From a virus: 64,000 nt of DNA. Position numbers and translations under genes: made by a program. A model generated the notes under the pieces. That model worked only from the letters and a program-made list of their open reading frames with translations, was not told where the DNA came from and ran no database searches. Below, in pieces: positions 1 through 64,000 of this stretch. The DNA lies in IMG/VR virus record IMGVR_UViG_3300044629_000431, positions 62,001 to 126,000 of that record. One strand, 5' to 3'. Each line of letters starts with the position of its first letter. Positions within the stretch are counted from its first letter, which is position 1.

Positions 1-57
1 GACGCTGATAATGAATCCAGATAGCAATAACATTGCGTTTAAACTCTGTTTGCTCAT
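1..57 (-). CDS. Partial small hydrophobic protein (5' end only)
   Basis: ATG at 57 opens a frame that leaves the window at base 1; only 19 residues are visible. They start MSKQSLN and then turn hydrophobic (MLLLSGFIISV), as in a signal peptide or membrane anchor. Function not recognisable. Confidence 0.5.
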   Translation of the reverse strand, partial: MSKQSLNAMLLLSGFIISV

Positions 58-89
58 AATACATTCTTTTGGGTGCCTTATGGGGAAAC

Positions 90-251
90 TCAAGCATCGA
101 CAACGGCACGGAGACGGTTTGGATTGTATCCTTCGGCAATGAGGTCATTTAACTTTGCACTTGCTTGTTCTTTGGTCAGTTGAACAGTATCAACATCCAC
201 CAGTTCCCAACCGCTGGTGGTCAGTTCTTCAAGACGATAAAGTTTTTCCAT
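90..251 (-). CDS. Small hypothetical protein, 53 aa
   Basis: Starts MEKLYRLEELTTSG, an acidic soluble protein with no cysteines or membrane segment. It begins 6 bases after the stop of the upstream gene ending at 257 and is clearly part of the same run of small minus-strand genes. Not recognised; probably an early accessory gene of the phage. Confidence 0.6.
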   Translation of the reverse strand: MEKLYRLEELTTSGWELVDVDTVQLTKEQASAKLNDLIAEGYNPNRLRAVVDA

Positions 252-256
252 GGTTA

Positions 257-487
257 TCAGGTCGTAAATGCATCAATGATACCAGATTCATACTCATCCA
301 CAAGAGCAAACTTTTGTGCCTTGACAACGTTTGGCATAATCAGATTCTGATAACGTTCATCAAAACCTTCTTCTTCTGCAAGAAGTTCAAATGCTTCCGT
401 GTCATTCTCAGCAATCAGTGAAACGACTCCACCATACTCAGAAGATGGAAACGGAACCCAGTAGTCAACAATGTAAAGAGATTTCAT
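257..487 (-). CDS. Hypothetical protein, 76 aa
   Basis: Starts MKSLYIVDYWVPFPSSEYGG; acidic, with a run of Glu/Asp (AEEEGFDERY) in the middle. Soluble, no motif recognised. Lies between two other tiny minus-strand genes in the early-type cluster. Confidence 0.65.
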   Translation of the reverse strand: MKSLYIVDYWVPFPSSEYGGVVSLIAENDTEAFELLAEEEGFDERYQNLIMPNVVKAQKFALVDEYESGIIDAFTT

Positions 488-500
488 TGGTATGTGTAAA

Positions 501-680
501 TTACTCCTTTATTTTAGTATGACGCTCAGTGTTTGTCAAGTTTGCAAGTTGTCTTTGAATCTCAAACTTGACGGGAAACAAATGTGATGAAAAGAAACCA
601 GCATACTGCCCATCCTTGAGAAGATTGTAAATGTTCTCAACCTGCATCTGTGCCAGAATGAGTTTTGTCTTCTGGTCCAT
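501..680 (-). CDS. Hypothetical protein, 59 aa
   Basis: MDQKTKLILAQMQVENIYNL start. The ATG at 680 overlaps the upstream TGA as TGATG, which fixes the start; a TTG one codon earlier is less likely. Mostly helical, charged, no recognised domain. Confidence 0.6.
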   Translation of the reverse strand: MDQKTKLILAQMQVENIYNLLKDGQYAGFFSSHLFPVKFEIQRQLANLTNTERHTKIKE

Positions 681-862
681 CAAACAAACTCCTGAATGTA
701 GTAGTCTACGGTGACTTCCAGTTCTGCTGCTTTTTGTTCATAAAAGTTGTCAGTGTACTGCTGGGCAGCGACCCATGCTTGATGGTTAAACTGTTCGACC
801 TCAGCATGTTTCATAAAGTCTTCAAATGCGTTCATAAACTGTTTAATGTCCTCGTCGTTCAT
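680..862 (-). CDS. Hypothetical acidic helical protein, 60 aa
   Basis: MNDEDIKQFMNAFEDFMKHAE start, acidic and helical. Its ATG overlaps the stop of the upstream 49-aa gene as ATGA and its own stop overlaps the next start as TGATG, so it is translationally coupled on both sides. Confidence 0.65.
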   Translation of the reverse strand: MNDEDIKQFMNAFEDFMKHAEVEQFNHQAWVAAQQYTDNFYEQKAAELEVTVDYYIQEFV

Positions 863-1008
863 TTTGCGTAGCGGCAGTTAGGGTGAGGTGCAGGAAGTTC
901 GGCACATGCTTTATCATATGCCTTGAACAGTTCTTGGTCACGTTTGATGAGAACACCGTTCCACATCAAAATAGCAATGAAAGCGAGAAAGATGTAAGAG
1001 GTCTTCAT
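859..1008 (-). CDS. Small membrane-anchored or exported protein, 49 aa
   Basis: MKTSYIFLAFIAILMWNGV forms an N-terminal hydrophobic segment followed by a polar tail with two cysteines (KACAELPAPHPNC). Likely a membrane anchor or signal peptide. TGATG coupling to the upstream gene and ATGA to the downstream one. Below 60 codons, but well supported by coupling. Confidence 0.65.
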   Translation of the reverse strand: MKTSYIFLAFIAILMWNGVLIKRDQELFKAYDKACAELPAPHPNCRYAK

Positions 1009-1268
1009 CAGCAGGCACCGTAGAAAGGATTGCCAAGTTGAGGCAGGTTGGAGTTGTCACGGGTCTCAGTGTAACCAAGTGCCACACGCTCACGGATGTC
1101 CAGCAGCATCTCCACACGGTTCAGAAACTTCTTCGACACTTGACCGTGAGGAGCAAAGGTAACAGCACGGAGAAACCACTCTTTGCTGATGTCACCGTAG
1201 GGGGTCTTGACGGGGTAGAAGTCAACAACCATGTTACCGTCCTTGCTGGTCAGTTGAGGCGTTTGCAT
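1008..1268 (-). CDS. Hypothetical protein, 86 aa
   Basis: MQTPQLTSKDGNMVVDFYPV start. Soluble, with a basic middle part (SKKFLNRVEMLLDIRERV). Preceded by a dyad-box promoter whose TATAATACTAAGG lies about 25 bases before the ATG. First gene of a four- to six-gene coupled unit. Function unknown. Confidence 0.7.
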   Translation of the reverse strand: MQTPQLTSKDGNMVVDFYPVKTPYGDISKEWFLRAVTFAPHGQVSKKFLNRVEMLLDIRERVALGYTETRDNSNLPQLGNPFYGAC

Positions 1269-1294
1269 CGGGTCTTCCCCTTGACTACCTTAGT

Positions 1295-1351
1295 ATTATA
1301 GGTCAGAAGGACGGCACCACGTCGTTCCGTAGACCAGTTTGCGAAGTGTCC
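1295..1351 (-). promoter_or_regulatory. Dyad-box (middle-type) promoter
   Basis: TATAAT at 1295-1300, no -35. The upstream box (minus) reads GGACACTTCGCAAACTGG at 1334-1351, the same distance from the -10 as in eight other copies. The box overlaps the 3' coding end of the upstream gene. Confidence 0.6.
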
Positions 1352-1506
1352 ATCTGCTCAAACACCGTGTAAAGTTTGTTATACAGTGCTGGCACACTTC
1401 CATATTCTCTTGCGATTTGATGTTCTTCCCTGACTCCAAGTAACTGCAGTGCAGATAGAATCACACCAATTTCATGAACATTCAGTTGTACAGTTGTTTC
1501 AGTCAT
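1303..1506 (-). CDS. Hypothetical protein, 67 aa
   Basis: MTETTVQLNVHEIGVILSAL start. ATG at 1506 is preferred over a TTG at 1521 that would overlap the upstream gene. Helical, soluble. Its last codons contain the dyad box of the promoter for the next gene. Confidence 0.65.
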   Translation of the reverse strand: MTETTVQLNVHEIGVILSALQLLGVREEHQIAREYGSVPALYNKLYTVFEQMDTSQTGLRNDVVPSF

Positions 1507-1511
1507 TGTTA

Positions 1512-1892
1512 TCAGTCCCAAGATACGTTTTGAAGTAAGAAACCAGGCATTACCATTGACCAGGCACCCTGCTCACCAGTACCACTAATTTTATATTCCC
1601 ATTTATAGGCAAACTTATTATGACTGTCCCAAGTCATAAAACCTTTCTCCTTATCAAACCAGGATTTGATGGTCAGACCAAACCGATTGGAGTAAATGTT
1701 ACGGGTTCGCAGTGCTCCACCAGTCTCACGGGTTTCTACAACCTTACAGGTATCAAACTGAGCCTGAAGACCTGCATCCAGGGCACAAGGAGTTTCATAC
1801 ACAAATGGACGATAGACTTTCGGTTTTTGTGTAGTCTGTGCCAGTGCTGGAGAAGTCAGCAACAAAGTAGCGGCAAGTGCAAGCAGTTTCAT
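1512..1892 (-). CDS. Exported protein with signal peptide, 126 aa
   Basis: Residues 1-19 are a textbook signal peptide (MKLLALAATLLLTSPALAQ, AXA-type cleavage after ALA). The mature part has two cysteines (about residues 36 and 49) that could form a disulfide and several Trp/Tyr, suggesting a small periplasmic beta protein. Start overlaps the upstream stop as ATGA. An exported protein in an early-type phage cluster may act in the host envelope; function inferred only. Confidence 0.7.
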   Translation of the reverse strand: MKLLALAATLLLTSPALAQTTQKPKVYRPFVYETPCALDAGLQAQFDTCKVVETRETGGALRTRNIYSNRFGLTIKSWFDKEKGFMTWDSHNKFAYKWEYKISGTGEQGAWSMVMPGFLLQNVSWD

Positions 1893-2116
1893 TCAAACTC
1901 TCCAGTGCGATTATGTGGTTTAGAGTTTTTGAGTGAATAAACTTCTGTGCTCAATGTTTGAACGGCACTATACAGATTGCTTTCGACTTGATTCACTTTA
2001 TACTCAAGGTTTCCCATCTGACGATACAGATTCAAACAAAGTAAAAGGTTACCTGTGATGCCAATGACGATTGACCATCCGATAAGTTGCTCAAGTCGTT
2101 CTTCACTCAGTTTCAT
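1889..2116 (-). CDS. Membrane protein with coiled-coil tail, 75 aa
   Basis: MKLSEERLEQLIGWSIVIGI start at 2116; an upstream ATG at 2155 would overlap the preceding gene more heavily. One membrane segment (about residues 13-32) is followed by a heptad-like helix (MGNLEYKVNQVESNLYSAVQ). Single-pass protein, possibly spanin- or holin-like in shape, but no evidence of lysis function. Confidence 0.65.
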   Translation of the reverse strand: MKLSEERLEQLIGWSIVIGITGNLLLCLNLYRQMGNLEYKVNQVESNLYSAVQTLSTEVYSLKNSKPHNRTGEFE

Positions 2117-2267
2117 ATGACTCCTCTTTGACAAGTTCCAGATAATTATAACCAATCAATTGACGCCCTGCGTGGGTGCTGGTATTAACCTTCACACCTT
2201 CACTCTCCAGTTTCTCAATGCGACGGTTAGTGGCATTATTCAGTTTGGGTGTCCAAAAGTTACTCAT
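2103..2267 (-). CDS. Small hypothetical protein, 54 aa
   Basis: MSNFWTPKLNNATNRRIEKL start; basic N-terminal half, likely helical. Preceded by AGGAGGAAAACT, a strong Shine-Dalgarno 7 bases before ATG. Start overlaps the upstream stop (ATGA) and its end overlaps the next gene by 14 bases. Confidence 0.65.
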   Translation of the reverse strand: MSNFWTPKLNNATNRRIEKLESEGVKVNTSTHAGRQLIGYNYLELVKEESYETE

Positions 2268-2416
2268 AGTTTTCCTCCTGTTTTGTTATATTCTATCATA
2301 TATCTGCGGGCAGCGTAAGCCTCAAACTCAGATGGAAATGATGCGATGGTCCTGTTGGTATCAGTCCAGACAAGATACCATCGCTTTGCAAACTGTTTGA
2401 TGTAAATGGGTTTCAT
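2264..2416 (-). CDS. Small basic hypothetical protein, 50 aa
   Basis: MKPIYIKQFAKRWYLVWTDT start; looks like a short beta-hairpin followed by an FEAYAARRYMIEY helix, a shape common in tiny phage proteins. ATGA coupling on both sides. Confidence 0.6.
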   Translation of the reverse strand: MKPIYIKQFAKRWYLVWTDTNRTIASFPSEFEAYAARRYMIEYNKTGGKL

Positions 2417-2574
2417 ACAGAAGCAGTCACGGTGATTTCTTTAACGTTCAACCCACAAAGTTGAGAATAGACACGGTTGCAGATGATTGTAGATGCTTTC
2501 TTTGCTCTGGATTTCTCATACCAGACGGTCACACAACCGTCGTAGGTTTCAACTTGAACGCGATACTTGCTCAT
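2413..2574 (-). CDS. Small hypothetical protein, 53 aa
   Basis: MSKYRVQVETYDGCVTVWYE start; beta-rich with a basic helix (KSRAKKASTIICNRVYSQL). Similar layout to the neighbouring 50-aa protein. ATGA overlap with the next gene; three bases separate it from the upstream stop. Confidence 0.6.
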   Translation of the reverse strand: MSKYRVQVETYDGCVTVWYEKSRAKKASTIICNRVYSQLCGLNVKEITVTASV

Positions 2575-2577
2575 TGT

Positions 2578-2739
2578 TCAGTCCTCAGGGTAGAGTTTCC
2601 AACCATCAGGGCGAATGCCCAGTTCTTCACAACGCACCTCATAAACAATGCGCTTCAGAAGTTGAAGAGGCATTTCATTCTCAATCGTTTTCTGAATGGT
2701 GCGGCGGAGTTGGGCGTCTGTGGTGGTGTCGGTGACCAT
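2578..2739 (-). CDS. Small hypothetical protein, 53 aa
   Basis: MVTDTTTDAQLRRTIQKTIE start, helical, ends RPDGWKLYPED. The ATG is 20 bases downstream of a TATAATACTAAGG promoter with upstream dyad box, so it heads the 2.1-2.7 kb operon. Confidence 0.65.
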   Translation of the reverse strand: MVTDTTTDAQLRRTIQKTIENEMPLQLLKRIVYEVRCEELGIRPDGWKLYPED

Positions 2740-2764
2740 TGTGGTTTCCCTTGACTACCTTAGT

Positions 2765-2823
2765 ATTATAGGGCACCCAGAGCGGTCTCAAGAGGGTTCT
2801 GTGCCACTTGTCCAGCTGGCACA
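2765..2823 (-). promoter_or_regulatory. Dyad-box (middle-type) promoter
   Basis: TATAATACTAAGG (-10 at 2765-2770) with a perfect inverted repeat TGTGCCA-N10-TGGCACA at 2800-2823, 29 bases upstream. The box lies inside the last codons of the dam-like gene. Confidence 0.65.
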
Positions 2824-3638
2824 AAGTTGGTCACCAGCACTTCCGCTACATCTAGCGTAGAAGTCCCTCTACCTGCGGTATACTTAGCGGTCATATCGTA
2901 AATGTTACATCCAGGAAAATGTTTCTCATAGAAACCATCATGAATGTCTTTGTTGGAGTATGCGAAATGACCATTATGTGAGGTCAGTAGGTTACACAAT
3001 TGAATTTGATGGTCTTCGGTGAACCCACCCTGATACAGAACCACACTGTCCCGATACGGAGGGTCTGCATACACAAAATCTCCATCTTGTAACGGAACGT
3101 TCTCAAATGACTCATTTAGCATCTCACAACGCTGAAATAGTTTTGCCACTTCACGGATGTTAGTTTCATTGAAGAAACCCTCTTTCTGCAGACAAGTTCC
3201 AGGTGGAGTAGAATATCTGTGATTGCATTTGATGTATGCTTTCCACATTCCGTTGAAGTTTACCTGCAGCATAAACAGCAGCAGACCAGAATAGGTAATA
3301 TCATCCTGCTCAGTCATGCAATACTTCTCACGCAGTTCGTAATAGTATTCCTTACGCTCTTCTGGTGTTTTGGTCAACCATACCTGCACACATTCATTCC
3401 AGACGCTGATAACATCATTCGTATTGGTCTTGATGTTGCGATACATCAGAATGAGTTCACTGTTGAAATCATTGATGACCAGTTCTGCATTTGGATAACG
3501 TTCTGCGACCCACAGCAAGTTAGTGAGACCACCACAGAACAGGTCAACATAACGGGTGACTTTTTCGGGGTAAAACAAGTCAGCATATTGCTTTGCCATA
3601 CGCTGTTTGCTGCCTGTCCATTTGAAGAGTGGTTTCAT
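2766..3638 (-). CDS. dam: DNA adenine methyltransferase (D12 class, Dam-like)
   Basis: Transfers a methyl group from SAM to adenine N6 in DNA. N-terminal FKWTGSK and DLFCGGLTN form the SAM-binding motif (the usual FxGxG is FCGGL here). The catalytic DPPY is about residue 192, followed by FAYSN. At 290 aa it has normal D12-class length. In T4-like phages such enzymes protect DNA from host nucleases or mark strands. It has its own sigma70 promoter, so it is probably early. The short C-terminal tail carries the dyad box of the next promoter. The adjacent upstream gene may be a nuclease. Confidence 0.93.
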   Translation of the reverse strand: MKPLFKWTGSKQRMAKQYADLFYPEKVTRYVDLFCGGLTNLLWVAERYPNAELVINDFNSELILMYRNIKTNTNDVISVWNECVQVWLTKTPEERKEYYYELREKYCMTEQDDITYSGLLLFMLQVNFNGMWKAYIKCNHRYSTPPGTCLQKEGFFNETNIREVAKLFQRCEMLNESFENVPLQDGDFVYADPPYRDSVVLYQGGFTEDHQIQLCNLLTSHNGHFAYSNKDIHDGFYEKHFPGCNIYDMTAKYTAGRGTSTLDVAEVLVTNFVPAGQVAQNPLETALGAL

Positions 3639-3661
3639 AGTAATAGCAAGATAATTGATCT

Positions 3662-3690
3662 ATTATAGCAGAATTAAATCTTTACATCAA
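3662..3690 (-). promoter_or_regulatory. Sigma70 promoter of the dam-like gene
   Basis: TTGATG (3685-3690), 17-base spacer, TATAAT (3662-3667), then ATG 24 bases on. The dyad box of other promoters is absent. Confidence 0.7.
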
Positions 3691-4534
3691 CATATCCATC
3701 AGCGACTGCTTGAGTGCAGTTGAGTCGAACAAGTTTCGGATAAAACCTCAAACCAAGTCCATTCAAGTTATTTACGTCAACAATGTTAACGACTTTTTTA
3801 GTTTCTGGGTTAAAGTAAAAAATATTATACCAACCATCAATCTCTTTGTAACGCTTAAGTGCAAACTTACCGATAACATTATTAAATTCTTCTTTATTGG
3901 TATAGCACTCTGCCAGGTCTTCAGCAAGTTGAGTTACATCAACACCAGGATAAAGTTCAGTAAAATAATCAAGATATTGTTTTTGAGGATTTGATACTGA
4001 TGCAACATGTGCAAGAAAATCTTTTTTCAAATATGCACCAGGTTTATTACCATCAAAATATTTGCGATTCAGTTCATCAACCAAACCTTTGTCCGTTATG
4101 CCAGTTTTGATAACTTTAAGACTTGAATTACTTTTTTTAACTTCAGTTTTACCTTTTTTGTGAAGACCATCATTATCGCCATGACTAAAAGAATAATCCT
4201 TAAGAATAAAGGCAAGAGCATACTCACCAATACCAATAGATCTTGTAGTAATATTAACTATAACTTCAAACAAATGGGGAAAAATAGGATCATTTTTCAA
4301 ATTATCCGAAATGATATCGTTAATATCTTTACGGAAATTCTCATCAAAAATAGAAATATCAGTCAAATTTGAATCATCTTCCATCAGAGTAAGAGTGTTC
4401 TCTGGATCACCACCAAATTCTTCCTTGAAGAGCATCATAAATGCCAAAATAGTTTCTGGCAGTTCTTTACTATCAATACCCTTCTTCTTACAGAGAGCAC
4501 AAATTCTTGCACGAAGTTCTTGAACAGTAGTCAT
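3674..4534 (-). CDS. Unknown 286-aa protein, possible PD-(D/E)xK nuclease
   Basis: The middle of the protein reads GIGEYALAFIL, then GDNDGLHKKGKTEVKKSN. A conserved Gly-Glu helix followed by an Asp-containing hairpin and E-V-K is the usual layout of a PD-(D/E)xK nuclease core, also seen in some phage proteins of unknown role. The flanking parts are not recognised. ATG at 4534 is chosen because it lies 23 bases from the -10; the longer frame would cover the promoter. Being next to a DNA methylase makes a restriction-like pair conceivable, but the catalytic assignment is inference. Confidence 0.6.
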   Translation of the reverse strand: MTTVQELRARICALCKKKGIDSKELPETILAFMMLFKEEFGGDPENTLTLMEDDSNLTDISIFDENFRKDINDIISDNLKNDPIFPHLFEVIVNITTRSIGIGEYALAFILKDYSFSHGDNDGLHKKGKTEVKKSNSSLKVIKTGITDKGLVDELNRKYFDGNKPGAYLKKDFLAHVASVSNPQKQYLDYFTELYPGVDVTQLAEDLAECYTNKEEFNNVIGKFALKRYKEIDGWYNIFYFNPETKKVVNIVDVNNLNGLGLRFYPKLVRLNCTQAVADGYVDVKI

Positions 4535-4556
4535 GGTAATTTTTGAGTATCTCAAT

Positions 4557-4613
4557 ATTATACACCAACCATCAGGCGGTTGGGGAAGAACTGTGCCACT
4601 TGATGATCCGTCC
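4557..4613 (-). promoter_or_regulatory. Dyad-box (middle-type) promoter
   Basis: TATAATATTGAG (-10 at 4557-4562) with AAGTGGCACA 29 bases upstream. The spacer holds a perfect hairpin, CCAACC-N7-GGTTGG. Confidence 0.65.
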
Positions 4614-5034
4614 ACCCATTCTTCTCAAACAGGTACTCAAGATATAGGGTTTCTTCTTGCTCTCGTGCCTCAATTTCGTGTGGTTGATGCCAATAGTCGT
4701 AATTTTCGACGGGTTCTTTACCATAATACATTTTTCCACGCTTGGACCGCAGCGAACCCACTACCCACTGCCGCAGATGGACCAGTTCGTGCAAAAGAGT
4801 TTTTATATACAACTCCTCCTCCATATGGGTCTGAAGTTCAATAAGAAACTCACGGGGACGATAGGATTCACCCACATAGTCACAGTAACCATAAACTTCC
4901 TCACGTTTCAGACCACGATGAAGAATCTCTACCTCAATTTTATGACGGGGCAGAAACTTATTCAGAAACCAAGTGGTAACGTCCTCACAGAGGAGTTTAG
5001 AATAACCGTATCCAGAATACGTGATGTAAGACAT
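4558..5034 (-). CDS. SprT-like zinc metallopeptidase domain protein, 158 aa
   Basis: Contains the zinc-protease signature HELVHLRQW (about residues 84-92) with downstream conserved His and Glu (HQPHEIEA at about 119-126), as in SprT/DUF45-type metallopeptidases. Soluble. MSYITYSGYG at 5034 is the start; a TTG 21 bases upstream is less likely. The C-terminal codons carry the dyad box for the next gene. Substrate unknown. Confidence 0.75.
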   Translation of the reverse strand: MSYITYSGYGYSKLLCEDVTTWFLNKFLPRHKIEVEILHRGLKREEVYGYCDYVGESYRPREFLIELQTHMEEELYIKTLLHELVHLRQWVVGSLRSKRGKMYYGKEPVENYDYWHQPHEIEAREQEETLYLEYLFEKNGWTDHQVAQFFPNRLMVGV

Positions 5035-5096
5035 TGACCCCAGTGCAAAAACCAAACGAAGGATGAAACAAAAAGAAGTTTTTCTTTAGCAGTCAT
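4962..5096 (-). CDS. Doubtful overlapping 44-aa frame
   Basis: ATG at 5096 starts MTAKEKLLFVSSFVWFLHWG, a plausible membrane segment, but the frame overlaps the metallopeptidase gene by 73 bases and has no clear Shine-Dalgarno. Could be a leader peptide or chance. Confidence 0.25.
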   Translation of the reverse strand: MTAKEKLLFVSSFVWFLHWGQCLTSRILDTVILNSSVRTLPLGF

Positions 5097-5172
5097 CGGG
5101 TGTTTCAATTAATTTTCCAACGATTACTGCAACAGGAATAGAAAGTAAAATCCATAAAAGTATCCAAGTCAT
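5086..5172 (-). CDS. Membrane micropeptide, 28 aa
   Basis: MTWILLWILLSIPVAVIVGK is a single membrane helix followed by LIETPDDC. The start overlaps the upstream stop as ATGA, which argues for translation. Similar tiny membrane peptides occur elsewhere in this window (56974-57057). Confidence 0.5.
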   Translation of the reverse strand: MTWILLWILLSIPVAVIVGKLIETPDDC

Positions 5173-5405
5173 CGGGCAATAATATCCAGAGACTCCAGCA
5201 GCATCATAGCAAGTTCCACTTGGTTGTCCTCATCAACCACAGGAATGTTGGCATCCACAAATTCACTTGCCAGTTCGTGAAGCAACTCACACATTCTCTC
5301 ATCAGCGTGTGCAAAGGTAGCAAACTCACTCTTGAAACCGTTGCACAGAAGGCGCAGAGACTTGGTGACAGTCAGTTCGTTGATTTCTTTAGCAGCGTCA
5401 AACAT
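5169..5405 (-). CDS. Hypothetical helical protein, 78 aa
   Basis: Start MFDAAKEINELTVTKSLRLL at 5405 sits 28 bases from the -10; an ATG at 5426 would leave essentially no leader. Acidic, helical; no motif. Soluble early-type protein of unknown role. Confidence 0.6.
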   Translation of the reverse strand: MFDAAKEINELTVTKSLRLLCNGFKSEFATFAHADERMCELLHELASEFVDANIPVVDEDNQVELAMMLLESLDIIAR

Positions 5406-5432
5406 TTGAGGAGTGGTGTTGAACATGATGTT

Positions 5433-5489
5433 ATTATAGGGCATCTGGGGTGCCGTGAAGCACCCACTGTGCCAGTTTTCCAAGTGGTC
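5433..5489 (-). promoter_or_regulatory. Dyad-box (middle-type) promoter
   Basis: TATAAT at 5433-5438; box CACTTGGAAAACTGGCACA ends 29 bases upstream; the spacer contains hairpin GGGTGC-N6-GCACCC. Confidence 0.65.
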
Positions 5490-5928
5490 AGCGAGCATAC
5501 AAATAAGAACCTGCCCAGTCAGCATGTTGAAGCAACCATTCACGCTGCTCGATGATACGAAGGTCGAATCGAACACCTTTGGCAGGTGCTTTCCAACTAG
5601 CAGACTTATACACTTGACCAGTCTTCTTATCTACAAAAGCGTGGACAGAACGCGAACCATTCGCATTCATAATGATCTTGTGATACTTACGACCAGTCTC
5701 AGGAAAAAAGTCATAATCACAAGTGCCCTGCTTCAGTTTATCAATTTGCTTCTGGTGATACTCATGAGTATCAGCGTCATCAATAAACTTTTGATGAGAC
5801 TTGATGCTGTAATCAATGTAGTTCTGCCGCAGTGCCTCACAGAGAGCATAGGTATGCCCCAGAACAGCAGCAGCAATGTCTTTCCGTGCCTCAGCAGCAG
5901 CGGCGTAGTCAGCGAAGGTGGTGGTCAT
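5488..5928 (-). CDS. Hypothetical protein, 146 aa
   Basis: MTTTFADYAAAAEARKDIAA start at 5928, 22 bases from the -10. N-terminal Ala-rich helix, central charged helix (HEYHQKQIDKLKQG), C-terminal basic beta part (HAFVDKKTGQVYKSASWKAP). Reads like a nucleic-acid-associated phage protein, but no family is recognised. Confidence 0.7.
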   Translation of the reverse strand: MTTTFADYAAAAEARKDIAAAVLGHTYALCEALRQNYIDYSIKSHQKFIDDADTHEYHQKQIDKLKQGTCDYDFFPETGRKYHKIIMNANGSRSVHAFVDKKTGQVYKSASWKAPAKGVRFDLRIIEQREWLLQHADWAGSYLYAR

Positions 5929-5949
5929 TGCTTGGTTGCGTATGAACGT

Positions 5950-6008
5950 ATTATAGCGGCACCTAGGCACCGCTGAGGGGGTCAGTATGCCAGTTCAGGA
6001 TCTGGCAC
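5950..6008 (-). promoter_or_regulatory. Dyad-box (middle-type) promoter
   Basis: TATAATACG (-10 at 5950-5955). Upstream is the perfect dyad TGCCAG-N7-CTGGCA (5988-6007). Spacer hairpin AGCGG-N10-CCGCT. Confidence 0.65.
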
Positions 6009-6107
6009 CCAGTAGTCGTCTTCTCCTAAGTATCCCATCCAATCTTGGGGGTCAGAATCATACATTGCGATTTCACGCAGTTCATCCATCAGTTCAGACA
6101 GGTCCAT
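5982..6107 (-). CDS. Small acidic protein, 41 aa
   Basis: MDLSELMDELREIAMYDSDP start; strongly acidic. The ATG is 23 bases from a TATAAT at 6130. Its last codons (WVPDPELAY) contain the dyad box of the next promoter. Unknown function. Confidence 0.55.
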   Translation of the reverse strand: MDLSELMDELREIAMYDSDPQDWMGYLGEDDYWVPDPELAY

Positions 6108-6129
6108 AATGATCCTCAACTACTTGGGT

Positions 6130-6135
6130 ATTATA
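6130..6135 (-). promoter_or_regulatory. Isolated -10 element
   Basis: TATAATACC 23 bases before the 41-aa gene; hairpin GCGG-N6-CCGC just upstream. Neither a -35 nor a dyad box at the usual spacing. Confidence 0.4.
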
Positions 6136-6147
6136 GCAGAAAGCGGA

Positions 6148-6561
6148 CTAAACCGCCAGTGCTCCAGAAGGAATCTCTACAACTTCAGGCAGTTTGCTAT
6201 CATCAAACTGGTGCATATTGTAGCAGACCCATTCACCACTACGGAAGACATATGCAAACTCTTCGCTGTTGTCGGGCAGAAGATATTCACACAGGTCAGC
6301 ATCAAGGCGAGGAGGAGTATCTTCGCCACGATAAGAGTAGTAGTTAGCACCATATTGGGTTTTCTGATCGGACCCAAACACTTCATCAGTCCAGGCACAG
6401 GACATATCACCACCGTCAATCAGTTCGGCAGCAAGTTCTTTGCTATTGTAGTGCGTCTTCAGGATGCGACCCAACCAAGCTTCATAACCATCCCAGTGGT
6501 GATAGGCAGACAGGATAGAACCATCAGCAAGTTCAAGACCGATGCGAGCGCGAGTTGCCAT
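6148..6561 (-). CDS. Conserved-type T4-like hypothetical protein, 137 aa
   Basis: Starts MATRARIGLELADGSILSAY and continues HHWDGYEAWLG; later YSYRGEDTPPR and SGEWVCYNMHQ. This pattern is familiar from many T4-like phages, but the role is unknown. MATR at 6561 is favoured by promoter spacing (27 bases); an upstream frame would start inside the -10. Confidence 0.75.
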   Translation of the reverse strand: MATRARIGLELADGSILSAYHHWDGYEAWLGRILKTHYNSKELAAELIDGGDMSCAWTDEVFGSDQKTQYGANYYSYRGEDTPPRLDADLCEYLLPDNSEEFAYVFRSGEWVCYNMHQFDDSKLPEVVEIPSGALAV

Positions 6562-6587
6562 TGGGGGCGTTTGTTGATTACCCATAT

Positions 6588-6645
6588 ATTATAAGGGGTC
6601 TCCCAGCGAACCAGGAGACCCCTTGTGCCAGTTTTTCAACTGTCC
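6588..6645 (-). promoter_or_regulatory. Dyad-box (middle-type) promoter
   Basis: -10 TATAAT at 6588-6593, box ACAGTTGAAAAACTGGCACA ending 30 bases upstream; a terminator hairpin fills the spacer. Confidence 0.7.
6595..6622 (-). terminator. Intrinsic terminator after CP12
   Basis: Minus strand GGGGTCTCC-N10-GGAGACCCC, a 9-bp perfect stem, followed by TTATAAT, so the run-off merges into the next -10. Confidence 0.65.
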
Positions 6646-6858
6646 TCAGTCATCATAAACTCTACACTCTAATGCATCAGGATTGGCATCACAATAAAGC
6701 TCCAATGGCGTAGGGTCATGGTCATCATCAGGATGTTTTGCTTTGTATGCTTCTAGTGCCTCAAGTTCCTCTTCAGTATGTCTCCGTGCCTGAGGTGATG
6801 TTTGTGGATCATTCAGAATACTAATATCTTTCTGAATATGTTGATCGATATTGTCCAT
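6646..6858 (-). CDS. cp12: CP12, Calvin-cycle inhibitor
   Basis: CP12 bridges GAPDH and phosphoribulokinase into an inactive complex. The frame starts MDNIDQHIQKDISIL, has a Glu-rich middle (HTEEELEALEAY, residues 27-38) and the diagnostic C-terminus CDANPDALECRVYDD with the Cys56/Cys65 pair that binds GAPDH. The N-terminal cysteine pair of long host CP12s is absent, as in other phage copies. At 70 aa it is complete. A late-type ATAAATA lies 21 bases upstream and a terminator directly downstream. Known role in cyanophages: shift host carbon from the Calvin cycle to the pentose phosphate pathway. Confidence 0.93.
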   Translation of the reverse strand: MDNIDQHIQKDISILNDPQTSPQARRHTEEELEALEAYKAKHPDDDHDPTPLELYCDANPDALECRVYDD

Positions 6859-6878
6859 AGTTTTGTATCTTGTTGATA

Positions 6879-6886
6879 TATTTATT
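6879..6886 (-). promoter_or_regulatory. Late-type promoter of cp12
   Basis: AATAAATATATC, 21 bases before the CP12 ATG, a few bases after the TAA of the upstream gene. Confidence 0.5.
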
Positions 6887-6888
6887 TT

Positions 6889-7095
6889 TTATTCGCTTAA
6901 AGAAGAACCTCTCCAGTTCTTAGGAGGGGGAGGATCACACTTACCTTCAAGTGAGCGAACCATTAGTTCGGTGAACTTTTCCATTTTTTCCGCAGAAACT
7001 GTTTGTGGAGCATATGTAATTGCGTCTTTAAGTGCCACAAGTTCATCCCATTCTTCTTTTGTAAGAACTTCTGTGCCAGTTTTTGCGAGAGTCAT
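6889..7095 (-). CDS. Hypothetical protein, 68 aa
   Basis: MTLAKTGTEVLTKEEWDELV start; helical, ends with a Pro-rich stretch (CDPPPPKNWRG). Lies directly upstream of cp12 and probably shares its transcript. Its first codons happen to contain AAACTGGCACA, but no -10 follows at the right spacing. Confidence 0.65.
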   Translation of the reverse strand: MTLAKTGTEVLTKEEWDELVALKDAITYAPQTVSAEKMEKFTELMVRSLEGKCDPPPPKNWRGSSLSE

Positions 7096-7179
7096 AAGTT
7101 TCTTGCGGTGTTTCTCAATATTAGCATTTCAATACAATACTATCTAGAAACTTAATGTTTTCTTTGGGATCAAGTCATA

Positions 7180-7530
7180 TTACTTAATGAAATTGTCAAG
7201 TCTATCAAGATCGTTTAGTAGTTCTTTTTCTTTCTTTTTATCGTGATAATAAGACCACAAGGCATTATGAACATCCATAAGTTCAGTCACCCAGAAACCA
7301 GTAGGATAAACTCCTAGTGCATCTTGAAGACCACGATGACTCGTTCCTTCACTTTCCGCCTTACACATAATATAGCATATTGCTTGGAGCATATCAAGTT
7401 TATCAGACTCGGAAAGCATAAAATACTTTCCCACTGCCCTTTCTAGACTTTCTTGGTGAGACTTCTGCATTTCTTTGAATGAATCAGAGTTCCACCAGTC
7501 TTCAAATGCGTTTTTTCTTTCTTCAGTCAT
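7180..7530 (-). CDS. Hypothetical protein, 116 aa
   Basis: ATG at 7530 (MTEERKNAFEDWWNSDSFKE) overlaps the upstream gene by 8 bases; a longer frame would overlap by 44. Helical, with Trp-rich start and charged C-terminus (YYHDKKKEKELLNDLDRLD). The bases between this gene and 7095 hold no recognisable signal. Confidence 0.65.
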   Translation of the reverse strand: MTEERKNAFEDWWNSDSFKEMQKSHQESLERAVGKYFMLSESDKLDMLQAICYIMCKAESEGTSHRGLQDALGVYPTGFWVTELMDVHNALWSYYHDKKKEKELLNDLDRLDNFIK

Positions 7531-7753
7531 CTTTTCCAAAGATAGTTCCAAAAAAACCAGAGTCACCTGGTTTACGGTTTTCCAGTTTATCTAGCAAACT
7601 ATCAGTTGTTTGCAATGACTCAATTCGGGTAATAAGGTCTGCTATTACTGAACAAACCATCGGGCGTTCTTGACGTGCTGCATATGCTAGTGCATTACGC
7701 AGTGCTCCTTCTGCTTCTTTCAGCGATTCTTCAACAGATTGTGATAGTGCCAT
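7523..7753 (-). CDS. Hypothetical helical protein, 76 aa
   Basis: MALSQSVEESLKEAEGALRN start; one long helical region then GDSGFFGTIFGKDD. Start overlaps the upstream stop (TAATG-type, position 7753). Confidence 0.65.
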   Translation of the reverse strand: MALSQSVEESLKEAEGALRNALAYAARQERPMVCSVIADLITRIESLQTTDSLLDKLENRKPGDSGFFGTIFGKDD

Positions 7754-7947
7754 TAAAATTCACTCCGTCGTCTTGGTGTAAAAGGTTTATCATTCCATTT
7801 GCAATAATCTGGAAGTTCTGATTTTTGATCCTCAAAGTATTGGCAAAGTTGAGCAACATCTGGGGGATATTTTGGTCTCATATATTCACTTTTAATATTA
7901 TCAATATGGCAAAAAAGATTGTATCCACATATAAGAGCACCAATCAT
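7753..7947 (-). CDS. Hypothetical protein, 64 aa
   Basis: Starts MIGALICGYNLFCHIDNIKS, a weak hydrophobic N-terminus, then polar; four cysteines. Coupled to the gene ending at 7947 and to the one starting at 7753. Confidence 0.6.
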   Translation of the reverse strand: MIGALICGYNLFCHIDNIKSEYMRPKYPPDVAQLCQYFEDQKSELPDYCKWNDKPFTPRRRSEF

Positions 7948-8678
7948 TAGAATCTATACCTTTCAACGTGTTTTTTCAAAAGATAAGATCCATCACCCTG
8001 ATCTACCCATTCAATAACATCATTTTCCTTCAAATTTGCTGCTTCTAGCAGATCATCAGGGAATGTTATACAGTATTCATCTTTATCAGTGTCTTCATCT
8101 CTGACTTCTTCAACGGGCAGAACCCACGTCTTTTTCTTTTCTGGAGGAATCCAAAAACCATCATCAGTCATCGTCCAACCAGCGGCAATTGCCTCACTGT
8201 ATGATAGAGTTTTACCTTTTTCCTCATCAATAGGACCTGACTTTTTATTTTGTTTTGCTTCATATTCATCAACAATTTTTTGGTAGTATTGTTGAGTCCA
8301 ACCATCATTCCAAGCAGAGTTTGCTTCAATCTTTGCTTTTGTATACTCCAGACTACTTACTGTTGAACCAGTATGTTGTTCTGGAAGAGGACACTCAAAG
8401 TCATCATAACCCTCATAATACTTCTTTTCTGCAATTGCTGCTTCAAAAAGTTCTTTATCTTTTACAGGACGATGACCACTCAACAGTTCCAAAAGTCCAG
8501 AAGCACGACTCAAACGATCCTTATGATAATAATAATCTTCACGAACTACTTCACGAATCGCAGAATAGATTTCATGCGGTGAAGCATCCCCGTCTATTGC
8601 ATCATGAACCCATTCTTGCAACTTTTCGAGTGAATAGTCTTTATAATCAAAGTTAGCATTATTTGGATTGGAGGTCAT
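7947..8678 (-). CDS. AbrB-like C-terminal domain protein, 243 aa
   Basis: Residues about 1-190 are acidic and helical without a recognised family. The last 45 residues, CITFPDDLLEAANLKENDV then IEWVDQGDGSYLLKKH, match the swapped-hairpin AbrB/MazE pattern (I-x-hPxxLhxxhxhxxGDxh). This suggests a DNA-binding or regulatory end. Overlaps the upstream 56-aa gene by 20 bases. The domain call rests on pattern alone. Confidence 0.65.
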   Translation of the reverse strand: MTSNPNNANFDYKDYSLEKLQEWVHDAIDGDASPHEIYSAIREVVREDYYYHKDRLSRASGLLELLSGHRPVKDKELFEAAIAEKKYYEGYDDFECPLPEQHTGSTVSSLEYTKAKIEANSAWNDGWTQQYYQKIVDEYEAKQNKKSGPIDEEKGKTLSYSEAIAAGWTMTDDGFWIPPEKKKTWVLPVEEVRDEDTDKDEYCITFPDDLLEAANLKENDVIEWVDQGDGSYLLKKHVERYRF

Positions 8679-8829
8679 TGATGTAGTCTTTGATTGCTTG
8701 TTCCATAATAACCTGGATTTCTTTGCTTGTCAACCCATTTAACCATTTCCAATTTGGGTCTTGTGGGTCCCAATCCATTGAGAAAGACCCATCTTCATTT
8801 TGTGTTATCTTAAGACTATCAACATTCAT
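8659..8829 (-). CDS. Small hypothetical protein, 56 aa
   Basis: MNVDSLKITQNEDGSFSMDW start followed by DPQDPNWKWLNGLT and a helix. Overlaps neighbours by 11 and 20 bases. The DPxDPxWxWLN segment is distinctive, and I have not placed it in a family. Confidence 0.65.
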   Translation of the reverse strand: MNVDSLKITQNEDGSFSMDWDPQDPNWKWLNGLTSKEIQVIMEQAIKDYINDLQSK

Positions 8830-9004
8830 CGCAGTCAGTGTCCTTGTGTTTCTTACGAATCTTTTTAAGTTGTTTCAGTTCTTCCTTGATCATTTTATAT
8901 GCTTCATCGCTACCAATTTTATCACCCATCTCAAGAGCAATAATAATATCTACTCGGGTTCCAAAATGTGCGAGTGCTTTTTCAAAGCAGTCTAAGTCAT
9001 ACAT
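8819..9004 (-). CDS. Small helical protein, 61 aa
   Basis: MYDLDCFEKALAHFGTRVDI start at 9004 overlaps the upstream stop by 8 bases. C-terminal Lys-rich helix then DTDCDEC; three cysteines. Function unknown. Confidence 0.6.
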   Translation of the reverse strand: MYDLDCFEKALAHFGTRVDIIIALEMGDKIGSDEAYKMIKEELKQLKKIRKKHKDTDCDEC

Positions 9005-9233
9005 CTTGTTCAGACCAAAAACGTTCGGCAAGAATATCTATGCGAGCGTCCAAAGAATTTTCCACACGATAGAGTTCATTTGTCGTTTCAACGTTCTCTT
9101 CTTCCAGACGCTTTACATCAAGAAGAAGAGCGTTATACTTTTCTTCAAGAGCAGAAAGTCTTTCATACAGTTCATCCATAGGAGTCTCTTGTTTCAGACC
9201 CCACTTTCTATGAAACCAATACTGTTCACTCAT
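8997..9233 (-). CDS. Coiled-coil protein, 78 aa
   Basis: MSEQYWFHRKWGLKQETPMD start, then a continuous heptad-like helix (LYERLSALEEKYNALLLDVK onwards). Likely oligomeric. Coupled to the upstream gene by ATGA. Confidence 0.65.
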   Translation of the reverse strand: MSEQYWFHRKWGLKQETPMDELYERLSALEEKYNALLLDVKRLEEENVETTNELYRVENSLDARIDILAERFWSEQDV

Positions 9234-9394
9234 AATACACCAACCTCTTTCAAATAGTTTCTATACCTCATAAAACGATTCCAGTTTGGTTGTCCTGGAA
9301 CATTTAACTGATAACATATTTCACAATAACACAACCACTCATACCAAGGAGTGGTAGGATCTAATACGTGATATGGATAATCAGAGTTTTCCAC
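9230..9394 (-). CDS. Small Cys/Trp-rich protein, 54 aa, GTG start
   Basis: GTG at 9394 opens ENSDYPYHVLDPTTPWYEW, then LCYCEICYQL with a C-x-C-x2-C cluster and GQPNWNRFMRYRNYLK. Overlaps the upstream gene by 14 bases and ends ATGA-coupled to the next. May bind zinc. Confidence 0.6.
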   Translation of the reverse strand: MENSDYPYHVLDPTTPWYEWLCYCEICYQLNVPGQPNWNRFMRYRNYLKEVGVL

Positions 9395-9587
9395 CTACTT
9401 CAGACTCATAAGTTTTGGATTCAGCGAAACCTTCCTGCCGTCCTTTAAGATAAAAATGTGTCGCTGAGATACACTGCTGTTCAGTGAGAGACGTGATAAG
9501 TCCGTTGCCATCCTTATCAGTGGAATACCAGAGTCCATACTTTTTTTGCTCAACGTAGAAAACATCATCAATTAGTTTCTTTTCCAT
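9381..9587 (-). CDS. Hypothetical protein, 68 aa
   Basis: MEKKLIDDVFYVEQKKYGLW start; a beta-rich front (YSTDKDGNGLI) and a helical EQQCISATHFYLKGRQEGF part. 20-base overlap with the upstream 51-aa gene. Confidence 0.6.
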   Translation of the reverse strand: MEKKLIDDVFYVEQKKYGLWYSTDKDGNGLITSLTEQQCISATHFYLKGRQEGFAESKTYESEVGGKL

Positions 9588-9723
9588 GCTTTATCTCAGG
9601 ATGAGGAGCGTAAAGAGGACCATCATAGTCCTTATGAATTTCTTTGAGTGCTTTAATCACTTCAGGAGTTTCTTCCCAACTCCATTCGTTTCCATTTTTA
9701 TCAGTAAAGGTGCGTGCTGTCAT
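9568..9723 (-). CDS. Small hypothetical protein, 51 aa
   Basis: MTARTFTDKNGNEWSWEETP start. The K-N-G-N-x-W-x-W-E-E-T-P motif is shared in part with 19497-19667 (MEETPEVKWN) and recurs in T4-like cyanophages as I recall them. Function unknown. Confidence 0.65.
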   Translation of the reverse strand: MTARTFTDKNGNEWSWEETPEVIKALKEIHKDYDGPLYAPHPEIKHGKETN

Positions 9724-9724
9724 T

Positions 9725-9898
9725 TCACTCCTCAAATTTGTAACTTAGTTTGATGTCTTTCTTTTTTAGTTTGTAGCGATCAATGTGCTTTTGGCGGTTG
9801 TGTTCACTATCGAAGTAACACTTACGAGTTTCATTTCCATCTTTGTAAACCAACTTCCAGGGAAACTGGTCAAAAGGAAATTCTTCGGTGTAGTCCAT
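9725..9898 (-). CDS. Small basic protein, 57 aa
   Basis: MDYTEEFPFDQFPWKLVYKD start, then a basic helix (HNRQKHIDRYKLKKKDIKL). Could bind nucleic acid; not recognised. TGATG coupling at 9898. Confidence 0.65.
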   Translation of the reverse strand: MDYTEEFPFDQFPWKLVYKDGNETRKCYFDSEHNRQKHIDRYKLKKKDIKLSYKFEE

Positions 9899-10059
9899 CA
9901 GGTAGGTTGTTCAACACGTTGAGTATACACGGAATCAAACAGTTCGTCAAGTATCTCACCACACTCGTGATACTCTTTGCTATCAAGGATGGTTTTCTCA
10001 AACTGATAGCGACGCACAGCAGTAAAGATGAGTTTATATTGTTCAGAGGTAAAGTTCAT
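9898..10059 (-). CDS. Small hypothetical protein, 53 aa
   Basis: MNFTSEQYKLIFTAVRRYQF start, ends ELFDSVYTQRVEQPT. Helical and soluble; a pattern familiar from T4-like cyanophage small ORFs. Coupled at both ends. Confidence 0.65.
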   Translation of the reverse strand: MNFTSEQYKLIFTAVRRYQFEKTILDSKEYHECGEILDELFDSVYTQRVEQPT

Positions 10060-10535
10060 CACATTTCTCCAAGTGTATGAATGACTGGTTTTTCGTGTGC
10101 TAGGATGCGGTAAAGGTCTTCATTCTGTGCTGCTGATATGGGAATGAACTCCGTCTTATCATCAAACTCATCATCACGAATTGCTTGGTTAATTACAATA
10201 GATCCTTCTTCTCCTGACCAAGAACGATGGTATGTTCTCTGAGGAATGACCAGAGCACCAGAGCTACGATTAAGATGAACGATGTGATAAGGATACCTCC
10301 ATTCAGGATTTACAAGTTCAAATGTACGAATGCCAGACAGAACACGATTGTGGTCAATCTGATGGTAATGAATGTAAAACTGCTTTGCTCCTACAATATC
10401 ATCAGGAGGAGAGATAGCAGGTCCTTCATGAACTACAAGGTCGGATGCGTTAGAACCTTCTACTGAAATATCGTAGAAGATGACTGACTGGGTTTCACGG
10501 AATACTCTATGCTTCTTAAAAGTTACTTCGCTCAT
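10059..10535 (-). CDS. Possible cupin-fold protein, 158 aa
   Basis: The central part, FYIHYHQIDHNRVLSGIR followed by ALVIPQRTYHRSWSGEEGSI, resembles a beta-barrel with paired His/Glu like small cupins or sugar 3,4-ketoisomerase folds. Metal ligands cannot be assigned with certainty. ATG overlaps the upstream stop at 10535. Confidence 0.6.
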   Translation of the reverse strand: MSEVTFKKHRVFRETQSVIFYDISVEGSNASDLVVHEGPAISPPDDIVGAKQFYIHYHQIDHNRVLSGIRTFELVNPEWRYPYHIVHLNRSSGALVIPQRTYHRSWSGEEGSIVINQAIRDDEFDDKTEFIPISAAQNEDLYRILAHEKPVIHTLGEM

Positions 10536-10729
10536 TAGTCGTAGGTGTTTTGCTCCTGATTCAATCTATCTATGTGATGATAAATGGTTGCTTGTGAATA
10601 CTGAAATTCTTTAAACCTTTGAGGTTTATTCTTCTGCATCTTGGTCAGCATATTGATCCATTGATAGCGACTATCCACTACCCAACCATAACGACGCTCA
10701 TCATGCATCAAATCAAAAATTGAGATCAT
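10535..10729 (-). CDS. Hypothetical protein, 64 aa
   Basis: MISIFDLMHDERRYGWVVDS start; basic, helical. ATGA-coupled to the upstream 63-aa gene. No motif. Confidence 0.6.
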   Translation of the reverse strand: MISIFDLMHDERRYGWVVDSRYQWINMLTKMQKNKPQRFKEFQYSQATIYHHIDRLNQEQNTYD

Positions 10730-10917
10730 TTGAACCCCTTGCTTTTCTTTTTGTCCAAAACCTCAATATGACTCAAAAAGTGTCCGCCATTTTGAAACCA
10801 AGTGAGTTGAACATCTTCATAGTTATCGAAGATAATCTCTTTACCATCTTCAAAAACAACCTTATAATCATGACGATCATAAGGTTTATCACAAGTTTGT
10901 TTAAACGTTTGAGTCAT
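10726..10917 (-). CDS. Hypothetical protein, 63 aa
   Basis: MTQTFKQTCDKPYDRHDYKV start; beta-rich (VVFEDGKEIIFDNYEDVQLTW) with a basic tail KKKSKGFK. Coupled on both sides. Confidence 0.6.
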   Translation of the reverse strand: MTQTFKQTCDKPYDRHDYKVVFEDGKEIIFDNYEDVQLTWFQNGGHFLSHIEVLDKKKSKGFK

Positions 10918-11099
10918 TTTAGGTATTGTGGTTTTTCTGTGTCAAACTGTGTCCACCTTGCTATTTTAAGGCACATCAGCAAAGTTTGGTGTTCACGGTT
11001 ATACAGTTCCCAATCTTGTTTGAGTTTCGCAGCATATCTACGACGATAGGCACAAGACCAAACATTAAAAAAGATTTTATCCTTTTCACTCAAGGACAT
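10914..11099 (-). CDS. Small basic helical protein, 61 aa
   Basis: MSLSEKDKIFFNVWSCAYRR start at 11099, inside the last codons of the upstream gene; a longer frame would overlap more. Very basic helix YRRRYAAKLKQDW. Unknown. Confidence 0.55.
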   Translation of the reverse strand: MSLSEKDKIFFNVWSCAYRRRYAAKLKQDWELYNREHQTLLMCLKIARWTQFDTEKPQYLK

Positions 11100-11269
11100 A
11101 TCTGTTCTCCGTATACCCAACCAGTATCAGTTTTAATAAGTTCCCAATAAGAATCCCCATCAAGTCTCCTGAAGAGATAACGTGTCCCATCCTCACGCTC
11201 ACACATAAAATCACACTTGTGGGGAGAATACAAGCGAACCTCAAGTACTTTGTCGTTTTTGTTGTGCAT
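11090..11269 (-). CDS. Small hypothetical protein, 59 aa
   Basis: MHNKNDKVLEVRLYSPHKCD start; beta-rich with a CDFMCEREDGTRYLFRRLDG segment. Overlaps its upstream neighbour by 29 bases, an unusually large overlap for this region. Confidence 0.55.
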   Translation of the reverse strand: MHNKNDKVLEVRLYSPHKCDFMCEREDGTRYLFRRLDGDSYWELIKTDTGWVYGEQICP

Positions 11270-11381
11270 AGGTAATTACATACTTTTTGTGTTCGGTATG
11301 AAGGTCAGAACAAATATAGTGTTCCAACTTTCCACCAAGTTCTTCTGCGATTTTTTCTAATTGTTTTTCAATTTCAGTCAT
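11241..11381 (-). CDS. Small hypothetical protein, 46 aa
   Basis: MTEIEKQLEKIAEELGGKLE start, helix then beta part HYICSDLHTEHKKYVITYAQ. ATGA coupling to the upstream 116-aa gene supports it. Confidence 0.55.
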   Translation of the reverse strand: MTEIEKQLEKIAEELGGKLEHYICSDLHTEHKKYVITYAQQKRQST

Positions 11382-11728
11382 TGTTCATCATCCCAAGGTG
11401 CTTTACGATTCATAATCTCTTTAATTCGTTCTACCACAGCAGGGTCTTGTGGTTCATTGATTCGTCGCACAAGTTCATCATAATCCTCTACCGATAGAGT
11501 AATCTTTGGTAGTTCTTGTGCTAACCTCAACTTACGTTCTGGACTGATAGTTAGGTTGTATGGGTCATCATAAGGAAAGATATACTCTCGATACCAACCT
11601 ATACTCAAACTCTCCCAGAACTCACCATATCCCCATTCATCACCGTCATTATAACAGTCAAGAATATACAAGACATTACGAAATCCATCAAGGAAGAGTT
11701 CCCATTTTGTTGGGTTTTCAAATCTCAC
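11378..11728 (-). CDS. Hypothetical acidic protein, 116 aa
   Basis: MRFENPTKWELFLDGFRNVL start; aromatic-rich first half (YNDGDEWGYGEFWESL). The last 45 residues (ITLSVEDYDELVRRINEPQD then MNRKAPWDD) recall short DUF1778-like or phage regulatory tails. ATGA-coupled. Confidence 0.65.
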   Translation of the reverse strand: MRFENPTKWELFLDGFRNVLYILDCYNDGDEWGYGEFWESLSIGWYREYIFPYDDPYNLTISPERKLRLAQELPKITLSVEDYDELVRRINEPQDPAVVERIKEIMNRKAPWDDEQ

Positions 11729-11919
11729 GGCGTTTCATCGCTCCAGTAGTATCTCAGTTTATCACCATCGGCGTGAATATTCAAGTGGTAAATCTTTTTG
11801 TCTTGTGTGTAAATGCCCACCCACAGACTCCGTTCGTTCATACTTTCCAAGTGAAACATTTCCACCTCTTCCAGCACAATTTCGTCAGGATTTTCTTCCC
11901 ATCTTACTAGTTTAGTCAT
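11725..11919 (-). CDS. Hypothetical beta-rich protein, 64 aa
   Basis: MTKLVRWEENPDEIVLEEVE start at 11919, 8-base overlap with the upstream gene. Pattern of short strands (LWVGIYTQDKKIYHLNIHAD). No family recognised. Confidence 0.6.
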   Translation of the reverse strand: MTKLVRWEENPDEIVLEEVEMFHLESMNERSLWVGIYTQDKKIYHLNIHADGDKLRYYWSDETP

Positions 11920-12067
11920 CGTATTCAAGGTAAAAACTATCTTTTTCTAGGAAATGAATCTTATCGTGGATTGCTTGAAGTGCCGTCTGTTTGATTGCCC
12001 ATAAGTCATCATCATCGTCAACCAAAATATTCACTTTGGTTGTTACATTCACTCGGAGCGACTTCAT
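11912..12067 (-). CDS. Small hypothetical protein, 51 aa
   Basis: MKSLRVNVTTKVNILVDDDD start, then a helix and acidic end YLEYDD. ATGA overlap with the upstream Cys-rich gene. Confidence 0.6.
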   Translation of the reverse strand: MKSLRVNVTTKVNILVDDDDDLWAIKQTALQAIHDKIHFLEKDSFYLEYDD

Positions 12068-12279
12068 TTTGCCTCCCAGAACCTACCATCAGGACCACAA
12101 GAATAATCAAGTTCTTTCCAACGACTTGACCTCAGCATATCACAAAATCTTTTATCATATCCAGTTACAGGATTTGTGGTAGTGTTTGGTGAGGCACAAG
12201 TATCGTGTCGGAATCCCATTCCAAATAAATGAGTCAACCAATCCTTACGATAATACTTACAATCTTTACACAGTTTCAT
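12064..12279 (-). CDS. Cys-rich putative metal-binding protein, 71 aa
   Basis: Cysteines at residues 4, 7, 28, 46 and 61 (CKDC, DTC, RFC, SCGPDGRFWEAK). The spacing fits a zinc ribbon or a degenerate HiPIP-like cluster; the terminal CGxxGRFWE is common in small phage zinc proteins. 14-base overlap with the upstream gene. Confidence 0.65.
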   Translation of the reverse strand: MKLCKDCKYYRKDWLTHLFGMGFRHDTCASPNTTTNPVTGYDKRFCDMLRSSRWKELDYSCGPDGRFWEAK

Positions 12280-12877
12280 TGTTCTTTCTCACTCGTTCAA
12301 GAAACTCATCACTCTGTTGATACAATCGTGCAATCAAATCTTTGATGTCATCAATCGCAATCACATTATACTCCACATTCATATTTTCGCAAATGAGAGC
12401 ATCAATCATACATTCCAGTGTGAGTGCTTGCATATGTTCTGGTGTAATTGGTGTCCCATGAGGAAGACCAGAACATTCTTCATTATAGAAGTGATTATAG
12501 CGTCGCAGAACAGTATCACTTCGTTCTTTGCGTTCCCATTCTTCCTTCTCAATCTCCGCAAGTTGTTTTAGATCATCACCATTCTCTTTGTAGAGTTTAT
12601 CAACAGCATCAAGTGCTTTACGCTCTGCTTCACGACGCTCTGCCTCCTCAAACATTGCATCAGGATATGGTTCCTGATTATTCATAAGTTCCACAATCTT
12701 ATTGTAATCGTGTGTGGATACTTTTGCATTGATGGGTTGCTTACTCATAAGTTTCCGGAGTTGTTCTCTACCGTATTCAGTCAATTCGTGCTTTTTGTTG
12801 CGGAGTTCTTCTATTTCTTCTTGGGTGAGATTGACCCACACCATATCATCAGGCACAGGGAGATTATGTTCAGTCAT
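12266..12877 (-). CDS. Hypothetical charged helical protein, 203 aa
   Basis: MTEHNLPVPDDMVWVNLTQE start at 12877; MTE is a recurrent N-terminus in this cluster, and the alternative ATG at 12889 overlaps the upstream gene more. Long Glu/Lys-rich helices (residues 70-130), likely coiled coil. Role unknown. Confidence 0.65.
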   Translation of the reverse strand: MTEHNLPVPDDMVWVNLTQEEIEELRNKKHELTEYGREQLRKLMSKQPINAKVSTHDYNKIVELMNNQEPYPDAMFEEAERREAERKALDAVDKLYKENGDDLKQLAEIEKEEWERKERSDTVLRRYNHFYNEECSGLPHGTPITPEHMQALTLECMIDALICENMNVEYNVIAIDDIKDLIARLYQQSDEFLERVRKNNETV

Positions 12878-13067
12878 CACACTTCTCATAAGGTTGCAAT
12901 TTTACCCAGTATAGATGACCACCCATATCTTTGTAAAGGAACTTGGATGGATTATCACCACCTTGAGGAAGTTCTGCCAGTTCACCTCTTTGAATGGCAT
13001 CAAGTTCTTTTTGAGATGGTTCTACTGATTTACTCCATCTTCTCATAGGTTTGAACACAATACTCAT
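12870..13067 (-). CDS. Hypothetical protein, 65 aa
   Basis: MSIVFKPMRRWSKSVEPSQK start, then GGDNPSKFLYKDMGGHLYW. ATGA-coupled to the upstream gene. No motif. Confidence 0.6.
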   Translation of the reverse strand: MSIVFKPMRRWSKSVEPSQKELDAIQRGELAELPQGGDNPSKFLYKDMGGHLYWVKLQPYEKCDD

Positions 13068-13678
13068 CGTAACATCTCCTTCATTTTACGCAAACAATCA
13101 TTAAATCCATCCACAAGTAATTCAGTATCTACATTTTGACTTCCTGCTGCTGATTGTTCTTTCGGCAACCATTCTGCAACTGCCTCTACAATATCACCAC
13201 AAGCATCTTCAGAAAACCCCCATTTGTCTTTTAAGATGTTCCAGAGTTTTTGAGATTGATATTTTTCCATCAACCTATTCACAACCTCATCGGTAATGTA
13301 TGAAGTAGGATTATCCTTCTCATCCCATTCTACTTCATCATACCAATCAGGTTCATCAACTACATCAAAGACACCATCTTTCTTTGCTTGTTTCATAACA
13401 TCACGAAGACCTTGTGCAACTTGTTCTGGTGTTTGTGGAGTTGGTTGATATTCAGTCATTGTCTTGGAGCATCTCCCAGTATTATAACCCGTCAAGAAGG
13501 CTGAATGCAACCACTTGGTCATCAAGTCCTTACGAGTATTCACATCCTCAACTTCACAATCACCAAAGAAGTGCTCACTACGAAGTGAAAAACCACCATA
13601 AAGGTCGTTAAACCATTCCTGAAATGCGACTTCGGCAGTGTCTTCCCACTCCCATTCTGATGTAGGATGTTTAGTCAT
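13064..13678 (-). CDS. Hypothetical 204-aa protein with possible internal start
   Basis: Two parts: residues 1-73 (MTKHPTSEWEWEDTAEV onwards) and a second part beginning MTEYQPTPQTPEQVAQ at 13460. A TATAATACTGG sits inside the coding sequence 21 bases before that internal ATG, the same spacing seen at real starts here. A shorter 131-aa product from the internal start is therefore likely. Helical and acidic; no family recognised. Confidence 0.65.
   Translation of the reverse strand: MTKHPTSEWEWEDTAEVAFQEWFNDLYGGFSLRSEHFFGDCEVEDVNTRKDLMTKWLHSAFLTGYNTGRCSKTMTEYQPTPQTPEQVAQGLRDVMKQAKKDGVFDVVDEPDWYDEVEWDEKDNPTSYITDEVVNRLMEKYQSQKLWNILKDKWGFSEDACGDIVEAVAEWLPKEQSAAGSQNVDTELLVDGFNDCLRKMKEMLR
13481..13486 (-). 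promoter_or_regulatory. Intragenic -10 element
   Basis: TATAATACTGG inside the 204-aa frame, 21 bases before an in-frame ATG at 13460. No -35 and no dyad box at the usual place. Confidence 0.4.
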
Positions 13679-13838
13679 TTTCCAAATACTCCTGATAAAT
13701 TGGTTGTAGAAACATATCTTTGATTTCTTCTACTGTCTTATTATGTTTTTTTGCGTCTGCTTCAAGAACTTCATCAGGCACCCAAGTTGCCGTCATTTCG
13801 TTAGAGTTTTTCCAGTCTTCAAAAGATAGTTTAGTCAT
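13671..13838 (-). CDS. Small hypothetical protein, 55 aa
   Basis: MTKLSFEDWKNSNEMTATWV start, then PDEVLEADAKKHNKTVEEIK, a helix-turn-helix-sized segment. Overlaps neighbours by 8 and 4 bases. Confidence 0.6.
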   Translation of the reverse strand: MTKLSFEDWKNSNEMTATWVPDEVLEADAKKHNKTVEEIKDMFLQPIYQEYLEND

Positions 13839-14020
13839 AGGTCTAATGGTTGTTGTGGGTCTTGATACCAGAACTCTTTATATGTGATCCACTTTTCTAC
13901 ATCAGTCTCCATCTGTGCCATCCAGTGAATACCATTTGCATCAATCGCATCAAGATAATGAATGCGTGTCTTCGGATCAATTGTACGGGTGATCGTTACG
14001 AATTTAACTCGTTCAGTCAT
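13835..14020 (-). CDS. Hypothetical beta-rich protein, 61 aa
   Basis: MTERVKFVTITRTIDPKTRI start at 14020, ATGA overlap with the upstream stop. Looks like a small beta sheet (HYLDAIDANGIHWMAQMETD). Unknown. Confidence 0.6.
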   Translation of the reverse strand: MTERVKFVTITRTIDPKTRIHYLDAIDANGIHWMAQMETDVEKWITYKEFWYQDPQQPLDL

Positions 14021-14583
14021 TTGTCTTTCCAAGTAAAGTCCAGAAGCAGTTTTGAAAAATATCTCACAATACGATTTGGTTTCTTTTCCAGATACACTTT
14101 GATGTTTGGTTTAATGTCCCAGTATCCTACCTCATTTGTACCAATTCTATACTCTGTGTTCCAAGATACAGTATTATTGGCAACAAGATAAGAACCGTCT
14201 GCTCCTACTGTAAGTGTGACTGGGAAACTACCATATTTTTTTGCGGATTCAAAGTTCTGAATAATACGATCAAACTTTTGATTATAACGATGCTCTTGAT
14301 AGTATTTGAGTTGTGCGAACTTGTACTCTACATCCTCAATCTGGTTATCAATCTTCTCTTCAAACTCTTGTGAGATTTCTTCTAATGACTTGCGTGGTAA
14401 TTGAAATGAACCTTTGATTTCAGGATGCTTATAAGGAATAGTGAAGTATTCCTTTGCGACTTCATATTGTTCATTATCTTCACCCATAGAAGCAATCAAA
14501 CCCATAGTATCAAAGACATTTTTTATATCTTTGATGGTTTTGAGTTTGCTTGTATCAAGTTTATGATTTAGTCGTTCATTCAT
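14017..14583 (-). CDS. Hypothetical protein, 188 aa
   Basis: MNERLNHKLDTSKLKTIKDI start; helical charged middle (EEISQEFEEKIDNQIEDVEY), C-terminal beta part. ATGA-coupled. No recognised family. Confidence 0.65.
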   Translation of the reverse strand: MNERLNHKLDTSKLKTIKDIKNVFDTMGLIASMGEDNEQYEVAKEYFTIPYKHPEIKGSFQLPRKSLEEISQEFEEKIDNQIEDVEYKFAQLKYYQEHRYNQKFDRIIQNFESAKKYGSFPVTLTVGADGSYLVANNTVSWNTEYRIGTNEVGYWDIKPNIKVYLEKKPNRIVRYFSKLLLDFTWKDK

Positions 14584-14795
14584 TTGACATTCTCATTAAT
14601 AGGGGGGTCAATCAATCCTGGTGGAATTACATACCAGATAATGTTGTTTGTTTTGCGAATATCTGTTAGAGCATACATAAACTCATCAATAGTATTGAAA
14701 GATAATACTTCAAAGTCCTCTTCTTGATGAAGAGAAATCTTTTTATTTTGAATATCTACCACATATCTTATTGGAGTTTTAAGAAGTTCAGTCAT
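14580..14795 (-). CDS. Hypothetical protein, 71 aa
   Basis: MTELLKTPIRYVVDIQNKKI start at 14795 with GGAGAGTAACTGAA before it. Ends with IIWYVIPPGLIDPPINENVK. No motif. Confidence 0.6.
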   Translation of the reverse strand: MTELLKTPIRYVVDIQNKKISLHQEEDFEVLSFNTIDEFMYALTDIRKTNNIIWYVIPPGLIDPPINENVK

Positions 14796-14800
14796 TTCAG

Positions 14801-14989
14801 TTACTCTCCTTTTTCCAATTCTTGAAGGTGCCAGCAAGCATAATCGTGTGCTGCCATAAGTTTGGTTACATCATTCCCCGCAGAATTTGCAGCAGCATCT
14901 ACACTATCAGCAGCATTTTTCCATCCAGCATCAGTAAGTTGCTGCCAGATTTGATTGATTTCAAGAAGCAACTGGTCTTGGTAGTTCAT
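14801..14989 (-). CDS. Hypothetical helical protein, 62 aa
   Basis: MNYQDQLLLEINQIWQQLTD start; Ala-rich helical. ATG at 14989 is 22 bases from the -10; the longer frame would begin inside the promoter. Ends ELEKGE. Confidence 0.65.
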   Translation of the reverse strand: MNYQDQLLLEINQIWQQLTDAGWKNAADSVDAAANSAGNDVTKLMAAHDYACWHLQELEKGE

Positions 14990-15010
14990 CGGTTTGTTGT
15001 GTATGAAGTC

Positions 15011-15068
15011 ATTATACAACGAAAAAGAGCACCTGTGGAGATGCCCTGTGCCAGTTTCTCAAGTGTCC
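15011..15068 (-). promoter_or_regulatory. Dyad-box (middle-type) promoter
   Basis: -10 TATAAT at 15011-15016; box GACACTTGAGAAACTGGCACA ending 30 bases upstream and overlapping the stop of the preceding gene; terminator hairpin in the spacer. Confidence 0.7.
15022..15046 (-). terminator. Intrinsic terminator
   Basis: Minus GGGCATC-N6-GGTGCTC (7-bp stem with G-U pairs) followed by TTTTTC. Lies between the dyad box and the -10. Confidence 0.6.
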
Positions 15069-15244
15069 TTCAGTCCAATCAGTTTAGCAAAATCAGGAGT
15101 GATAGTAAGGTTTTGTTCTTTTACAAGATTACGAACTTCTTTACGAAGATGAAGATACTTGTCTCGGTATTCTGTGAGATACTTTTGTGCTTTGTTCTTT
15201 TCATCAAAGTCGCACTGGTGTTCATAGGTTCTATTATATCTCAT
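15059..15244 (-). CDS. Small basic helical protein, 61 aa
   Basis: MRYNRTYEHQCDFDEKNKAQ start; basic helices, ends FAKLIGLKDT. ATGA-coupled to upstream gene; stop lies in the dyad box. Confidence 0.6.
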   Translation of the reverse strand: MRYNRTYEHQCDFDEKNKAQKYLTEYRDKYLHLRKEVRNLVKEQNLTITPDFAKLIGLKDT

Positions 15245-15429
15245 TTTTTTAAGTCATCCAAACAAGCAATAAGTTTTACGATGTGATAGTTTTCTTTGAA
15301 ATGCTCTGTGTTATTCAATTCCTCATAGGCATCTTCTATTGTAAGGTAAATGACTTGATTGGTCTTGTGTAAATCAGCATAGACCTTACCATCCTGCCTC
15401 TTCAACATAATCACATAGAATTCAGTCAT
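15241..15429 (-). CDS. Hypothetical protein, 62 aa
   Basis: MTEFYVIMLKRQDGKVYADL start, beta-alpha layout, ends HIVKLIACLDDLKK. ATGA-coupled on both sides. Confidence 0.6.
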   Translation of the reverse strand: MTEFYVIMLKRQDGKVYADLHKTNQVIYLTIEDAYEELNNTEHFKENYHIVKLIACLDDLKK

Positions 15430-15686
15430 TTCAGTTCCTCTTCTACTTTTTCAATCTCAAAGATTTCATTTAGAAACTCCAGACCATACTTACCCACAAC
15501 CCAAGCATCTTTATCCTCAAAGAACCTATCACCTATGGTTCTCATATCATAAGACTCTTTGCCTTTATCAAAGAAAGCAATCACATAACAATACTCTTTC
15601 TTTTCTCTTGGACATTCATACCACCTGACGAGTTCATATTTGTTGTTGAATTTACACCAACGAAACTCTATGTTTCTGAACCTCAT
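15426..15686 (-). CDS. Hypothetical protein, 86 aa
   Basis: MRFRNIEFRWCKFNNKYELV start; aromatic and basic, three cysteines, acidic C-terminal helix. Not recognised. Confidence 0.6.
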   Translation of the reverse strand: MRFRNIEFRWCKFNNKYELVRWYECPREKKEYCYVIAFFDKGKESYDMRTIGDRFFEDKDAWVVGKYGLEFLNEIFEIEKVEEELK

Positions 15687-15859
15687 TCTTCTTCCTCTTC
15701 ATAGGGAAACATAGCATCATACTCTTCATCAGTCAGAGTCAGATACTGAACATCAGCATCTTTGTGCTCTTCAGCATACACCAACTGATAGTGAGCAAAG
15801 TCACTTTCAGAAGTGCTGGCATACTCTATAAGTCCATCAACAAGGCACAGGTAGTTCAT
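15683..15859 (-). CDS. Small very acidic protein, 58 aa
   Basis: MNYLCLVDGLIEYASTSESD start, ends DEEYDAMFPYEEEEE. The acidity is in the range of DNA-mimic or inhibitor proteins, but this is only a composition argument. ATGA-coupled both ends. Confidence 0.6.
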   Translation of the reverse strand: MNYLCLVDGLIEYASTSESDFAHYQLVYAEEHKDADVQYLTLTDEEYDAMFPYEEEEE

Positions 15860-16068
15860 TTGGTTTCCTCCAACTCATCAAGTTTCTCATTCACAAAATC
15901 AGTAATATCAATCTTATTCACATCCACGCCTTCATCCTGGCAGTCAAGAATAAACTCCATAAAAGCACCAAGAATCAGACAAGCACGTTTCTTATCGTGC
16001 TCTACAATTGTAGTATGAGGGTGAGCAACGTAATGAGTAATGTTCTCGTAGAGTTGGTCGTAGGTCAT
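15856..16068 (-). CDS. Hypothetical helical protein, 70 aa
   Basis: MTYDQLYENITHYVAHPHTT start; acidic helical C-terminus (FVNEKLDELEETK). Coupled on both sides. Confidence 0.6.
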   Translation of the reverse strand: MTYDQLYENITHYVAHPHTTIVEHDKKRACLILGAFMEFILDCQDEGVDVNKIDITDFVNEKLDELEETK

Positions 16069-16256
16069 TGTTGTTCCAAGATAGTCTTGATTTGTTTGAG
16101 GTCTTCTACTCTTTGTTTGGCAATGTCATACTCTTCACAATACCAGTCAAGATCATTTACTTCGTGATTGGTTTGCTCCCTAATGTCCCATTCAAGACAT
16201 TGTAGGTGCCCTTCTTGGTCTTTTATAAAGTATTCTAAAGTATCAATCATAGACAT
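16065..16256 (-). CDS. Small coiled-coil-like protein, 63 aa
   Basis: MSMIDTLEYFIKDQEGHLQC start; ATG overlaps the upstream TAA as TAATG at 16256. Acidic helix. Confidence 0.55.
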   Translation of the reverse strand: MSMIDTLEYFIKDQEGHLQCLEWDIREQTNHEVNDLDWYCEEYDIAKQRVEDLKQIKTILEQQ

Positions 16257-16450
16257 TAGAGCACCTCCCAATCACATTCCCAGAAATCGTTGATATTCAC
16301 CCAGAAGAAGTATTTCTGGTTCTCTGATGCGAGAAACAGCATACCATCACCCTTGTCCTGCTCAACAATACAGATAGGGTTGTTGTCCATCATATTCACA
16401 AGGCGGTTCTTAGCCTTCTTGCTTTTGGGTCTGACTGTTACTCTTCTCAT
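16256..16450 (-). CDS. Small basic protein, 64 aa
   Basis: MRRVTVRPKSKKAKNRLVNM start is strongly basic; the remainder is beta-like (GMLFLASENQKYFFWVNIND). Overlaps the upstream zinc-ribbon gene by 41 bases. May bind nucleic acid. Confidence 0.6.
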   Translation of the reverse strand: MRRVTVRPKSKKAKNRLVNMMDNNPICIVEQDKGDGMLFLASENQKYFFWVNINDFWECDWEVL

Positions 16451-16667
16451 TTTGAATCTCCAGTTTTAGTTTGCGAATACCAGTAATAAAGTAAGCAAAG
16501 TCACGGGATTCAGTCACCCGTTTCTCTTCACCACACACACCACACTTACCATTCCAGACAGATGAACAACCTACAGAATATACTCCATACTTTTGTCCAC
16601 AATCCATACAGGTTGTGCCTGTCTGTTCAAGTCGTTTGAGGAGTGCCTTCTTCTCTTTGAGAGTCAT
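16410..16667 (-). CDS. Zinc-ribbon protein, 85 aa
   Basis: CMDCG (Cys20, 23) and CGVCG (Cys42, 45) form a four-cysteine zinc site, with an extra Cys34 (VGCSSVW). The start is 22 bases from a TATAAT. Such short zinc proteins often act in transcription or as adaptors; role here unknown. The C-terminal tail overlaps the next gene. Confidence 0.7.
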   Translation of the reverse strand: MTLKEKKALLKRLEQTGTTCMDCGQKYGVYSVGCSSVWNGKCGVCGEEKRVTESRDFAYFITGIRKLKLEIQNEKSNSQTQKQEG

Positions 16668-16688
16668 AGGGGCGTTTCAGATATGAAT

Positions 16689-16745
16689 ATTATAGGTCAT
16701 CAAGACTCTTCAGTGTCTTCTGGTGTGCCAGTTTCTAAAGTGTCT
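16689..16745 (-). promoter_or_regulatory. Dyad-box (middle-type) promoter
   Basis: TATAATATTC (-10 at 16689-16694), box GACACTTTAGAAACTGGCAC ending 29 bases upstream within the previous CDS; spacer hairpin AAGAC-N8-GTCTT. Confidence 0.65.
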
Positions 16746-17065
16746 ACATCTTCTACCAGGTCTTCCAACCTTTTCTTAAAGTTTTCATCAAAAGGAATAA
16801 GTTTCTCTTCACCTCTATCAATTCTATCACACATTTCCATCAGATATTCTAGAAACTCTTTGGGATATGTTTCATCCATATTGATGCTGCACCAGAACCA
16901 CTGATAACATTCTTCATATGGATCGTCGTTTTTCAGCAGAGCATAATCAGCATAGTTTCCACTGATAAGGTCTCTCCACATTTTGAAGTTGTTCCACATT
17001 TCTCTCCAACCAGTCTGGAAACAATGTCCAAAATAATACTCAAACCAGTTTAATTTTGTCTTCAT
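16700..17065 (-). CDS. Hypothetical aromatic-rich protein, 121 aa
   Basis: MKTKLNWFEYYFGHCFQTGW start; TGATG overlap fixes ATG at 17065. Trp/Tyr/Phe-rich first half and acidic tail. Its last codons (DTLETGTPED) contain the dyad box of the next promoter. Confidence 0.65.
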   Translation of the reverse strand: MKTKLNWFEYYFGHCFQTGWREMWNNFKMWRDLISGNYADYALLKNDDPYEECYQWFWCSINMDETYPKEFLEYLMEMCDRIDRGEEKLIPFDENFKKRLEDLVEDVDTLETGTPEDTEES

Positions 17066-17352
17066 CAACACTCATCCATTCCAAGATAATCAGTCTCTTT
17101 TTCATCTACTTCCTCTAAATGGTCCCATCTCCAAGTGCGGGAAAGCAAATCAATATCAAACCCAAACTTATATGCCCAGAAGAGAACACTTAGTCCACAA
17201 CCATTACCAGAACTTATTTGAATATAGGGCCAAGAAGGATAGTCATTCCAACTTACAGACGCTTGAAGCAAACTTCTACGCTTAACATTTAAAATTTGAA
17301 CATACCATTCGTGCCCGAAGTCTTCACGATGTTTGAATTTAATTAGGTTCAT
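17065..17352 (-). CDS. Hypothetical beta-rich protein, 95 aa
   Basis: MNLIKFKHREDFGHEWYVQI start; GNGCGLSVLFWAYKFGFDID in the middle. ATGA-coupled with the upstream gene. Unknown. Confidence 0.65.
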   Translation of the reverse strand: MNLIKFKHREDFGHEWYVQILNVKRRSLLQASVSWNDYPSWPYIQISSGNGCGLSVLFWAYKFGFDIDLLSRTWRWDHLEEVDEKETDYLGMDEC

Positions 17353-17522
17353 TGCTCTTTAATAACACAAGATGTAGTGCATTTAAGGTCACCAGAAGAT
17401 CCAGAGACCGTAGATGTATGGTGTGGTGTTTTTTCTGGTGTCAAATTATATGATACAATAGCGGATACAAAAAACGCAAGTGCAGGGATTGCGACATATT
17501 GTAGATAAGTTTTACTGCTCAT
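17349..17522 (-). CDS. Small membrane/exported protein, 57 aa
   Basis: MSSKTYLQYVAIPALAFFVS is a hydrophobic N-terminus (one membrane segment), followed by a Thr/Ser-rich tail with two cysteines. ATG at 17522 overlaps the upstream gene by 11 bases. Confidence 0.6.
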   Translation of the reverse strand: MSSKTYLQYVAIPALAFFVSAIVSYNLTPEKTPHHTSTVSGSSGDLKCTTSCVIKEQ

Positions 17523-17697
17523 TATTGTTTTCCTCAAAGTCAAACCATTCATACAGAGAGTTCATCGCACCATCAACCACACAATCAACCACAGCATCTT
17601 CGTGTGGGTTCTCTACGTGTTTATGGGCACGATTGTATCCATAACGAACACCTTCTTCCAGTGCCATCTCCAATACCTTACGAAAGTTGGGTTTCAT
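17512..17697 (-). CDS. Hypothetical protein, 61 aa
   Basis: MKPNFRKVLEMALEEGVRYG start, then YNRAHKHVENP and YEWFDFEENN. The ALEEGxxYGxxRAHKH...LYEWFDFE pattern is shared by many cyanophage small proteins as I recall it; role unknown. Has its own sigma70 promoter. Confidence 0.7.
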   Translation of the reverse strand: MKPNFRKVLEMALEEGVRYGYNRAHKHVENPHEDAVVDCVVDGAMNSLYEWFDFEENNNEQ

Positions 17698-17719
17698 CAG
17701 TCTGGTAGTAAGTAAACAT

Positions 17720-17748
17720 ACTATAAGACCCCTGACTCAAAAAGTCAA
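17720..17748 (-). promoter_or_regulatory. Sigma70 promoter
   Basis: TTGACT (17743-17748), 17-base spacer, TATAGT (17720-17725), 23 bases before the next ATG. It overlaps a terminator stem. Confidence 0.6.
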
Positions 17749-17753
17749 GGGTC
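17727..17753 (-). terminator. Intrinsic terminator-like hairpin
   Basis: Minus GACCCTTGACT-TTTTG-AGTCAGGGGTC, an 11-bp stem with one G-T pair, then TTATA. The -35 of the following promoter is in its left arm. Confidence 0.5.
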
Positions 17754-17760
17754 ATAAGGA

Positions 17761-17964
17761 TTATATTTGTGTTTCCTGTTCTCTTCGCATTCTATCTTGA
17801 TCTTCCCTTCTATTTTTTGCTTCTATTTCATGATAGGCGTGTCTTCTCTGCCAAGCAGCATTACGAATATTTTGCCTTGCTGCAGAAGTAAGAGTTGCTA
17901 TTTTAATTTCTTTCCTATCAGCAGCAGATAACATTTGCTCCTGAAATTCCTGAAAGGTTTTCAT
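17761..17964 (-). CDS. Putative internal head protein with capsid-targeting N-terminus, 67 aa
   Basis: Starts MKTFQEFQEQM. T4 internal protein III starts MKTYQEFIAEA, the capsid-targeting sequence cut by prohead protease after hydrophobic-x-E. Here F-Q-E at residues 7-9 could be the cut. The rest is basic and helical (ARQNIRNAAWQRRHAYHEIE), as expected for a DNA-co-packaged protein. A late promoter overlapping the upstream stop fits virion timing. The targeting role is inferred from similarity read by eye. Confidence 0.65.
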   Translation of the reverse strand: MKTFQEFQEQMLSAADRKEIKIATLTSAARQNIRNAAWQRRHAYHEIEAKNRREDQDRMRREQETQI

Positions 17965-17979
17965 TCTTAAACTTTTTAG

Positions 17980-18183
17980 TTATTTATGTAAAGACTTTAC
18001 ACCATTCAGAACTTCTTGAAAACGTTCGGCACGACTCTTGTGGTGCTCTACATTCTCCTCAAGCACACTCACAATATCGTCCAGGACAACATCCAGAGAC
18101 GCATCAGTATCAAAGTATTGTTGGATTGCTTCGGCAAGATACCGCCGCCGACTCCATTCCATACTATAGGGTTTGTAGTCCAT
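17980..18183 (-). CDS. Hypothetical helical protein, 67 aa
   Basis: MDYKPYSMEWSRRRYLAEAI start at 18183 is 22 bases from a TATAAT; ATG two codons upstream is possible. Helical, ends KSLHK, with the TAA inside the next late promoter. Confidence 0.65.
   Translation of the reverse strand: MDYKPYSMEWSRRRYLAEAIQQYFDTDASLDVVLDDIVSVLEENVEHHKSRAERFQEVLNGVKSLHK
17981..17988 (-). promoter_or_regulatory. Late promoter of the 67-aa targeting-type protein
   Basis: CATAAATAAC; the TAA at its core is the stop codon of the preceding gene. Confidence 0.6.
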
Positions 18184-18204
18184 AATCATAGTGTATATGC
18201 GGGT

Positions 18205-18233
18205 ATTATAAAGTATTTACTCTTGGTTGTCAA
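18205..18233 (-). promoter_or_regulatory. Consensus sigma70 promoter
   Basis: TTGACA (18228-18233), 17 bases, TATAAT (18205-18210): an exact match to the bacterial housekeeping consensus. Confidence 0.8.
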
Positions 18234-18372
18234 GTTCTGCTAGGTAATCTGTCCACCATTGTGGATCTTTTTTCATTTTCCAGTTGGGAACTTCTTTACC
18301 GTGTTCAAAATACCATCTCCATATTGCTTCATCTATTACTTCAGCAATCTCAATCCTTCTCTGCCTCTTCAT
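18217..18372 (-). CDS. Hypothetical protein, 51 aa
   Basis: MKRQRRIEIAEVIDEAIWRW start at 18372 overlaps the upstream stop by 23 bases. The longer frame from 18435 would overlap by 86 and is less likely. Trp-rich (EVPNWKMKKDPQWWTDYLAE). Its end overlaps the strong promoter. Confidence 0.55.
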   Translation of the reverse strand: MKRQRRIEIAEVIDEAIWRWYFEHGKEVPNWKMKKDPQWWTDYLAELDNQE

Positions 18373-18541
18373 CAACGTCTCCATATGCATTTTCCACATA
18401 GGGTCCGTGTTCTCGTTTTGCATCTTCTCGGACATAATTGACTTCGGATACGCTAGAGGACAACCAGACAGATACTTTCATTATAAGATATATAACCGCC
18501 AGTGGAAGAAAACAAAGTGAAAGTATGACGGCGTGTTTCAT
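18350..18541 (-). CDS. Membrane-anchored protein, 63 aa
   Basis: MKHAVILSLCFLPLAVIYLI hydrophobic N-terminus, then acidic polar tail ENAYGDVDEEAEKD. ATGA-coupled to the iron-sulfur-type gene. Anchor or signal peptide. Confidence 0.6.
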   Translation of the reverse strand: MKHAVILSLCFLPLAVIYLIMKVSVWLSSSVSEVNYVREDAKREHGPYVENAYGDVDEEAEKD

Positions 18542-18738
18542 CGATTTTTTCGATCATATTGATGCCATTTACACCAACCATCAGGTGAAATCTTGCCTTT
18601 CACAGCAGTACAGGCATTAGGTTCTCTCCACATATTGCAATTAGTACACTTTTGGTTACCTTTTGGTTCGTTCTGATACTTTGCAGTTGCTTTTGATGCC
18701 TTTTCTTCTTCCGATAGAAACTCTTGAAATGATTTCAT
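18538..18738 (-). CDS. HiPIP-like iron-sulfur protein with capsid-targeting N-terminus, 66 aa
   Basis: Residues 1-10, MKSFQEFLSE, match the T4 capsid-targeting sequence (MKTYQEFIAE in internal protein III) including an L-x-E cleavage site. Residues 30-57 have CTNC (Cys31, 34), Cys43 and GWC (Cys56) in KGKISPDGWC, the C-x2-C-x8-C-x12-C, Gly-Trp-Cys layout of high-potential iron-sulfur proteins. A [4Fe-4S] cluster is therefore likely. TAATG overlap with the upstream gene fixes the start. Packaging into the head and injection are inferences; a structural zinc site is the alternative. Confidence 0.7.
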   Translation of the reverse strand: MKSFQEFLSEEEKASKATAKYQNEPKGNQKCTNCNMWREPNACTAVKGKISPDGWCKWHQYDRKNR

Positions 18739-18935
18739 TATTCTTTCTCCAAGCACTTTTCAAACTTATCTCTCAACTCATTCAGTTTAACTTGATGTTG
18801 AAACTCCATAATATGATCTTTTATTTCTTTCTCCTCTTCAGTAAAGTTCATGCGATATTTGAGTTTAGTATCAACAAGACGCACCATTTCCATATAGAAC
18901 TCAGTGCCTTTATGAATAAACTCTTCGTAGGTCAA
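18738..18935 (-). CDS. Hypothetical helical protein, 65 aa
   Basis: MTYEEFIHKGTEFYMEMVRL start; charged helices throughout. Its stop overlaps the start of the iron-sulfur-type gene, with AAAGAATAATG and GGAG just upstream. Confidence 0.65.
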   Translation of the reverse strand: MTYEEFIHKGTEFYMEMVRLVDTKLKYRMNFTEEEKEIKDHIMEFQHQVKLNELRDKFEKCLEKE

Positions 18936-19249
18936 TCCCTAGTCCTCCAATCGGTTTCGTCTTCATCACGTTTAAACCAATCAAGAAGTTCATCAGGACT
19001 GTCAAAACCTCTTCTACCAAATCTTTCGTGCCCTAAACCACCAATGTCCATTGAGTTTAGGAAGTCATCCATTTCATCCATATTGGGATTTTCTGCTTTA
19101 CGTCTTGCCTGACGGAGCATTGTTCCAGCAGAACGATTTGCTTTTGCAAGTTTCTCTGCCCAAATCATATCTTCTAAACTCACCTCTTCGTGAAGAACAA
19201 TCTTTTCACAGATTGCTTCAAGTCTCAACCGATACTGCGTAGAGAGCAT
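18932..19249 (-). CDS. Conserved-type hypothetical protein, 105 aa
   Basis: MLSTQYRLRLEAICEKIVLH start, then WAEKLAKANRSAGTMLRQAR, a pattern I associate with T4-like cyanophages. C-terminal half Gly/Asp/Arg-rich. Late promoter AATAAATAG upstream, so probably made late and possibly a head or packaging accessory. Confidence 0.7.
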   Translation of the reverse strand: MLSTQYRLRLEAICEKIVLHEEVSLEDMIWAEKLAKANRSAGTMLRQARRKAENPNMDEMDDFLNSMDIGGLGHERFGRRGFDSPDELLDWFKRDEDETDWRTRD

Positions 19250-19269
19250 AAGAATTACCAGATATAGGT

Positions 19270-19500
19270 CTATTTATTTTCATATTCGTCCATCAACTCT
19301 TTTGCAAGTTTCATAGAACGACGATGCATCATATATTTTACCACAGGATTTCTTGGATTGTGTAACAACCACCACTTTTGCTTCTCATAGTTAGCTTTTG
19401 CTAACTTAAGCACATAATAAAAAGCAGCAGCGACACTATCATCAGTTACGATGAAGTATGCCACTACTGTGAATACGATAAACCAAGCGTAATAAGTCAT
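19270..19500 (-). CDS. Membrane protein, 76 aa
   Basis: MTYYAWFIVFTVVAYFIVTD is a membrane helix; a second, weaker hydrophobic stretch (VAAAFYYVLKLA) follows, then a basic cytoplasmic tail. The stop TAG is part of the next late promoter. Function unknown. Confidence 0.7.
   Translation of the reverse strand: MTYYAWFIVFTVVAYFIVTDDSVAAAFYYVLKLAKANYEKQKWWLLHNPRNPVVKYMMHRRSMKLAKELMDEYENK
19271..19278 (-). promoter_or_regulatory. Late-type promoter
   Basis: AATAAATAGACC, overlapping the TAG stop of the membrane protein gene and 22 bases before the next ATG. Confidence 0.55.
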
Positions 19501-19667
19501 CGTCTGATAGTTTTTAGATAGTCTAACACGTGCTCACGCACTGCCATCAATTCATGATAGCATTTCTGATTATGAGCACATTGACGAAGTTCGTGGTCTG
19601 GTTTATGAACACTTTCAATGAACAGATCAAGACCACGGTTCCATTTGACTTCAGGAGTTTCTTCCAT
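19497..19667 (-). CDS. Small hypothetical protein, 56 aa
   Basis: MEETPEVKWNRGLDLFIESV start; His/Cys-containing middle (CAHNQKCYHELMAV). Stop overlaps the membrane protein start (ATGA). Confidence 0.6.
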   Translation of the reverse strand: MEETPEVKWNRGLDLFIESVHKPDHELRQCAHNQKCYHELMAVREHVLDYLKTIRR

Positions 19668-19690
19668 AATGTGCCTTATAGTTACACTAT

Positions 19691-19936
19691 TTAACCAAGA
19701 AATTGATCCAGACTGGAGACCGATGCGCCTTTTGCGGACTTTTGAATGTAGGTTTTTGCGGACTTGTAGTTGTTGGCAACGTGAACCTGTTGCCCATTGT
19801 GAATAATCATAAACTTTTTACCAAATGGAACTGCTGCCCACATACCATCTTTGGTCACATAACCTTGAGGATCTCCTGGTTTTGCATCAAGAATACCAGG
19901 ACGGTTGATGAAAGGTTTTTGAAAATGTTCCGTCAT
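19691..19936 (-). CDS. Hypothetical protein, 81 aa
   Basis: MTEHFQKPFINRPGILDAKP start; small beta domain (WAAVPFGKKFMIIHNGQQVH) then a helix. ATGA-coupled to the upstream 47-aa gene. Confidence 0.65.
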   Translation of the reverse strand: MTEHFQKPFINRPGILDAKPGDPQGYVTKDGMWAAVPFGKKFMIIHNGQQVHVANNYKSAKTYIQKSAKGASVSSLDQFLG

Positions 19937-20076
19937 CCGAATACTGCAGTGACGCCAATGACTTTAGCACTTGGGTTACGAGCAAGTGCAGTTCGCTTTG
20001 CATCATTGTAGTCTTTTGCTTCAACGATCTCATCAAAGACCTTACCAGCAATGTAGAGTTGGACTTTGCAGCGCAT
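19933..20076 (-). CDS. Small hypothetical protein, 47 aa
   Basis: MRCKVQLYIAGKVFDEIVEA start, then KDYNDAKRTALARNPSAKVI: a beta-beta-alpha-beta mini-fold. 25 bases from a sigma70 -10. Confidence 0.65.
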   Translation of the reverse strand: MRCKVQLYIAGKVFDEIVEAKDYNDAKRTALARNPSAKVIGVTAVFG

Positions 20077-20100
20077 TGGAGTTTCTCCTGATGTGTGGAT

Positions 20101-20129
20101 AGTATAGCAGAAAAATCAGCGTTTGACAA
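20101..20129 (-). promoter_or_regulatory. Sigma70 promoter nested in a terminator
   Basis: TTGTCA (20124-20129), 17 bases, TATACT (20101-20106). The -35 covers the terminator loop and the top of its left arm. Confidence 0.6.
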
Positions 20130-20134
20130 CGCTG
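20111..20134 (-). terminator. Intrinsic terminator of the helicase gene
   Basis: Minus CAGCGTT-GTCA-AACGCTG then ATTTTTC. The helicase TGA lies at the end of the right arm. Confidence 0.65.
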
Positions 20135-21351
20135 ATGGCAGGAAGACCCTGCTGAAACACGGTGTCCACCACCGCTTGGACCTTCTTAGCGGTGCTGATG
20201 CCCACAGAAGAGTAGACAGGGATACAGACCAACCCAAAGGACTTGGTGTAGTCCTGAAGGGCACCAGGGGCGATCCTGCCGCTGCTGAGACCCTCTGCAT
20301 CGTCCTTGTGCAGGCGGATCACCCGTCCGATGGTCTGGGAGATGCCGATGTAGTCCATGGACCGCATAAACAGCACTGCCTCCAGACCAGACACGTTGAT
20401 GCCCTCGCTCAGAATGCTGTGGTGCAGAACCACAAACTTCTTAGAGTCATCCTTGCCCCAGGCACTCAGAGTGTCGAAGAACACCTCACGGTTGACCTTC
20501 TGACCGTCGATGATAGCACCAGTCTTGGACGTGATATACATCCAAGAGAAACCACGCTCCTCCAGTTGAGTGCAGAAGTCAGTCTGAGAAACCAGAGAAA
20601 CGATCTGCTTGGTTGCTTTAGAGCAGATCAGAACCTTGCCAACCTCTTGAGCATCAATAGTCTGAATGAGGTTCTCACAGTCAACGTCAGCGACGATCTG
20701 ACCCTTGCTGAGCATCTCAAACTGCTGCACCACAACCTTAGGAGGAACGATGAAACCACCGTCCACCAGTTCAGGAGCAGGAACATTGCAGATCACGTTG
20801 CCATAAACGGCAGCGTCATTCATACCAGGTTTGGAAATAGTAGCAGAATGCTTAGGAGTAGCAGTGAAGAAATAGCAGCGGTCAGCATTAGCAGAGAAGT
20901 GCTCCGTAGCAGGGAAAAAGTGACGCTGAACGCTGTTGTGTGCCTCATCAAAGTAAATGGTATCAACGTGAATATCTGCCTGCTGAAGACGCTGCAGGGA
21001 GTTATAGGTGGTAAAAATGAGTTTGTGACCCTTCGCTTGCTCATACCAGGCACGAATCACATTGGGGCGAGTGCTGCTGAAGTGGTGCGTCTCACCAGAA
21101 TGGACGTGCAGAACCTGAGCATTTGTGATAAACTCAAGGAACTCGCTGGACAACTGCTCTGCCAGGAGGATGCGCGGAGCACAGACTACAATAGTCTGAG
21201 GAGTATTTTTCAGAAACTCACGAATAGCATCAAAGATAGCGATGTTGGTCTTGCCGCCGCCAGTCGGGATAATCACCTGACCCTTGCGGTGTTGCAGCAG
21301 GGCATCCAGAGCACGTTGCTGGTGGGGACGGAGTTGAATCACTGACCTCAT
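20116..21351 (-). CDS. SF2 DNA/RNA helicase (UvsW-like)
   Basis: ATP-dependent helicase. Motifs in order: Q-like LRPHQQRAL, I PTGGGKT (about 29-35), II DEAH (about 135), III TAT (about 159), and VI QTIGRVIR in the C-terminal RecA domain (about 350). At 411 aa it has both RecA domains. T4 UvsW unwinds R-loops and branched DNA to switch replication mode; the same role is likely. A GTG at 21342 (IQLRPHQ after it) gives better -10 spacing than the ATG at 21351, so the true start may be three codons later. Driven by a dyad-box promoter and followed by a terminator. Confidence 0.9.
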   Translation of the reverse strand: MRSVIQLRPHQQRALDALLQHRKGQVIIPTGGGKTNIAIFDAIREFLKNTPQTIVVCAPRILLAEQLSSEFLEFITNAQVLHVHSGETHHFSSTRPNVIRAWYEQAKGHKLIFTTYNSLQRLQQADIHVDTIYFDEAHNSVQRHFFPATEHFSANADRCYFFTATPKHSATISKPGMNDAAVYGNVICNVPAPELVDGGFIVPPKVVVQQFEMLSKGQIVADVDCENLIQTIDAQEVGKVLICSKATKQIVSLVSQTDFCTQLEERGFSWMYITSKTGAIIDGQKVNREVFFDTLSAWGKDDSKKFVVLHHSILSEGINVSGLEAVLFMRSMDYIGISQTIGRVIRLHKDDAEGLSSGRIAPGALQDYTKSFGLVCIPVYSSVGISTAKKVQAVVDTVFQQGLPAISVVKR

Positions 21352-21364
21352 TGCGTATAGGACT

Positions 21365-21420
21365 ATTATAGCACTAAAAAAGGGGGTCGGAACCCCCTTG
21401 TGCCAGTTGTAAAACTGTCT
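21365..21420 (-). promoter_or_regulatory. Dyad-box (middle-type) promoter of the helicase
   Basis: TATAATAG (-10 at 21365-21370); box ACAGTTTTACAACTGGCACA ending 28 bases upstream, just after the fibre stop; the spacer is a complete terminator. Confidence 0.7.
21376..21398 (-). terminator. Intrinsic terminator of the 824-aa fibre gene
   Basis: Minus AAGGGGG-TTCCGA-CCCCC then TTTTTTA. Strong GC stem with U-tract. Confidence 0.8.
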
Positions 21421-21421
21421 A

Positions 21422-23896
21422 TTAGAACAATGTGAAACTTGTAGAACCTACACCAGGAACAGTGAACACTAACTGATTGCCCACCGTTGTAATTTGAACA
21501 GCAGTTCCAATACCACTTAAGAAACCATTGGTTGCTGTTACTATACCAGCACTTACCGTAACACCAGTTCCAACTCTAAGAGATGATGTTGTTGTAACAC
21601 CAGATACATTAAGTTGATCCAACTCAGTGTGTCCCAATACATCAAGTCCACCATTTGCATCAATAAATCCTTCAATTATGGTGTCACCGGTATTGGCGAC
21701 AACAAAGAATTTATCACCACCTGAGGGATTTCTAACAGCAAAGTCGTCATCAACATCGACCGTACCATTAAATTCAGAATTACCATTAATAGTAAGGTTT
21801 CCAAATGTAGAAACACCAGATACATTCAATTGTTTAGTAAAGAATGTAGGACCAGTAACTGTTGTAATGCCACTGAAAGTAGAAATACCTCCGCCTGCGC
21901 CAGGGAAAACATTCAATGAGGTGCAAGTTACAATACCACCAATTACATTGGAAGCATCAGTTGCGAAACCAGTAAAGTTAGCATAAGTTGCAATACCAGA
22001 TCTTTCAGCATAAGAAATTGTTCCGCTTGCCGCCATTTGAACCCAAGCGGAACCAGTATAATACTCAGGAACTGCAGTGGTGGTATTAAATACGACTGCT
22101 CCTCTGATATTATCAGTCGAAGTATCTAAGTTATTTCTCTGAGTTGTATTCAGACGAGGAAGTATCATAAAGCGATACGCATCGCTGAAATATCCAACTC
22201 CTGCTTCAGAGAAATCGACAGCAGCCTTTGGTCGTGTGGTTCCAACACCAACAGATCTTATAAGAACTCTCTTGCCAATAGCATTAATATCAATTTGTGG
22301 ATATGATGCTGTACTACCAACACCAATAAATGATGAAGAAGCAACTAAACCTAAACCACCAACTAGATCTTGATTAGTACCCAGTTGAAGAGAATAGTTG
22401 GTAGTATCAGTTCCGATAGCTACATTTGACAAACTTGCAAGATTAGTTACATCAATATCATAAAATGTTGATACCCCAATAGTATTATTGAGATTTGCAC
22501 TAATGCCACCAAGAACATTTAAATTATTTGTGGTAAAGTTTCCACTAACACCTAAGTCTCCATATAAAGTTGAGTCTCCAACAACAAATAAGTCATCACC
22601 AATGTAAAGATCTTGAGTAATTGTTGAAGTTCCAACAACGTGCAACTCATGGTCTGGATTTGTTTTTGCAATACCCAGTCTACCACCATAAGTCAGAGTC
22701 ATTTTTGCACTCTGATCTTGACCATAAACCCAGTTGAAGTTACCGGTTCCAAGACCAGCAGCACCACGATGAATATAATAGTTTACGCTTCCTCTATCGT
22801 AATTGACAAGATCTAACGATGTTTGCCCACTAAAGGTATCTGCTAAGTTACCAAAACGAATCTCACCACCCTGTTGACCTCTAGTTAAAGTTCTAGCAAC
22901 ACCAACATAAGATTCTTGAGTGCTGGTTAACTGAACTCCACCAACACCATTCTTTACAACATGTATTTCTGCAGTTGGAGAATGAGTATTCAGACCAATG
23001 TTATTTTCAACATAGAGTCTATTTGAAACAGAAGCAATTCCTGTTGTTGAGTTATTTGATACAGTTATGTTTGATGCTGTTACAAAACCCACAATAATAT
23101 CAGGGGTTCCTGTTAATGAACGAGCAGTAGATGCTATTCCAGTTACGTTTCCAGTTACATCACCAGTTACATTACCAATTAAGTTTCCTACAAAACCACC
23201 ACTAGATGTCGTGACTCCAGTTACAACAAGATTATTAGTTCTTACAAATGGGGAAGTTAAAATGCCACTAATATTAATATTTGATGCAAGGCGAGCATTG
23301 TCTAATGTTCCTGCAGAAATATTAGATGCATTTAATGCTGTAACTCCAGCTCCAGAACCAACATAACTTTGAGCAGTAACAATACCTGTCGAGTAGATAT
23401 TACCAGTCGAGTCAATTCCAACACCTGTTGCACCAACATTTGCAAAGATTCTGCTTTGGTCAGAACCACCAACTTGGAAAGGATAGAATGGAGATACTGT
23501 GCTGACTCCAACAAATCCTTGTGCATAAATGCTCGTAAAACCTAGACCAATATCTACATCTAACCATTGAGATGTTGGTAGGTTAAGAAGTCTTCCACCA
23601 TCACCATAATAAGTTACGATTCCAGCGACACCAGTAACAATTCCAGACTGACTAACTGAAACTATACCTGCTCTGATACCACCACTAAACGTAGAAACAC
23701 CCGATGCTCTAATATTTGCAGCAAAAACTTCCGTAGCAGTGACTAGCCCGACTACCTTTGCAGTTCCTCTTACATCAAGAAGTTCGGTTGGAACTGATGT
23801 ACCGATTCCAACCAAACCATTAGGGTTTACGATTAAATTGTCATCATCTACCTGTACACCATTACGAAAGTTAAAAGTTTTTCTAATATTAGCCAT
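21422..23896 (-). CDS. Putative tail fibre / virion structural protein, 824 aa
   Basis: Starts MANIRKTFNFRNGVQVDDDN. Built of short beta repeats with many VGIGT, GVST and TNNLNV-like motifs typical of cyanophage fibre shafts (VGIGTSVPTELLDVRGTA near the N-terminus). Contains N- and V-rich stretches resembling trimeric beta-helices; no S74 chaperone at the C-terminus, which ends PGVGSTSFTLF. Late promoter upstream and terminator downstream. Probably surface-exposed, receptor-related. Confidence 0.8.
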   Translation of the reverse strand: MANIRKTFNFRNGVQVDDDNLIVNPNGLVGIGTSVPTELLDVRGTAKVVGLVTATEVFAANIRASGVSTFSGGIRAGIVSVSQSGIVTGVAGIVTYYGDGGRLLNLPTSQWLDVDIGLGFTSIYAQGFVGVSTVSPFYPFQVGGSDQSRIFANVGATGVGIDSTGNIYSTGIVTAQSYVGSGAGVTALNASNISAGTLDNARLASNINISGILTSPFVRTNNLVVTGVTTSSGGFVGNLIGNVTGDVTGNVTGIASTARSLTGTPDIIVGFVTASNITVSNNSTTGIASVSNRLYVENNIGLNTHSPTAEIHVVKNGVGGVQLTSTQESYVGVARTLTRGQQGGEIRFGNLADTFSGQTSLDLVNYDRGSVNYYIHRGAAGLGTGNFNWVYGQDQSAKMTLTYGGRLGIAKTNPDHELHVVGTSTITQDLYIGDDLFVVGDSTLYGDLGVSGNFTTNNLNVLGGISANLNNTIGVSTFYDIDVTNLASLSNVAIGTDTTNYSLQLGTNQDLVGGLGLVASSSFIGVGSTASYPQIDINAIGKRVLIRSVGVGTTRPKAAVDFSEAGVGYFSDAYRFMILPRLNTTQRNNLDTSTDNIRGAVVFNTTTAVPEYYTGSAWVQMAASGTISYAERSGIATYANFTGFATDASNVIGGIVTCTSLNVFPGAGGGISTFSGITTVTGPTFFTKQLNVSGVSTFGNLTINGNSEFNGTVDVDDDFAVRNPSGGDKFFVVANTGDTIIEGFIDANGGLDVLGHTELDQLNVSGVTTTSSLRVGTGVTVSAGIVTATNGFLSGIGTAVQITTVGNQLVFTVPGVGSTSFTLF

Positions 23897-23915
23897 CGTG
23901 TATGGTATTTTTAGT

Positions 23916-23922
23916 TATTTAT
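23916..23922 (-). promoter_or_regulatory. Late promoter of the 824-aa fibre
   Basis: GGATAAATAAC, 20 bases before the ATG and directly after the TAG of the methyltransferase gene. Confidence 0.65.
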
Positions 23923-23923
23923 C

Positions 23924-25099
23924 CTATTTCTTAATTGCTTTAAAAATAATGCAGGGCGACGCTGCATCTTGTCTAGTAGATGCACCACTAACATATTCAT
24001 CGTTTACGTCTTCTTTCATTGGAAAAACATTGTAAAACAAGAAATCAATTAAATCACGATGTCTTCTACCAAGTGGTGTCAAAATATCATACATTTGCAC
24101 ATTATTTCCCATTTTTTCAATAACTTTTTCCCAGAAATTAATGGAGGTCCCATCTTTAAATCTCAAAGTCAGGTTTCCATTGTTACCCTTTTTATTGACA
24201 AAAAATTCATGCACTTCATTAATAAAAAATGTTTTTAAGTGAATTGTAGAATCCGTTTGTGGAATAATATGACCATCAGGAACTGAAAAATTATACTGTT
24301 CAAGTCTACGAATAAATGCTGGGACGTTCATTAACATTCCTAGACTTTGATCAGAGTATCCATATTCCCTGGATATTGGTGACATCACATTAAATGGGTT
24401 ACGTTGGTTTTTAAACCTATCCCAATGCCTTTGCTCCTCTTCAGTCCAATAGTTCACAGTATATTTTTTCTCACCAGTTCGTAAATCGTAAGTTTTTTCT
24501 GCTGTAGATTCAATCATATACTCGGTATATCTATCAACATCGGACATAATTTTACTTTCCTGAGATATGGTCATTACCTTTTCAAAATCAACTGTTAAAT
24601 CAAATTCAGATATTACGCCAGGCATTGCAGAACCTGGATGCTTGCTAAACAAAGTTCCACCTGGTTTTAATACCCTATAGCATTCTTTTATCATTTGCTC
24701 AACATCTTCAGCATAACCTATTGTTTCTAAAAACAATAACGTGTCAAAATAGTTGTCTTCAAATGGAAGTTTGTCCCAACTTGCTATTTTAAATCTTGAT
24801 TCATATCCTGGATTTCTTTCTTTAGCACATTTTATTTGCTCTTCAGAAATGTCAATACCATAATATTTGACAGATTTTTTCTTTTTAATAAGTCTTTTAA
24901 AAAAATATCCTCCACCACATCCACACTCCAGTACATATTGTCCCATTTTGGACATTTTAATAATATTATCTACATCTTGATCAATAAATGTACTAGGATC
25001 AGAGTCTAGATCAACTAAAAGTGCTCCATTGTAATAGTTACCTTCATCATTACTCAATAAAGGTGCAATAGCATTATAGTATTCAAGAGTATTGTCCAT
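23924..25099 (-). CDS. SAM-dependent methyltransferase, 391 aa (copy 1)
   Basis: Class I fold: motif I VLECGCGGGYF (about 56-66), YYGIDIS acidic loop, ETIGYAEDVEQMI, and post-motif RVLKPGGTLFSKHPG. The second half carries EYGYSDQSLGMLMNVP, shared with the second methyltransferase at 27622 (EYGYSEASLGMLPNKS), so the two are paralogues. Closest fold types are methyltransferases acting on small molecules or prenyl/sterol substrates; substrate unknown. Last gene of the putative modification operon. Confidence 0.85.
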   Translation of the reverse strand: MDNTLEYYNAIAPLLSNDEGNYYNGALLVDLDSDPSTFIDQDVDNIIKMSKMGQYVLECGCGGGYFFKRLIKKKKSVKYYGIDISEEQIKCAKERNPGYESRFKIASWDKLPFEDNYFDTLLFLETIGYAEDVEQMIKECYRVLKPGGTLFSKHPGSAMPGVISEFDLTVDFEKVMTISQESKIMSDVDRYTEYMIESTAEKTYDLRTGEKKYTVNYWTEEEQRHWDRFKNQRNPFNVMSPISREYGYSDQSLGMLMNVPAFIRRLEQYNFSVPDGHIIPQTDSTIHLKTFFINEVHEFFVNKKGNNGNLTLRFKDGTSINFWEKVIEKMGNNVQMYDILTPLGRRHRDLIDFLFYNVFPMKEDVNDEYVSGASTRQDAASPCIIFKAIKK

Positions 25100-25110
25100 T
25101 TTTTTATTTT

Positions 25111-25118
25111 TATTTATT
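25111..25118 (-). promoter_or_regulatory. Late promoter
   Basis: AATAAATAAA; the TAA is the stop of the upstream gene; 12 bases before the methyltransferase ATG. Confidence 0.55.
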
Positions 25119-25854
25119 GAATATATGGATTGGTGGAGTTATATGTTCTATAGAATTTGATAGTTGGTTTTTGATCTTTATAGAGCTTTACTTTGAAATG
25201 AAAATGGAACTTATTTGGAGTGTATCCATCAAAAATACGTTCATACTTATTAAAAATAGTTTTATTGATATTTGGAAAACACTCAAGCAATATATTTTTT
25301 GTATTTAAAAAAGTATCAACTGAATAGTTTGGTAGTAGTTCTACATTGATATTATCATGAATTACATTTCCATTTTTATCAAAGTCAAAAGCATATAAAA
25401 CATTATATGTGCCACCACCAAGAACTCTTGCTAGGTCTACAGCATCACTTTTCATCTTATGATCTATATTATTAAACTCACCAAGCAAAAACCCACATTT
25501 AAAATCTGTGTCTTTACCAATATTATCAATTAATTTGGTAAAATAACTGTATCTATATTTTGTATTAAGTCCAAATGACTTATTAATTAAATCATATTCT
25601 TTTTCGGTGACACCATTTACAGATAAATGAAAATATGGAGACTCAATAAACTTATTCTGTGGTGTTATTGCTTTGTGAAATGTTCTCAGACCTTGAACTT
25701 CATTTAGTTCATTTGTCAGAATATTGTAGATATAGTTGTAGTCATTTTTTATTTTCGACTTTTCTTTAAAAGAAACTTCACTATAGTCTAAAAAACAATA
25801 ATGATATGAAACATGGTCAGAGGTCAAGTCCCTCTCAAAAAGATAATAAGTCAT
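25114..25854 (-). CDS. Unrecognised protein of a paralogous pair, 246 aa (copy 1)
   Basis: Starts MTYYLFERDLTSDHVSYHYC. The C-terminal half has alternating strands with YAFDFDKNGNVIHDNINVEL and ends FHFKVKLYKDQKPTIKFYRT followed by YNSTNP. The same layout (LGFDGCGG..., HLELYP..., VKFKIENGEIKNIKYYRS) is in the gene at 28772. The repeated strand-rich architecture with a terminal K-x-K...IKxYRxxN motif recalls PatF/LynF-type peptide prenyltransferases of cyanobacteria, but the resemblance is weak and read from memory. Overlaps the oxygenase gene by 4 bases. Confidence 0.6.
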   Translation of the reverse strand: MTYYLFERDLTSDHVSYHYCFLDYSEVSFKEKSKIKNDYNYIYNILTNELNEVQGLRTFHKAITPQNKFIESPYFHLSVNGVTEKEYDLINKSFGLNTKYRYSYFTKLIDNIGKDTDFKCGFLLGEFNNIDHKMKSDAVDLARVLGGGTYNVLYAFDFDKNGNVIHDNINVELLPNYSVDTFLNTKNILLECFPNINKTIFNKYERIFDGYTPNKFHFHFKVKLYKDQKPTIKFYRTYNSTNPYIQ

Positions 25855-26540
25855 AATTGATTGTTATGAATACCAAGCCAGAATACAATTGTATATCTAT
25901 TTCCAGAAGTAATAGGAGTTACTCCATGATAGTACATCCAGTTACTGGGGAAAACAATAACATCACCAGTTTTAAAACCAAATGTTTTTCCTATTGATGG
26001 AAAATCTAAATATCCCCCCTCATAGTTCTCATTTAAGTAAACACATACTGTCAGTAACCTAGAGAAGTTTAGTGACTCTGCATAATGATCATGATGTATT
26101 CTAAAAAAGTCATCTTTAGAATAGTCTAAAATGTGGGAATCGCTGATATTTAATCTATCACCATAGGCATAATAAAATGGTCTAACATCTCTTACATATC
26201 TTCTACCAACTTCTGCAGATATGTCACGAATAATTTTATTTGAAAATGTTTTGAACTCATCATCAACAGCAAAAAGATTGACATATTCACCTGTCCTTAA
26301 CAGGTCTGTCATTGGACTATCAAACTCATTCTTGTGCTTCTCATTATGAATTTTTTGAGAAAATTCCTCACAAATTTCTTTTTTTACCAAATTTGTATAA
26401 ACTTTCACATAATCATCCATGTTTAAATTAAATTTGTTATCTTTAACTTCGGATAACATTTCAAGGTATTCCTTATTAAATCCATTCCTATACTCTTGAT
26501 TATTAAATCTAGAATATAAATTTGTAAAAGTATTATGCAT
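25851..26540 (-). CDS. 2OG-Fe(II) oxygenase, prolyl 4-hydroxylase type, 229 aa
   Basis: Iron ligands in FFRIHHDHYAE (H-x-D) and HGVTPITSGNRYTI (distal His, with Arg for 2-oxoglutarate), between them the jelly-roll VYLNENYEGGYLDFPS and GDVIVFPSNW. This is the P4Hc pattern. It would hydroxylate a peptidyl or small substrate using O2, 2-oxoglutarate and Fe(II). Overlaps the next hydroxylase by 8 bases. Confidence 0.88.
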   Translation of the reverse strand: MHNTFTNLYSRFNNQEYRNGFNKEYLEMLSEVKDNKFNLNMDDYVKVYTNLVKKEICEEFSQKIHNEKHKNEFDSPMTDLLRTGEYVNLFAVDDEFKTFSNKIIRDISAEVGRRYVRDVRPFYYAYGDRLNISDSHILDYSKDDFFRIHHDHYAESLNFSRLLTVCVYLNENYEGGYLDFPSIGKTFGFKTGDVIVFPSNWMYYHGVTPITSGNRYTIVFWLGIHNNQL

Positions 26541-27039
26541 CTTCTACACAAATATCAATACTAATAAATTCGAAATCTTTATCTGAGTTATTTTTTGCAG
26601 AATGTTTTATATGTCTTACATCAAAGAAGTATAGTTCTCCTTTTTTCCAATTAATTTCTTCATCGCCATAGTAAAACATTGCCTCAGTATCCATTAAAGG
26701 AATGTGTGCTCTAAAGAATTCTTTATGCCAATAGCAAGTATCAACATGCTCTCCAACATGCTGACCTGATGGAACTGTTATTTTTGAGAATGCCAGGATA
26801 CGATCATCATTAGCAAACTTTTCAATTGTTTCTGTAGAATACTTATCTTTTGGAATGGTTGCTTCTTCTCTTGGAATCTTCTTGAATGCATAAAGAACGC
26901 ATCCACTGTCATCATCAATATTCCAAGAAATTTTCATATTTGTTTTTGGACTAAAGTATTCATCCAAAATCAACGGTTTTAACTCATTAATTTTATTATA
27001 AAAGTCAACATAATAAGGTCTAGAAAAATCAATAGTCAT
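26533..27039 (-). CDS. Aspartyl/asparaginyl beta-hydroxylase-like dioxygenase, 168 aa
   Basis: Pattern of the Asp/Asn hydroxylase fold: EHVDTCYWHKEFFRAHIPL (H-x-D and R-x-H-x-P), W-x-x-GELYFFD and RHIKHSAKNNSDKDFEFIS (distal His). Complete cupin-size domain. Substrate unknown; neighbouring genes suggest a peptide or lipid-like target. Confidence 0.8.
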   Translation of the reverse strand: MTIDFSRPYYVDFYNKINELKPLILDEYFSPKTNMKISWNIDDDSGCVLYAFKKIPREEATIPKDKYSTETIEKFANDDRILAFSKITVPSGQHVGEHVDTCYWHKEFFRAHIPLMDTEAMFYYGDEEINWKKGELYFFDVRHIKHSAKNNSDKDFEFISIDICVEDA

Positions 27040-27647
27040 AATTTCTCATAAGCTCCCATATCAATATTTAGAACCTTCAAGTAAAGGGGGTCATTTGTAA
27101 AGTGTGAACCTAGATATTCTCTATCATTCTCATAAAGAATGTCAAAACAAAGGAAACAAAGATCTACGTCTTTTGACTTGTTCGTTCCACTATGAGAGTC
27201 GTAAACAAAATCAAGTATAAAGGGTTTTCCTACTTCAACTTTAATAGTTCCAAAACTTTCAGCAGTAATATAACTTTCATCAGCGGTAATAGGAACTAAA
27301 ATTCTCCAAAGGTTTTTGCCATAATAAGGAGGGTCTACATGCTCCTTAATGTCAGAACTTGCTGCAAAAGTATTCAAACTCACAGTTGGAATATTCTCAT
27401 CTAGAATAATATCCTTAAGTTTATCACTATAAAAGTTTTTAAGTTGAAGTCCATCCGTTGGAGACTTGATAACTCTAAATCTCCAGTCTCCATATTCATA
27501 TTTTGATGGAACTTTATATTCAGGAACTTCTGTGAAGTCTTGTTTTAAAACATCTGGAGTTACATCAAGAATTTTTTGAAAGTAACTCTTTACATACTTA
27601 GACTCTAGATCTAAAAAGGGCTTATTCTGGGGAGTCGTCGATTTCAT
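27036..27647 (-). CDS. Second Asp/Asn hydroxylase-like dioxygenase, 203 aa
   Basis: EHVDPPYYGKNLWRILVPI, then GTIKVEVGKPFILDFVYD and SHSGTNKSKDVDLCFL give H-x-D, Arg and distal His in the same order as its neighbour at 26533, with which it is coupled by ATGA. Both are probably diverged duplicates. Confidence 0.75.
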   Translation of the reverse strand: MKSTTPQNKPFLDLESKYVKSYFQKILDVTPDVLKQDFTEVPEYKVPSKYEYGDWRFRVIKSPTDGLQLKNFYSDKLKDIILDENIPTVSLNTFAASSDIKEHVDPPYYGKNLWRILVPITADESYITAESFGTIKVEVGKPFILDFVYDSHSGTNKSKDVDLCFLCFDILYENDREYLGSHFTNDPLYLKVLNIDMGAYEKL

Positions 27648-28779
27648 AACTTACATCTAGATTAACAACACGTGATTCTGAAGTATCTTCTGCTACAGCA
27701 TCACTTGAGAATGATGTTGAGTATGAAAGTGTAGTAGAAGAATCTGTAGTTGATGTCACACCAACACCATCATAAGATATTTTTTCTTCACAAGGAACTT
27801 GAACAAATTCAGCTTGTTCTGGGTGTTGTGAAATATAGTTTTCTCTATACTCAGAATATCTCTGCATGTATGGAGCATTTGGATGCGTAGGATCAATTTG
27901 AGACTTTTCAATACCTTCGTTATATGTCTTATTGATATGAGGAAGTTCGGAAATATGATTGATAGCATCGGCAACTTTTTTGAACACAAATATCATACAC
28001 TCATGATATCTGTTTGGGGCATAATTTTGAGTCTCATTCTTTCTAATATGTTCAATATAAGATGGATGTGCTTCACAAAATTCATCAGATGAACAGAAAG
28101 TTTCATTATAAGTCATTACATCATATTCTGGGACTTCAATTTTTTCAACTTCAAAACCATTCTCAAGAAAACTTTCTTCTATGAGACTTTTGTTTGGAAG
28201 CATACCAAGAGATGCCTCACTATATCCATATTCTTTTTCTATGTCAGCAAACTTTTCTTGATATTTTGAATCAAGTTCTTCATCATGAACTACTTTAATT
28301 GGGTTTTTAATAATTACTCTACCACCAATTTTAAGTCCTGTTGATATAGTCTTAATAAGAGTATCAAGATTTGTTGTGTAACCAATACTTTCAATAAAGT
28401 AAACCGCATCAAAATACGGTTCAGCCATTACAAGTTCATTCATATCTTTACAGAAAAAAGATGATGCATAACTTTCTGCAGATTTTGATGCGTTATCAAT
28501 TTGCTTTTCACAGCAATCTACACCAAGATATCTACAATTTTTGTAGTTTGGATGAGTTTTTAAGAACTTATGAAACTGACCATTACCGCAACCAACATCG
28601 GCAATGAATGAATCGTGATTAAGTTCCCCCAAGTCTGCTAAGTACTGATAGTTTTGTTCCCTAAGACCTAAAGATCCATACTTTTCACTTTTAATCAAAG
28701 CAACTTGATATCCCTGAGGATACTTTTCGTTGATTACATCAGCAAGAGAATCATAATAAGATACGGTTGTTTCATCCAT
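27622..28779 (-). CDS. SAM-dependent methyltransferase, 385 aa (copy 2)
   Basis: Motif I IADVGCGNGQF (about 55-65), YLGVDCCEKQI, and YFDAVYFIESIGYTTNLDT; GGRVIIKNP follows. Shares ESIGY and EYGYSEASLGML with the copy at 23924. The C-terminal 120 residues (from about 270) are a low-complexity Thr/Ser/Asp-rich tail not found in copy 1. Overlaps the next gene by 26 bases. Confidence 0.82.
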   Translation of the reverse strand: MDETTVSYYDSLADVINEKYPQGYQVALIKSEKYGSLGLREQNYQYLADLGELNHDSFIADVGCGNGQFHKFLKTHPNYKNCRYLGVDCCEKQIDNASKSAESYASSFFCKDMNELVMAEPYFDAVYFIESIGYTTNLDTLIKTISTGLKIGGRVIIKNPIKVVHDEELDSKYQEKFADIEKEYGYSEASLGMLPNKSLIEESFLENGFEVEKIEVPEYDVMTYNETFCSSDEFCEAHPSYIEHIRKNETQNYAPNRYHECMIFVFKKVADAINHISELPHINKTYNEGIEKSQIDPTHPNAPYMQRYSEYRENYISQHPEQAEFVQVPCEEKISYDGVGVTSTTDSSTTLSYSTSFSSDAVAEDTSESRVVNLDVSYEIDDSPE

Positions 28780-29491
28780 AGTAAAATTCTGGAATGTTTA
28801 CGTTGATTGATCTGTAATACTTTATGTTTTTAATTTCCCCGTTTTCAATTTTAAACTTAACGTGGGAAAACTTTTTGAAGTTTAAAAAATATCTTTCAAA
28901 TGGATCTGTATTGATACCATAAATCTTCAAAATATTTATAAAGCCCTTTGAACCATCAATAGTATTTTGTGGATATAACTCTAAATGAACTGTGTCGTAA
29001 TTGAGTTTTCCTCCACATCCATCAAAACCCAAACAATAAAAAATTGGATTGAACTTAGATATAATTTCTCTGGTCATATCTAGAGTATTAGTTCCCATAT
29101 CAAATTCATCTAAATTTGCTTTGGGAAATATTTCTCGATGAGGAATATCATCTCCAATATCATCTAGATTAAAAGTAAAAGAGTTTTGATTTCTAATAGG
29201 GATAATTCCTAGTTTATTCACCTCATCGTATTTACTCTGGTCCTTCAGAGTAAAGTTTACAAAAGTTCCCCTGCGAGAAATATTCAAAAATAGAATATGA
29301 AAATTTATATTCTCAAACTTTTCTTTGATAGTTGCCTCTATTTTAAATAATTTTGAACTATTTTCACGTTCTGGTATTTGAGATAAACTCTTATAACCAT
29401 AATGATATGAAAAATATGGTTGAGAGTAAATCTCCCGTTCTATTCCAATACCAAAATCAGAATGTAACTGTACTACCTGCTGTTGTTCCAC
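28772..29491 (-). CDS. Unrecognised protein of a paralogous pair, 239 aa (copy 2)
   Basis: MEQQQVVQLHSDFGIGIERE start overlaps the glycine-rich gene by 35 bases, so the exact start is uncertain. C-terminal KFSHVKFKIENGEIKNIKYY followed by RSINVNIPEFYYG parallels copy 1 at 25114. Strand-rich. Same prenyltransferase-like suspicion as copy 1, at low confidence. Genes come as [methyltransferase]-[this type] twice in the operon. Confidence 0.55.
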   Translation of the reverse strand: MEQQQVVQLHSDFGIGIEREIYSQPYFSYHYGYKSLSQIPERENSSKLFKIEATIKEKFENINFHILFLNISRRGTFVNFTLKDQSKYDEVNKLGIIPIRNQNSFTFNLDDIGDDIPHREIFPKANLDEFDMGTNTLDMTREIISKFNPIFYCLGFDGCGGKLNYDTVHLELYPQNTIDGSKGFINILKIYGINTDPFERYFLNFKKFSHVKFKIENGEIKNIKYYRSINVNIPEFYYG

Positions 29492-30461
29492 TTGTCAATA
29501 CCACATAATAAGCACTACTTCTACGACGAATTGCATCTCCACCAGAACCTCCACTACCTCCACCACTCGCGCCCCATCCTCCACCTGGTGATCCAGAATT
29601 AGAGCAAATAGTTCCTTGAGGATATCCTCCACAACGTCCACCACCGCCGCCGCCAGAACCAGGAACGGTGCTTGTGTCCTCATCACCATCTCCACCAGAT
29701 CCACCACCACCTGCCGGGAAGTTTGATGGTGGTGCGCCGCTGCCCCCGCCGCCTGCACCACCACCTTTTCCACCACCTCCACCAGATCCACCAATAGAAG
29801 TATTACTTACGTTACAGCAATAACATTCATTAAATGATTGTGTTTTGCCGCCACTACCGCCTCCACCACCTCCACCACCAAGAATACGGTTATTATTTTT
29901 AAGATAGATATTTGAAGCAACAGAAAAAGCCGTTCCACCTGGAGATCCAGATCCTCCACCATCTCCACCCTTTCCACCTTTTCCATAAATTGCATAGTCA
30001 TTAGTCAAATAGCAAGTTGTATTTGATCTAGAACCTTGTGGAATTGTCAAACCATAGTTTGATGTTAGAGTTGCTCTACAATTACCAGTTGTTTCTGCAT
30101 CAAAAAATACCGTATTGTTGCTATTAGATTTTAATGCTTCATTTTCAATCGTATTAACATCAATTGAAGCATTATTTCCACTTAACTGGACTACCGCTTG
30201 TCTAGCATAATAGTATACTTTATTGTAAAAATTAGTAAGAGCAATAGTTGTCCCAGCTCCAGCAACAGGAACATTATCAAAATGAGATGCTTTTGTTGGA
30301 TGACTTGAATCAGTTCTTGCTTGATCAGTGCATTTATTTTTCTTCAAATATGTAGAACCATAATAAAACTCATTCATTGCAACCTGACCCTGTGGACCTA
30401 AGTTTGTATACTCTGTTCTTAGATCCGATAAAGCAATTTGTCCGCTTGATTGTAAGGTCAT
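29457..30461 (-). CDS. Glycine-rich adhesin-type virion protein, 334 aa
   Basis: N-terminus MTLQSSGQIALSDLRTEYTN is typical of cyanophage structural proteins. From about residue 160 it has long poly-Gly/Ser runs (GKGGKGGDGGGSGSPGG and others), as in the polyglycine helices of T2/T6 Gp38 receptor adhesins. Ends VVLTSGTTAGSTVTF. Receptor recognition at the fibre tip is the likely role. Its place inside an operon of hydroxylases and methyltransferases makes it a candidate substrate. Confidence 0.75.
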   Translation of the reverse strand: MTLQSSGQIALSDLRTEYTNLGPQGQVAMNEFYYGSTYLKKNKCTDQARTDSSHPTKASHFDNVPVAGAGTTIALTNFYNKVYYYARQAVVQLSGNNASIDVNTIENEALKSNSNNTVFFDAETTGNCRATLTSNYGLTIPQGSRSNTTCYLTNDYAIYGKGGKGGDGGGSGSPGGTAFSVASNIYLKNNNRILGGGGGGGGSGGKTQSFNECYCCNVSNTSIGGSGGGGGKGGGAGGGGSGAPPSNFPAGGGGSGGDGDEDTSTVPGSGGGGGGRCGGYPQGTICSNSGSPGGGWGASGGGSGGSGGDAIRRRSSAYYVVLTSGTTAGSTVTF

Positions 30462-31111
30462 TTTTGTATTGAAAATGTATATGGTCCTGATTTGAATTTT
30501 GATGGAACAAAATTCATAGAGATAGAGACTCTTCCATTACCGATATTTATATCATACCCATGATCTAAATGAGATGACCAAAGAACCAAATCACCTTCTT
30601 CAATAAAGTCACAAACTATTTCTTTTTGATTGAATGCTGTTGTTTCCGCGATGTTCAAATCAAAAAATGGTTCTACGTGAAGATTAAGAAATGGATTCAA
30701 GAATATAAGTGTAGAATGAATAGATGGAATATAGTTTACATAATAAGTTGCAGATACAAATGAGTTTCCGTGACTATGAAATCTTTGAAACCCATTTTTA
30801 TAGCAAGTGTTTATCCAGCAGTCAGTAATAATCAAATCATCCTCAAGGTCATATCCCATCACCCCCCTCACAAATCCATATGAAGACTCAAGCAAAAACT
30901 CTTTAAAGTCTTCATCATTGATATAATCAAAGAAACCTTTTTCTAGTTCGGAAGAATTAAAGAAATGTTTAAGTTCTGGAGAAGTAATACCATCAACTTC
31001 TAGTTCTTTATTTTCTTTAATAAAGTCTAGAATTTTATCTTTAAACTCATTACGCTTTGGATATTGTACCTTTGCAATAGGAACTGGAAATAAAGGATAT
31101 ACGCCTAGCAT
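30458..31111 (-). CDS. 2OG-Fe(II) oxygenase superfamily protein, 217 aa
   Basis: FQRFHSHGNSFVSATYYVNY and WSSHLDHGYDINIGNGRVSI show H-x-H/D, the distal His and the Arg of the PF13759-type phage oxygenase family, common in T4-like cyanophages near fibre genes. First gene of the operon; ATGA-coupled to the adhesin. Likely post-translational hydroxylase, substrate unknown. Confidence 0.8.
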   Translation of the reverse strand: MLGVYPLFPVPIAKVQYPKRNEFKDKILDFIKENKELEVDGITSPELKHFFNSSELEKGFFDYINDEDFKEFLLESSYGFVRGVMGYDLEDDLIITDCWINTCYKNGFQRFHSHGNSFVSATYYVNYIPSIHSTLIFLNPFLNLHVEPFFDLNIAETTAFNQKEIVCDFIEEGDLVLWSSHLDHGYDINIGNGRVSISMNFVPSKFKSGPYTFSIQK

Positions 31112-31116
31112 ACTTT

Positions 31117-31155
31117 AAAAAGATAATACCAGTACTATAAACTAGCACTGGTATT
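31117..31155 (-). terminator. Terminator after the 1871-aa fibre
   Basis: Minus AATACCAGT-N13-ACTGGTATT, a perfect 9-bp stem, then ATCTTTTTAAAG. Confidence 0.65.
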
Positions 31156-31158
31156 TTG

Positions 31159-34100
31159 TCAACCTATTTTCTTTTCCAGAGCATCTACCTTAGCAGAGAG
31201 TTCCTTGATAGCTTCGATAAGCAGAGGAACAATCTTCTCATACTGAACAGTGATGTAGTCTCCACTTACAGGTGCTGGTTTGACTGCCTCAGGAAGAACT
31301 GCCTGAACTTGTTGTGCAGAAACACCAACGTGAGTTTCTTCAGTATTAAAACCAAGTGAACCAGCGGTTTCATTGAATGTATAAGTGAAACCACTTAACT
31401 GAAGAACTTTATCGAGTGCATTCTCAAGAGGTTGAATGTTTGTCTTGAGTCTTTCGTCAGAAACGAAAGCAATGACATCACCAGTTGCACTGAACTCACC
31501 AGTGACTCTAGCACCATCAGAACGGGTATTGATTCTAACTGTGTTGTCATGATAGAGGTTGATTGCACCATCAGCGACGGCATCAATCATGCTTTCGCCA
31601 GTATACTTCTGAATGTATACTCCACCATTTCCACGAATGAATAGTGAACCAGTTCCTCTATCATCAATATAACTGTTCGAACCATCATGGAATAGATCAA
31701 GGTCATCACTATCACCAAGATACAGGTGATCGTTATCACCAAATCTTATGGTTCCATTAGCAGTAATATTTCCAGTAATCGTTGCAACTCCAGCAACGTT
31801 GAGGTTTCCACAGATATTCAGATTCTTAGCAATACCTGCACCACCAGCAACAACTAAGGCACCAGTCGTGCAACTGGTAGACTCGGTGGTTCCAGCAATA
31901 GTTTGAACGCCACCAATGTTCAGGTTCTTCTCAACACCTAGACCACCTTCAAGAACCAGAGAACCAGTATCCTTGCTTGTTGATTGTGTTGTTCCATTTA
32001 CTGTGACATCACCACCAACATTCAGGTTCTTTTCAATACCAACACCACCATCAACAATCAGAGCTCCAGTGTCTTTGTTTGTTGATTGAGTTGTATTTGT
32101 AATTTCTACAGTATTGTTAACTTTCAGAGCACCATTGATTTGAACATCATCATTCATCTTCAACTCTTGGTTGAAGGTGACAGGACCATCAAACTGTGAA
32201 AGAATCTGACCAGAGTTTCCACCTTCAACAAGAATTCTTTCCTTGACAATAACTTCATCAAATACAACAGAAAGACGTGAAGGATCTTGTCCAGTTATGG
32301 TTGGAACTGGAATATCAAAAGTAATTTGCTCACCAGACTGTGCAGAATACTTGGTATTTCCAATAAAGAAGTCGCCATCGCTGTTCATACCAGTGTAAAT
32401 AACAGAACCGCAAGAACTTTCTTGAGACTGAGCAAGGAAGTCTTCTCTTTCAGTCAGAGTTCTGTTCTGAACCTGTGGTAGACCAGTTGAGTAGTTACCT
32501 GGTCCATATCCCATATATTCAAAAGTATGACCAGATGCACGAACAATCGATGGTCTACGAAGTTCAATAGGTACGGGTTTGATCTTGCGAATCATAGACC
32601 CTGAAGTATGGTTCTCTTTCAGAGTACCCATCGCTCCACGAATGACCTGGATTTCATCGTTTCCAGAACCAGACAGCGTGCTGCTGGTGATTCTCATAAT
32701 CTCATTATTGATTTGAATATAAGAACCAAGTGGGAATCTTCTTGTGGTTCCAATACCAGCATTTGGTACGCTTACCTTGAACTGAGTATCATTTGTAATA
32801 GTTTGTCCAAGAGTCAGAACTTCATTCTGATAGAGAGAAACACCTCTAGTTCCAAGATTTTCACCAAGTGAATCTGATGTTGCTTCGTTTGCAGAAAGTG
32901 CGTGCTTTAAGAGTTTTACTGAAGCAGGAATACTCTTTCTCGTTTTGGATGTGAATGATGTTGGTGAAATAAGTTCATTAACAACAAAGTCTCCAAGATT
33001 ATTATGAGAAGAGTCAAGAACTCTAAACTTATTACCTGCTACAAGACCGTGAGGAGTTCCACAAACAAAAGTCGAAATACCCGTTGCTGAATCGTAAGAT
33101 GGAGCAGAGCTAACATTGATTGAAGGGGCAATGTTAACGAAGTACTGACCTACAACAATACTTGGATCTCCAGAAGTTTGACCAACGGCAATTTGATTCT
33201 TAGCAGGAATATCAAGAACTCTATAGTATCCATCTGTGACTGTACCAAGTCCAGTAAACTGAACTGAGTTTCCAATAGATGTTGAAATACCAGAAGTTGC
33301 AATGGTAATAGCAGCACTTGGAGAACCACCAATTTGGTTGCTATCAAGATATAGTGTTTCACCAGTGGTGTATCCGGAACCACCAGTAATAATATCTAAG
33401 GAAGTAACTGAACCACCAGCAGATACAACTACCTTTGCAGTTGCACCATCCCAGTTTGTAAGAGTATTTTCATTATAAAGTTTGACGTTATAGTAGGTTC
33501 CTGGATTATGACCAGTTCCAGCAGTCAATGCATTGTAAGTTACAACACCATTCAGTTGATGCTCTCTGTTAAAGGTAACAGTGGTAATACCAGAAGAGGA
33601 GGTTGTGATGCCAGTTACAATTGGACTTAAACCAAAGTAATGGAAGAACTTATCAACTGTTTCTCTAGTGATACTCTTTCTCAGATCGTTAGTTACGGTC
33701 TTACCAAGAGGATCTCTGTAGGCAAAAGTGACCGATGCCGCAGGGTTCTCATTTACATTATCCTTATCCAACTGAGGATAAAGATCGACAACACTCTGAG
33801 AATACTTAAGGTTGGTAAACTCAGTTTGAATTGCATTAGAAGAGTTTAACAGATAAACGTGATATACACCATCTTGTGTATTGTAGATGTATGGTGTGAT
33901 AACCTCACTTCTGTAAACAAAGAAGTTTCCTTTCAGGTCGTTTCTTTCAAAGCGAGGAAGTGAAACCGTTCTGTTATTTGTATTATTAGTAAATGCACCT
34001 GGAGTATGAACGGTTCCGAAGATGTCTGTTGCACTGTATCTGAATGACTTATCATTAACAATTTCAGTAATTAGGAATGTACCATTGTATCCAATGTTAA

Positions 34101-36774
34101 TGGTTCCAGAAGTATTCGTAGTGCTGGTAACATTCTTAATGATAACTTGATCACCCGCTTTAAGATTGTGTGGGAGATCAGAAGTAACAGTTACAATACT
34201 TGTTACAGCATTGAACGTACAAGTGCTAATGAATCTTGGATTACGCTCAAACAGATAGTCAGCTGCGGTAATACTTGAGAGTGAGAAGTCTGCATCACTT
34301 CTTGCACCTGTTGTGCTTGATTCTTGAATGATGAATCCTTCATTAGGATCTCTACCATTTACAAGTTCTTTTGGAACAACAATACGAACTTTGTAAAGTT
34401 TTTCATCCAGACTTCTATTATCTTCAAAGCGTTTGAAGTAAGAAACTGCTGTTCTTTCTGTCAGTCCCGCTATGCCAAGTGTATTGATAGTAGTGTAAAT
34501 ATCATTATTCGTATTTGCATGAACATACCAACCAGAGTTTACCGAGTCCCATTGAATTGGTGAACCAATTTCACTAGCAGACTTATCAGATACTCTACTT
34601 ACAACTTTGAGTTGCACACCACCATAAATGGTAATTGGTTGTGGAGTTGCTGCTTCTGCATTTGTTTTGGAAGAAGCAATTTTAATTTGAGTTGACGAAT
34701 GACGAATTGCATAATAGATAACGTTTTCTTCCAAGTTTTCTGGAAGATCACCAGCATCACTAATGACTCTAATTTTTTCACCAGTTTGAATAGTATGACT
34801 TCCTAGAGTTAGAATATTAGAACCAGATGATGTTGCACTGTATACTTTTTCAGATGACCAAGTTCCAAGAGCAATAGTTGTTCCCGAACCAATGATATTA
34901 TCAAGCATTAAAATGCTTGCACTCTTTGTTCCTGATGGAGTTTCTAAGTAGAGAGTATCATTAACTCTTGCACCAACACGATATCCTTGTGTGATAACTG
35001 GTGGTTCAATGTCTGGGTTATTGAAACCATACAGATAAAGATGACTTGAGATACCAACTTGCTTAACTTTGTTTACGTCAAAAGAAATCCAGTCAATATT
35101 TTGTTCTTCATTAACAACTGCTCTTGGCGTAACAATCGATGTAATGAATGCTTTATTGTCTTTATCAAAGGCTTCTTTTTTGAAACCGTCTGCAGATAGT
35201 GAGAACTGACCAAAGTTAGAGTTTGAGTTGGTGATAGAGGCATCACCACCAGACTCTACAGCAAAGTGCTTGTTGAAACCGATTGCGAATACAGAAACAA
35301 CCTGAATAAATGAATCATTTGTTGTTTTGATGTGAACTGGTTGCCAACCGTGTCTGTAAATTGCACCAGAATCAAGGTGATAAACTGTTGCAATATTTGT
35401 TGAAGATGAACCAGCAGAAAGTGCTGCTCCAGTTACTTTAGTATAAGAAATTGAGTCATATACTCTATTTGACTCATTATATTTTACGAATGCACGGTCG
35501 TCTTTTTGCAGAGACACAGCGGTGAACTGTGCAACAACCATCGAACGGAAACCTGATGCTTTGCTACCATCAGCGTGCATACCTTGCATACCCCACACGG
35601 AGCGTAGCGAGATATTGAAGATATATGGAGATGCACCTGAAACCGTATCTGTTTCAATGGTTACTGTTGCTGAAGAACCACTCAGTCCAGCAGCAGGACC
35701 TGCAGGTAGATTATCTCTTACGAAAGGAAGAACATAAGTAAACTGAGTTGCACTTGTAACTACCTGAACTTTTGTAGAGATATTATAGTCATCTACGTTG
35801 ACTCCACGAATTTTAATTGGAGTTCCAGCAGTCAGTCCATGAGCGACTGTTGTTGTGACTGTTACAATTGAACCAGGAGTTGCACCATCACCAGAAATGA
35901 TGGAGCTCATATTAATTGGGTCTGATGCAAAAGCACCAACGATTTCCCACTCAGGACGTTGCTTGGCGAAACCTAAAGTTTGATCTGGATATTTTTGATC
36001 AATATCTCTACCAGATGCCAGATTAAAGGCATTCGATAGTTTACTATAATACATATCAAGATCGGTCAATCCATATCCAGTAGGAAGATTGACACCATCA
36101 CAATATTCAAAACAGGTTAGTTTATGGTGAGAGAATGTTGGTTTTGCCTGATTATTTGAAGAAAAATCGGCAGCATCAGTATAGACTAGTGTGTTTTCAT
36201 CACCATCAAAGATAGAAAACTGCCAGAAATAGCAAGCGCCAGTAATTCTAAAGATGGCAGAGTTTGCTAGAAGATCGTCTGTTGGGTTAGGAACATATCT
36301 TGGACGAATCTTGGTCTTTCTTAAGTCTAGACCAACGATCGAAGTTCCACGAGGTACAACAACACCACCGTAGACACTATTAAACTTATAAAGAATATTT
36401 TCCGACTGAGTTAAATCAAAATTACTGGTTAAGGTTAAACTTAACTCATTTTGAGCGACTGATTCTGCACCAGAAGGAGATACTGCAGTTGCAACTCCAC
36501 CAACACTCTTAATTGCATAACCAGGTCTGTTATCAATAAGGTGCTCACCTGGAAAGAGCAAAATTGTGGTTTTCTCAACAATATCGTTATTATCCCCTCT
36601 TAAATACGAAAATCTAGCAGATTCAAGCAGTGCTCTCTGAATCGTTTTAAAAGGTTTTGTTAAAGAGTTACCCTGATTTTCAATACTATCCGTTGCATCA
36701 AGGTCATTAGGGTTTACATAAAGAATGCGACCTTCAGTATTCCTAATAAAATTTTCTAGCTTATTCAGTGGCAT
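31159..36774 (-). CDS. Giant tail fibre with S74 chaperone, 1871 aa
   Basis: Starts MPLNKLENFIRNTEGRILYV, then NPNDLDATDSIENQGNSLTK, an N-terminus seen in cyanophage long structural proteins. The body is beta-rich. The C-terminal 120 residues are the self-cleaving intramolecular chaperone of endosialidase type (S74): SDERLKTNIQPLENALDKVL, then HVGVSAQQVQAVLPEAVKP and a terminal coiled coil (SAKVDALEKKIG). The chaperone trimerises the fibre and is cut off. Late promoter upstream, terminator downstream. Confidence 0.88.
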   Translation of the reverse strand: MPLNKLENFIRNTEGRILYVNPNDLDATDSIENQGNSLTKPFKTIQRALLESARFSYLRGDNNDIVEKTTILLFPGEHLIDNRPGYAIKSVGGVATAVSPSGAESVAQNELSLTLTSNFDLTQSENILYKFNSVYGGVVVPRGTSIVGLDLRKTKIRPRYVPNPTDDLLANSAIFRITGACYFWQFSIFDGDENTLVYTDAADFSSNNQAKPTFSHHKLTCFEYCDGVNLPTGYGLTDLDMYYSKLSNAFNLASGRDIDQKYPDQTLGFAKQRPEWEIVGAFASDPINMSSIISGDGATPGSIVTVTTTVAHGLTAGTPIKIRGVNVDDYNISTKVQVVTSATQFTYVLPFVRDNLPAGPAAGLSGSSATVTIETDTVSGASPYIFNISLRSVWGMQGMHADGSKASGFRSMVVAQFTAVSLQKDDRAFVKYNESNRVYDSISYTKVTGAALSAGSSSTNIATVYHLDSGAIYRHGWQPVHIKTTNDSFIQVVSVFAIGFNKHFAVESGGDASITNSNSNFGQFSLSADGFKKEAFDKDNKAFITSIVTPRAVVNEEQNIDWISFDVNKVKQVGISSHLYLYGFNNPDIEPPVITQGYRVGARVNDTLYLETPSGTKSASILMLDNIIGSGTTIALGTWSSEKVYSATSSGSNILTLGSHTIQTGEKIRVISDAGDLPENLEENVIYYAIRHSSTQIKIASSKTNAEAATPQPITIYGGVQLKVVSRVSDKSASEIGSPIQWDSVNSGWYVHANTNNDIYTTINTLGIAGLTERTAVSYFKRFEDNRSLDEKLYKVRIVVPKELVNGRDPNEGFIIQESSTTGARSDADFSLSSITAADYLFERNPRFISTCTFNAVTSIVTVTSDLPHNLKAGDQVIIKNVTSTTNTSGTINIGYNGTFLITEIVNDKSFRYSATDIFGTVHTPGAFTNNTNNRTVSLPRFERNDLKGNFFVYRSEVITPYIYNTQDGVYHVYLLNSSNAIQTEFTNLKYSQSVVDLYPQLDKDNVNENPAASVTFAYRDPLGKTVTNDLRKSITRETVDKFFHYFGLSPIVTGITTSSSGITTVTFNREHQLNGVVTYNALTAGTGHNPGTYYNVKLYNENTLTNWDGATAKVVVSAGGSVTSLDIITGGSGYTTGETLYLDSNQIGGSPSAAITIATSGISTSIGNSVQFTGLGTVTDGYYRVLDIPAKNQIAVGQTSGDPSIVVGQYFVNIAPSINVSSAPSYDSATGISTFVCGTPHGLVAGNKFRVLDSSHNNLGDFVVNELISPTSFTSKTRKSIPASVKLLKHALSANEATSDSLGENLGTRGVSLYQNEVLTLGQTITNDTQFKVSVPNAGIGTTRRFPLGSYIQINNEIMRITSSTLSGSGNDEIQVIRGAMGTLKENHTSGSMIRKIKPVPIELRRPSIVRASGHTFEYMGYGPGNYSTGLPQVQNRTLTEREDFLAQSQESSCGSVIYTGMNSDGDFFIGNTKYSAQSGEQITFDIPVPTITGQDPSRLSVVFDEVIVKERILVEGGNSGQILSQFDGPVTFNQELKMNDDVQINGALKVNNTVEITNTTQSTNKDTGALIVDGGVGIEKNLNVGGDVTVNGTTQSTSKDTGSLVLEGGLGVEKNLNIGGVQTIAGTTESTSCTTGALVVAGGAGIAKNLNICGNLNVAGVATITGNITANGTIRFGDNDHLYLGDSDDLDLFHDGSNSYIDDRGTGSLFIRGNGGVYIQKYTGESMIDAVADGAINLYHDNTVRINTRSDGARVTGEFSATGDVIAFVSDERLKTNIQPLENALDKVLQLSGFTYTFNETAGSLGFNTEETHVGVSAQQVQAVLPEAVKPAPVSGDYITVQYEKIVPLLIEAIKELSAKVDALEKKIG

Positions 36775-36807
36775 TTTATGATATTTCTTTTGAGGTTTAT
36801 ATGCCTT

Positions 36808-36815
36808 TATTTATC
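36808..36815 (-). promoter_or_regulatory. Late promoter of the giant fibre
   Basis: GATAAATAAAGG; TAA is the stop of the upstream gene; 34 bases to ATG. Confidence 0.65.
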
Positions 36816-37113
36816 CCATTAAATCCTCCTCATCATATTCAATAACATCATCTGGCATATCTTCAGGGTTCTCTAACTCAACTGGAAAGAAGCAAGGATG
36901 CACCTCTTCATCTATTAGGTAGAATGAATTTCTGTATAGGTCTTCTGGTTCAAAAGATCTTTCTTTGTCTGCTGCTCTACAAAGATCTTGGTCGTATAAA
37001 TGACCGTCAGGAAGTTCGTCAAATGTAAATGGAATGTGATTGATAAAGTACATCTTCACGATCATACTGCCATTATTGTACCAGCAGTATGCGTGATCGA
37101 TACGATAAGACAT
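36811..37113 (-). CDS. Hypothetical protein, 100 aa
   Basis: MSYRIDHAYCWYNNGSMIVK start; acidic second half (ELENPEDMPDDVIEYDEEDL). Late promoter upstream. Small acidic proteins made late are often assembly factors, but nothing in this sequence proves that. Confidence 0.65.
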   Translation of the reverse strand: MSYRIDHAYCWYNNGSMIVKMYFINHIPFTFDELPDGHLYDQDLCRAADKERSFEPEDLYRNSFYLIDEEVHPCFFPVELENPEDMPDDVIEYDEEDLMG

Positions 37114-37133
37114 AGGAAACTTCCCATATCTTA

Positions 37134-37141
37134 TATTTATT
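37134..37141 (-). promoter_or_regulatory. Late promoter
   Basis: AATAAATATAAG, 21 bases before the ATG at 37113. Confidence 0.55.
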
Positions 37142-37145
37142 TTTA

Positions 37146-37229
37146 TAGGGCGAGCGGGAATCGAACCCGCACGGGAATACTCCCAGCAGATTTTAAGTCT
37201 GATACGGCTACCAGTTACGTCACCGCCCC
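37146..37229 (-). tRNA. tRNA-Leu (UAA)
   Basis: Cloverleaf read on the minus strand: acceptor GGGGCGG with TCGCCCT, anticodon loop CTTAAAA (TAA) between CAGA and TCTG, long variable arm CTGGGAGTATTCCCG, T-arm GCGGG-TTCGAAT-CCCGC. 84 nt; CCA not encoded. Long variable arm supports Leu. Confidence 0.92.
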
Positions 37230-37241
37230 ATTTATGAGACC

Positions 37242-37270
37242 ATTATAACTCAGAAAGTCTTTATGGTCAA
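37242..37270 (-). promoter_or_regulatory. Sigma70 promoter of tRNA-Leu
   Basis: TTGACC (37265-37270), 17 bases, TATAAT (37242-37247), 13 bases before the tRNA 5' end. Confidence 0.75.
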
Positions 37271-37355
37271 GAATGCCGTGTGTTTGTGAGACTAAATCAA
37301 AACCGTTTGATAGATGCCCCACTGGATTCTATCATAAGTTTTGAACCACGGCAAG

Positions 37356-37428
37356 TGCTGGTTGTCGGGATCGAACCGACCTGTCTTGCCTTATGAGGGC
37401 AGTGCTTTCTCCAGAGAGCTAAACCAGC
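37356..37428 (-). tRNA. tRNA-Met (CAU)
   Basis: Acceptor GCTGGTT with AACCAGC, D-arm TAGCTCTCTGG, anticodon loop CTCATAA (CAT) in TGCC...GGCA, T-arm GTCGG-TTCGATC-CCGAC. 73 nt, no CCA. A lysidine-type Ile2 tRNA cannot be excluded by anticodon alone. Its 5' end overlaps the end of the HNH frame by 10 bases. Confidence 0.9.
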
Positions 37429-37839
37429 GTTTGCAGAAATTCTTTCCAACTATCACCATAGTGTATCATATGATGGCAGTTGTGGCAAAGAAGATCGCAT
37501 TTATCAACTTCTTCTTTGATAAGTTCCCATTTTCTATTTGCGAAACTTCTCCCGTCAAGTTTTAGTTTTTTTTTGGGAAGGATCTCTATGGTGAAAACAT
37601 AAAGTTGCTGGATTATCTTCACCACATTTTTGACACTTACCACCTTTATATTGAAGTGCCTCCCATTTATTGGAATATGCACGTTCTTTTTGTTCAGTAT
37701 AAGTGTTTCTGTTCATAACAAAAGGATCATTTTTATAACGCCACTTTTGACGGCAGGTTTCATTACAATAAAGTTTTGCTCTTCCACCTTTTCTTGTGTG
37801 TTGTAGAACTTCTTTCCCACACGCTTTACAATTAATCAT
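37419..37839 (-). pseudogene. HNH endonuclease, reading frame split at an A9 run
   Basis: Two frames make one protein. Frame 1 (37555-37839) starts MINCKACGKEVLQHTRKGGR and runs to LCFHHRDPSQKK; frame 2 continues with LDGRSFANRKWELIKEEVDK and CDLLCHNCHHMIHYG, the catalytic HNH half. The break is at nine As near 37566-37574: in phase 0 the frame reads a stop five codons on, and skipping one A would restore the protein. It could be a pseudogene, a sequencing error, or a slippage-expressed gene. Zinc cysteines (CKAC, CNETC, CQKC) and the late promoter CTAAATA are intact. Homing-type endonucleases commonly sit next to tRNAs. Confidence 0.75.
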
Positions 37840-37865
37840 TTATGTTATGAACTTATACATACACC

Positions 37866-37872
37866 TATTTAG
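37866..37872 (-). promoter_or_regulatory. Late promoter of the HNH gene
   Basis: TCTAAATAGG, 27 bases before the ATG at 37839. Confidence 0.5.
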
Positions 37873-37943
37873 ATAAAGGCGTATTTTGGGCGAGGGTGTC
37901 TGACCACGATAATCTACGATTCAGCAGAGGGGACCCTTCGTTT

Positions 37944-37963
37944 AATACAACGTTCCTTGTTGT
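37944..37963 (-). other. Hairpin between tRNA-Ile and HNH gene
   Basis: Minus TACAACAAGGAACGTTGTA: 6-bp perfect stem TACAAC/GTTGTA. No T-tract; perhaps an RNA-processing site. Confidence 0.4.
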
Positions 37964-37969
37964 ACCCGA

Positions 37970-38041
37970 TAGGAACACTGGGAGTTGAACCCAGACTAAC
38001 CCGTTATAAGCAGGCCGCTCTAACCATTAAGCTATGCTCCC
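37970..38041 (-). tRNA. tRNA-Ile with UAU anticodon (candidate)
   Basis: Acceptor GGGAGCA with TGTTCCT (two G-U), D-arm TAGCTTAATGGTTAGAGC, anticodon stem GCCTG/CGGGT with loop CTTATAA giving TAT, T-arm CTGGG-TTCAACT-CCCAG. 72 nt, no CCA. UAU reads AUA; most bacteria use CAU with lysidine for AUA. Check by a tRNA covariance model. Confidence 0.85.
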
Positions 38042-38048
38042 TTACGGT

Positions 38049-38222
38049 TTATGATGCCTCGTTGTTTAACTCGGTGTGTATTCGTATGAGGTCATCATCC
38101 GCAGGTATCATAACTGCTACTCTACCGTCTTCGCCCACTATTCCTAAATGCTCTCCGTTTTCTACCCTTTCAATCAGTTCGTCAAAACGTTCTTGAAACT
38201 CTGCCACAGTGAAAACTTCCAT
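38049..38222 (-). CDS. Orphan Phd/YefM-like antitoxin, 57 aa
   Basis: MEVFTVAEFQERFDELIERV, then ENGEHLGIVGEDGRVAVMIP: the Phd/YefM fold signature (V-x-x-x-E-F-x-x-x-h-x-x-h-h-x-x-V-x-x-G...I...G..VAVhhP). The C-terminal toxin-binding tail is short and acidic. No toxin gene is next to it. Phages use such proteins to neutralise host toxins (compare T4 Dmd) or as transcriptional repressors. Late promoter upstream. Confidence 0.75.
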   Translation of the reverse strand: MEVFTVAEFQERFDELIERVENGEHLGIVGEDGRVAVMIPADDDLIRIHTELNNEAS

Positions 38223-38233
38223 TTTTGTGTTTT

Positions 38234-38240
38234 TATTTAG
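38234..38240 (-). promoter_or_regulatory. Late promoter of the antitoxin-like gene
   Basis: CTAAATAAAAAC; TAA is the stop of the 69-aa upstream gene. Confidence 0.6.
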
Positions 38241-38446
38241 TTGTTCTCCTGACCTTTGATAGCGAGGTCAGCATACTCAATCTGATCTGGGTCAAGTTGG
38301 TCGGTGACAACTTCCAGCACGTTCATAAACTCTTCTACAGTCTCACACTCAACCAGACGCTCGCTTCCCTGATCACTAATCAGAAGGAAGGTGCGAGTGC
38401 AAACGTCGATGACAATACCGAGAACAGTTTCTTGTGCGGTGCTCAT
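38237..38446 (-). CDS. Hypothetical protein, 69 aa
   Basis: MSTAQETVLGIVIDVCTRTF start; beta-beta-alpha pattern, acidic (ECETVEEFMNVLEVVTDQLD). Own sigma70 promoter, so probably expressed early although its downstream neighbours have a late promoter. Confidence 0.65.
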   Translation of the reverse strand: MSTAQETVLGIVIDVCTRTFLLISDQGSERLVECETVEEFMNVLEVVTDQLDPDQIEYADLAIKGQENN

Positions 38447-38471
38447 GGGTGGTTTTGTTGATTACCTGAGT

Positions 38472-38500
38472 ATTATAGGGCAGATGGGGGCGGGTGTCAA
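38472..38500 (-). promoter_or_regulatory. Consensus sigma70 promoter
   Basis: TTGACA (38495-38500), 17 bases, TATAAT (38472-38477). Its -35 lies in the end of the structural gene ending at 38497. Confidence 0.8.
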
Positions 38501-39183
38501 GCGGTTGGTGAAGTATCTTTAATAGCCTGTATTGCTATGCTGATTTGAGTATTCTTATCGGTCAAAAGTCTAGTGGTTTTATTTTGTCCGTATCTTGCAA
38601 TTTCATATTCAGATCGTTCACCTTTTACAGCATTTGTTTTTGTAACTAGATTTGTTACTTGAGATTGCAATGCTGATATTTGACTTTGTAATGTTGTTAT
38701 AGAAGAAGCGTGTGAAACACAGACAGAAGATGTACAAGGTGTTCTAAAACAACTTCCTATAGTACCAAATAGGCTTCCAATGCCAGTTTGAGATGTATCA
38801 GACTGTGTATAAACGACAAAAGAACCTATACCAACATTTGATGCTGTTAAAGTATTGTTTGTATTTCCATAAGGATCATTGCCATCATAGGTTGAAGTGG
38901 AATAGTTTGGAGTTTTTGCAACGATACTATCTGGGAAAATATTTGTTACTCCTACCGTAGTTCCACATCCAACTGCAAATGCATTTGTTGATAAGACAAC
39001 AATTTGTGACTTTAGACTATTAATTTGTGAAACCAAAGACACAATATCACTATCCAACTTTACACAAGTGGGACTGAACATCTCAATATCTGCCTGAGTC
39101 TTCGGCGTTTCTTGTGCCACATAACCAAGAGCATTTTCATTATTTTTAATTTTATTTTGAAGGTTATCAATTAACTGACTCAT
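38497..39183 (-). CDS. Putative virion protein with coiled coils, 228 aa
   Basis: MSQLIDNLQNKIKNNENALG start; N-terminal and C-terminal heptad helices (SLVSQINSLKSQIVVLSTN, TTLQSQISALQSQVTNLVTK) around a Ser/Thr/Gly region with FRTPCTSSVCVSHASS. ATGA-coupled to the S74 protein. Probable baseplate-region structural protein. Confidence 0.65.
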   Translation of the reverse strand: MSQLIDNLQNKIKNNENALGYVAQETPKTQADIEMFSPTCVKLDSDIVSLVSQINSLKSQIVVLSTNAFAVGCGTTVGVTNIFPDSIVAKTPNYSTSTYDGNDPYGNTNNTLTASNVGIGSFVVYTQSDTSQTGIGSLFGTIGSCFRTPCTSSVCVSHASSITTLQSQISALQSQVTNLVTKTNAVKGERSEYEIARYGQNKTTRLLTDKNTQISIAIQAIKDTSPTA

Positions 39184-39875
39184 TACCCTACTCCATTTTT
39201 AAGTTCTTCAACGGTTGCTTTTAATTGATTTATCTGCTCTTGTTGCTCCTTAATTGCTTCGATGAGAAGACCAACTAGATTTCCATATTGAACACCTTTA
39301 TACCCATCTGGTCTATTCACAACAACTTCTGGAATAATTTCTTCAACTTCTTGGGCAATAACTCCTATTTGTTTTTGCTTATTTTCTTTAAAGTCAAACG
39401 TGACTCCACGAAGCGCAGATACTTTTTTCAGAGGTTCTTGAATAGTCTCAATATTTTCTTTTAGGTTTTCATCCGAAGGTAATGACTTACCTAAAGCAAG
39501 TTCTGCTTCAAGATCTTTTCCATTAATTTTAACACTTCCAAATAAATTAACATCACCGATATAAGTCATTGACCCTACAGACATAGAAAGTCCTGTATGC
39601 AATAATGTTGAAAATCCAGCAAGAATACCACCACTTGCAAACAGACTTGGAATGACTGGAATAATGTCAAATGGATTTTTAATTAGAAAAACACTTCCAG
39701 TTTTAATAGTTTGACCTAGAGTAACACTATTACCACCAGTTAAATGATTCTCATTTGCAATTACATTATCCTGAAAGATTGACTCCTCAGAATAAGTCTT
39801 CTGTTTTCCAGGAATGTTACCACCCTTTAGAATGTCAAAAATTTTAAACAGACTTGTTAAAGCAGAAAAAGACAT
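39183..39875 (-). CDS. Structural protein with S74 chaperone domain, 230 aa
   Basis: C-terminal SDENLKENIETIQEPLKKVS, then QIGVIAQEVEEIIPEVVV and GYKGVQYGNLVGLLIEAIKE is the S74 intramolecular chaperone; a coiled-coil end follows. The N-terminal 120 residues are a short beta part (GGILAGFSTLLHTG). Sits after the hub genes, so possibly a short baseplate-attached fibre. Confidence 0.8.
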   Translation of the reverse strand: MSFSALTSLFKIFDILKGGNIPGKQKTYSEESIFQDNVIANENHLTGGNSVTLGQTIKTGSVFLIKNPFDIIPVIPSLFASGGILAGFSTLLHTGLSMSVGSMTYIGDVNLFGSVKINGKDLEAELALGKSLPSDENLKENIETIQEPLKKVSALRGVTFDFKENKQKQIGVIAQEVEEIIPEVVVNRPDGYKGVQYGNLVGLLIEAIKEQQEQINQLKATVEELKNGVG

Positions 39876-39876
39876 A

Positions 39877-40428
39877 TTATCCTCCTAAAAATTGTTCCGT
39901 AATACTACAGTTGCGACTGCGAGCTGCACTTGAACCTACATGAGACTCTTCGAAACATTTCTCTTTAAATGATTCACCTTCTGGAAGCATATTACCAGTC
40001 TGTGCTTGAAGATTTGCAACGTTTGCGCTAATACCTAGACCGCCGCCTACTTTTATGTTCAAATCTTTTCCTACATTCATATCTAATGTTCCGTCGCAAT
40101 CAATTTTAATACGACTACCACGTATTCTAACTTGTCCTGTTTTATCTGCTGTTAAGCAAATATCACCACCAGCAGTCATAATCTCAATATCTATGCCTCC
40201 ACCACTTTTCTTTCCAGCATGTATTTCAATTTTACCATCATTATAAATGCTCATTAAACCACCTTCAGACAAACTTACAGAACTCTGCAGTTTATCTGCT
40301 GTTACCGCATAAAACTGATATACACCAGTTCCAGTTCCACCCATTATTGGGCTATGCAATGTTAGTTTAACATCGGTTGAGAAATTAACAAAATCTCTTT
40401 TATCCCAGTTCTTTTTTCTTTCTGCCAT
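39877..40428 (-). CDS. Baseplate needle-type beta protein, 183 aa
   Basis: DGKIEIHAGKKSGGGIDIEI, then GDICLTADKTGQVRIRGSRI and KDLNIKVGGGLGISANV are short strands repeated as in gp5/VgrG beta-helices. Basic N-terminus MAERKKNWDKRDFVNF. Likely a spike-associated component next to the gp5-like gene. Confidence 0.6.
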   Translation of the reverse strand: MAERKKNWDKRDFVNFSTDVKLTLHSPIMGGTGTGVYQFYAVTADKLQSSVSLSEGGLMSIYNDGKIEIHAGKKSGGGIDIEIMTAGGDICLTADKTGQVRIRGSRIKIDCDGTLDMNVGKDLNIKVGGGLGISANVANLQAQTGNMLPEGESFKEKCFEESHVGSSAARSRNCSITEQFLGG

Positions 40429-40429
40429 T

Positions 40430-42454
40430 TTATGTTGTTACACAATCTACAACTTGTTTAACTTCACCTTGTAAATCTGGTACATCTAGTTTTGGTTTTA
40501 AAATAGCACCAACACCAGTTTCTGTGACAACGCTTAAAACTGGTAAAGAAGTAACATTAACCCTATTTATTGGTGTGACCTTAACGATGTATCCACTTGC
40601 AATTTGAGTTTCATATTCATTTCCTAGATCATCAATGACTTTATCTCCTGGTGAGTATCCACTTCCGGTATTAATTACAGATACATCGGACACGATATAT
40701 GGTTGTTCTACAGCAGGGTAGTTCTCACCCTCTGAAACAATGTAGATAGAGTTTACTTGACCATCCTTAATTGTCGCTCTAGCAACAGCACCATATCCTT
40801 GGTTGCAACTGTCGGTAATTTCTACGAATGGGGGATAAACATAACCAGAACCAGGATTGGTCATTTTAACTCCTATGATTCCTCCTGTTACACCACCATT
40901 TGCGGCATCAACAATATTACCAAGTAAAGGAATTCCAGAAGCACCGCTTCCACCGCCACCAAAGATATTGATTGTTGGAGGACCACAGAACTGAGGAATA
41001 CCAGCAAAACAATCGCTGATACCACTAAAGTCTGGTGATGAAATACCTGCATTGAAAATATCAAATGCACCGACGATTTGCGATACACCTTCGATTGGAT
41101 TACCTGCTCCAGTCTGTGCATCTGCAATTGAAAATGCAGTATTTGCAAGTTCAAGAATTGAATTGATATCAGTTACTTTTGGCATCTTTGTTCCATATCC
41201 AACAATCCATTCTTTCGTATCATTATCATCTTCATCTTCTTCACATTTAGGAATACCAAGCATTCCCAAGAATGACTCTCCAGTGTTGCGTAAAAAGTCT
41301 TCCGTATTAAATCCACCAACATATTTAAGAATAGATTGTAATCCACCAATAGCAGACTGAAGACCAGTTGCAATCTGACCAATAATGCTGTTCATTATTG
41401 ATCCCATAAATTGCTCCGCAACACAAGACACAAAGTTAGCAATATTATCAACGATTGCATACAACATTTGTCTAATGATATTACCAATAGACTTAATGAT
41501 ACTTTCTATCAAACAAGGAATTCTTTTTTCAAGTTCACATATTACAGGAATCATTGCTTTCTCTGCAAGTTCACCTGCTTTGTTTGCAGTTGTTGGGTTT
41601 AGTGTTGCAGCAAATACTAGACCATAAACTGTAGAATAAAGAATTTTAAGACCTGCTTTAATGAGGGGGATAAGTGCTTTGAATACTGCATTAACTGCAC
41701 CACCAACTTGCTGACTAACAATATCCTCTAACTGCTTTACACGAAAATCAATTTCTTGTTTTAACCATTCTCTTGCTTCCTCAATACCATTAGCAATCTT
41801 ATCTTCAAACTCTGCATAGTCTTTTAAAAAATTGCCAAGAGCATTTTCAATCTTATCAAGAGTAGAAGGTTTTTTAGTTGCATTTAATACTTTATCACCA
41901 ATTGCATCAGAAAGACCAACGGCACCCTTTCCACCAGCAGATTCTACTTGACTTTTCTGTAGAGCAACTGGTGATGGTTGAGATGTTGAAGACTGTTCGT
42001 TTGTGTTTCCACCTAGTATCTGAGATGTTGCTCCATCAGGTGGTTTGATATCATTTGTAAACCCAGTAAATGGAATAAAAGGTCCCGAATATGCTTTTTC
42101 TGGTTTATATGCAGTATGACCAAATGCACCGACAATTACAGGAACTTGAGCATTGTCCCCATCCATAAAAAATCCAAATACCACATCTCCAGGTGCGACA
42201 CGAACTTTTTGTGCCGAACCTTGACCACCAGTTCCTGCGGTCATTGGTAATACTATTTGTGCCCAAGGAAGATCTTCATCTTTTAGTTCAACCGTATTTG
42301 CGGGATGATATCCCATAATACGGACCTTAGCCCTATTTCCCCACCCTTTACCATCTTTTTGGTCAGCCCATACCTCTTTAAGTGCTACTTGACCAATCCA
42401 CCAACGGAATCCATCTCTACCAATAAAATTAGATTTTAATAAGGACTCTTCCAT
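40430..42454 (-). CDS. 5: gp5-like baseplate hub protein, 674 aa
   Basis: Residues 1-130 form an OB-like domain (FRWWIGQVALKEVWADQKD, RVAPGDVVFGFFMDGDNAQV, VPVIVGAFGHT) as in the N-terminus of T4 gp5 and VgrG. The middle has helical hydrophobic parts; the C-terminus is Gly/beta-rich (NPGSGYVYPPFVEI). No lysozyme motif is visible, so lysis activity may lie in the neighbouring 641-aa gene. Gene name by position and domain; T4 identity is inferred. Confidence 0.65.
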   Translation of the reverse strand: MEESLLKSNFIGRDGFRWWIGQVALKEVWADQKDGKGWGNRAKVRIMGYHPANTVELKDEDLPWAQIVLPMTAGTGGQGSAQKVRVAPGDVVFGFFMDGDNAQVPVIVGAFGHTAYKPEKAYSGPFIPFTGFTNDIKPPDGATSQILGGNTNEQSSTSQPSPVALQKSQVESAGGKGAVGLSDAIGDKVLNATKKPSTLDKIENALGNFLKDYAEFEDKIANGIEEAREWLKQEIDFRVKQLEDIVSQQVGGAVNAVFKALIPLIKAGLKILYSTVYGLVFAATLNPTTANKAGELAEKAMIPVICELEKRIPCLIESIIKSIGNIIRQMLYAIVDNIANFVSCVAEQFMGSIMNSIIGQIATGLQSAIGGLQSILKYVGGFNTEDFLRNTGESFLGMLGIPKCEEDEDDNDTKEWIVGYGTKMPKVTDINSILELANTAFSIADAQTGAGNPIEGVSQIVGAFDIFNAGISSPDFSGISDCFAGIPQFCGPPTINIFGGGGSGASGIPLLGNIVDAANGGVTGGIIGVKMTNPGSGYVYPPFVEITDSCNQGYGAVARATIKDGQVNSIYIVSEGENYPAVEQPYIVSDVSVINTGSGYSPGDKVIDDLGNEYETQIASGYIVKVTPINRVNVTSLPVLSVVTETGVGAILKPKLDVPDLQGEVKQVVDCVTT

Positions 42455-43752
42455 TAGTTGTTATTTTTTCCGTATTTTCCAAATGTATCTCTAATCAGTT
42501 TCATAGATGTGAATGATCCATCTAGGTCAAAGTGATGACAGAGTTCTTTTATCATATATAGACCGCTTTGCTCTTCGTCAAAAACATTTTTATCAGAGTC
42601 TGTAATTTTTGGAATCTGACAGTTAATTAAATCTCCCGCTCTTAAGTTTGTATTTAACGGAACAGTCATACTTACAGTTTGAGTAAACATAATATTATAT
42701 CTCATAATTGCTTGAGACTGATATTCAAATGGATTTGCATTTGGTTCCGTAGATATACCCTGATCCATTGTCCCAATATCAAGAACTTGAGTAATAATTC
42801 GAGTAGGAAGATTTCCTAAGTTTCCTGGTAGATTGAGGTTTGCTTGACCAAGATTTTTAGTTTTACCAACATAATTTTCTAGTTTAAATATTGCCTGACT
42901 TTGAGGAGTAAATGTTCCATCTAGAGGATTGAAAAACATTCTATAACTTGAATATGTTCCCAGTCTAAGTTTTTCTATTAGGTTTTGGTTTCTTTCAGTT
43001 GTATAATCAATAATTGCAAAGTCATTATTTCTAAAGAAGTCAGACTCATTTGGTCCATAGTAAGTATAAGTTGCTTTTGACTCTGCCTGAATTAAATTAT
43101 CAATGGCACGAAACTGAAATCCATCTTGTGTTTGGTAAAAGAAAAAACCAGCAGTTGCACTACCCGATGAATCTGGAACTGCCTTAGACGCTAACCAAAC
43201 CAATACAGTAAATGGTTTTCTTAAATTTCCAATAAAGGCATATTTGTTTGAGGTTTTATCAATTGTTCCTACTTTTGTTGCCTTAAGTTTATCATTTAAT
43301 ATTTGAGTTACTGCACTATCAATAGAAGTTCCTGGAGAAAACTTTCCACCGACTCTTGAAGTTTCATTTGTAATTGCTTCTCTTGAAACTAAGTGTAGTT
43401 GGAATACTTCTCGTTGACTTTGACTGATAACGTTTGAAATACTAGAAACATGAAGTAGATCGTCTGGTTTAGAAAAATCTAGATCTGGATTTGTTGGCGA
43501 GTTTCCACCTATTTTTAACGCAAGTCTTTCGCCACCACGCAAGGGAAGACCATTATAAATTGACTGAAGTTCCCCACTTTTACCTCTGATACTTCCACCG
43601 GTGTCCATTACAACTATTTTTGCAGTCACAGTTGGTGAGAATACATCTTCATAATAGTCAATAGAATATGTTCCAAGTCTAATGTCAACCGTCTTTGACT
43701 GATCCGTAGATTCTAGTATGAGTTTTTCGTATAGAGATCTTTTAGTTGACAT
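42454..43752 (-). CDS. 27: gp27-like baseplate hub protein, 432 aa
   Basis: MSTKRSLYEKLILESTDQSK start; RLGTYSIDYYEDVFSPTVTA is a hub beta-barrel-like start, and later parts LGTYSSYRMFFNPLDGTFTP and DIGTMDQGISTEPNANPF fit the gpD/gp27 class. Position next to the gp5-like gene supports hub function; the assignment is by context. Confidence 0.6.
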   Translation of the reverse strand: MSTKRSLYEKLILESTDQSKTVDIRLGTYSIDYYEDVFSPTVTAKIVVMDTGGSIRGKSGELQSIYNGLPLRGGERLALKIGGNSPTNPDLDFSKPDDLLHVSSISNVISQSQREVFQLHLVSREAITNETSRVGGKFSPGTSIDSAVTQILNDKLKATKVGTIDKTSNKYAFIGNLRKPFTVLVWLASKAVPDSSGSATAGFFFYQTQDGFQFRAIDNLIQAESKATYTYYGPNESDFFRNNDFAIIDYTTERNQNLIEKLRLGTYSSYRMFFNPLDGTFTPQSQAIFKLENYVGKTKNLGQANLNLPGNLGNLPTRIITQVLDIGTMDQGISTEPNANPFEYQSQAIMRYNIMFTQTVSMTVPLNTNLRAGDLINCQIPKITDSDKNVFDEEQSGLYMIKELCHHFDLDGSFTSMKLIRDTFGKYGKNNN

Positions 43753-45677
43753 TAGGTATAAGCAAGCTCCAACAACATTCTTTGTTTGATAAGACTATTT
43801 AAGCTTGGTCCAGCAATAATAATTGGAGACCCCTCACCAGAACCGGTCATCATTGCTGGATTCTGATATAACTGTGGTGGAGCGGCAACAACCAATGTTT
43901 TTCCACTAGACTCCGGAGTAATACCATCAGATACTGTTGCTCCTTGTCTTCTTCCAGTTATTTGTGCTGGAACTGCTGTTGTGTTTCCAGGAGCATTAAA
44001 AGCAGCCTTGTTTGGTTGATTTGTGAGTAATAAAAGTGGAACATAAGGTGATGGATCAGCATCACTTCCATAACCCATTTTTCCTTTTTGTCTTGTGTAT
44101 TCAAGATGAATGTGAGGACCACTTGAACGACCACTGCTTCCAACTTGAGCAAATGACCTGCCTGCTTTCATTGTGGTAAACGCTCTCGGTTTTGCAAGCA
44201 AATGACCTAAACGAAGTTGGACTCCATATGAAGGAACCCATACATCTACAACGTGTCCATATCCACCATCATCCCAACGATATCCAACCCACTCACAATC
44301 AACTCTCAATGCAATCCAAGTTCCAGAAGGACACGCAATATCAAGACCCAAGTGTCCAGGTCTATCTGGGTCCTTAAATGAATCTGTGATTTGAATGAAA
44401 GGAACTCCTCTTCCAATGGATTGAGTCAATACATCTCCACTCACTAATGGTCTAGAACCAAGTCCACCAGGAGTTGCAGGTGGTGCTGGAGTTGTTTGTG
44501 CTGGTGGTGCAGTTGGTGTTCTACCTTTTAAATTTTTATAGGCATCAAGAATCTTATCCCCATGCGCCTTTCCACTAGTTCCATTTACATCTCTACTATT
44601 TGGATAATCACCACCAGTTAAATGATAAACTCCGAACTTTTGAACTAAAAAGAACTCATCAGCATTTGGGTATTTTCTTTTTATTTGAGTTAAAGTATTT
44701 TGTGCGTGAGTTGCAAATAAAGCATCTTGATCTTTTGGTGGAAAATATTTTATTAACTGTTGAGCAGCAGAACGATCTCCACTTAAAGATCTGTTTATTA
44801 AAGACTGTACTTGTGCTTTATTATTACCCGCATTTTTCAATAAAATTTGTTGGGTATCATTTCTTCCAGTCATAAACTGGTATCTTCCCAATCCGTGACC
44901 AAGATACGTCGTTGGACCTACAGATCCATAGTTTCCTTCTGCTTTAGAAGTTGCATCAGCAAGAGCTTTTAGATTGACTCCATAAGAAGTTCCAGTTGGA
45001 CCACCTGGTGCTGATGGGGGAGTTGGTTGTCCTGTAGTTGGTGCTGGTTGCTGCTCTTCTTCACCAAAATCAAATGGTTGAACTAGAATATTAATTGCAT
45101 TAAAAAAATCAACTTCCATTCTACTGAAAGTTGTTCTGACCCTCGACAACGAAGCATCGATTTGCTTACCCATATCAGAAAAATCAAAAGCAATTAAGTT
45201 ACGAATAAATGCTGATGAAAGTGTTCCTATTTCTCGAAATATTGAAAGGGTATTCCCCATGAAATTAGACATCGTTCCAGATATCTTTACGATTCTTTCC
45301 CCTAGTTGTTTAGATAATGAAATAATAGTTGGTAAGTTTATAACTGCCCAACCAACCATTGTAATTGCAATGGCATCAAGTATTCTACCCAAAAATCCTT
45401 TGGTTGAGTTTGTGACTGCTCTACCTACACTTCTTATAGAACCAGTTGATCTTGATGCTTCAAATAGGTCTCTTTGTTGTTTTCTGCGAATACCGTCTTT
45501 TCTTTTTTGATAAATGCTTTGTCTTTTCGCAATAGACTGTCTTTTAAAAACAGACTGTTGTTGTAAAGTTCTTCCAACACTTTTTGCAATACTATTACTC
45601 TGCTTTGATCTCTTTTCAAGATTATCTGTTGACTTGAACAGTTTATTCGAAGTAACTTTAATGAATGAAACGCTCAT
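43752..45677 (-). CDS. Tail-associated double peptidoglycan hydrolase, 641 aa
   Basis: Basic N-terminus (KRQSIYQKRKDGIRRKQQR), a hydrophobic segment (ILDAIAITMVGWAVINLPTI), then a transglycosylase-like domain (LADATSKAEGNYGSVGPTTY, LGHGLGRYQFMTGRNDTQQI) and a C-terminal M23 endopeptidase domain (HLGLDIACPSGT, GYGHVVDVWV, RSSGPHIHLEY). H-x(3)-D and H-x-H give the zinc site. It would open the host cell wall during injection. Confidence 0.8.
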   Translation of the reverse strand: MSVSFIKVTSNKLFKSTDNLEKRSKQSNSIAKSVGRTLQQQSVFKRQSIAKRQSIYQKRKDGIRRKQQRDLFEASRSTGSIRSVGRAVTNSTKGFLGRILDAIAITMVGWAVINLPTIISLSKQLGERIVKISGTMSNFMGNTLSIFREIGTLSSAFIRNLIAFDFSDMGKQIDASLSRVRTTFSRMEVDFFNAINILVQPFDFGEEEQQPAPTTGQPTPPSAPGGPTGTSYGVNLKALADATSKAEGNYGSVGPTTYLGHGLGRYQFMTGRNDTQQILLKNAGNNKAQVQSLINRSLSGDRSAAQQLIKYFPPKDQDALFATHAQNTLTQIKRKYPNADEFFLVQKFGVYHLTGGDYPNSRDVNGTSGKAHGDKILDAYKNLKGRTPTAPPAQTTPAPPATPGGLGSRPLVSGDVLTQSIGRGVPFIQITDSFKDPDRPGHLGLDIACPSGTWIALRVDCEWVGYRWDDGGYGHVVDVWVPSYGVQLRLGHLLAKPRAFTTMKAGRSFAQVGSSGRSSGPHIHLEYTRQKGKMGYGSDADPSPYVPLLLLTNQPNKAAFNAPGNTTAVPAQITGRRQGATVSDGITPESSGKTLVVAAPPQLYQNPAMMTGSGEGSPIIIAGPSLNSLIKQRMLLELAYT

Positions 45678-45678
45678 C

Positions 45679-47034
45679 TTATGCTACCACGTTATAGTTT
45701 GCCATCGAATAATACACGTAGAAATTATCAGGATTTGACGAAGAAATAGATGGAATATTATTTGCGACTGGGTTCATGTTTGCAGGCACATCTCTTGGTT
45801 GCTGTTGCTGTCCTGCAGTCACAACGACGGTTGTTTCTGGTTCAGGAGCTGGACCAAGATTTTGTGCTCTAACTAATGCAGGAGATGCAGTTGTTTGAAC
45901 ATTTGCTTGAACGGTCGCTGCAGCGTCAGACATTCCTGCCATAGTATATCTGGATGCATCTAATGCACCTTCTGGAAGATTAAATCCAGCCATTGTGCCA
46001 GAAGCTTTAGTAAAGAGATCTTGTCCTAAGTTATTAAGAGGAGAATATAAAGCAAATCCACCCAGTAGTTTAAGTGGTAATGGTAAGAATGGTATTTTTG
46101 AAAGTGCGGTTAGACCTGCTACTGCTGTTCCAGCACCCATAACTGCTTGTCCTGCAGGAACTCCAGAAGCAATATTAGCAGCAGTTCCAGCAGTTCCTTG
46201 CACAAATGGATTTTGAAACAGATTTCCAACTGACCTAAGCATCTGTCCCATTTGAGAAGATGGAGTTGCTGCTATTCCACTTGTTGGTGCTGCAGCAGGT
46301 GGTGGTGGATTTGTTGTGCCAGGACGAACAATGTTTCTAATATTATCTATTGTCCCCTGTGCAGCATTTTTTACAACTTGAAAAGGATATTTGAATAGTC
46401 CGTTTGCAATTGCTTGCGAGATTCTAGATGTGGTTCTAGTGATTGATCCAACAATTCCTGCAAGACCCGTGTAGATATTTCTGAATACATTTCCGGCAAG
46501 ATTAAAACCTTTACCTACTTGGTTTTTAACTCCATTTAAAGCATCAGTCGTAAACTTAACTGCAGATGCAATACCACCAATAACTTTTGGTGCTAACCAT
46601 CCAGTCAATAATAAGGTAAAGAATCCCATCAAACGGGAAAGAGAAGACTGCGCTTTGACTGCAGCTTTTTGTGCTGGCGCAACAGTTGCATTCTCAATCT
46701 TTCTTTCGACTAATGCTTCTTGACCTTCCCTGAGTTGTTGCTCTGCGACTCTTCTTTCTCTTTCTTGCTCTATCGCTTCTTTCTGTCTTTCTAGAAAGGA
46801 ATTTTGTGTAACCGATGCAGAAACAGTTTGCAATGACTGACTTAGACCAACCATTTGTCCGGTGATACGGTCAAGTCTAATATTCAAACCACCAACTAAA
46901 TTTGAAACAGAAGACATTAACTGCTGTCTTTCTTGCTGTCTTTCTATTTCAATAGCACCACTCATCTGTCTAGGAGAAACCATTCCCCTAGCACTATTGA
47001 TTCCACCTAAGATGGGTGATGCCAGTTCAGCCAT
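45679..47034 (-). CDS. Putative tail/hub structural protein, 451 aa
   Basis: Glu/Gln/Arg-rich coiled coil (residues about 30-115), then hydrophobic segment GFFTLLLTGWLAPKVIGGIA and Ala/Gly-rich stretches (NIASGVPAGQAVMGAGTAVA). The coiled coil plus membrane-like segment resembles part of a tape measure and mirrors the N-terminal part of the 641-aa gene; the two may be partial paralogues. Exact role not established. Confidence 0.6.
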   Translation of the reverse strand: MAELASPILGGINSARGMVSPRQMSGAIEIERQQERQQLMSSVSNLVGGLNIRLDRITGQMVGLSQSLQTVSASVTQNSFLERQKEAIEQERERRVAEQQLREGQEALVERKIENATVAPAQKAAVKAQSSLSRLMGFFTLLLTGWLAPKVIGGIASAVKFTTDALNGVKNQVGKGFNLAGNVFRNIYTGLAGIVGSITRTTSRISQAIANGLFKYPFQVVKNAAQGTIDNIRNIVRPGTTNPPPPAAAPTSGIAATPSSQMGQMLRSVGNLFQNPFVQGTAGTAANIASGVPAGQAVMGAGTAVAGLTALSKIPFLPLPLKLLGGFALYSPLNNLGQDLFTKASGTMAGFNLPEGALDASRYTMAGMSDAAATVQANVQTTASPALVRAQNLGPAPEPETTVVVTAGQQQQPRDVPANMNPVANNIPSISSSNPDNFYVYYSMANYNVVA

Positions 47035-47200
47035 TTACTTTGTTTTTAAGATTTTCTTCTTCTATGAAATTATGGAGAAGAGAAACATAAACTTCTCTTT
47101 CCCAAGGTATCATATTTTCAAGTTCTGTCAATGAGTATTTATGATGCTGAATCAAGGCAAAGTTGGTTTTGAAGTATGACTCAAGACTTTCATGAGCCAT
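47027..47200 (-). CDS. Small hub-region protein, 57 aa
   Basis: MAHESLESYFKTNFALIQHH, then KYSLTELENMIPWEREVYVS and a helix. Position between gp26-like and the hub genes fits a chaperone/assembly role (compare gp51-type or tape-measure chaperones); that is inference. Overlaps the next gene by 8 bases. Confidence 0.6.
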   Translation of the reverse strand: MAHESLESYFKTNFALIQHHKYSLTELENMIPWEREVYVSLLHNFIEEENLKNKVNG

Positions 47201-47202
47201 AC

Positions 47203-47925
47203 TTACCCGAAAAAAGCCGTTAAACCCTCCAAGACAACATCACTCTCTACACCAGTGTTTGGATTCTTAACCGTAAGTGTGTGAGAAAGTTTTGGCATTG
47301 TTTCAAAGAACTTTTCAATTTCTTTGAATTGCTTTGAACTCAGTCCTTCTAAAAATTCTAGAAGTTCTTTTTTAGAGTAGTCGGAGGCACTCCAAGATTC
47401 TTCTTCATTATAAATCTGCTCTACGCAAGTTGAAATAAGATCAAATGTTTCATCTACAGTTACAGAACTACCATCTACGCTAAAGTTACTCTTAATGAAC
47501 TCAGTCATTGAAGGATACTTCATTCTCAAACTTAGATTATCATCTAGTTTAATATCTTTGGTGTGTTCTGAACTGATTTGAACTTTGATTTCATCCAGAG
47601 TAATCAAAGTTGGAACTTGAGTCATTCCGTCATCAGGACAAGTAATTAAGACTTCAATATCTTCTCCAACAGACTTTCCGCGAATGTTCAAGAAAAGATA
47701 TTCAATATCAAAAGTAGAAAGTTCATCTACTTTGATACCTTTGGTTAAAATACAGTTCGTAATTACGTCCTTAACCGCTCTTGCAATTTGCTTTGGATCC
47801 TCACTCTCCATTGCAATAATGAGAATCTTTTCTTCTTTGACTAGAAAAGGACGATACTTAACTTTCTTTTTATTTGAAGGCAACTCAAGTTCATAAGTTG
47901 GAGTCGCAATTGTTGGTAAAGGCAT
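47203..47925 (-). CDS. 26: Baseplate hub protein gp26-like, 240 aa
   Basis: MPLPTIATPTYELELPSNKK start then VKYRPFLVKEEKILIIAMES is the recognisable beginning of cyanophage gp26. Late promoter CTAAATAA upstream. Baseplate hub assembly. Confidence 0.75.
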   Translation of the reverse strand: MPLPTIATPTYELELPSNKKKVKYRPFLVKEEKILIIAMESEDPKQIARAVKDVITNCILTKGIKVDELSTFDIEYLFLNIRGKSVGEDIEVLITCPDDGMTQVPTLITLDEIKVQISSEHTKDIKLDDNLSLRMKYPSMTEFIKSNFSVDGSSVTVDETFDLISTCVEQIYNEEESWSASDYSKKELLEFLEGLSSKQFKEIEKFFETMPKLSHTLTVKNPNTGVESDVVLEGLTAFFG

Positions 47926-47951
47926 AATATCCTATAAAGTTCAGTTATTTT

Positions 47952-47958
47952 TATTTAG
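47952..47958 (-). promoter_or_regulatory. Late promoter of gp26-like gene
   Basis: CTCTAAATAAAAATAAC, 27 bases before the ATG at 47925. Confidence 0.55.
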
Positions 47959-47961
47959 AGG

Positions 47962-48801
47962 TTATTGCTGAGGTCCAGACATACCAACAGAGTTCCACTG
48001 GTTTACCGGAACAATACCACTTGCATTATTTGCTTCGGTGACAGTATTATATTGATTTGCATCATAAGCACCAACTCCACCACCATAAAAACCAGGTGAT
48101 ACTGGGCGGAAAGATGGTCTGGTTACATTTCCAGTATCATTAGAATTTAAGAAGCTTGTCTTCTGACCAGAAACTTTGTTATTATCCGATCCAACATAAA
48201 CACTATAACTGGTTGTCTTACCACAAACATACCTATCAAAGTTAAAAGATGCGGTAACTTTTAAAATATCCGAGTTTGCATATGAAACTGGAACGGAGTT
48301 CATTGCAATGGGAAACATACCATAAAAAGTGTATTCAATTTGTTGATTATAATTTCTATCAAATTTAATAATACGAGTTGCATCAGTTTTGTATTCTTGA
48401 GGATATCTCATTCTGAAAAAATATCCATCTCTTGCTGGAGATACACCAGAACCAAAAGAAATAAACTCAATCCAATGCTCTACAAACTTCAGTGCTTTAT
48501 AAGATGCATCAACATAAAACTCAAGATCAATTTGAGTAAACAAACGAGTATGAGCAAACTTCTCAACCACACCCATGTAGTTTCCTGCAATATCTGCTGT
48601 TCCAAAAGAACTTCCTGGTAGAACTGCAGAACTACAGAGCAATCCCATACTTTCCCCAATGAAGTTGGCATCTAGACCTCTATATGCTAGGTGACCTCTT
48701 AATGGAGCAGATAAACCAGCAAAGACTACTTCATAATGAGAAGTTTGTGCTAGGTTAGTTATCAGAGGTTTGATATCTGATATCCTTCTGGGAGTAGGCA
48801 C
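47962..48801 (-). CDS. 54: Baseplate tail tube initiator (gp54-like), 279 aa, GTG start
   Basis: PTPRRISDIKPLITNLAQTS, then VVFAGLSAPLRGHLAYRGLD, and later the tube-fold strands RMRYPQEYKTDATRIIKFDR and VTASFNFDRYVCGK. The tail-tube-like fold next to gp48 on the other strand supports gp54. GTG at 48801 is the only in-frame start before much later ATGs. A late promoter lies 31 bases upstream. Confidence 0.65.
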   Translation of the reverse strand: MPTPRRISDIKPLITNLAQTSHYEVVFAGLSAPLRGHLAYRGLDANFIGESMGLLCSSAVLPGSSFGTADIAGNYMGVVEKFAHTRLFTQIDLEFYVDASYKALKFVEHWIEFISFGSGVSPARDGYFFRMRYPQEYKTDATRIIKFDRNYNQQIEYTFYGMFPIAMNSVPVSYANSDILKVTASFNFDRYVCGKTTSYSVYVGSDNNKVSGQKTSFLNSNDTGNVTRPSFRPVSPGFYGGGVGAYDANQYNTVTEANNASGIVPVNQWNSVGMSGPQQ

Positions 48802-48802
48802 T

Positions 48803-48809
48803 CTAAATA
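48803..48809 (+). promoter_or_regulatory. Late promoter for the plus-strand block
   Basis: CTCTAAATATC on the plus strand, 29 bases before the gp4 ATG; sits just upstream of the opposite-strand GTG. Confidence 0.65.
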
Positions 48810-48831
48810 TCTTATATGGAATTGTTATAGT

Positions 48832-48838
48832 TATTTAG
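48832..48838 (-). promoter_or_regulatory. Late promoter for the gp54-like gene
   Basis: CTAAATAAC on the minus strand, immediately upstream of the gp4 ATG on the other strand. Confidence 0.65.
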
Positions 48839-49276
48839 ATGTCGTATAGGGGAAAATATAAACCGTCTTATCCGAACAAATATAAGGGAGATCCCACAAA
48901 CATTGTCTATCGCTCTTTGTGGGAAAGAAAATTTATGGTTTATTGTGACACTAATACAAACATTTTAGAATGGGGTTCTGAAGAAATGTTTATTTGGTAT
49001 CGTTCCCCTATCGACTCAAAACCTCATAGATATTTCCCAGACTTCTATATCAAAGTTAAAGAAAGCACCGGTCATATTAAAAAGTATCTGATTGAAATTA
49101 AACCACATAAACAGACTGCGCCTCCACCAAAACCTCAAAGGCAAACTAAAAAATATCTTTATGAGGCATATGAGTATGCTAAAAATCAGGCAAAGTGGGA
49201 AGCAGCAAAAGAATGGTGCGCTGATCGTGGATATGAGTTCAAAGTTCTCACAGAAAACGAACTTGGTATCAAGTAA
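48839..49276 (+). CDS. 4: Head completion protein gp4
   Basis: MSYRGKYKPSYPNKYKGDPT, then NIVYRSLWERKFMVYCDTNT and SKPHRYFPDFYIKV, IEIKPHKQTA. The Y-x-P-D-F-Y...E-I-K layout is a TnsA/PD-(D/E)xK-like nuclease core, as in T4 gp4 (50), which completes heads before tail joining. First gene of the plus block; ends one base into the next ATG (TAATG). Confidence 0.88.
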   Translation: MSYRGKYKPSYPNKYKGDPTNIVYRSLWERKFMVYCDTNTNILEWGSEEMFIWYRSPIDSKPHRYFPDFYIKVKESTGHIKKYLIEIKPHKQTAPPPKPQRQTKKYLYEAYEYAKNQAKWEAAKEWCADRGYEFKVLTENELGIK

Positions 49277-49683
49277 TGCCTAGAAAAAGTCTCAAAGAAA
49301 GACAGCAAAAAAAAGTTACAGATACTGATCGTAACCGTAACCGAGTTCGTCCTGTTCTTGATGGCATTATTGGAAATGAAGATCCAGACGACTTGATGCT
49401 TGAGTTACTTGAAGTCATTCAAGAGTCTCCTAAAGTTCCAACTCCTGGTAAGTTTTATATTTTTGTTTATCGCCCTAAAACTCCAAATATTCAATACGAT
49501 CAAAATCCCTTTGTTGCCGTGACAGATGTTTTTCAATGGGGATTTCGTGGCATTAACTTTCACTGGGGAGAAACAAGACAATATACGTGGGATGAGATAC
49601 CTGGAAAAATATACGAAGTCTTCCCATCCGAAGTCAAAGACTTGCAAGAGATACCATTTCAAAATATTAGACTAAATAGTTAA
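49276..49683 (+). CDS. Conserved-type hypothetical protein, 135 aa
   Basis: Basic N-terminus MPRKSLKERQQKKVTDTDRN, then KFYIFVYRPKTPNIQYDQNP and WGFRGINFHWGETRQYTWDE. The pattern is familiar from cyanophages near gp4/gp48; role unknown, probably virion assembly. Confidence 0.75.
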   Translation: MPRKSLKERQQKKVTDTDRNRNRVRPVLDGIIGNEDPDDLMLELLEVIQESPKVPTPGKFYIFVYRPKTPNIQYDQNPFVAVTDVFQWGFRGINFHWGETRQYTWDEIPGKIYEVFPSEVKDLQEIPFQNIRLNS

Positions 49684-49692
49684 AAAAGGATA

Positions 49693-50709
49693 ATGCTGGA
49701 TCCATCCATAGGGTTTAACTCTGCAGTTAATGGTTTTGTTTCAAACACTCAAAACTCTAGCAATGATGGCACACCCAAAGCTAAGAGTTATAGGTATCCG
49801 CTGCGTAGAATTGAAAGCAAGAGCGACTATCTGGAAATAAGAATTGTAAAGTATGAAGCACCAAAATTTGTACCTGGAAATTTAGAAACTAAAACAGTAA
49901 ATAATCAAACTACCATAAATGAAGAGACTGTTTCTTTGGCATCAATCCCAACAGGAACGGAAGCAAATAGAAATACAAAACCTTTAAAATACATTTACTT
50001 ACCAATTCCACAAAACTTATCAGATGCAAACTCAATAACTTGGGGAGATGATACATTAAATCCTTTAGAAGCTTTTGGTTTAAAAGCAGGAACGAGTCTT
50101 GTTGGAAACCCTCTTGGTGCAGCAGCAGCTGCTGGAACTTTTTTCAAAAAATTTGGATCAGAGGTGCAAGGATTAACAGAAGCAAATAAAGATTTGATTG
50201 CATCAGCAGTCGGTGGAGCATTAGTTAATGCTGTTGGTGGAAGTGTTAGTTACCAAAGCATTCTCGCAAGAGCCTCTGGACAAATTTTAAATCCAAACCT
50301 AGAACTTCTCTTTCAAGGTGTAAATCTTAGAAGTTTTCCATTTGTATTTGATTTTGCCCCGAGAGATGAAAGAGAAGCAAGAGAAGTTAAAGAAATAATT
50401 AGAGCATTTAAAATTCATATGACTCCCAAATCAACATCAACTGGCAGTCTTGGAAAAGTTTTTATCAAATCTCCAGATGTATTTTTAGTTGCCTATAAAA
50501 GTGGTAATAAAACGCATCCATTCTTGAATAAGTTTAAACCAATGGCTTTGACTGATATGCAACTTTCTTACACTGGTTCTGGAACTTATTCAACTTATCA
50601 AGATGGGACACCAGTTCATATGCAAATGACCTTGACATTCAAAGAACTCAATCCAATTTACTCCGAAGATTATGAAACCGAAGAAGGAAAAACAGGAGTA
50701 GGTTACTAA
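49693..50709 (+). CDS. 48: Baseplate tail tube cap gp48
   Basis: MLDPSIGFNSAVNGFVSNTQ start, then YRYPLRRIESKSDYLEIRIV; later a hydrophobic Ala/Gly stretch (GNPLGAAAAAGTFFKKFG) and FVFDFAPRDEREAREVKEII. This is the cyanophage gp48 layout. It caps the baseplate centre where the tail tube starts. Confidence 0.85.
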   Translation: MLDPSIGFNSAVNGFVSNTQNSSNDGTPKAKSYRYPLRRIESKSDYLEIRIVKYEAPKFVPGNLETKTVNNQTTINEETVSLASIPTGTEANRNTKPLKYIYLPIPQNLSDANSITWGDDTLNPLEAFGLKAGTSLVGNPLGAAAAAGTFFKKFGSEVQGLTEANKDLIASAVGGALVNAVGGSVSYQSILARASGQILNPNLELLFQGVNLRSFPFVFDFAPRDEREAREVKEIIRAFKIHMTPKSTSTGSLGKVFIKSPDVFLVAYKSGNKTHPFLNKFKPMALTDMQLSYTGSGTYSTYQDGTPVHMQMTLTFKELNPIYSEDYETEEGKTGVGY

Positions 50710-50710
50710 A

Positions 50711-51358
50711 ATGTCTTATTTCAGAGAACTTCCAGAAATTCAATACCAGTCACCCATTGAAGATAGAAATTCTTCTCTTGACTATGTGACTGCAAAAAAC
50801 TTATTCAGAAGAGTCAAACTTCGTGATGACTTACAGAACGTTTTTACTCTCTTCAATAAGTATGAAATCAGAGAAGGAGAAAGACCAGACACAGTTGCAG
50901 AAAAAATTTATGGTGCTCCAGACTATGATTGGGTCGTTCTTTTATCTGCAAATATTACCAGCGTAAGAGATCAGTGGCCATTATCAGATAAAGACTTATA
51001 TCTTTATGCTGAAAATAAGTATGGAACTATTTTAAATGATGTTAAGTTCTACGAAACAACTGAAGTCAGAGACTCAAAAAACAGACTTATTCTTCCTGCT
51101 GGTAAAGTGGTGGATAAAACATTTACAATACCAAATCCAAATAATCCATACACAACGTTAAATCCAGTTGTTGGAATTTCTAACTTTCAATATGAAGTTA
51201 GAAAGAATGAGAAAAAACGTTCAATATATGTTCTAAAACCAGGATACCTACAACAATATGTAAATGACTTTAAGGATATTATGTATTATCCAAAGTCTTC
51301 TCAGTATGTCAACAACCGACTTATAAAAACAGAAAATACAAGAAATACTTCACCATAA
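50711..51358 (+). CDS. 53: Baseplate wedge gp53
   Basis: MSYFRELPEIQYQSPIEDRN, then FNKYEIREGERPDTVAEKIY, with GAPDYDWVVLLSANITSVRD: the LysM-like gp53 wedge pattern. 215 aa, normal length. It ends inside a hairpin that also encodes the end of the opposite gene. Confidence 0.88.
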   Translation: MSYFRELPEIQYQSPIEDRNSSLDYVTAKNLFRRVKLRDDLQNVFTLFNKYEIREGERPDTVAEKIYGAPDYDWVVLLSANITSVRDQWPLSDKDLYLYAENKYGTILNDVKFYETTEVRDSKNRLILPAGKVVDKTFTIPNPNNPYTTLNPVVGISNFQYEVRKNEKKRSIYVLKPGYLQQYVNDFKDIMYYPKSSQYVNNRLIKTENTRNTSP

Positions 51359-51937
51359 GAGTTCCAAACTCTTATCAAACATCATCACATAACGGTGCTT
51401 ACGGGAGCGGTCTTTCCATTCTCCTTCAGCACCTTTTATTTTACCTCTTGAATGTTTGGTGCCGTCTGAATAGTAGAAGTCTTTCTTAGGGTCTGTAAGA
51501 CCGCAATATTTAAAGTTGCAAGCACGATAAATTGTACCATCGTGAAAATCAGAATCCGCGTAAGATATGATTGCTGATACCTTTGTGTCTTTGCGAAACT
51601 GTCTAATCGCTTTTGCAACGAACCAAGAAGTAATGTTGTACTCCTGTGACTGTGTATCGGGGTGGATGCAAAGTCTTGAGAGTTCGAAGAGTCCTTGTTG
51701 TTCATTTCTTCCAAGTCCAAATGCTCCTTGCGCGACTTCTGGAACTGGGAGTCCAGTAAAGATAATAATTCCCTGTATTCCACCTATATTTAACGGACAA
51801 AAATCATTTTTCTTGAAAAGACCATAATTGTATCCTGACTTGAACCCTTTTGAAAAGTCCTTAAGATAATGAAACCGCAGAAGTAACTCTGCGGCTTCGG
51901 ACTTACTTACACGTTCAATGTAGTAATCAGACTTCAC
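51350..51937 (-). CDS. Mom-like / GNAT-fold DNA modification protein, 195 aa
   Basis: LLLRFHYLKDFSKGFKSGYN, then GLFELSRLCIHPDTQSQEYN and DSDFHDGTIYRACNFKYCGL fit the phage Mom family (GNAT fold), which modifies adenine in Mu. A plain acetyltransferase is the alternative. Overlaps gp32 by 4 bases, so probably co-transcribed with it. Confidence 0.65.
   Translation of the reverse strand: MKSDYYIERVSKSEAAELLLRFHYLKDFSKGFKSGYNYGLFKKNDFCPLNIGGIQGIIIFTGLPVPEVAQGAFGLGRNEQQGLFELSRLCIHPDTQSQEYNITSWFVAKAIRQFRKDTKVSAIISYADSDFHDGTIYRACNFKYCGLTDPKKDFYYSDGTKHSRGKIKGAEGEWKDRSRKHRYVMMFDKSLELLW
51355..51375. terminator. Convergent bidirectional hairpin
   Basis: ATAAGAGTT-CCA-AACTCTTAT, perfect 9-bp stem between the convergent gp53 and Mom-like genes. 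The plus-strand TAA and part of the minus-strand C-terminus lie in it. No U-tract, so efficiency is uncertain. Confidence 0.5.
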
Positions 51938-52857
51938 TCTTCGGCAAGACGGGCAAAGTAGGACAGGGCATCATCATCCTCATCTTCCTCAACCGCAGCA
52001 GCACGACGAGTGGGTTGAAGATTGCTAAGTTCGGAACGAAGGTCTTCGGTCAGTTCACGGGTCGAACCACGGGTGTTGTCCTCATCAAGGTCTTCAGGAT
52101 CCTGATAACGAGGAGTGCCTTTGGAACCCAGCACATACTCAAGACGCTTCTTCAGTTCATCATAGGTCTTGAACTGGTCAGCAGCAACGAGTTCGGCAAG
52201 GGAATACTGCTTCTTCCACACTGCTTCCATTGCGTCATCATCGTCCAGCAGAGGGGCAGCAGCGGCAAACTCACTAGAGTCATAGTTACGATAACCAGCA
52301 ACATTCTTTGCCTTCAGTTTGAAATTGGCACCTTGCCAGAAGTCAAACGGATCAATCGCCTCTTCATCCTCAAACTCAGGTTGCATCGCTGCAGTCAGTT
52401 TGTCAAAGATCTTCTTACCATACTTAAACAGGAAGACTTTACCTTCGTTAGCAGGGTTGGCAGGATCCTTCACAACATAGATGTTGCTCACATAAGTCAG
52501 TTTACGCTTCTGCTTACGTGCCAGTTCCTTACCAGCATCGGTGCCGTTGTTCCAGAGTTCGGAGTTCAGTTCCGATACAGGATCCTTCTGACCCAGAGTA
52601 GTCAGAGAGTTCTCAATATACCAACCACCAGGACCTTGGAATGCGTGACTGTAGAGTTTCACGAACGGAAGGTCCTCACCGTTCGGAGCAGGAAGGAAAC
52701 GGATCACGGCATAACCATTGCCGCTCTTATCTACATCCAGTTTCCATACGCGGTCGTCACTAGAACCGCTACCAGTATTCATTTTTTCAACTTCTTTGAC
52801 CAGTTTGGCGGTCAAAGAACCAAGTTTAGACTGCTTTTTAAGGTCAGCAAAAGACAT
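51934..52857 (-). CDS. 32: Single-stranded DNA-binding protein gp32
   Basis: MSFADLKKQSKLGSLTAKLV includes a basic LAST-like N-terminus for cooperative binding; the OB core reads VWKLDVDKSGNGYAVIRFLP with YSHAFQGPGGWYIENSLTTL. The C-terminus is acidic (AAVEEDEDD), used for partner contacts. The usual Zn ligands of T4 gp32 are not obvious. It binds replication and recombination intermediates. Confidence 0.92.
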   Translation of the reverse strand: MSFADLKKQSKLGSLTAKLVKEVEKMNTGSGSSDDRVWKLDVDKSGNGYAVIRFLPAPNGEDLPFVKLYSHAFQGPGGWYIENSLTTLGQKDPVSELNSELWNNGTDAGKELARKQKRKLTYVSNIYVVKDPANPANEGKVFLFKYGKKIFDKLTAAMQPEFEDEEAIDPFDFWQGANFKLKAKNVAGYRNYDSSEFAAAAPLLDDDDAMEAVWKKQYSLAELVAADQFKTYDELKKRLEYVLGSKGTPRYQDPEDLDEDNTRGSTRELTEDLRSELSNLQPTRRAAAVEEDEDDDALSYFARLAEE

Positions 52858-52900
52858 TTGGATACCTCGGATAGTTTGGATTCGGGGGATTTACTTAGAT

Positions 52901-52929
52901 ATTATAGCAAAGATGCTCTCAACGGTCAA
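52901..52929 (-). promoter_or_regulatory. Sigma70 promoter of gp32
   Basis: TTGACC (52924-52929), 17 bases, TATAAT (52901-52906), 44 bases before the gp32 ATG. Confidence 0.65.
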
Positions 52930-53251
52930 CGTATTTCTTGAGAGATTCGATTGTCTTGTCCATACTGCTGAACAGGATGCTCATATCAGTCTCTGGTGGG
53001 AAACCCATCAGTGCCACTGACTTACGAAGGTTCTCTTTCATCTCAACCGCTTCTGGGTCATCTGAAAGAGATAGACGTGTATACATTACACGCTGTTTTT
53101 CAAGGAGCAACTGTAGTTTTTCAATGTGTTCCAGTTTTGTTTCACGGGACATTCCACCAAAAGTGAGAATACTTCCGTATATCTCCTCTTGCAACTTATT
53201 GATTTCTTTCAGTTCGTCTTGAATAATATCGGAGTCAAAAAAGTTACTCAT
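52919..53251 (-). CDS. DUF1825-like protein, 110 aa
   Basis: MSNFFDSDIIQDELKEINKL, then MSRETKLEHIEKLQLLLEKQ and YTRLSLSDDPEAVEMKENLR, with GFPPETDMSILFSSM. This matches the cyanobacterial DUF1825 family as I know it, found in hosts and cyanophages. Function is unknown in both. Coupled to gp59 by an 8-base overlap. Confidence 0.8.
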   Translation of the reverse strand: MSNFFDSDIIQDELKEINKLQEEIYGSILTFGGMSRETKLEHIEKLQLLLEKQRVMYTRLSLSDDPEAVEMKENLRKSVALMGFPPETDMSILFSSMDKTIESLKKYVDR

Positions 53252-53834
53252 CTATGATTTCCCTTAAAATCTTCTTATACTGGAATACATCAATATTTAG
53301 AAATGGATTATATTTTTTGATTTTCAAACTGACGGTTTCCCACACTGGGTCCAAAAGTTTTTTATCAAAATCTTTTACGATTGAAAATATTTTGTCGTAG
53401 ATGACGAATGTTTCTGGCGATAATTTCCCGCTTAGAAATTTTTTGAGGACTATGGGGTGTCCTTTGGAACAGTTGAACACAGTTTCTAATTCGTTCTCTG
53501 AGAACAATTCCGTTGATTGTTCTTTGAACAAGTAGGTCAAACTCTGTTGCCTCCGCATCCAATCTGCGTAGGTCCTTTCTCCAGAATTGATAATTTCTCC
53601 AATCCATAAGTTCTGTGGGTTGTCTGCGGATACAAAGTTTGAGAGTAAAAAATCTACTATTTCTTTATCTGAATATTTTCTTGAACTTTTTTCGAACCAG
53701 TATTTGTCTTTGCGTTTATTGAACGAAGTGACTGTTGCTCTGGATTTGCCTCCATACTTAAAAAAGTCATATTTACTGTTCGTAAAATGACTTTTCATCG
53801 AAAGATAAGTTTGATATGTCTCAAAAGGACTCAT
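53244..53834 (-). CDS. 59: Helicase loader gp59
   Basis: MSPFETYQTYLSMKSHFTNS, then YDFFKYGGKSRATVTSFNKR, typical of gp59; C-terminal KKYNPFLNIDVFQYKKILRE. It loads the replicative helicase gp41 onto gp32-coated DNA. Next to gp32 and gp33 as in other T4-like phages. Confidence 0.85.
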   Translation of the reverse strand: MSPFETYQTYLSMKSHFTNSKYDFFKYGGKSRATVTSFNKRKDKYWFEKSSRKYSDKEIVDFLLSNFVSADNPQNLWIGEIINSGERTYADWMRRQQSLTYLFKEQSTELFSENELETVFNCSKGHPIVLKKFLSGKLSPETFVIYDKIFSIVKDFDKKLLDPVWETVSLKIKKYNPFLNIDVFQYKKILREIIDE

Positions 53835-54091
53835 AACGGAAGTTTTGCTCTTGATGTTCGTTTCATAAAGTTAAGACGAGTTGCGTCCCACTTTAGTTTC
53901 TCTTTCAAAGGTTTTGAAATGAGTTTCGTAACTGATTCTACCTCAAGACAATTGATTTCGCAATAGTGACAAATTGCATCAATATAGTTAAAGTTTTCTT
54001 CTGCTACGATCTTTTCAATCTCAAGAGCAAACTTGGAAGGCGTTAGAAACTTATTCTCGATGGCTTGTTCTAGTTCTTTATTTGGTTCCAT
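53831..54091 (-). CDS. 33: Late transcription coactivator gp33
   Basis: MEPNKELEQAIENKFLTPSK, then FALEIEKIVAEENFNYIDAI and KLISKPLKEKLKWDATRLNF, the gp33 pattern that links RNA polymerase to the sliding clamp at late promoters. ATG at 54091; a longer frame from 54196 would overlap the exonuclease heavily. Confidence 0.85.
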   Translation of the reverse strand: MEPNKELEQAIENKFLTPSKFALEIEKIVAEENFNYIDAICHYCEINCLEVESVTKLISKPLKEKLKWDATRLNFMKRTSRAKLPL

Positions 54092-54758
54092 AGAGCTCCA
54101 GTTTATCTCTAACAAACTTTCTAATGTATTTGCTGAGCAGTTTGATGTATTTTGATTTGTCATATTCTTCATAAACGACGCATTCTCCATTTTCACAAGC
54201 CATGATAATTACAAGTTTTTTAACAGTCAGTCCTGTTAGTTCGTATAGCATACATCCATATGCCATACATTGAACAAAATAGTGTTCAATCCACTCACGT
54301 GGTTTTGGTTTTTTAGAAGTCTTAAAGTCGATTATTGATAACTCGCCATTATATTCGGCAATACAATCAACAGTCCCAGCAATACCCAGTTGCTTACTAT
54401 ATAGGGACCCTTCAAGGGCGTAAATATTATTTATACGATTGAGTTCTGATTTTGAGATCTTAAACAGAAAATCTGAAAGAGGTTGCACTTCTGGCAGTTC
54501 TTCATTTTTAAGGTAATGCTCAGTAAGAGAGTGCATATCAGTTCCACGACTTGTTGCCGCTTTAGTGACACGCTCTGCCTCTTCTTCACCCACCTTCTTA
54601 CGCCAGTTAACAAAGATTTCCTTGTTAAAATGACTGGTCACCGAAGTGATGGAAACCAGTCGAATAAGTTCTTCTTCGTCTGGAACTTTGTAGTACCTTA
54701 CACCATCAATGGTTTCACGCTCCAACTGAGGGAGTTCAATATCAACATGATTAAACAT
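54078..54758 (-). CDS. PD-(D/E)xK exonuclease (RecB/Cas4-like), 226 aa
   Basis: Nuclease motifs in GTDMHSLTEHYL, GIAGTVDCIAEYNGELSIID followed by FKTSKKPK, and FVQCMAYGCMLYEL: the D...(I)D-x-K and Q-x-x-Y parts of the RecB-type fold. Standalone exonuclease seen in cyanophages. Coupled to phoH at 54758. Confidence 0.85.
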   Translation of the reverse strand: MFNHVDIELPQLERETIDGVRYYKVPDEEELIRLVSITSVTSHFNKEIFVNWRKKVGEEEAERVTKAATSRGTDMHSLTEHYLKNEELPEVQPLSDFLFKISKSELNRINNIYALEGSLYSKQLGIAGTVDCIAEYNGELSIIDFKTSKKPKPREWIEHYFVQCMAYGCMLYELTGLTVKKLVIIMACENGECVVYEEYDKSKYIKLLSKYIRKFVRDKLELYGTK

Positions 54759-55516
54759 TAAAAACCTGCTTCCATTTTCGCAATGATGTATTCTTTAACA
54801 AGTCCAGAACGAACAATATCGTCTACACCAAACTCAATTATATCAAATGATGGCATTTTACGCAATACCGTCATAAAGTCCACAATACCATTACGCTCAT
54901 TTGTTTTCTGCAAGTCTGACTGAGAAGCATCACCACAGAAACAAATCTTGGTATTTTCACCGACACGAGTAATAATAGAATCTAGTTCGTGGAAGTTTAG
55001 ATTCTGAAACTCGTCCACAATAATGATTGCATTATCAAGCGTAGTTCCACGAAGAAAAGAAGTTGACCAGAACTTGATGGTTTCCTGTGCTTTCAGATTG
55101 CCATAAAGCATTTCAAACTCAGAGTCACTTGGCATCTGGAACATGTACTTCACCATATTCTTATATGGAATCTGGTAAATATCTGCTTTGTCATCATGTG
55201 TTCCAGGAAGGAAACCAATTTCACGAGTGGCAACTAGTGAACGAACCAGATAGATTTTCTCATAAGGAGACTGTTCATCTAGAACATCCTGAAGAGCATT
55301 ATAAAGAGTAATGAAGGTCTTACCAGTTCCAGCACAACCATAGGCAACAATGTGTTTACCATCATTATAAGACTCAAAAAGTCTTTTTTGATTGTCTGTA
55401 AGAGGATCAATATCAATTAAGTATTCAGCACTTAGAGGTTTTCTCCTCTTCATTTGTTTTGCAGTCAGACCAACTCCGATTGGTTGATCGGTGTTTCCTC
55501 TTTTTCTTCTTGCCAT
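54758..55516 (-). CDS. phoH: PhoH-family P-loop ATPase
   Basis: Walker A GCAGTGKT (about 60-67), Walker B AIIIVDEFQNLN, and CFCGDASQSD. Length 252 aa, as in phage PhoH. Widespread in cyanophages; its role in phosphate stress or RNA metabolism is unresolved. Confidence 0.92.
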   Translation of the reverse strand: MARRKRGNTDQPIGVGLTAKQMKRRKPLSAEYLIDIDPLTDNQKRLFESYNDGKHIVAYGCAGTGKTFITLYNALQDVLDEQSPYEKIYLVRSLVATREIGFLPGTHDDKADIYQIPYKNMVKYMFQMPSDSEFEMLYGNLKAQETIKFWSTSFLRGTTLDNAIIIVDEFQNLNFHELDSIITRVGENTKICFCGDASQSDLQKTNERNGIVDFMTVLRKMPSFDIIEFGVDDIVRSGLVKEYIIAKMEAGF

Positions 55517-55517
55517 A

Positions 55518-55769
55518 TTAGAGTTTTTTTACTTGTGATTTTGGTGCCTTACTTGCCTTAGAAAGAACTTCGTTCCATCCAGGATGCTTATTAACGAGTT
55601 TATCCCTCCACTCACCAACTTCTCCAGGAGAAGGGCAAGTAGATGGATCAGACCAGTCACGAGTCCAGTCTGGATTATCATTTTTCCACTGGTCCCAGAC
55701 GTGGATACTCATTTCCACTTCTTTCTGTTCACCAGTTTTAGTATTAATTACAGGATATACGGGACACAT
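55518..55769 (-). CDS. FmdB-like small protein without zinc cysteines, 83 aa
   Basis: MCPVYPVINTKTGEQKEVEM, then SIHVWDQWKNDNPDWTRDWS. This layout is similar to phage FmdB-type zinc-ribbon proteins, but the cysteine pairs are missing. It has its own late promoter. Confidence 0.65.
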   Translation of the reverse strand: MCPVYPVINTKTGEQKEVEMSIHVWDQWKNDNPDWTRDWSDPSTCPSPGEVGEWRDKLVNKHPGWNEVLSKASKAPKSQVKKL

Positions 55770-55791
55770 AAGTTACGAATTCAAGATAAAA

Positions 55792-55798
55792 TATTTAG
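55792..55798 (-). promoter_or_regulatory. Late promoter after thyX
   Basis: CTAAATATTTTATC; the TAA is the thyX stop. Confidence 0.6.
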
Positions 55799-56430
55799 AC
55801 CCATTCAAGGGCTTCGGCAACCGTTGGAAATTGTTCGGAAAACACCTTCTTACATTCCAGAGCAATGTCCATATGCTCCTTCTGAGTGCCATTAGCAGAA
55901 CGAAGATTGATATAGTGAATCCAACTACGGCAAGAACCCGTCATATAGATGCGTGTAGGCGTCGCTAAGGGCAGTACAAACCTTGCACACTCTTTTGCCA
56001 CACCGTGTGCAAGAAGTTCCTTGTAGAGTTGCATAGAGTGTGCAAAATGGTCTTGAATTTTACTCTGAAGACTTAGTTTCTCATAGTCACCAATATCATC
56101 AATTGAGTTCTGACGGTTCTTAGTGTCCTGGCGGCGAAGGTCAGGAACAGGGATATAATCACTCAATAAAGAACTATCAGCATATCGCTGCGAAAATTCT
56201 TGAAAAGTGAAACTACGGTGGCGCAATATCTGAGCTGCGATACCACGGTTTGTTTCAATCTCCAAACTCATAGACGACTGCTCAAAAACAGACCAATGAT
56301 TGTGCTTAATACAATAACGTAGCAAACCCGCATAGTTTTCAGAATCTTGATTCGCTGGATTAGAAACCCTAGCAATATATGCCATTGTTTGTTCTGCATC
56401 GGGAGTCACACTGATAAGTTTTACGGTCAT
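55795..56430 (-). CDS. thyX: Flavin-dependent thymidylate synthase ThyX
   Basis: ThyX motif RHRSFTFQEFSQRY (about 72-85) and SLEIETNRGIAAQI, with LPLATPTRIYMTGSCRSWIH. Converts dUMP to dTMP with FAD, NADPH and methylene-THF. 211 aa, normal for phage ThyX. Supplies DNA precursors. Confidence 0.95.
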   Translation of the reverse strand: MTVKLISVTPDAEQTMAYIARVSNPANQDSENYAGLLRYCIKHNHWSVFEQSSMSLEIETNRGIAAQILRHRSFTFQEFSQRYADSSLLSDYIPVPDLRRQDTKNRQNSIDDIGDYEKLSLQSKIQDHFAHSMQLYKELLAHGVAKECARFVLPLATPTRIYMTGSCRSWIHYINLRSANGTQKEHMDIALECKKVFSEQFPTVAEALEWV

Positions 56431-56594
56431 TTCTTTCCAAATCCTTTTGATGTTTGTGCTTCAAGGTTTGCAAGTTCTTGTTTCACTACTCGCAGTTGTT
56501 TTTTCATTTCTATAAGTTGCTCAGCAGAATATAAGTGTTCTTTTTTGGTTAATTTCTCAAGCAACTTTACTAGTTCTCGTGCTCTACTAGTCAT
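56427..56594 (-). CDS. Small basic coiled-coil protein, 55 aa
   Basis: MTSRARELVKLLEKLTKKEH, then QLIEMKKQLRVVKQELANLE: leucine heptads, basic. ATGA-coupled to thyX. Confidence 0.6.
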   Translation of the reverse strand: MTSRARELVKLLEKLTKKEHLYSAEQLIEMKKQLRVVKQELANLEAQTSKGFGKK

Positions 56595-56760
56595 CTAAAT
56601 CAGAATCCTCAAAAATTTCGTCGTAATCTAAAATCGGTCTTCTTCTGACCTCTGCTTCGGTGTAGGAATAGGCAGACGTATCAGAATAAACTTCTGCTTT
56701 CAAAGAATCAACAAGAAGTTCTAGATTACGGACAATAAGTTTTAGTTTGTCTTTGTCCAT
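56587..56760 (-). CDS. Small hypothetical protein, 57 aa
   Basis: MDKDKLKLIVRNLELLVDSL start, then acidic end YDEIFEDSDLDD. 8-base overlap with the next gene. Not recognised. Confidence 0.6.
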   Translation of the reverse strand: MDKDKLKLIVRNLELLVDSLKAEVYSDTSAYSYTEAEVRRRPILDYDEIFEDSDLDD

Positions 56761-56790
56761 AAGATACTATTCTCTTGAGGCATTTTAACA

Positions 56791-56818
56791 TAAAAAAAGG
56801 AGGGGATCAACCCCTCCT
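56791..56818 (-). terminator. Strong intrinsic terminator
   Basis: Minus AGGAGGGG-TTGAT-CCCCTCCT then TTTTTTTA. The stop codon of the 55-aa gene lies in the loop. Confidence 0.85.
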
Positions 56819-56974
56819 GTTAAATATTGGTTCCATATCTAAAACTTGTTCAAACCACTCTTTAAGATGTATGCGGTAACAAGACCAATACTTACACCCA
56901 CGATATGTAAGTTGATAACAGGCAGGTTCTCTGCTGTCCTTATCCATATCGTCCCAGTGGTAATGGTAATCCAC
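56807..56974 (-). CDS. Small His/Cys-rich protein, 55 aa, GTG start
   Basis: GTG at 56974 overlaps the upstream TAG as TAGTG. The frame reads DYHYHWDDMDKDSREPACYQ, then LTYRGCKYWSCYRIHLKEWF and ends NRRG inside the terminator. The TYRG motif echoes DUF4278 proteins upstream. Could bind metal. Confidence 0.5.
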   Translation of the reverse strand: MDYHYHWDDMDKDSREPACYQLTYRGCKYWSCYRIHLKEWFEQVLDMEPIFNRRG

Positions 56975-57057
56975 TATTTAAAAAGAAATTGAATATAAAG
57001 CGACAATAAAGTAATTACAACCGCACAACCTGCGGTAATTTGTAATACTGCGAACAT
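56974..57057 (-). CDS. Membrane micropeptide, 27 aa
   Basis: MFAVLQITAGCAVVITLLSL, then YIQFLFK: a single membrane helix. TGATG at the start and TAGTG at the end with neighbours support translation despite its size. Confidence 0.5.
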   Translation of the reverse strand: MFAVLQITAGCAVVITLLSLYIQFLFK

Positions 57058-57155
57058 CACTTTGCTCCAACGAGTTGTGCTAGTTGTGCTTGGTGACGGC
57101 GCTCTTCTTTTTGTTTTTGTTCTTTGATAAGTTGTAGGAAGTTTAGCTTTTGCAT
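57057..57155 (-). CDS. Small basic Gln-rich peptide, 32 aa
   Basis: MQKLNFLQLIKEQKQKEERR, then HQAQLAQLVGAK; helical, basic. TGATG overlaps at both ends. Confidence 0.5.
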   Translation of the reverse strand: MQKLNFLQLIKEQKQKEERRHQAQLAQLVGAK

Positions 57156-57292
57156 CACTTATGCCCCTCCTTTACGAACTTAACACCACGATAGGTTTCG
57201 TTGTATTGTTGGGCTTGTTGTTGCATTTGCTGTTGGTATTCGATACGCTTTTGGGTATCGTATTCAACACCTCTGTAAACGACTTTAGACAT
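57155..57292 (-). CDS. DUF4278-like protein, 45 aa
   Basis: Two YRG motifs: MSKVVYRGVEYDTQKRIEYQ and NETYRGVKFVKEGHK. This is the pattern of the cyanobacterial DUF4278 family of small proteins, common in hosts and cyanophages. Preceded by CTAAGGAG. Function unknown; possibly photosynthesis-associated in hosts. Confidence 0.7.
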   Translation of the reverse strand: MSKVVYRGVEYDTQKRIEYQQQMQQQAQQYNETYRGVKFVKEGHK

Positions 57293-57332
57293 TAGGTTTT
57301 CTCCTTAGTTTTTTAGGTTAAAGAGCGTTCCT

Positions 57333-57485
57333 TCAGTCGGCTTTTGCGTCTATTTTACACTCCTTTGGAGCAATCTGTTTGATTTCCCAAATCAAGTCAT
57401 TTTTTGCTTGTTTTGGAATATCAACTTTATAAACTCTTCCAATCATTAACTGTGCTTGTAAACAAGTTAATAAGAGTGTTTCCAT
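57333..57485 (-). CDS. Small conserved-type protein, 50 aa
   Basis: METLLLTCLQAQLMIGRVYK, then VDIPKQAKNDLIWEIKQIAP, ending CKIDAKAD. The ...LxCxxAQLMxGRVYKVDxP...IWEIKQIAP pattern is familiar from cyanobacteria and cyanophages. Function unknown. Confidence 0.65.
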   Translation of the reverse strand: METLLLTCLQAQLMIGRVYKVDIPKQAKNDLIWEIKQIAPKECKIDAKAD

Positions 57486-57531
57486 AGATGAACGATCCGT
57501 TCCGAGTCGGCTTACTTCCGTCCTATTCAGT

Positions 57532-57738
57532 TTAGCACTTAAGTCTCACAACATCCTTTCGGAGTTCTGATAGCAATCGGTCTTCTTTTCTTTGGTCTAC
57601 TACATCGTCGTTTTTAACGATGTCCATTAGTTCCCACGCTGCGTCACAACTTATTGTCACTTGATTTGATTTGGCAAGTTGAGGCGTAGAGATAGAAAGA
57701 AGTGGAACCCATGCTAAAAGCAAAAGTGCCTTAGACAT
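57532..57738 (-). CDS. Exported protein with signal peptide, 68 aa
   Basis: MSKALLLLAWVPLLSISTPQ is a signal peptide; the mature part QVTISCDAAWELMDIVKNDD is helical with two cysteines (SCD and terminal KC). Probably periplasmic or lumenal. Promoter -10 at 57759. Confidence 0.65.
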   Translation of the reverse strand: MSKALLLLAWVPLLSISTPQLAKSNQVTISCDAAWELMDIVKNDDVVDQRKEDRLLSELRKDVVRLKC

Positions 57739-57758
57739 AGGATGAACGTTAGAGGGAT

Positions 57759-57764
57759 ATTATA
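57759..57764 (-). promoter_or_regulatory. -10 element of the exported-protein gene
   Basis: AGGTATAATATCCC, 21 bases from the ATG; a weak TTGTAT lies 18 bases upstream. A second TATAAT at 57833-57838 may be another start. Confidence 0.5.
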
Positions 57765-57913
57765 CCTCTATTCTTCTTATATATACAAGTTTTATGTTGA
57801 AACAGTAACAATAGATACAAAAATGTATCCATATTATACTAAAAAGAATGAAGATTTATGAAAACCCTCACGCAAAGAAATTTTGCCGGGAAATTTTCCC
57901 CCGATATGGGAAA

Positions 57914-58252
57914 CTACTTCCGCTTTTTGGTTTTGGGTGCTTGATAACCCCAGGTCTTTGGATTGTATCGACCATATCCAAAGTCAATACTCTTTAAGTT
58001 TTCACGAAACTTATCCCAATACATATCAAACAAACGAGTTCTTGTTCCTCTAGTTAGGTCATAACAAACTTCTTCGTCTACAAGATATTTTACAATGTAA
58101 GCATCATTCGGTGCTTCTTTGGTGCAGACATCAGCATATGAACCATTTTCAATCATAATTTCACAACTGTAGCGTGACTTGCAAGTTTCTTTTTCTGCTG
58201 ATGTCCAATGATCCATATGCTTTTCCTGTGTTTTTTCAACAACTTGACTCAC
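57914..58252 (-). CDS. Conserved-type hypothetical protein, 112 aa, GTG start
   Basis: GTG at 58252 overlaps the upstream TGA as GTGA, better than the TTG at 58267. SQVVEKTQEKHMDHWTSAEK, then CKSRYSCEIMIENGSYADVC with several cysteines and a basic C-terminus (APKTKKRK). Unknown. The 175 bases downstream hold only promoter-like and AT-rich palindromes. Confidence 0.65.
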   Translation of the reverse strand: MSQVVEKTQEKHMDHWTSAEKETCKSRYSCEIMIENGSYADVCTKEAPNDAYIVKYLVDEEVCYDLTRGTRTRLFDMYWDKFRENLKSIDFGYGRYNPKTWGYQAPKTKKRK

Positions 58253-58881
58253 GAACGCCCTCCCCAAATAATATCAGGGAATGCTTGCGAAACAACATCT
58301 TTACCAATTTTGTACTTGGTTTCAAGTTTCTTATCTTTAACAAGGCAAACAATTTCTGCCTCAAGAGGATGAAGACCTTGAAGAAGATTGATAAACATTG
58401 TTTCTCTGCGAAGAGAACTCAGACTATCATTGCCACCTTTGACAAAGTTATAAAACTTTTGATACTCTTTGCGAATCGAAGAGCGTCCTTGATCCTGAGA
58501 ACCAAGAGAGTTAGTTCCAAGTTCTTCCATCTTATCAACTGCATCAGCAATCTTCTCACTCAGAGTTCCCTTGAATGAGTCCATCTCATTTACCGCAGAG
58601 TATGGAACATCGCCAGGAGGAAGTGCTGATTGAATGGTCTCATCAAAGTTCCAAATGAACAGTGTTTTCAGACAAGGATGAGCATACTTTTGAAGTGCTT
58701 CTACTTTCTTAACAGTGCTCTTTTGTTTTGCAGCAACATTCAGAATTTCAAAAACAAAAGGATTTGCTGGAAGGTCTGGAATCGGTGCTTCTGCAACTTT
58801 TGCTTTTGGTGCTGCTGGTTTTTTTGTTGCGGTAGTTTTTGCTCTACTCGTTGTCGCTGTCGTCTTCTTCGTCGTAGTCAT
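58249..58881 (-). CDS. T4-like conserved protein (DUF6433-like), 210 aa
   Basis: Thr/Lys/Ala-rich N-terminal tail (MTTTKKTTATTSRAKTTATK), then FVFEILNVAAKQKSTVKKVE and LPPGDVPYSAVNEMDSFKGT. Pattern matches a widely kept T4-like protein that I know as DUF6433; the name is from memory. ATG at 58881 overlaps the upstream gene by 38 bases. Confidence 0.65.
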   Translation of the reverse strand: MTTTKKTTATTSRAKTTATKKPAAPKAKVAEAPIPDLPANPFVFEILNVAAKQKSTVKKVEALQKYAHPCLKTLFIWNFDETIQSALPPGDVPYSAVNEMDSFKGTLSEKIADAVDKMEELGTNSLGSQDQGRSSIRKEYQKFYNFVKGGNDSLSSLRRETMFINLLQGLHPLEAEIVCLVKDKKLETKYKIGKDVVSQAFPDIIWGGRS

Positions 58882-59074
58882 GATAGTTTTCAAAATTAAA
58901 TGCGATTACTTCGTCAGGTATAAGATTACCTTGCTGGTCAAACATCTCAGGATGTGGTCTTGGAATCTCCCGATAGTTCATCATGTATTCTCTTGCCACC
59001 CAACCTGCCATTACTCCCACTATAAGAAACAATACGGTTAGAAAGGAACCGAATACTAGACTAACTGCTAACAT
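58844..59074 (-). CDS. Membrane protein, 76 aa
   Basis: MLAVSLVFGSFLTVLFLIVG membrane helix, then AGWVAREYMMNYREIPRPHP and a very acidic end. RBS GGAGAAAAAG before the ATG. Function unknown. Confidence 0.7.
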   Translation of the reverse strand: MLAVSLVFGSFLTVLFLIVGVMAGWVAREYMMNYREIPRPHPEMFDQQGNLIPDEVIAFNFENYHDYDEEDDSDNE

Positions 59075-59339
59075 TTCTTTTTCTCCGGGAAACTACTTTT
59101 TTCTTCCTTGACTTTAAGGAAAATTCAAAATAGATAGTGACTTCCCGATTGAGAAAGCAAACTATCTTTTCAAAGATAATATGAAATGGTTGAGTCTGCT
59201 TTCTTTTACCTCCATTAAGAATGAGTTCAATGCCACGATTAAAGTGGTCTTCAGGTTTATTTATGTTCGTATCAGACGATTTGGTTTTCTTTGAGGAATT
59301 TGATTGTGTCAACGGATCCTCCAATCTTTTTATCATCAC
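59061..59339 (-). CDS. Doubtful basic 92-aa frame
   Basis: Open frame overlapping nrdC by 68 bases (MMIKRLEDPLTQSNSSKK start). The non-overlapping part (FNRGIELILNGGKRKQTQPF onwards) is basic and looks coding, but has no ATG/GTG/TTG of its own after the overlap. A late-like AACATAAATAAACC lies inside. A genuine shorter gene with an unusual start is possible. Confidence 0.35.
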   Translation of the reverse strand: MMIKRLEDPLTQSNSSKKTKSSDTNINKPEDHFNRGIELILNGGKRKQTQPFHIIFEKIVCFLNREVTIYFEFSLKSRKKKVVSRRKRNVSS

Positions 59340-59508
59340 AAATTACCTGTGGAAAAGTAGAACCTTCTCCAAACTCAGAATAAAATTGTTCTCTTGTAAA
59401 ATCTTCACCTAAAGTATAGACCACAAATGACTGTTTTGTCAACTCCAATACTTCTTTAACCTTAGTGCAATAGGGGCAATCGTTTTTACTATAAACAGTG
59501 AACTTCAT
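59272..59508 (-). CDS. nrdC: Glutaredoxin NrdC
   Basis: MKFTVYSKNDCPYCTKVKEV with redox-active CPYC (residues 11-14) and GSTFPQVICDDKKIGG (cis-Pro and GG). 78 aa, normal size. Reductant for ribonucleotide reductase and other thiols. Late promoter TATAAATT upstream. Confidence 0.93.
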   Translation of the reverse strand: MKFTVYSKNDCPYCTKVKEVLELTKQSFVVYTLGEDFTREQFYSEFGEGSTFPQVICDDKKIGGSVDTIKFLKENQIV

Positions 59509-59528
59509 ATTTCTTTAGATACGCTTAA

Positions 59529-59536
59529 TAATTTAT
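59529..59536 (-). promoter_or_regulatory. Late promoter of nrdC
   Basis: TATAAATTATT, 21 bases before the nrdC ATG, directly behind the terminator. Confidence 0.6.
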
Positions 59537-59538
59537 AA

Positions 59539-59565
59539 GAAAAAAGGAGGGCATAAACACCCTCC
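59539..59565 (-). terminator. Intrinsic terminator
   Basis: Minus AGGAGGG-TGTTTATG-CCCTCCT then TTTTTC. About 75 bases downstream of the sigma70 promoter's start site. Confidence 0.75.
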
Positions 59566-59640
59566 TCATTATACCACCAACTCACCTCTCCCACCACAGA
59601 GAGGGTCTTCATTCCCAAAGTTACAAGGATGTTGAAGACT
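59540..59640 (-). ncRNA. Candidate small RNA or leader, about 100 nt
   Basis: A consensus sigma70 promoter ends at 59646 and an intrinsic terminator at 59540; between them is a second hairpin CCTCTC-N8-GAGAGG. The only frame with an ATG (MKTLSVVGEVSWWYNEEG) runs through the terminator. More consistent with a short transcript than with a normal gene. Confidence 0.4.
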
Positions 59641-59645
59641 TGAAT

Positions 59646-59674
59646 ATTATAAGGGATTCTGAGTCAGGTGTCAA
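59646..59674 (-). promoter_or_regulatory. Consensus sigma70 promoter
   Basis: TTGACA (59669-59674), 17 bases, TATAAT (59646-59651). Confidence 0.78.
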
Positions 59675-59733
59675 GGGTTGACAAAGTATAATTTTGGGTC
59701 TAGACTCTGCTTTGTGGCGGTTGAAGATAAGTA

Positions 59734-60012
59734 CTATGATAAATTTAAAGACGTTGCTTGTACTTCTTCGTTTCTTTGTGCTGCTGTTTTGACTAGACCT
59801 TCTTCATAAGCCGCTAGAACCATATCATCTTTGTTGATAACAGTAATGGGTTGATTGCTTTCTAGTTTAGTCTTGACATACAAGTCACATATTTCGTCAA
59901 TCGCAATGCGAGCACGGTTAGTTGCTACGTTTGTAATCCAAAAATCTACATCAGCAGCAATGTATTCCATTGCCTTCTGTTCTGCTTCTGTTAAAGTAAC
60001 TGTGTAGTCCAT
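59734..60012 (-). CDS. Tail-region protein, 92 aa (paralogue 1)
   Basis: MDYTVTLTEAEQKAMEYIAA, then VDFWITNVATNRARIAIDEI. Almost identical at the N-terminus to the 90-aa gene at 60943. Helical, acidic. Each copy follows a fibre-type gene, so a fibre assembly or chaperone role is plausible. Confidence 0.7.
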   Translation of the reverse strand: MDYTVTLTEAEQKAMEYIAADVDFWITNVATNRARIAIDEICDLYVKTKLESNQPITVINKDDMVLAAYEEGLVKTAAQRNEEVQATSLNLS

Positions 60013-60028
60013 ATTGAGTCTTTTTGAG

Positions 60029-60036
60029 TATTTATT
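60029..60036 (-). promoter_or_regulatory. Late promoter
   Basis: AATAAATACTCAAAAAG, joined to the TAA of the upstream fibre. Confidence 0.65.
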
Positions 60037-60922
60037 ATCCTAAAAGGTATCCGCAAAACCAAGCATAATAAACCGCATAACCACTAGCTCTACGTCTTGC
60101 TGATACAGTATCACCAGCAGTCAAATTCATTATTTGTGTGTTAGTTCCGGGTTGATATACAACACCATAATTCAACATATTATTTGGGTATACGCTACCA
60201 TTTTTTACTAAATTTACAAAATGAGAATTAGTATCTTCTGTTGAGAATGAAAATGAGAAAAAATATTTTCCAGAAATTGGAGCAGTAAAAAGTCCAGTAG
60301 TTGTACTAAAATGATTTCCTACATTATGATCCACATTACTACCAAGATATATCTCTGGGGTTGTTGAATTAAAAGTAGCTCCATGAACCATAAATGATGG
60401 TTGAGAAGGTAGAGTTAATCTACCAGAACCATCAATAGTTGCTCTGACTGACGCATTACTTACATCAACAAAACGAAGAGATGGTGTTGATGTATTGCCA
60501 TAAACATCAATATACCAACCAGTTGCATTATCAGTTGCTCTACCAAAACTTACTTGTCCACCCTCTTGAGATGCATCAACTCTACCTGCTTTGATTTCTC
60601 CACCAACAACTTCAAGTTTTTGTGATGGGACTGCGGTTCCTATACCAATATTAGCACTACTATCAATTCTTAATGCTTCTACACCACCTTCAGCAAAGGC
60701 TATAGTATCAGCACTCGGAAAGAATATTCCGGTGTTTGAATCGCCTGTTGGTGTTATGGACGGAGCACTAGCACTACCGGCAGCAACGGTTGTAACACCA
60801 CTATTTGTAATGCTTGTGCCAGATACTGAACCTACTAACGTTACACTTCCAGTCGCAGTTCCAATCGCAACATTGGTGCTGGTTGATGGTAATATCTGGT
60901 CTACACGAAGATTACTCGCCAT
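60035..60922 (-). CDS. Fibre-type protein with C1q-like tip, 295 aa
   Basis: MASNLRVDQILPSTSTNVAI start; shaft repeats (NIGIGTAVPSQKLEVVGGEI, TGIFFPSADTIAFAEGGVEA). The C-terminal 130 residues (TGLFTAPISGKYFFSFSFS, LTAGDTVSARRR, CGYLLG) look like a C1q/TNF jelly roll, used in phage tips for binding. Shares the shaft segment with 61246. Confidence 0.75.
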   Translation of the reverse strand: MASNLRVDQILPSTSTNVAIGTATGSVTLVGSVSGTSITNSGVTTVAAGSASAPSITPTGDSNTGIFFPSADTIAFAEGGVEALRIDSSANIGIGTAVPSQKLEVVGGEIKAGRVDASQEGGQVSFGRATDNATGWYIDVYGNTSTPSLRFVDVSNASVRATIDGSGRLTLPSQPSFMVHGATFNSTTPEIYLGSNVDHNVGNHFSTTTGLFTAPISGKYFFSFSFSTEDTNSHFVNLVKNGSVYPNNMLNYGVVYQPGTNTQIMNLTAGDTVSARRRASGYAVYYAWFCGYLLG

Positions 60923-60939
60923 AGTGTGAGTTTTTTAGG

Positions 60940-60947
60940 TATTTATT
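60940..60947 (-). promoter_or_regulatory. Late promoter
   Basis: GAATAAATACCTAAAAAACT; the TAA is the stop of the 90-aa gene. Confidence 0.65.
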
Positions 60948-61215
60948 CGGGAAGTTGTGCTGCTGCTTCTTCGTTTCTTTGTGCCACTGTTTTGACTAGA
61001 CCTTCTTCGTATGCCGCTAGAACCATATCAGGTTTGTTAGTTGCGGTGATGGGTTGATTACTTTCTAGTTTAGTCTTAACATATAAGTCACAGATTTCGT
61101 CAATAGCAATTCTTGCCCTATTAGTCGCAGCGTTAGTGATCCATTCGTCCACATCAGCAGCAATGTATTCTATTGCCTTCTGTTCTGCTTCGGTTAAGGT
61201 AATTGTATAATCCAT
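60943..61215 (-). CDS. Tail-region protein, 90 aa (paralogue 2)
   Basis: MDYTITLTEAEQKAIEYIAA, VDEWITNAATNRARIAIDEI: same start as the 92-aa gene at 59734, differing mainly near the C-terminus. Recent duplication of a fibre-associated protein. Confidence 0.7.
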   Translation of the reverse strand: MDYTITLTEAEQKAIEYIAADVDEWITNAATNRARIAIDEICDLYVKTKLESNQPITATNKPDMVLAAYEEGLVKTVAQRNEEAAAQLPE

Positions 61216-61231
61216 ATAAAGTCTTTTTGAG

Positions 61232-61239
61232 TATTTATT
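61232..61239 (-). promoter_or_regulatory. Late promoter
   Basis: AATAAATACTCAAAAAGACT, near-copy of the one at 60029. Confidence 0.65.
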
Positions 61240-61245
61240 ACACTA

Positions 61246-62172
61246 TTATCCTAATAAAACCCCACTAAATCCACTATATGATGGTCCATAAATACGCAAA
61301 TTATTATCTCTAGCAAATAAACTAACATAATCATTTACTGCTAATTGCAATAGAATACTATTAGATCTGCCCCTCTCTGCACTCATATACATTCTTGCTT
61401 GGGCAGTTGCGTCAGTACCATTAATAGCAAATGTGAGAGATCCTGACTGATCTGTTTCAGTTAGAACTGTAGTTGTAAATAAATACACTCCTGCTACAGG
61501 TGCTGTAAATCTACAAGTTGTAGTATTATAATGTGACCCAATATTATATGTTGTAAAAGTAAATTTTGTTATTTCTGCATTCGCCGAATAAGTAGTATAG
61601 CTGCCATCACCATATGCTTGAAAGGCTGGTTGAGAAGGTTTTGTTACTCTACCACTTGAATCTATACGAACTCTTTCTGATCCATTTGTATCAAAACGAA
61701 TAAAACTATTCTCACGATTGCGAATAATAAAACTACCATCATCATTTAATGTTATTTCAGATCCATCGGAAGCAGAGCTTCCAGTATTGTTGTTCGTTAA
61801 ATGAACAACTGGATATGATGGTGCTGATACGTGTATAGTAGTTTCATTTCCGTTTCCAGTTGGGTTATTCGTTCCTATACCCAAACGACCACTACTATCA
61901 AACCTACCTACTTCAACACCACCTTCTGCAAACGCAATGGTATCAGCACTCGGGAAGAGGATACCGGTATTTGAGTCGCCACTTGGACTTATAGGGGGAG
62001 CACTAGTGCTACCGGCAGAAACTACAAGACCACTAGAAAACGTAGCAATACCAGAAGAATTAACAGTTCCAGTAACATTACCAATCAAGTTACCCTGAAT
62101 GTTACTACCAAAAGTAACCGTAGAAACTCCAGCGTCTGCTTGTATGTTATTAACAACTATCTTGCTAGTCAT
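61246..62172 (-). CDS. Fibre-type protein with C1q-like tip, 308 aa
   Basis: MTSKIVVNNIQADAGVSTVT start at 62172 (ATGA with upstream stop). Contains the NTGILFPSADTIAFAEGGVE block shared with 60035; the tip (TTTCRFTAPVAGVYLFTTTV, LAVNDYVSLFARD, GFSGVLLG) is again C1q-like but different in sequence. Confidence 0.75.
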   Translation of the reverse strand: MTSKIVVNNIQADAGVSTVTFGSNIQGNLIGNVTGTVNSSGIATFSSGLVVSAGSTSAPPISPSGDSNTGILFPSADTIAFAEGGVEVGRFDSSGRLGIGTNNPTGNGNETTIHVSAPSYPVVHLTNNNTGSSASDGSEITLNDDGSFIIRNRENSFIRFDTNGSERVRIDSSGRVTKPSQPAFQAYGDGSYTTYSANAEITKFTFTTYNIGSHYNTTTCRFTAPVAGVYLFTTTVLTETDQSGSLTFAINGTDATAQARMYMSAERGRSNSILLQLAVNDYVSLFARDNNLRIYGPSYSGFSGVLLG

Positions 62173-62411
62173 ACGATTCTCCACTCTCCTTGTACTGTGA
62201 CGGTGTAACCACTACTGACTGTTACCGTTCCGGCAGTGACTCCATTGGTTCCTGCTGGTATCGTCACATTCTCATCAATCGTGTTCTTGTTTGCTTTAAT
62301 CACACCATAAGTATCTAGCCACTGTGAGGCACCATTCGCACTGATGATGTCTTTAAAGTCAACGGTGCTTCCAGTTTGTGAGCGAACGGTATTAACAATT
62401 AAAGTTGTCAT
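62169..62411 (-). CDS. Small tail protein, 80 aa (paralogue 1)
   Basis: MTTLIVNTVRSQTGSTVDFK, then ANGASQWLDTYGVIKANKNT and GEWRIV. Same layout as the 79-aa gene next to it. The beta-rich NTIDENVTIPAGTNGVTAG region suggests a small fibre-like shaft element. Confidence 0.7.
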   Translation of the reverse strand: MTTLIVNTVRSQTGSTVDFKDIISANGASQWLDTYGVIKANKNTIDENVTIPAGTNGVTAGTVTVSSGYTVTVQGEWRIV

Positions 62412-62647
62412 ACAATCACCCACTCACCAAGTTGTGTGACGGTATAACCATCGGCAATCGTGATGGGACCAGCAGAAAGTCCATTGGTGTCTGCTGGAAT
62501 TGTGATGTTCTCAGCGATGGTATTACGATTGGTCTTGATGACTCCATAAGAATCCACCCATTGCTTATCACCATTTGCGGTGATTTGGTCCTTGAACTCT
62601 GTTGTAGAGGTCGTGGAGTCAATGATGTTAGCTTTGAGTGTGCTCAT
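62408..62647 (-). CDS. Small tail protein, 79 aa (paralogue 2)
   Basis: MSTLKANIIDSTTSTTEFKD, ANGDKQWVDSYGVIKTNRNT, GEWVIV: tandem duplicate of 62169, coupled by ATGA. Confidence 0.7.
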   Translation of the reverse strand: MSTLKANIIDSTTSTTEFKDQITANGDKQWVDSYGVIKTNRNTIAENITIPADTNGLSAGPITIADGYTVTQLGEWVIV

Positions 62648-62661
62648 TGGAGGTTTTTAGG

Positions 62662-62669
62662 TATTTATA
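62662..62669 (-). promoter_or_regulatory. Late promoter
   Basis: CTATAAATACCTAAAAACC; stop of the S74 fibre lies within. Confidence 0.7.
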
Positions 62670-63858
62670 GACCAGCGGCATCTAAACGTGCTTGAAGTTC
62701 TGAAATGATAGTTTGCTGCTCTTGAATAGCTTTAAAAGCAACCGCAACTAAACTTCCATAGTCTAGACCCTTATATCCTGTTGCCCCATCACCAGTTGAT
62801 ACAACTTCAGGAATAATTTCCTCAACTTCTTGAGCAATAAATCCAATGTGAGTCTTATTATCACTATTCATTTCATAATGTCTTGGTACTAAACTTAAAG
62901 CAGTTGTTAACCCATATCCTATTGGTCTAATATTTTGCTTGAGTCTTTCATCAGAAGCATTAGTCCATGCTCCAGCAGAACTTAAATATCCTTCATTTGT
63001 ACCATTGTAAAAATAAAGATTACCAGAGGAGTTCGTATATATTGAACGATACACACCAGATGTACTATCTCTAACTCCTATTCCAGCTTGAGAACCTACA
63101 ACTTGAAGGACGGCATAAGGACTATAACTACTAAAAGAACTATATGTTCCCCCAGTGTTGGATATAACAACCATACCAGCATTGTTACTGTCTGATATAC
63201 GAAGTTTTTCTGTGCCTCCTGCCCCAAAGTTTAAAATATCAGTAGCGTGTTGATAATTTACCCATCCTCGGTACTGTGATGCAGATGCTGAATTATCACC
63301 AAACTGAACCCAGGAATTGCCATTTGTTGGATTTGCCCATAGTTGTAAACCTCCAGAAGAACCAGAAGCAGTTGATCCAACAGAAATTGTTTGAGTTCCA
63401 GCATTACTATCAACAGTATCACCAATATGAACATCATAAGATCCAGCAGGCATTTGTAAATGACCACTTGAAGATATCCGAACTCTTTCAATATTATCAG
63501 TTCCTAAAATTAATGGTCTAGAGGATCTACCATTTATAGCAAAATGATCACTATCTCCTCTTGTTGGAGATCCAAAAAGTTGATATGCAGAACCTATCTC
63601 ACCAATTGTTGTTCCATTTGTTTGCCACTGTAACCATCCACCCGTTGTTCCACCAATATTAACCAAAATAGATGGACCATAAGATAAAGATTCTGGTTGA
63701 AAAATTTTTAATTTTGCAGTACTACTAGAAAATGTTGTGGATCCTATACCAACAGAATCATTAATATTGAACGTCCCAGCACTAATATTCGCAGCGTTTA
63801 TCGTGACTGTCTGACCGCTTCCGACTGGTTGTATACGATTAACATTCAGAATACTCAT
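62665..63858 (-). CDS. Fibre protein with S74 chaperone, 397 aa
   Basis: MSILNVNRIQPVGSGQTVTI start; beta repeats; C-terminal SDERLKQNIRPIGYGLTTAL, THIGFIAQEVEEIIPEVVST and YKGLDYGSLVAVAFKAIQEQ is an S74 chaperone, close to that of 39183. Late promoter upstream. Confidence 0.82.
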   Translation of the reverse strand: MSILNVNRIQPVGSGQTVTINAANISAGTFNINDSVGIGSTTFSSSTAKLKIFQPESLSYGPSILVNIGGTTGGWLQWQTNGTTIGEIGSAYQLFGSPTRGDSDHFAINGRSSRPLILGTDNIERVRISSSGHLQMPAGSYDVHIGDTVDSNAGTQTISVGSTASGSSGGLQLWANPTNGNSWVQFGDNSASASQYRGWVNYQHATDILNFGAGGTEKLRISDSNNAGMVVISNTGGTYSSFSSYSPYAVLQVVGSQAGIGVRDSTSGVYRSIYTNSSGNLYFYNGTNEGYLSSAGAWTNASDERLKQNIRPIGYGLTTALSLVPRHYEMNSDNKTHIGFIAQEVEEIIPEVVSTGDGATGYKGLDYGSLVAVAFKAIQEQQTIISELQARLDAAGL

Positions 63859-63872
63859 TTGAGTTTTTTAGG

Positions 63873-63880
63873 TATTTATG
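63873..63880 (-). promoter_or_regulatory. Late promoter
   Basis: CATAAATACCTAAAAAACTC; TAA is the stop of the partial upstream gene. Confidence 0.65.
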
Positions 63881-64000
63881 ATGGGTAAGCGATGATAACG
63901 ATACCAGAACCACCGGAACCAGAAAGATATCCACCATTCCAAACTCCTCCTCCGCCGCCGCCAGTTCCCATTGTTCCAGAAGTAGCATTAGTATTAGTAC
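63876..64000 (-). CDS. C-terminus of a glycine-rich tail protein (partial)
   Basis: Only the last 41 residues are in the window: a poly-Gly run, then VWNGGYLSGSGGSGIVIIAY ending PS. The GGSGIVII ending is typical of cyanophage glycine-rich tip or adhesin proteins. The start lies beyond base 64000. Confidence 0.65.
   Translation of the reverse strand, partial: TNTNATSGTMGTGGGGGGVWNGGYLSGSGGSGIVIIAYPS

Follow-up and report, generated by a model that had tools for sequence, protein, structure and literature searches.

A late-type promoter octamer precedes cp12 within a block of early-type genes in a probable T4-like cyanophage and its relatives

Results

The cp12 gene and its surroundings

The window, by which we mean the whole stretch of 64,000 nucleotides analyzed here, corresponds to positions 62001-126000 in a virus record 146,477 bp long, and its gene content indicates that it probably belongs to an incomplete genome of a T4-like cyanophage. 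On the minus strand at 6646-6858 lies a coding sequence of 70 amino acids with a CP12 domain. It matches Pfam CP12 (PF02672; E = 9e-15, 55.6 bits, above the curated cut-off of 22.7) and phrog_627 (E = 2e-29), confirming both the CP12 gene proposed in the original prediction and its coordinates. Only the C-terminal cysteine pair (CDANPDALEC) is present in this CP12, and binding or inhibition of GAPDH/PRK by the protein is putative. Phage CP12 is thought to turn off host carbon fixation, and the usual account places it in the takeover of host metabolism, ahead of virion assembly.

The gene lies between two others on the same strand: a small upstream gene (phrog_14124, 6889-7095), whose stop codon is 30 nt from the cp12 ATG, and a following gene (phrog_1987, 6148-6561), whose likely start, judged from spacing, is the second ATG, 26 nt after a TATAAT. 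The description of cp12 as lying amid early-type genes stands insofar as the surrounding ORFs are small and mostly without known function in PHROGs, and six neighboring families lack the late motif described below; the designation is therefore one of gene content and motif absence. A DNA-similarity search with positions 5600-8200 against a phage collection (50,697 records, from which very near records may be absent) returned no match.

In 17 of the 21 isolates fetched for comparison, the neighborhood of cp12 is a cluster of gp5 and tail-protein genes. The window has a gp5-like baseplate hub/tail lysozyme gene at 40430-42454 (minus strand), flush against a tail protein gene at 42454-43752 with no cp12 between them, and P-HM2 has the same empty site.

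The late-type octamer upstream of cp12

An octamer of the late (gp55) type, AATAAATA, is located at 6886-6879 on the minus strand, beginning 2 nt after the stop codon of the upstream gene. It is separated from the cp12 ATG by 20 nt, so that its last base is at -21, as originally predicted. By eye, the 20-nt stretch between octamer and ATG (6859-6878, minus strand) has no Shine-Dalgarno-like GGAG. A search of the 100 nt preceding the window's cp12 ATG gave no sigma-70 -35/-10 match (score 0), and a sigma-70 promoter scan of positions 1-16000 gave no excess over expectation (40 seen, 41.2 expected).

The number of AATAAATA copies in the window (nine, compared with 5.68 expected) is near chance, being reached in 12 out of 100 shuffles, and we dropped it as evidence; the evidence is instead one of position and conservation. 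Over the whole record, the minus strand, which has most of the genes, carries 41 copies of the motif NATAAATA, and the plus strand two. Among the 41 minus-strand sites, 24 are located 10-30 nt before the ATG of an ORF that is ≥60 amino acids long, which is the top result among 21 permutations of the same letters (runner-up, 13 out of 24). The genes that follow NATAAATA in this phage include those for tail sheath, head scaffold, baseplate wedge subunits, a tail protein, and tail fibers, and also those for a DNA helicase and a methyltransferase. Close to where the early-type block ends, two further NATAAATA sites, at 17981-17988 and 19271-19278 (minus strand), precede small ORFs by 16 and 21 nt.

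T4-type late transcription depends on gp55 and on replication and gp45. A gp55 gene is found at G000:2595-3068 (phrog_234, E = 6e-70; 73% identical to P-HM2 gp55), and a homolog of the late-transcription co-activator gp33 at 53834-54196 on the minus strand (tblastn with P-HM2 gp33: 46% identity, E = 2.6e-28). The window's cp12 thus combines the features of a T4-type late promoter: an octamer close upstream, no sigma-70 pair, and a phage that encodes gp55 and gp33. The late-type promoter that had been predicted for cp12 is well supported by the position of the octamer, its strand bias, its conservation, and these two genes.

Conservation of the octamer at cp12 loci

A search of IMG/VR with this CP12 gave 364 confirmed relatives, of which the best 80 were used. 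In the phage collection 367 records match CP12, from which 21 isolates were fetched so as to span diverse phages and to include some with published transcription data. Together with the window these make 102 cp12 loci, which we sorted by gene neighbors.

Wherever cp12 lies in the same block of small genes as in the window, AATAAATA is found, with identical bases, 18-22 nt before its ATG (72 out of 72 loci: 70 from the best 80 of 364 IMG/VR relatives, S-SRM01, and the window), although these loci were chosen by CP12 similarity and are related, so the counts do not represent independent events. The distance between octamer and ATG is 20 or 21 nt in 67 of the 72. The 72 loci have 46 distinct leaders, falling into 15 groups under 75% identity; when these are aligned on the motif, all eight octamer bases are fixed and the flanks diverge. 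Letter shuffles of the same upstream stretches place NATAAATA at that distance in ∼1% of trials. Four loci (L006, L008, L009, and L024) have the usual upstream gene ∼640 nt farther away and keep the motif at cp12. The CP12 proteins of two others (L002 and L003) are identical to that of the window, whose 70-nt upstream sequence these loci also share. A CP12 tree proved unusable for counting relocations of the gene because it is poorly resolved (40 out of 73 inner branches open).

Outside this block the motif is less regular. In the gp5/tail-protein setting, cp12 has its own motif in two of the nine IMG/VR loci (again from the best 80 of 364) and in nine of the 17 isolates, leaving 15 out of 26 loci without one. 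The motif is present at cp12 in one of two loci in a talC setting and in one of two in other settings. We infer that several of the motif-less genes in the gp5 setting, which are squeezed between the tail protein gene and gp5, would be co-read with both.

Neighboring genes and late-gene controls

For each gene family at these loci we counted the late motif in distinct leaders, excluding genes with an unplaceable start or <130 nt of upstream sequence. The motif is found in 57 out of 74 cp12 leaders over all settings. It is absent from all six neighboring families at the same loci: up68 (0/53), up128 (0/36), up76 (0/44), the AbrB-like gene (0/38), dn145 (0/30), and dn160 (0/43). A methylase gene that adjoins cp12 in some loci also lacks it (0/8). 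As late-gene controls, gp5 has the motif in three of 17 leaders and the tail protein gene preceding gp5 in none of nine; since these controls mostly lack it, absence of the motif alone does not mark an early gene.

In eight loci (L030, L034, L041, L046, L047, L051, L057, and L077), a small gene whose product starts MSRFTDLF lies 3′ of cp12. It has a AAATAAATA of its own, the motif being present in all four distinct leaders, and is a putative second late-type unit within the early-type block.

The 3′ side of cp12

A 14-bp hairpin with a G+C-rich stem, a candidate transcript 3′ end, is located 3′ of cp12 at 6593-6624 on the minus strand (fold, -25.2 kcal/mol; z, -4.4). By the rule that we used it is not followed by a U-run (the tail after the last C is UUAUAAUAUA), and it is not among the hairpins listed by our terminator scan. 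The claim that cp12 has its own terminator therefore survives only in part: The hairpin is strong, but it lacks a U-run, was passed over by the scan, and lies within the promoter-like module of the next gene. It is a real but non-canonical structure, which at the same time forms the spacer in the putative promoter of the next gene.

Hairpin alignments were made from 21 sequences in two families (20 drawn from 28 distinct sequences, the other eight being left out, and one from S-SRM01). Among the 13 related sequences of the first family, four out of 12 base pairs are changed on both sides, a level reached in three of 500 shuffles. The second family (eight sequences, seven distinct) shows no excess of covariation over shuffles.

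The sequence after cp12 varies among the 72 same-block loci (IMG/VR part from the best 80 of 364). The inverted-repeat/TATAAT module described in the next section occurs in 39, of which 14 also satisfy the U-run rule; a U-run terminator is found in 21, the late motif of the next gene in eight, and none of these in four. S-SRM01 is counted among the 21 loci with a U-run terminator, its repeat being a variant that the pattern missed. A boundary after cp12 is therefore usual in same-block loci, though it is not always a canonical terminator.

An inverted-repeat/TATAAT module

Directly after the cp12 stop codon lies an imperfect inverted repeat, GGACAGTTGAAAAACTGGCAC (6625-6645, minus strand), a putative operator or activator site, and 31 nt farther on a TATAAT (6588-6593, minus strand), the putative -10 element of the next gene's promoter. 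The general layout of the module is an imperfect inverted repeat (approximately TGNCANTTNNNNAACTGGCAC), a spacer of 29-31 nt, and TATAAT. Five copies occur in the window, all on the minus strand (6588-6645, 5433-5489, 15011-15068, 16689-16745, and 21365-21420); in these the repeat ends in AACTGGCAC and a gene start follows the TATAAT. The spacer often holds a hairpin or terminator, in some copies with a U-run (as at 15068-15011).

At 29, 30, or 31 nt from the 219 distinct A[AC][CT]TGGCAC sites of the loci collected, we counted 105 -10-like hexamers, with zero to three in each other bin. For five control words, the hexamer counts at 29-32 nt were 0, 0, 0, 3, and 0, the three coming from 193 sites of the other half of the repeat. 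An ORF start follows within 80 nt in 104 out of 106 module elements, a raw count that has no chance control. A shorter pattern of the module has five matches in the window, whereas 100 shuffles yielded none. Of 21 records searched, a set that did not include isolate P-SSM3, this phage and S-SRM01 have five copies each, S-SSM7 has two, and P-SSM4 one; the other 17 have none. A stricter pattern is found in at least 120 stretches of viral contigs, and its backward control in none. The single match in a prokaryote genome collection (L109, NHFO01000061.1) is on a contig titled Flavobacteriales MAG TMED113; because, by eye, it encodes a protein resembling the DUF7717 protein at 5488-5970 of the window, we consider it probably a misbinned, cyanophage-like phage contig.

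By the strict pattern, the module stands before dn145 in 12 out of 30 distinct leaders, before dn160 in 16 out of 43, and before cp12 in none out of 74. We infer that non-late genes use the module as a class of promoter, perhaps together with a regulator encoded by the phage, and the copy at 6588-6645 looks like the promoter of the next gene (phrog_1987). A small transcriptional regulator gene (phrog_385, 55518-55769, minus strand) beside a PhoH-like gene is a candidate for the protein that binds the inverted repeat. Among the papers listed, our literature search turned up no description of the module. Through the work on cp12, a promoter-like module has come to light that is widespread in cyanophages.

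Discussion

Timing of cp12 and alternative readings

A published RNA-seq report on P-HM2 assigns the auxiliary metabolic genes, including cp12, exclusively to the middle cluster (PMC5082946). The original premise that cp12 is normally an early takeover gene is therefore not quite right: It is a middle gene in that account, and in 17 of the 21 isolates it lies beside the gp5/tail cluster. Our scan of P-HM2 found NATAAATA 31 times on the plus strand and three times on the minus strand. When set against the annotation tables, 15 of the 34 sites are ≤40 nt before an annotated start: eight belong to virion or tail-type genes, four to hypothetical proteins, and one each to a possible cytidyltransferase, psbA (37 nt), and cp12 (24 nt). 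The psbA gene is also in the middle cluster of that report, yet has this motif, and so two middle genes carry NATAAATA; the presence of the motif is not enough to establish late timing. At P-HM2 cp12, however, a TTGACA overlaps CATAAATA, giving a sigma-70 match of 10 out of 12 positions, whereas no such promoter overlapping the octamer was found at the window's cp12 (score 0). If one feature makes P-HM2 cp12 earlier, it is most likely this overlapping match, which is not seen in the window.

Late timing of the window's cp12 is likely, but P-HM2 cautions against taking it for granted, and two other readings have to be weighed against it. The gene may be a middle gene as in P-HM2, read first by early read-through and later from the late promoter, with a peak in mid-infection, a reading that we consider rather improbable. 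P-HM2 itself speaks for it. It is also consistent with S-PM2, in which, according to a review, every homolog of the T4 MotA-controlled genes has both an early and a late promoter (PMC2984593), an arrangement that fits that of P-HM2 cp12; the review nevertheless adds that, by Q-PCR, a few S-PM2 genes whose T4 counterparts are middle genes gave no such profile (PMC2984593). At the locus, the 30 nt from the upstream stop codon to the cp12 ATG leave no room for a terminator, and since the upstream gene ends so close to the octamer, read-through from early genes is possible. Weak sigma-70-like matches (≥9 of 12) upstream of cp12 are somewhat commoner than in letter shuffles (21 of the 72 same-block loci, 29% versus 14%), but the window has none, and a match of 10 out of 12 occurs in only one of the 72. 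Nor does the inverted-repeat/TATAAT module precede cp12 in any distinct leader.

It is far less probable still that AATAAATA before cp12 is an A-rich feature of translation starts, or a chance occurrence in an A+T-rich genome, and no promoter. The near-chance count in the window would agree with this, as would the A-rich leaders, in which ACAAAAC is also common near the ATG. It is difficult to reconcile with an octamer fixed at a set spacing between diverging flanks in all 72 loci (IMG/VR part from the best 80 of 364), with the absence of the motif from six neighboring families at the same loci, and with the 41-to-2 strand bias and the top rank among 21 letter permutations.

A proposed late-type unit

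We therefore favor, and hold to be probable, the reading that cp12 forms a late-type transcription unit by itself amid a block of small early-type genes. Host RNA polymerase, together with phage gp55, gp33, and the sliding clamp, would recognize AATAAATA at 6886-6879, and transcription would start ∼6-7 nt downstream of the octamer, so that cp12 would be read from a leader of ∼14 nt. The transcript would stop at or near the hairpin at 6593-6624, and the next gene past it would start from a different kind of promoter. CP12 would then be made from the middle-to-late phase on, any earlier transcript arising only by read-through from upstream.

A broader proposal is more tentative, and we put it forward as a possibility that may well prove wrong: that this lineage keeps cp12 apart from the late gp5 cluster, among early genes and, in all same-block loci examined, under its own gp55-type promoter, coupling shut-off of the Calvin cycle to replication-dependent late transcription; and that in many of these phages, including this one, a phage-specific module shields the 3′ side of the gene, closing one transcript and opening the next, and possibly serving as the binding site of a regulator that the phage encodes.

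A late-type promoter fixed at cp12 in the relatives examined predicts that carbon fixation is shut, or kept shut, during the virion-building phase. According to a second review, CO2 fixation stops at ∼2 h in S-RSM4, which carries cp12, and at ∼4 h in S-PM2, which does not (PMC10452541). In S-RSM4, cp12 lies directly against gp5 and lacks its own NATAAATA. With the arrangement described here, one can test cleanly whether it is promoter class or gene function that cyanophage timing follows.

Comparison with known systems

The arrangement is new, though its parts are known: Both the metabolic gene and the promoter class have been described, and it is the place that is unexpected. The first review cited above gives NATAAATA as the late promoter of cyanomyoviruses (PMC2984593). 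The late promoters of T4-like cyanomyoviruses (S-PM2 and Syn9), in which NATAAATA is the counterpart of T4 TATAAATA, resemble that of cp12 in the octamer, its distance from the start codon, the lack of a -35 element, and the presence of gp55 and gp33; they differ in that they stand before virion genes, whereas here the octamer stands before a metabolic gene within an early-type block. The marine cyanomyoviruses with cp12 next to gp5 (P-SSM4, S-RSM4, Syn19, and others) share the CP12 family with this phage, but have the gene in the tail/baseplate cluster, with its own NATAAATA in nine of the 17 isolates and none in eight. Like the window's cp12, that of P-HM2 is a member of the CP12 family with an upstream NATAAATA and a location away from gp5; in contrast to it, P-HM2 cp12 has an overlapping sigma-70-like promoter, is directly followed by talC, and belongs to the middle genes by RNA-seq.
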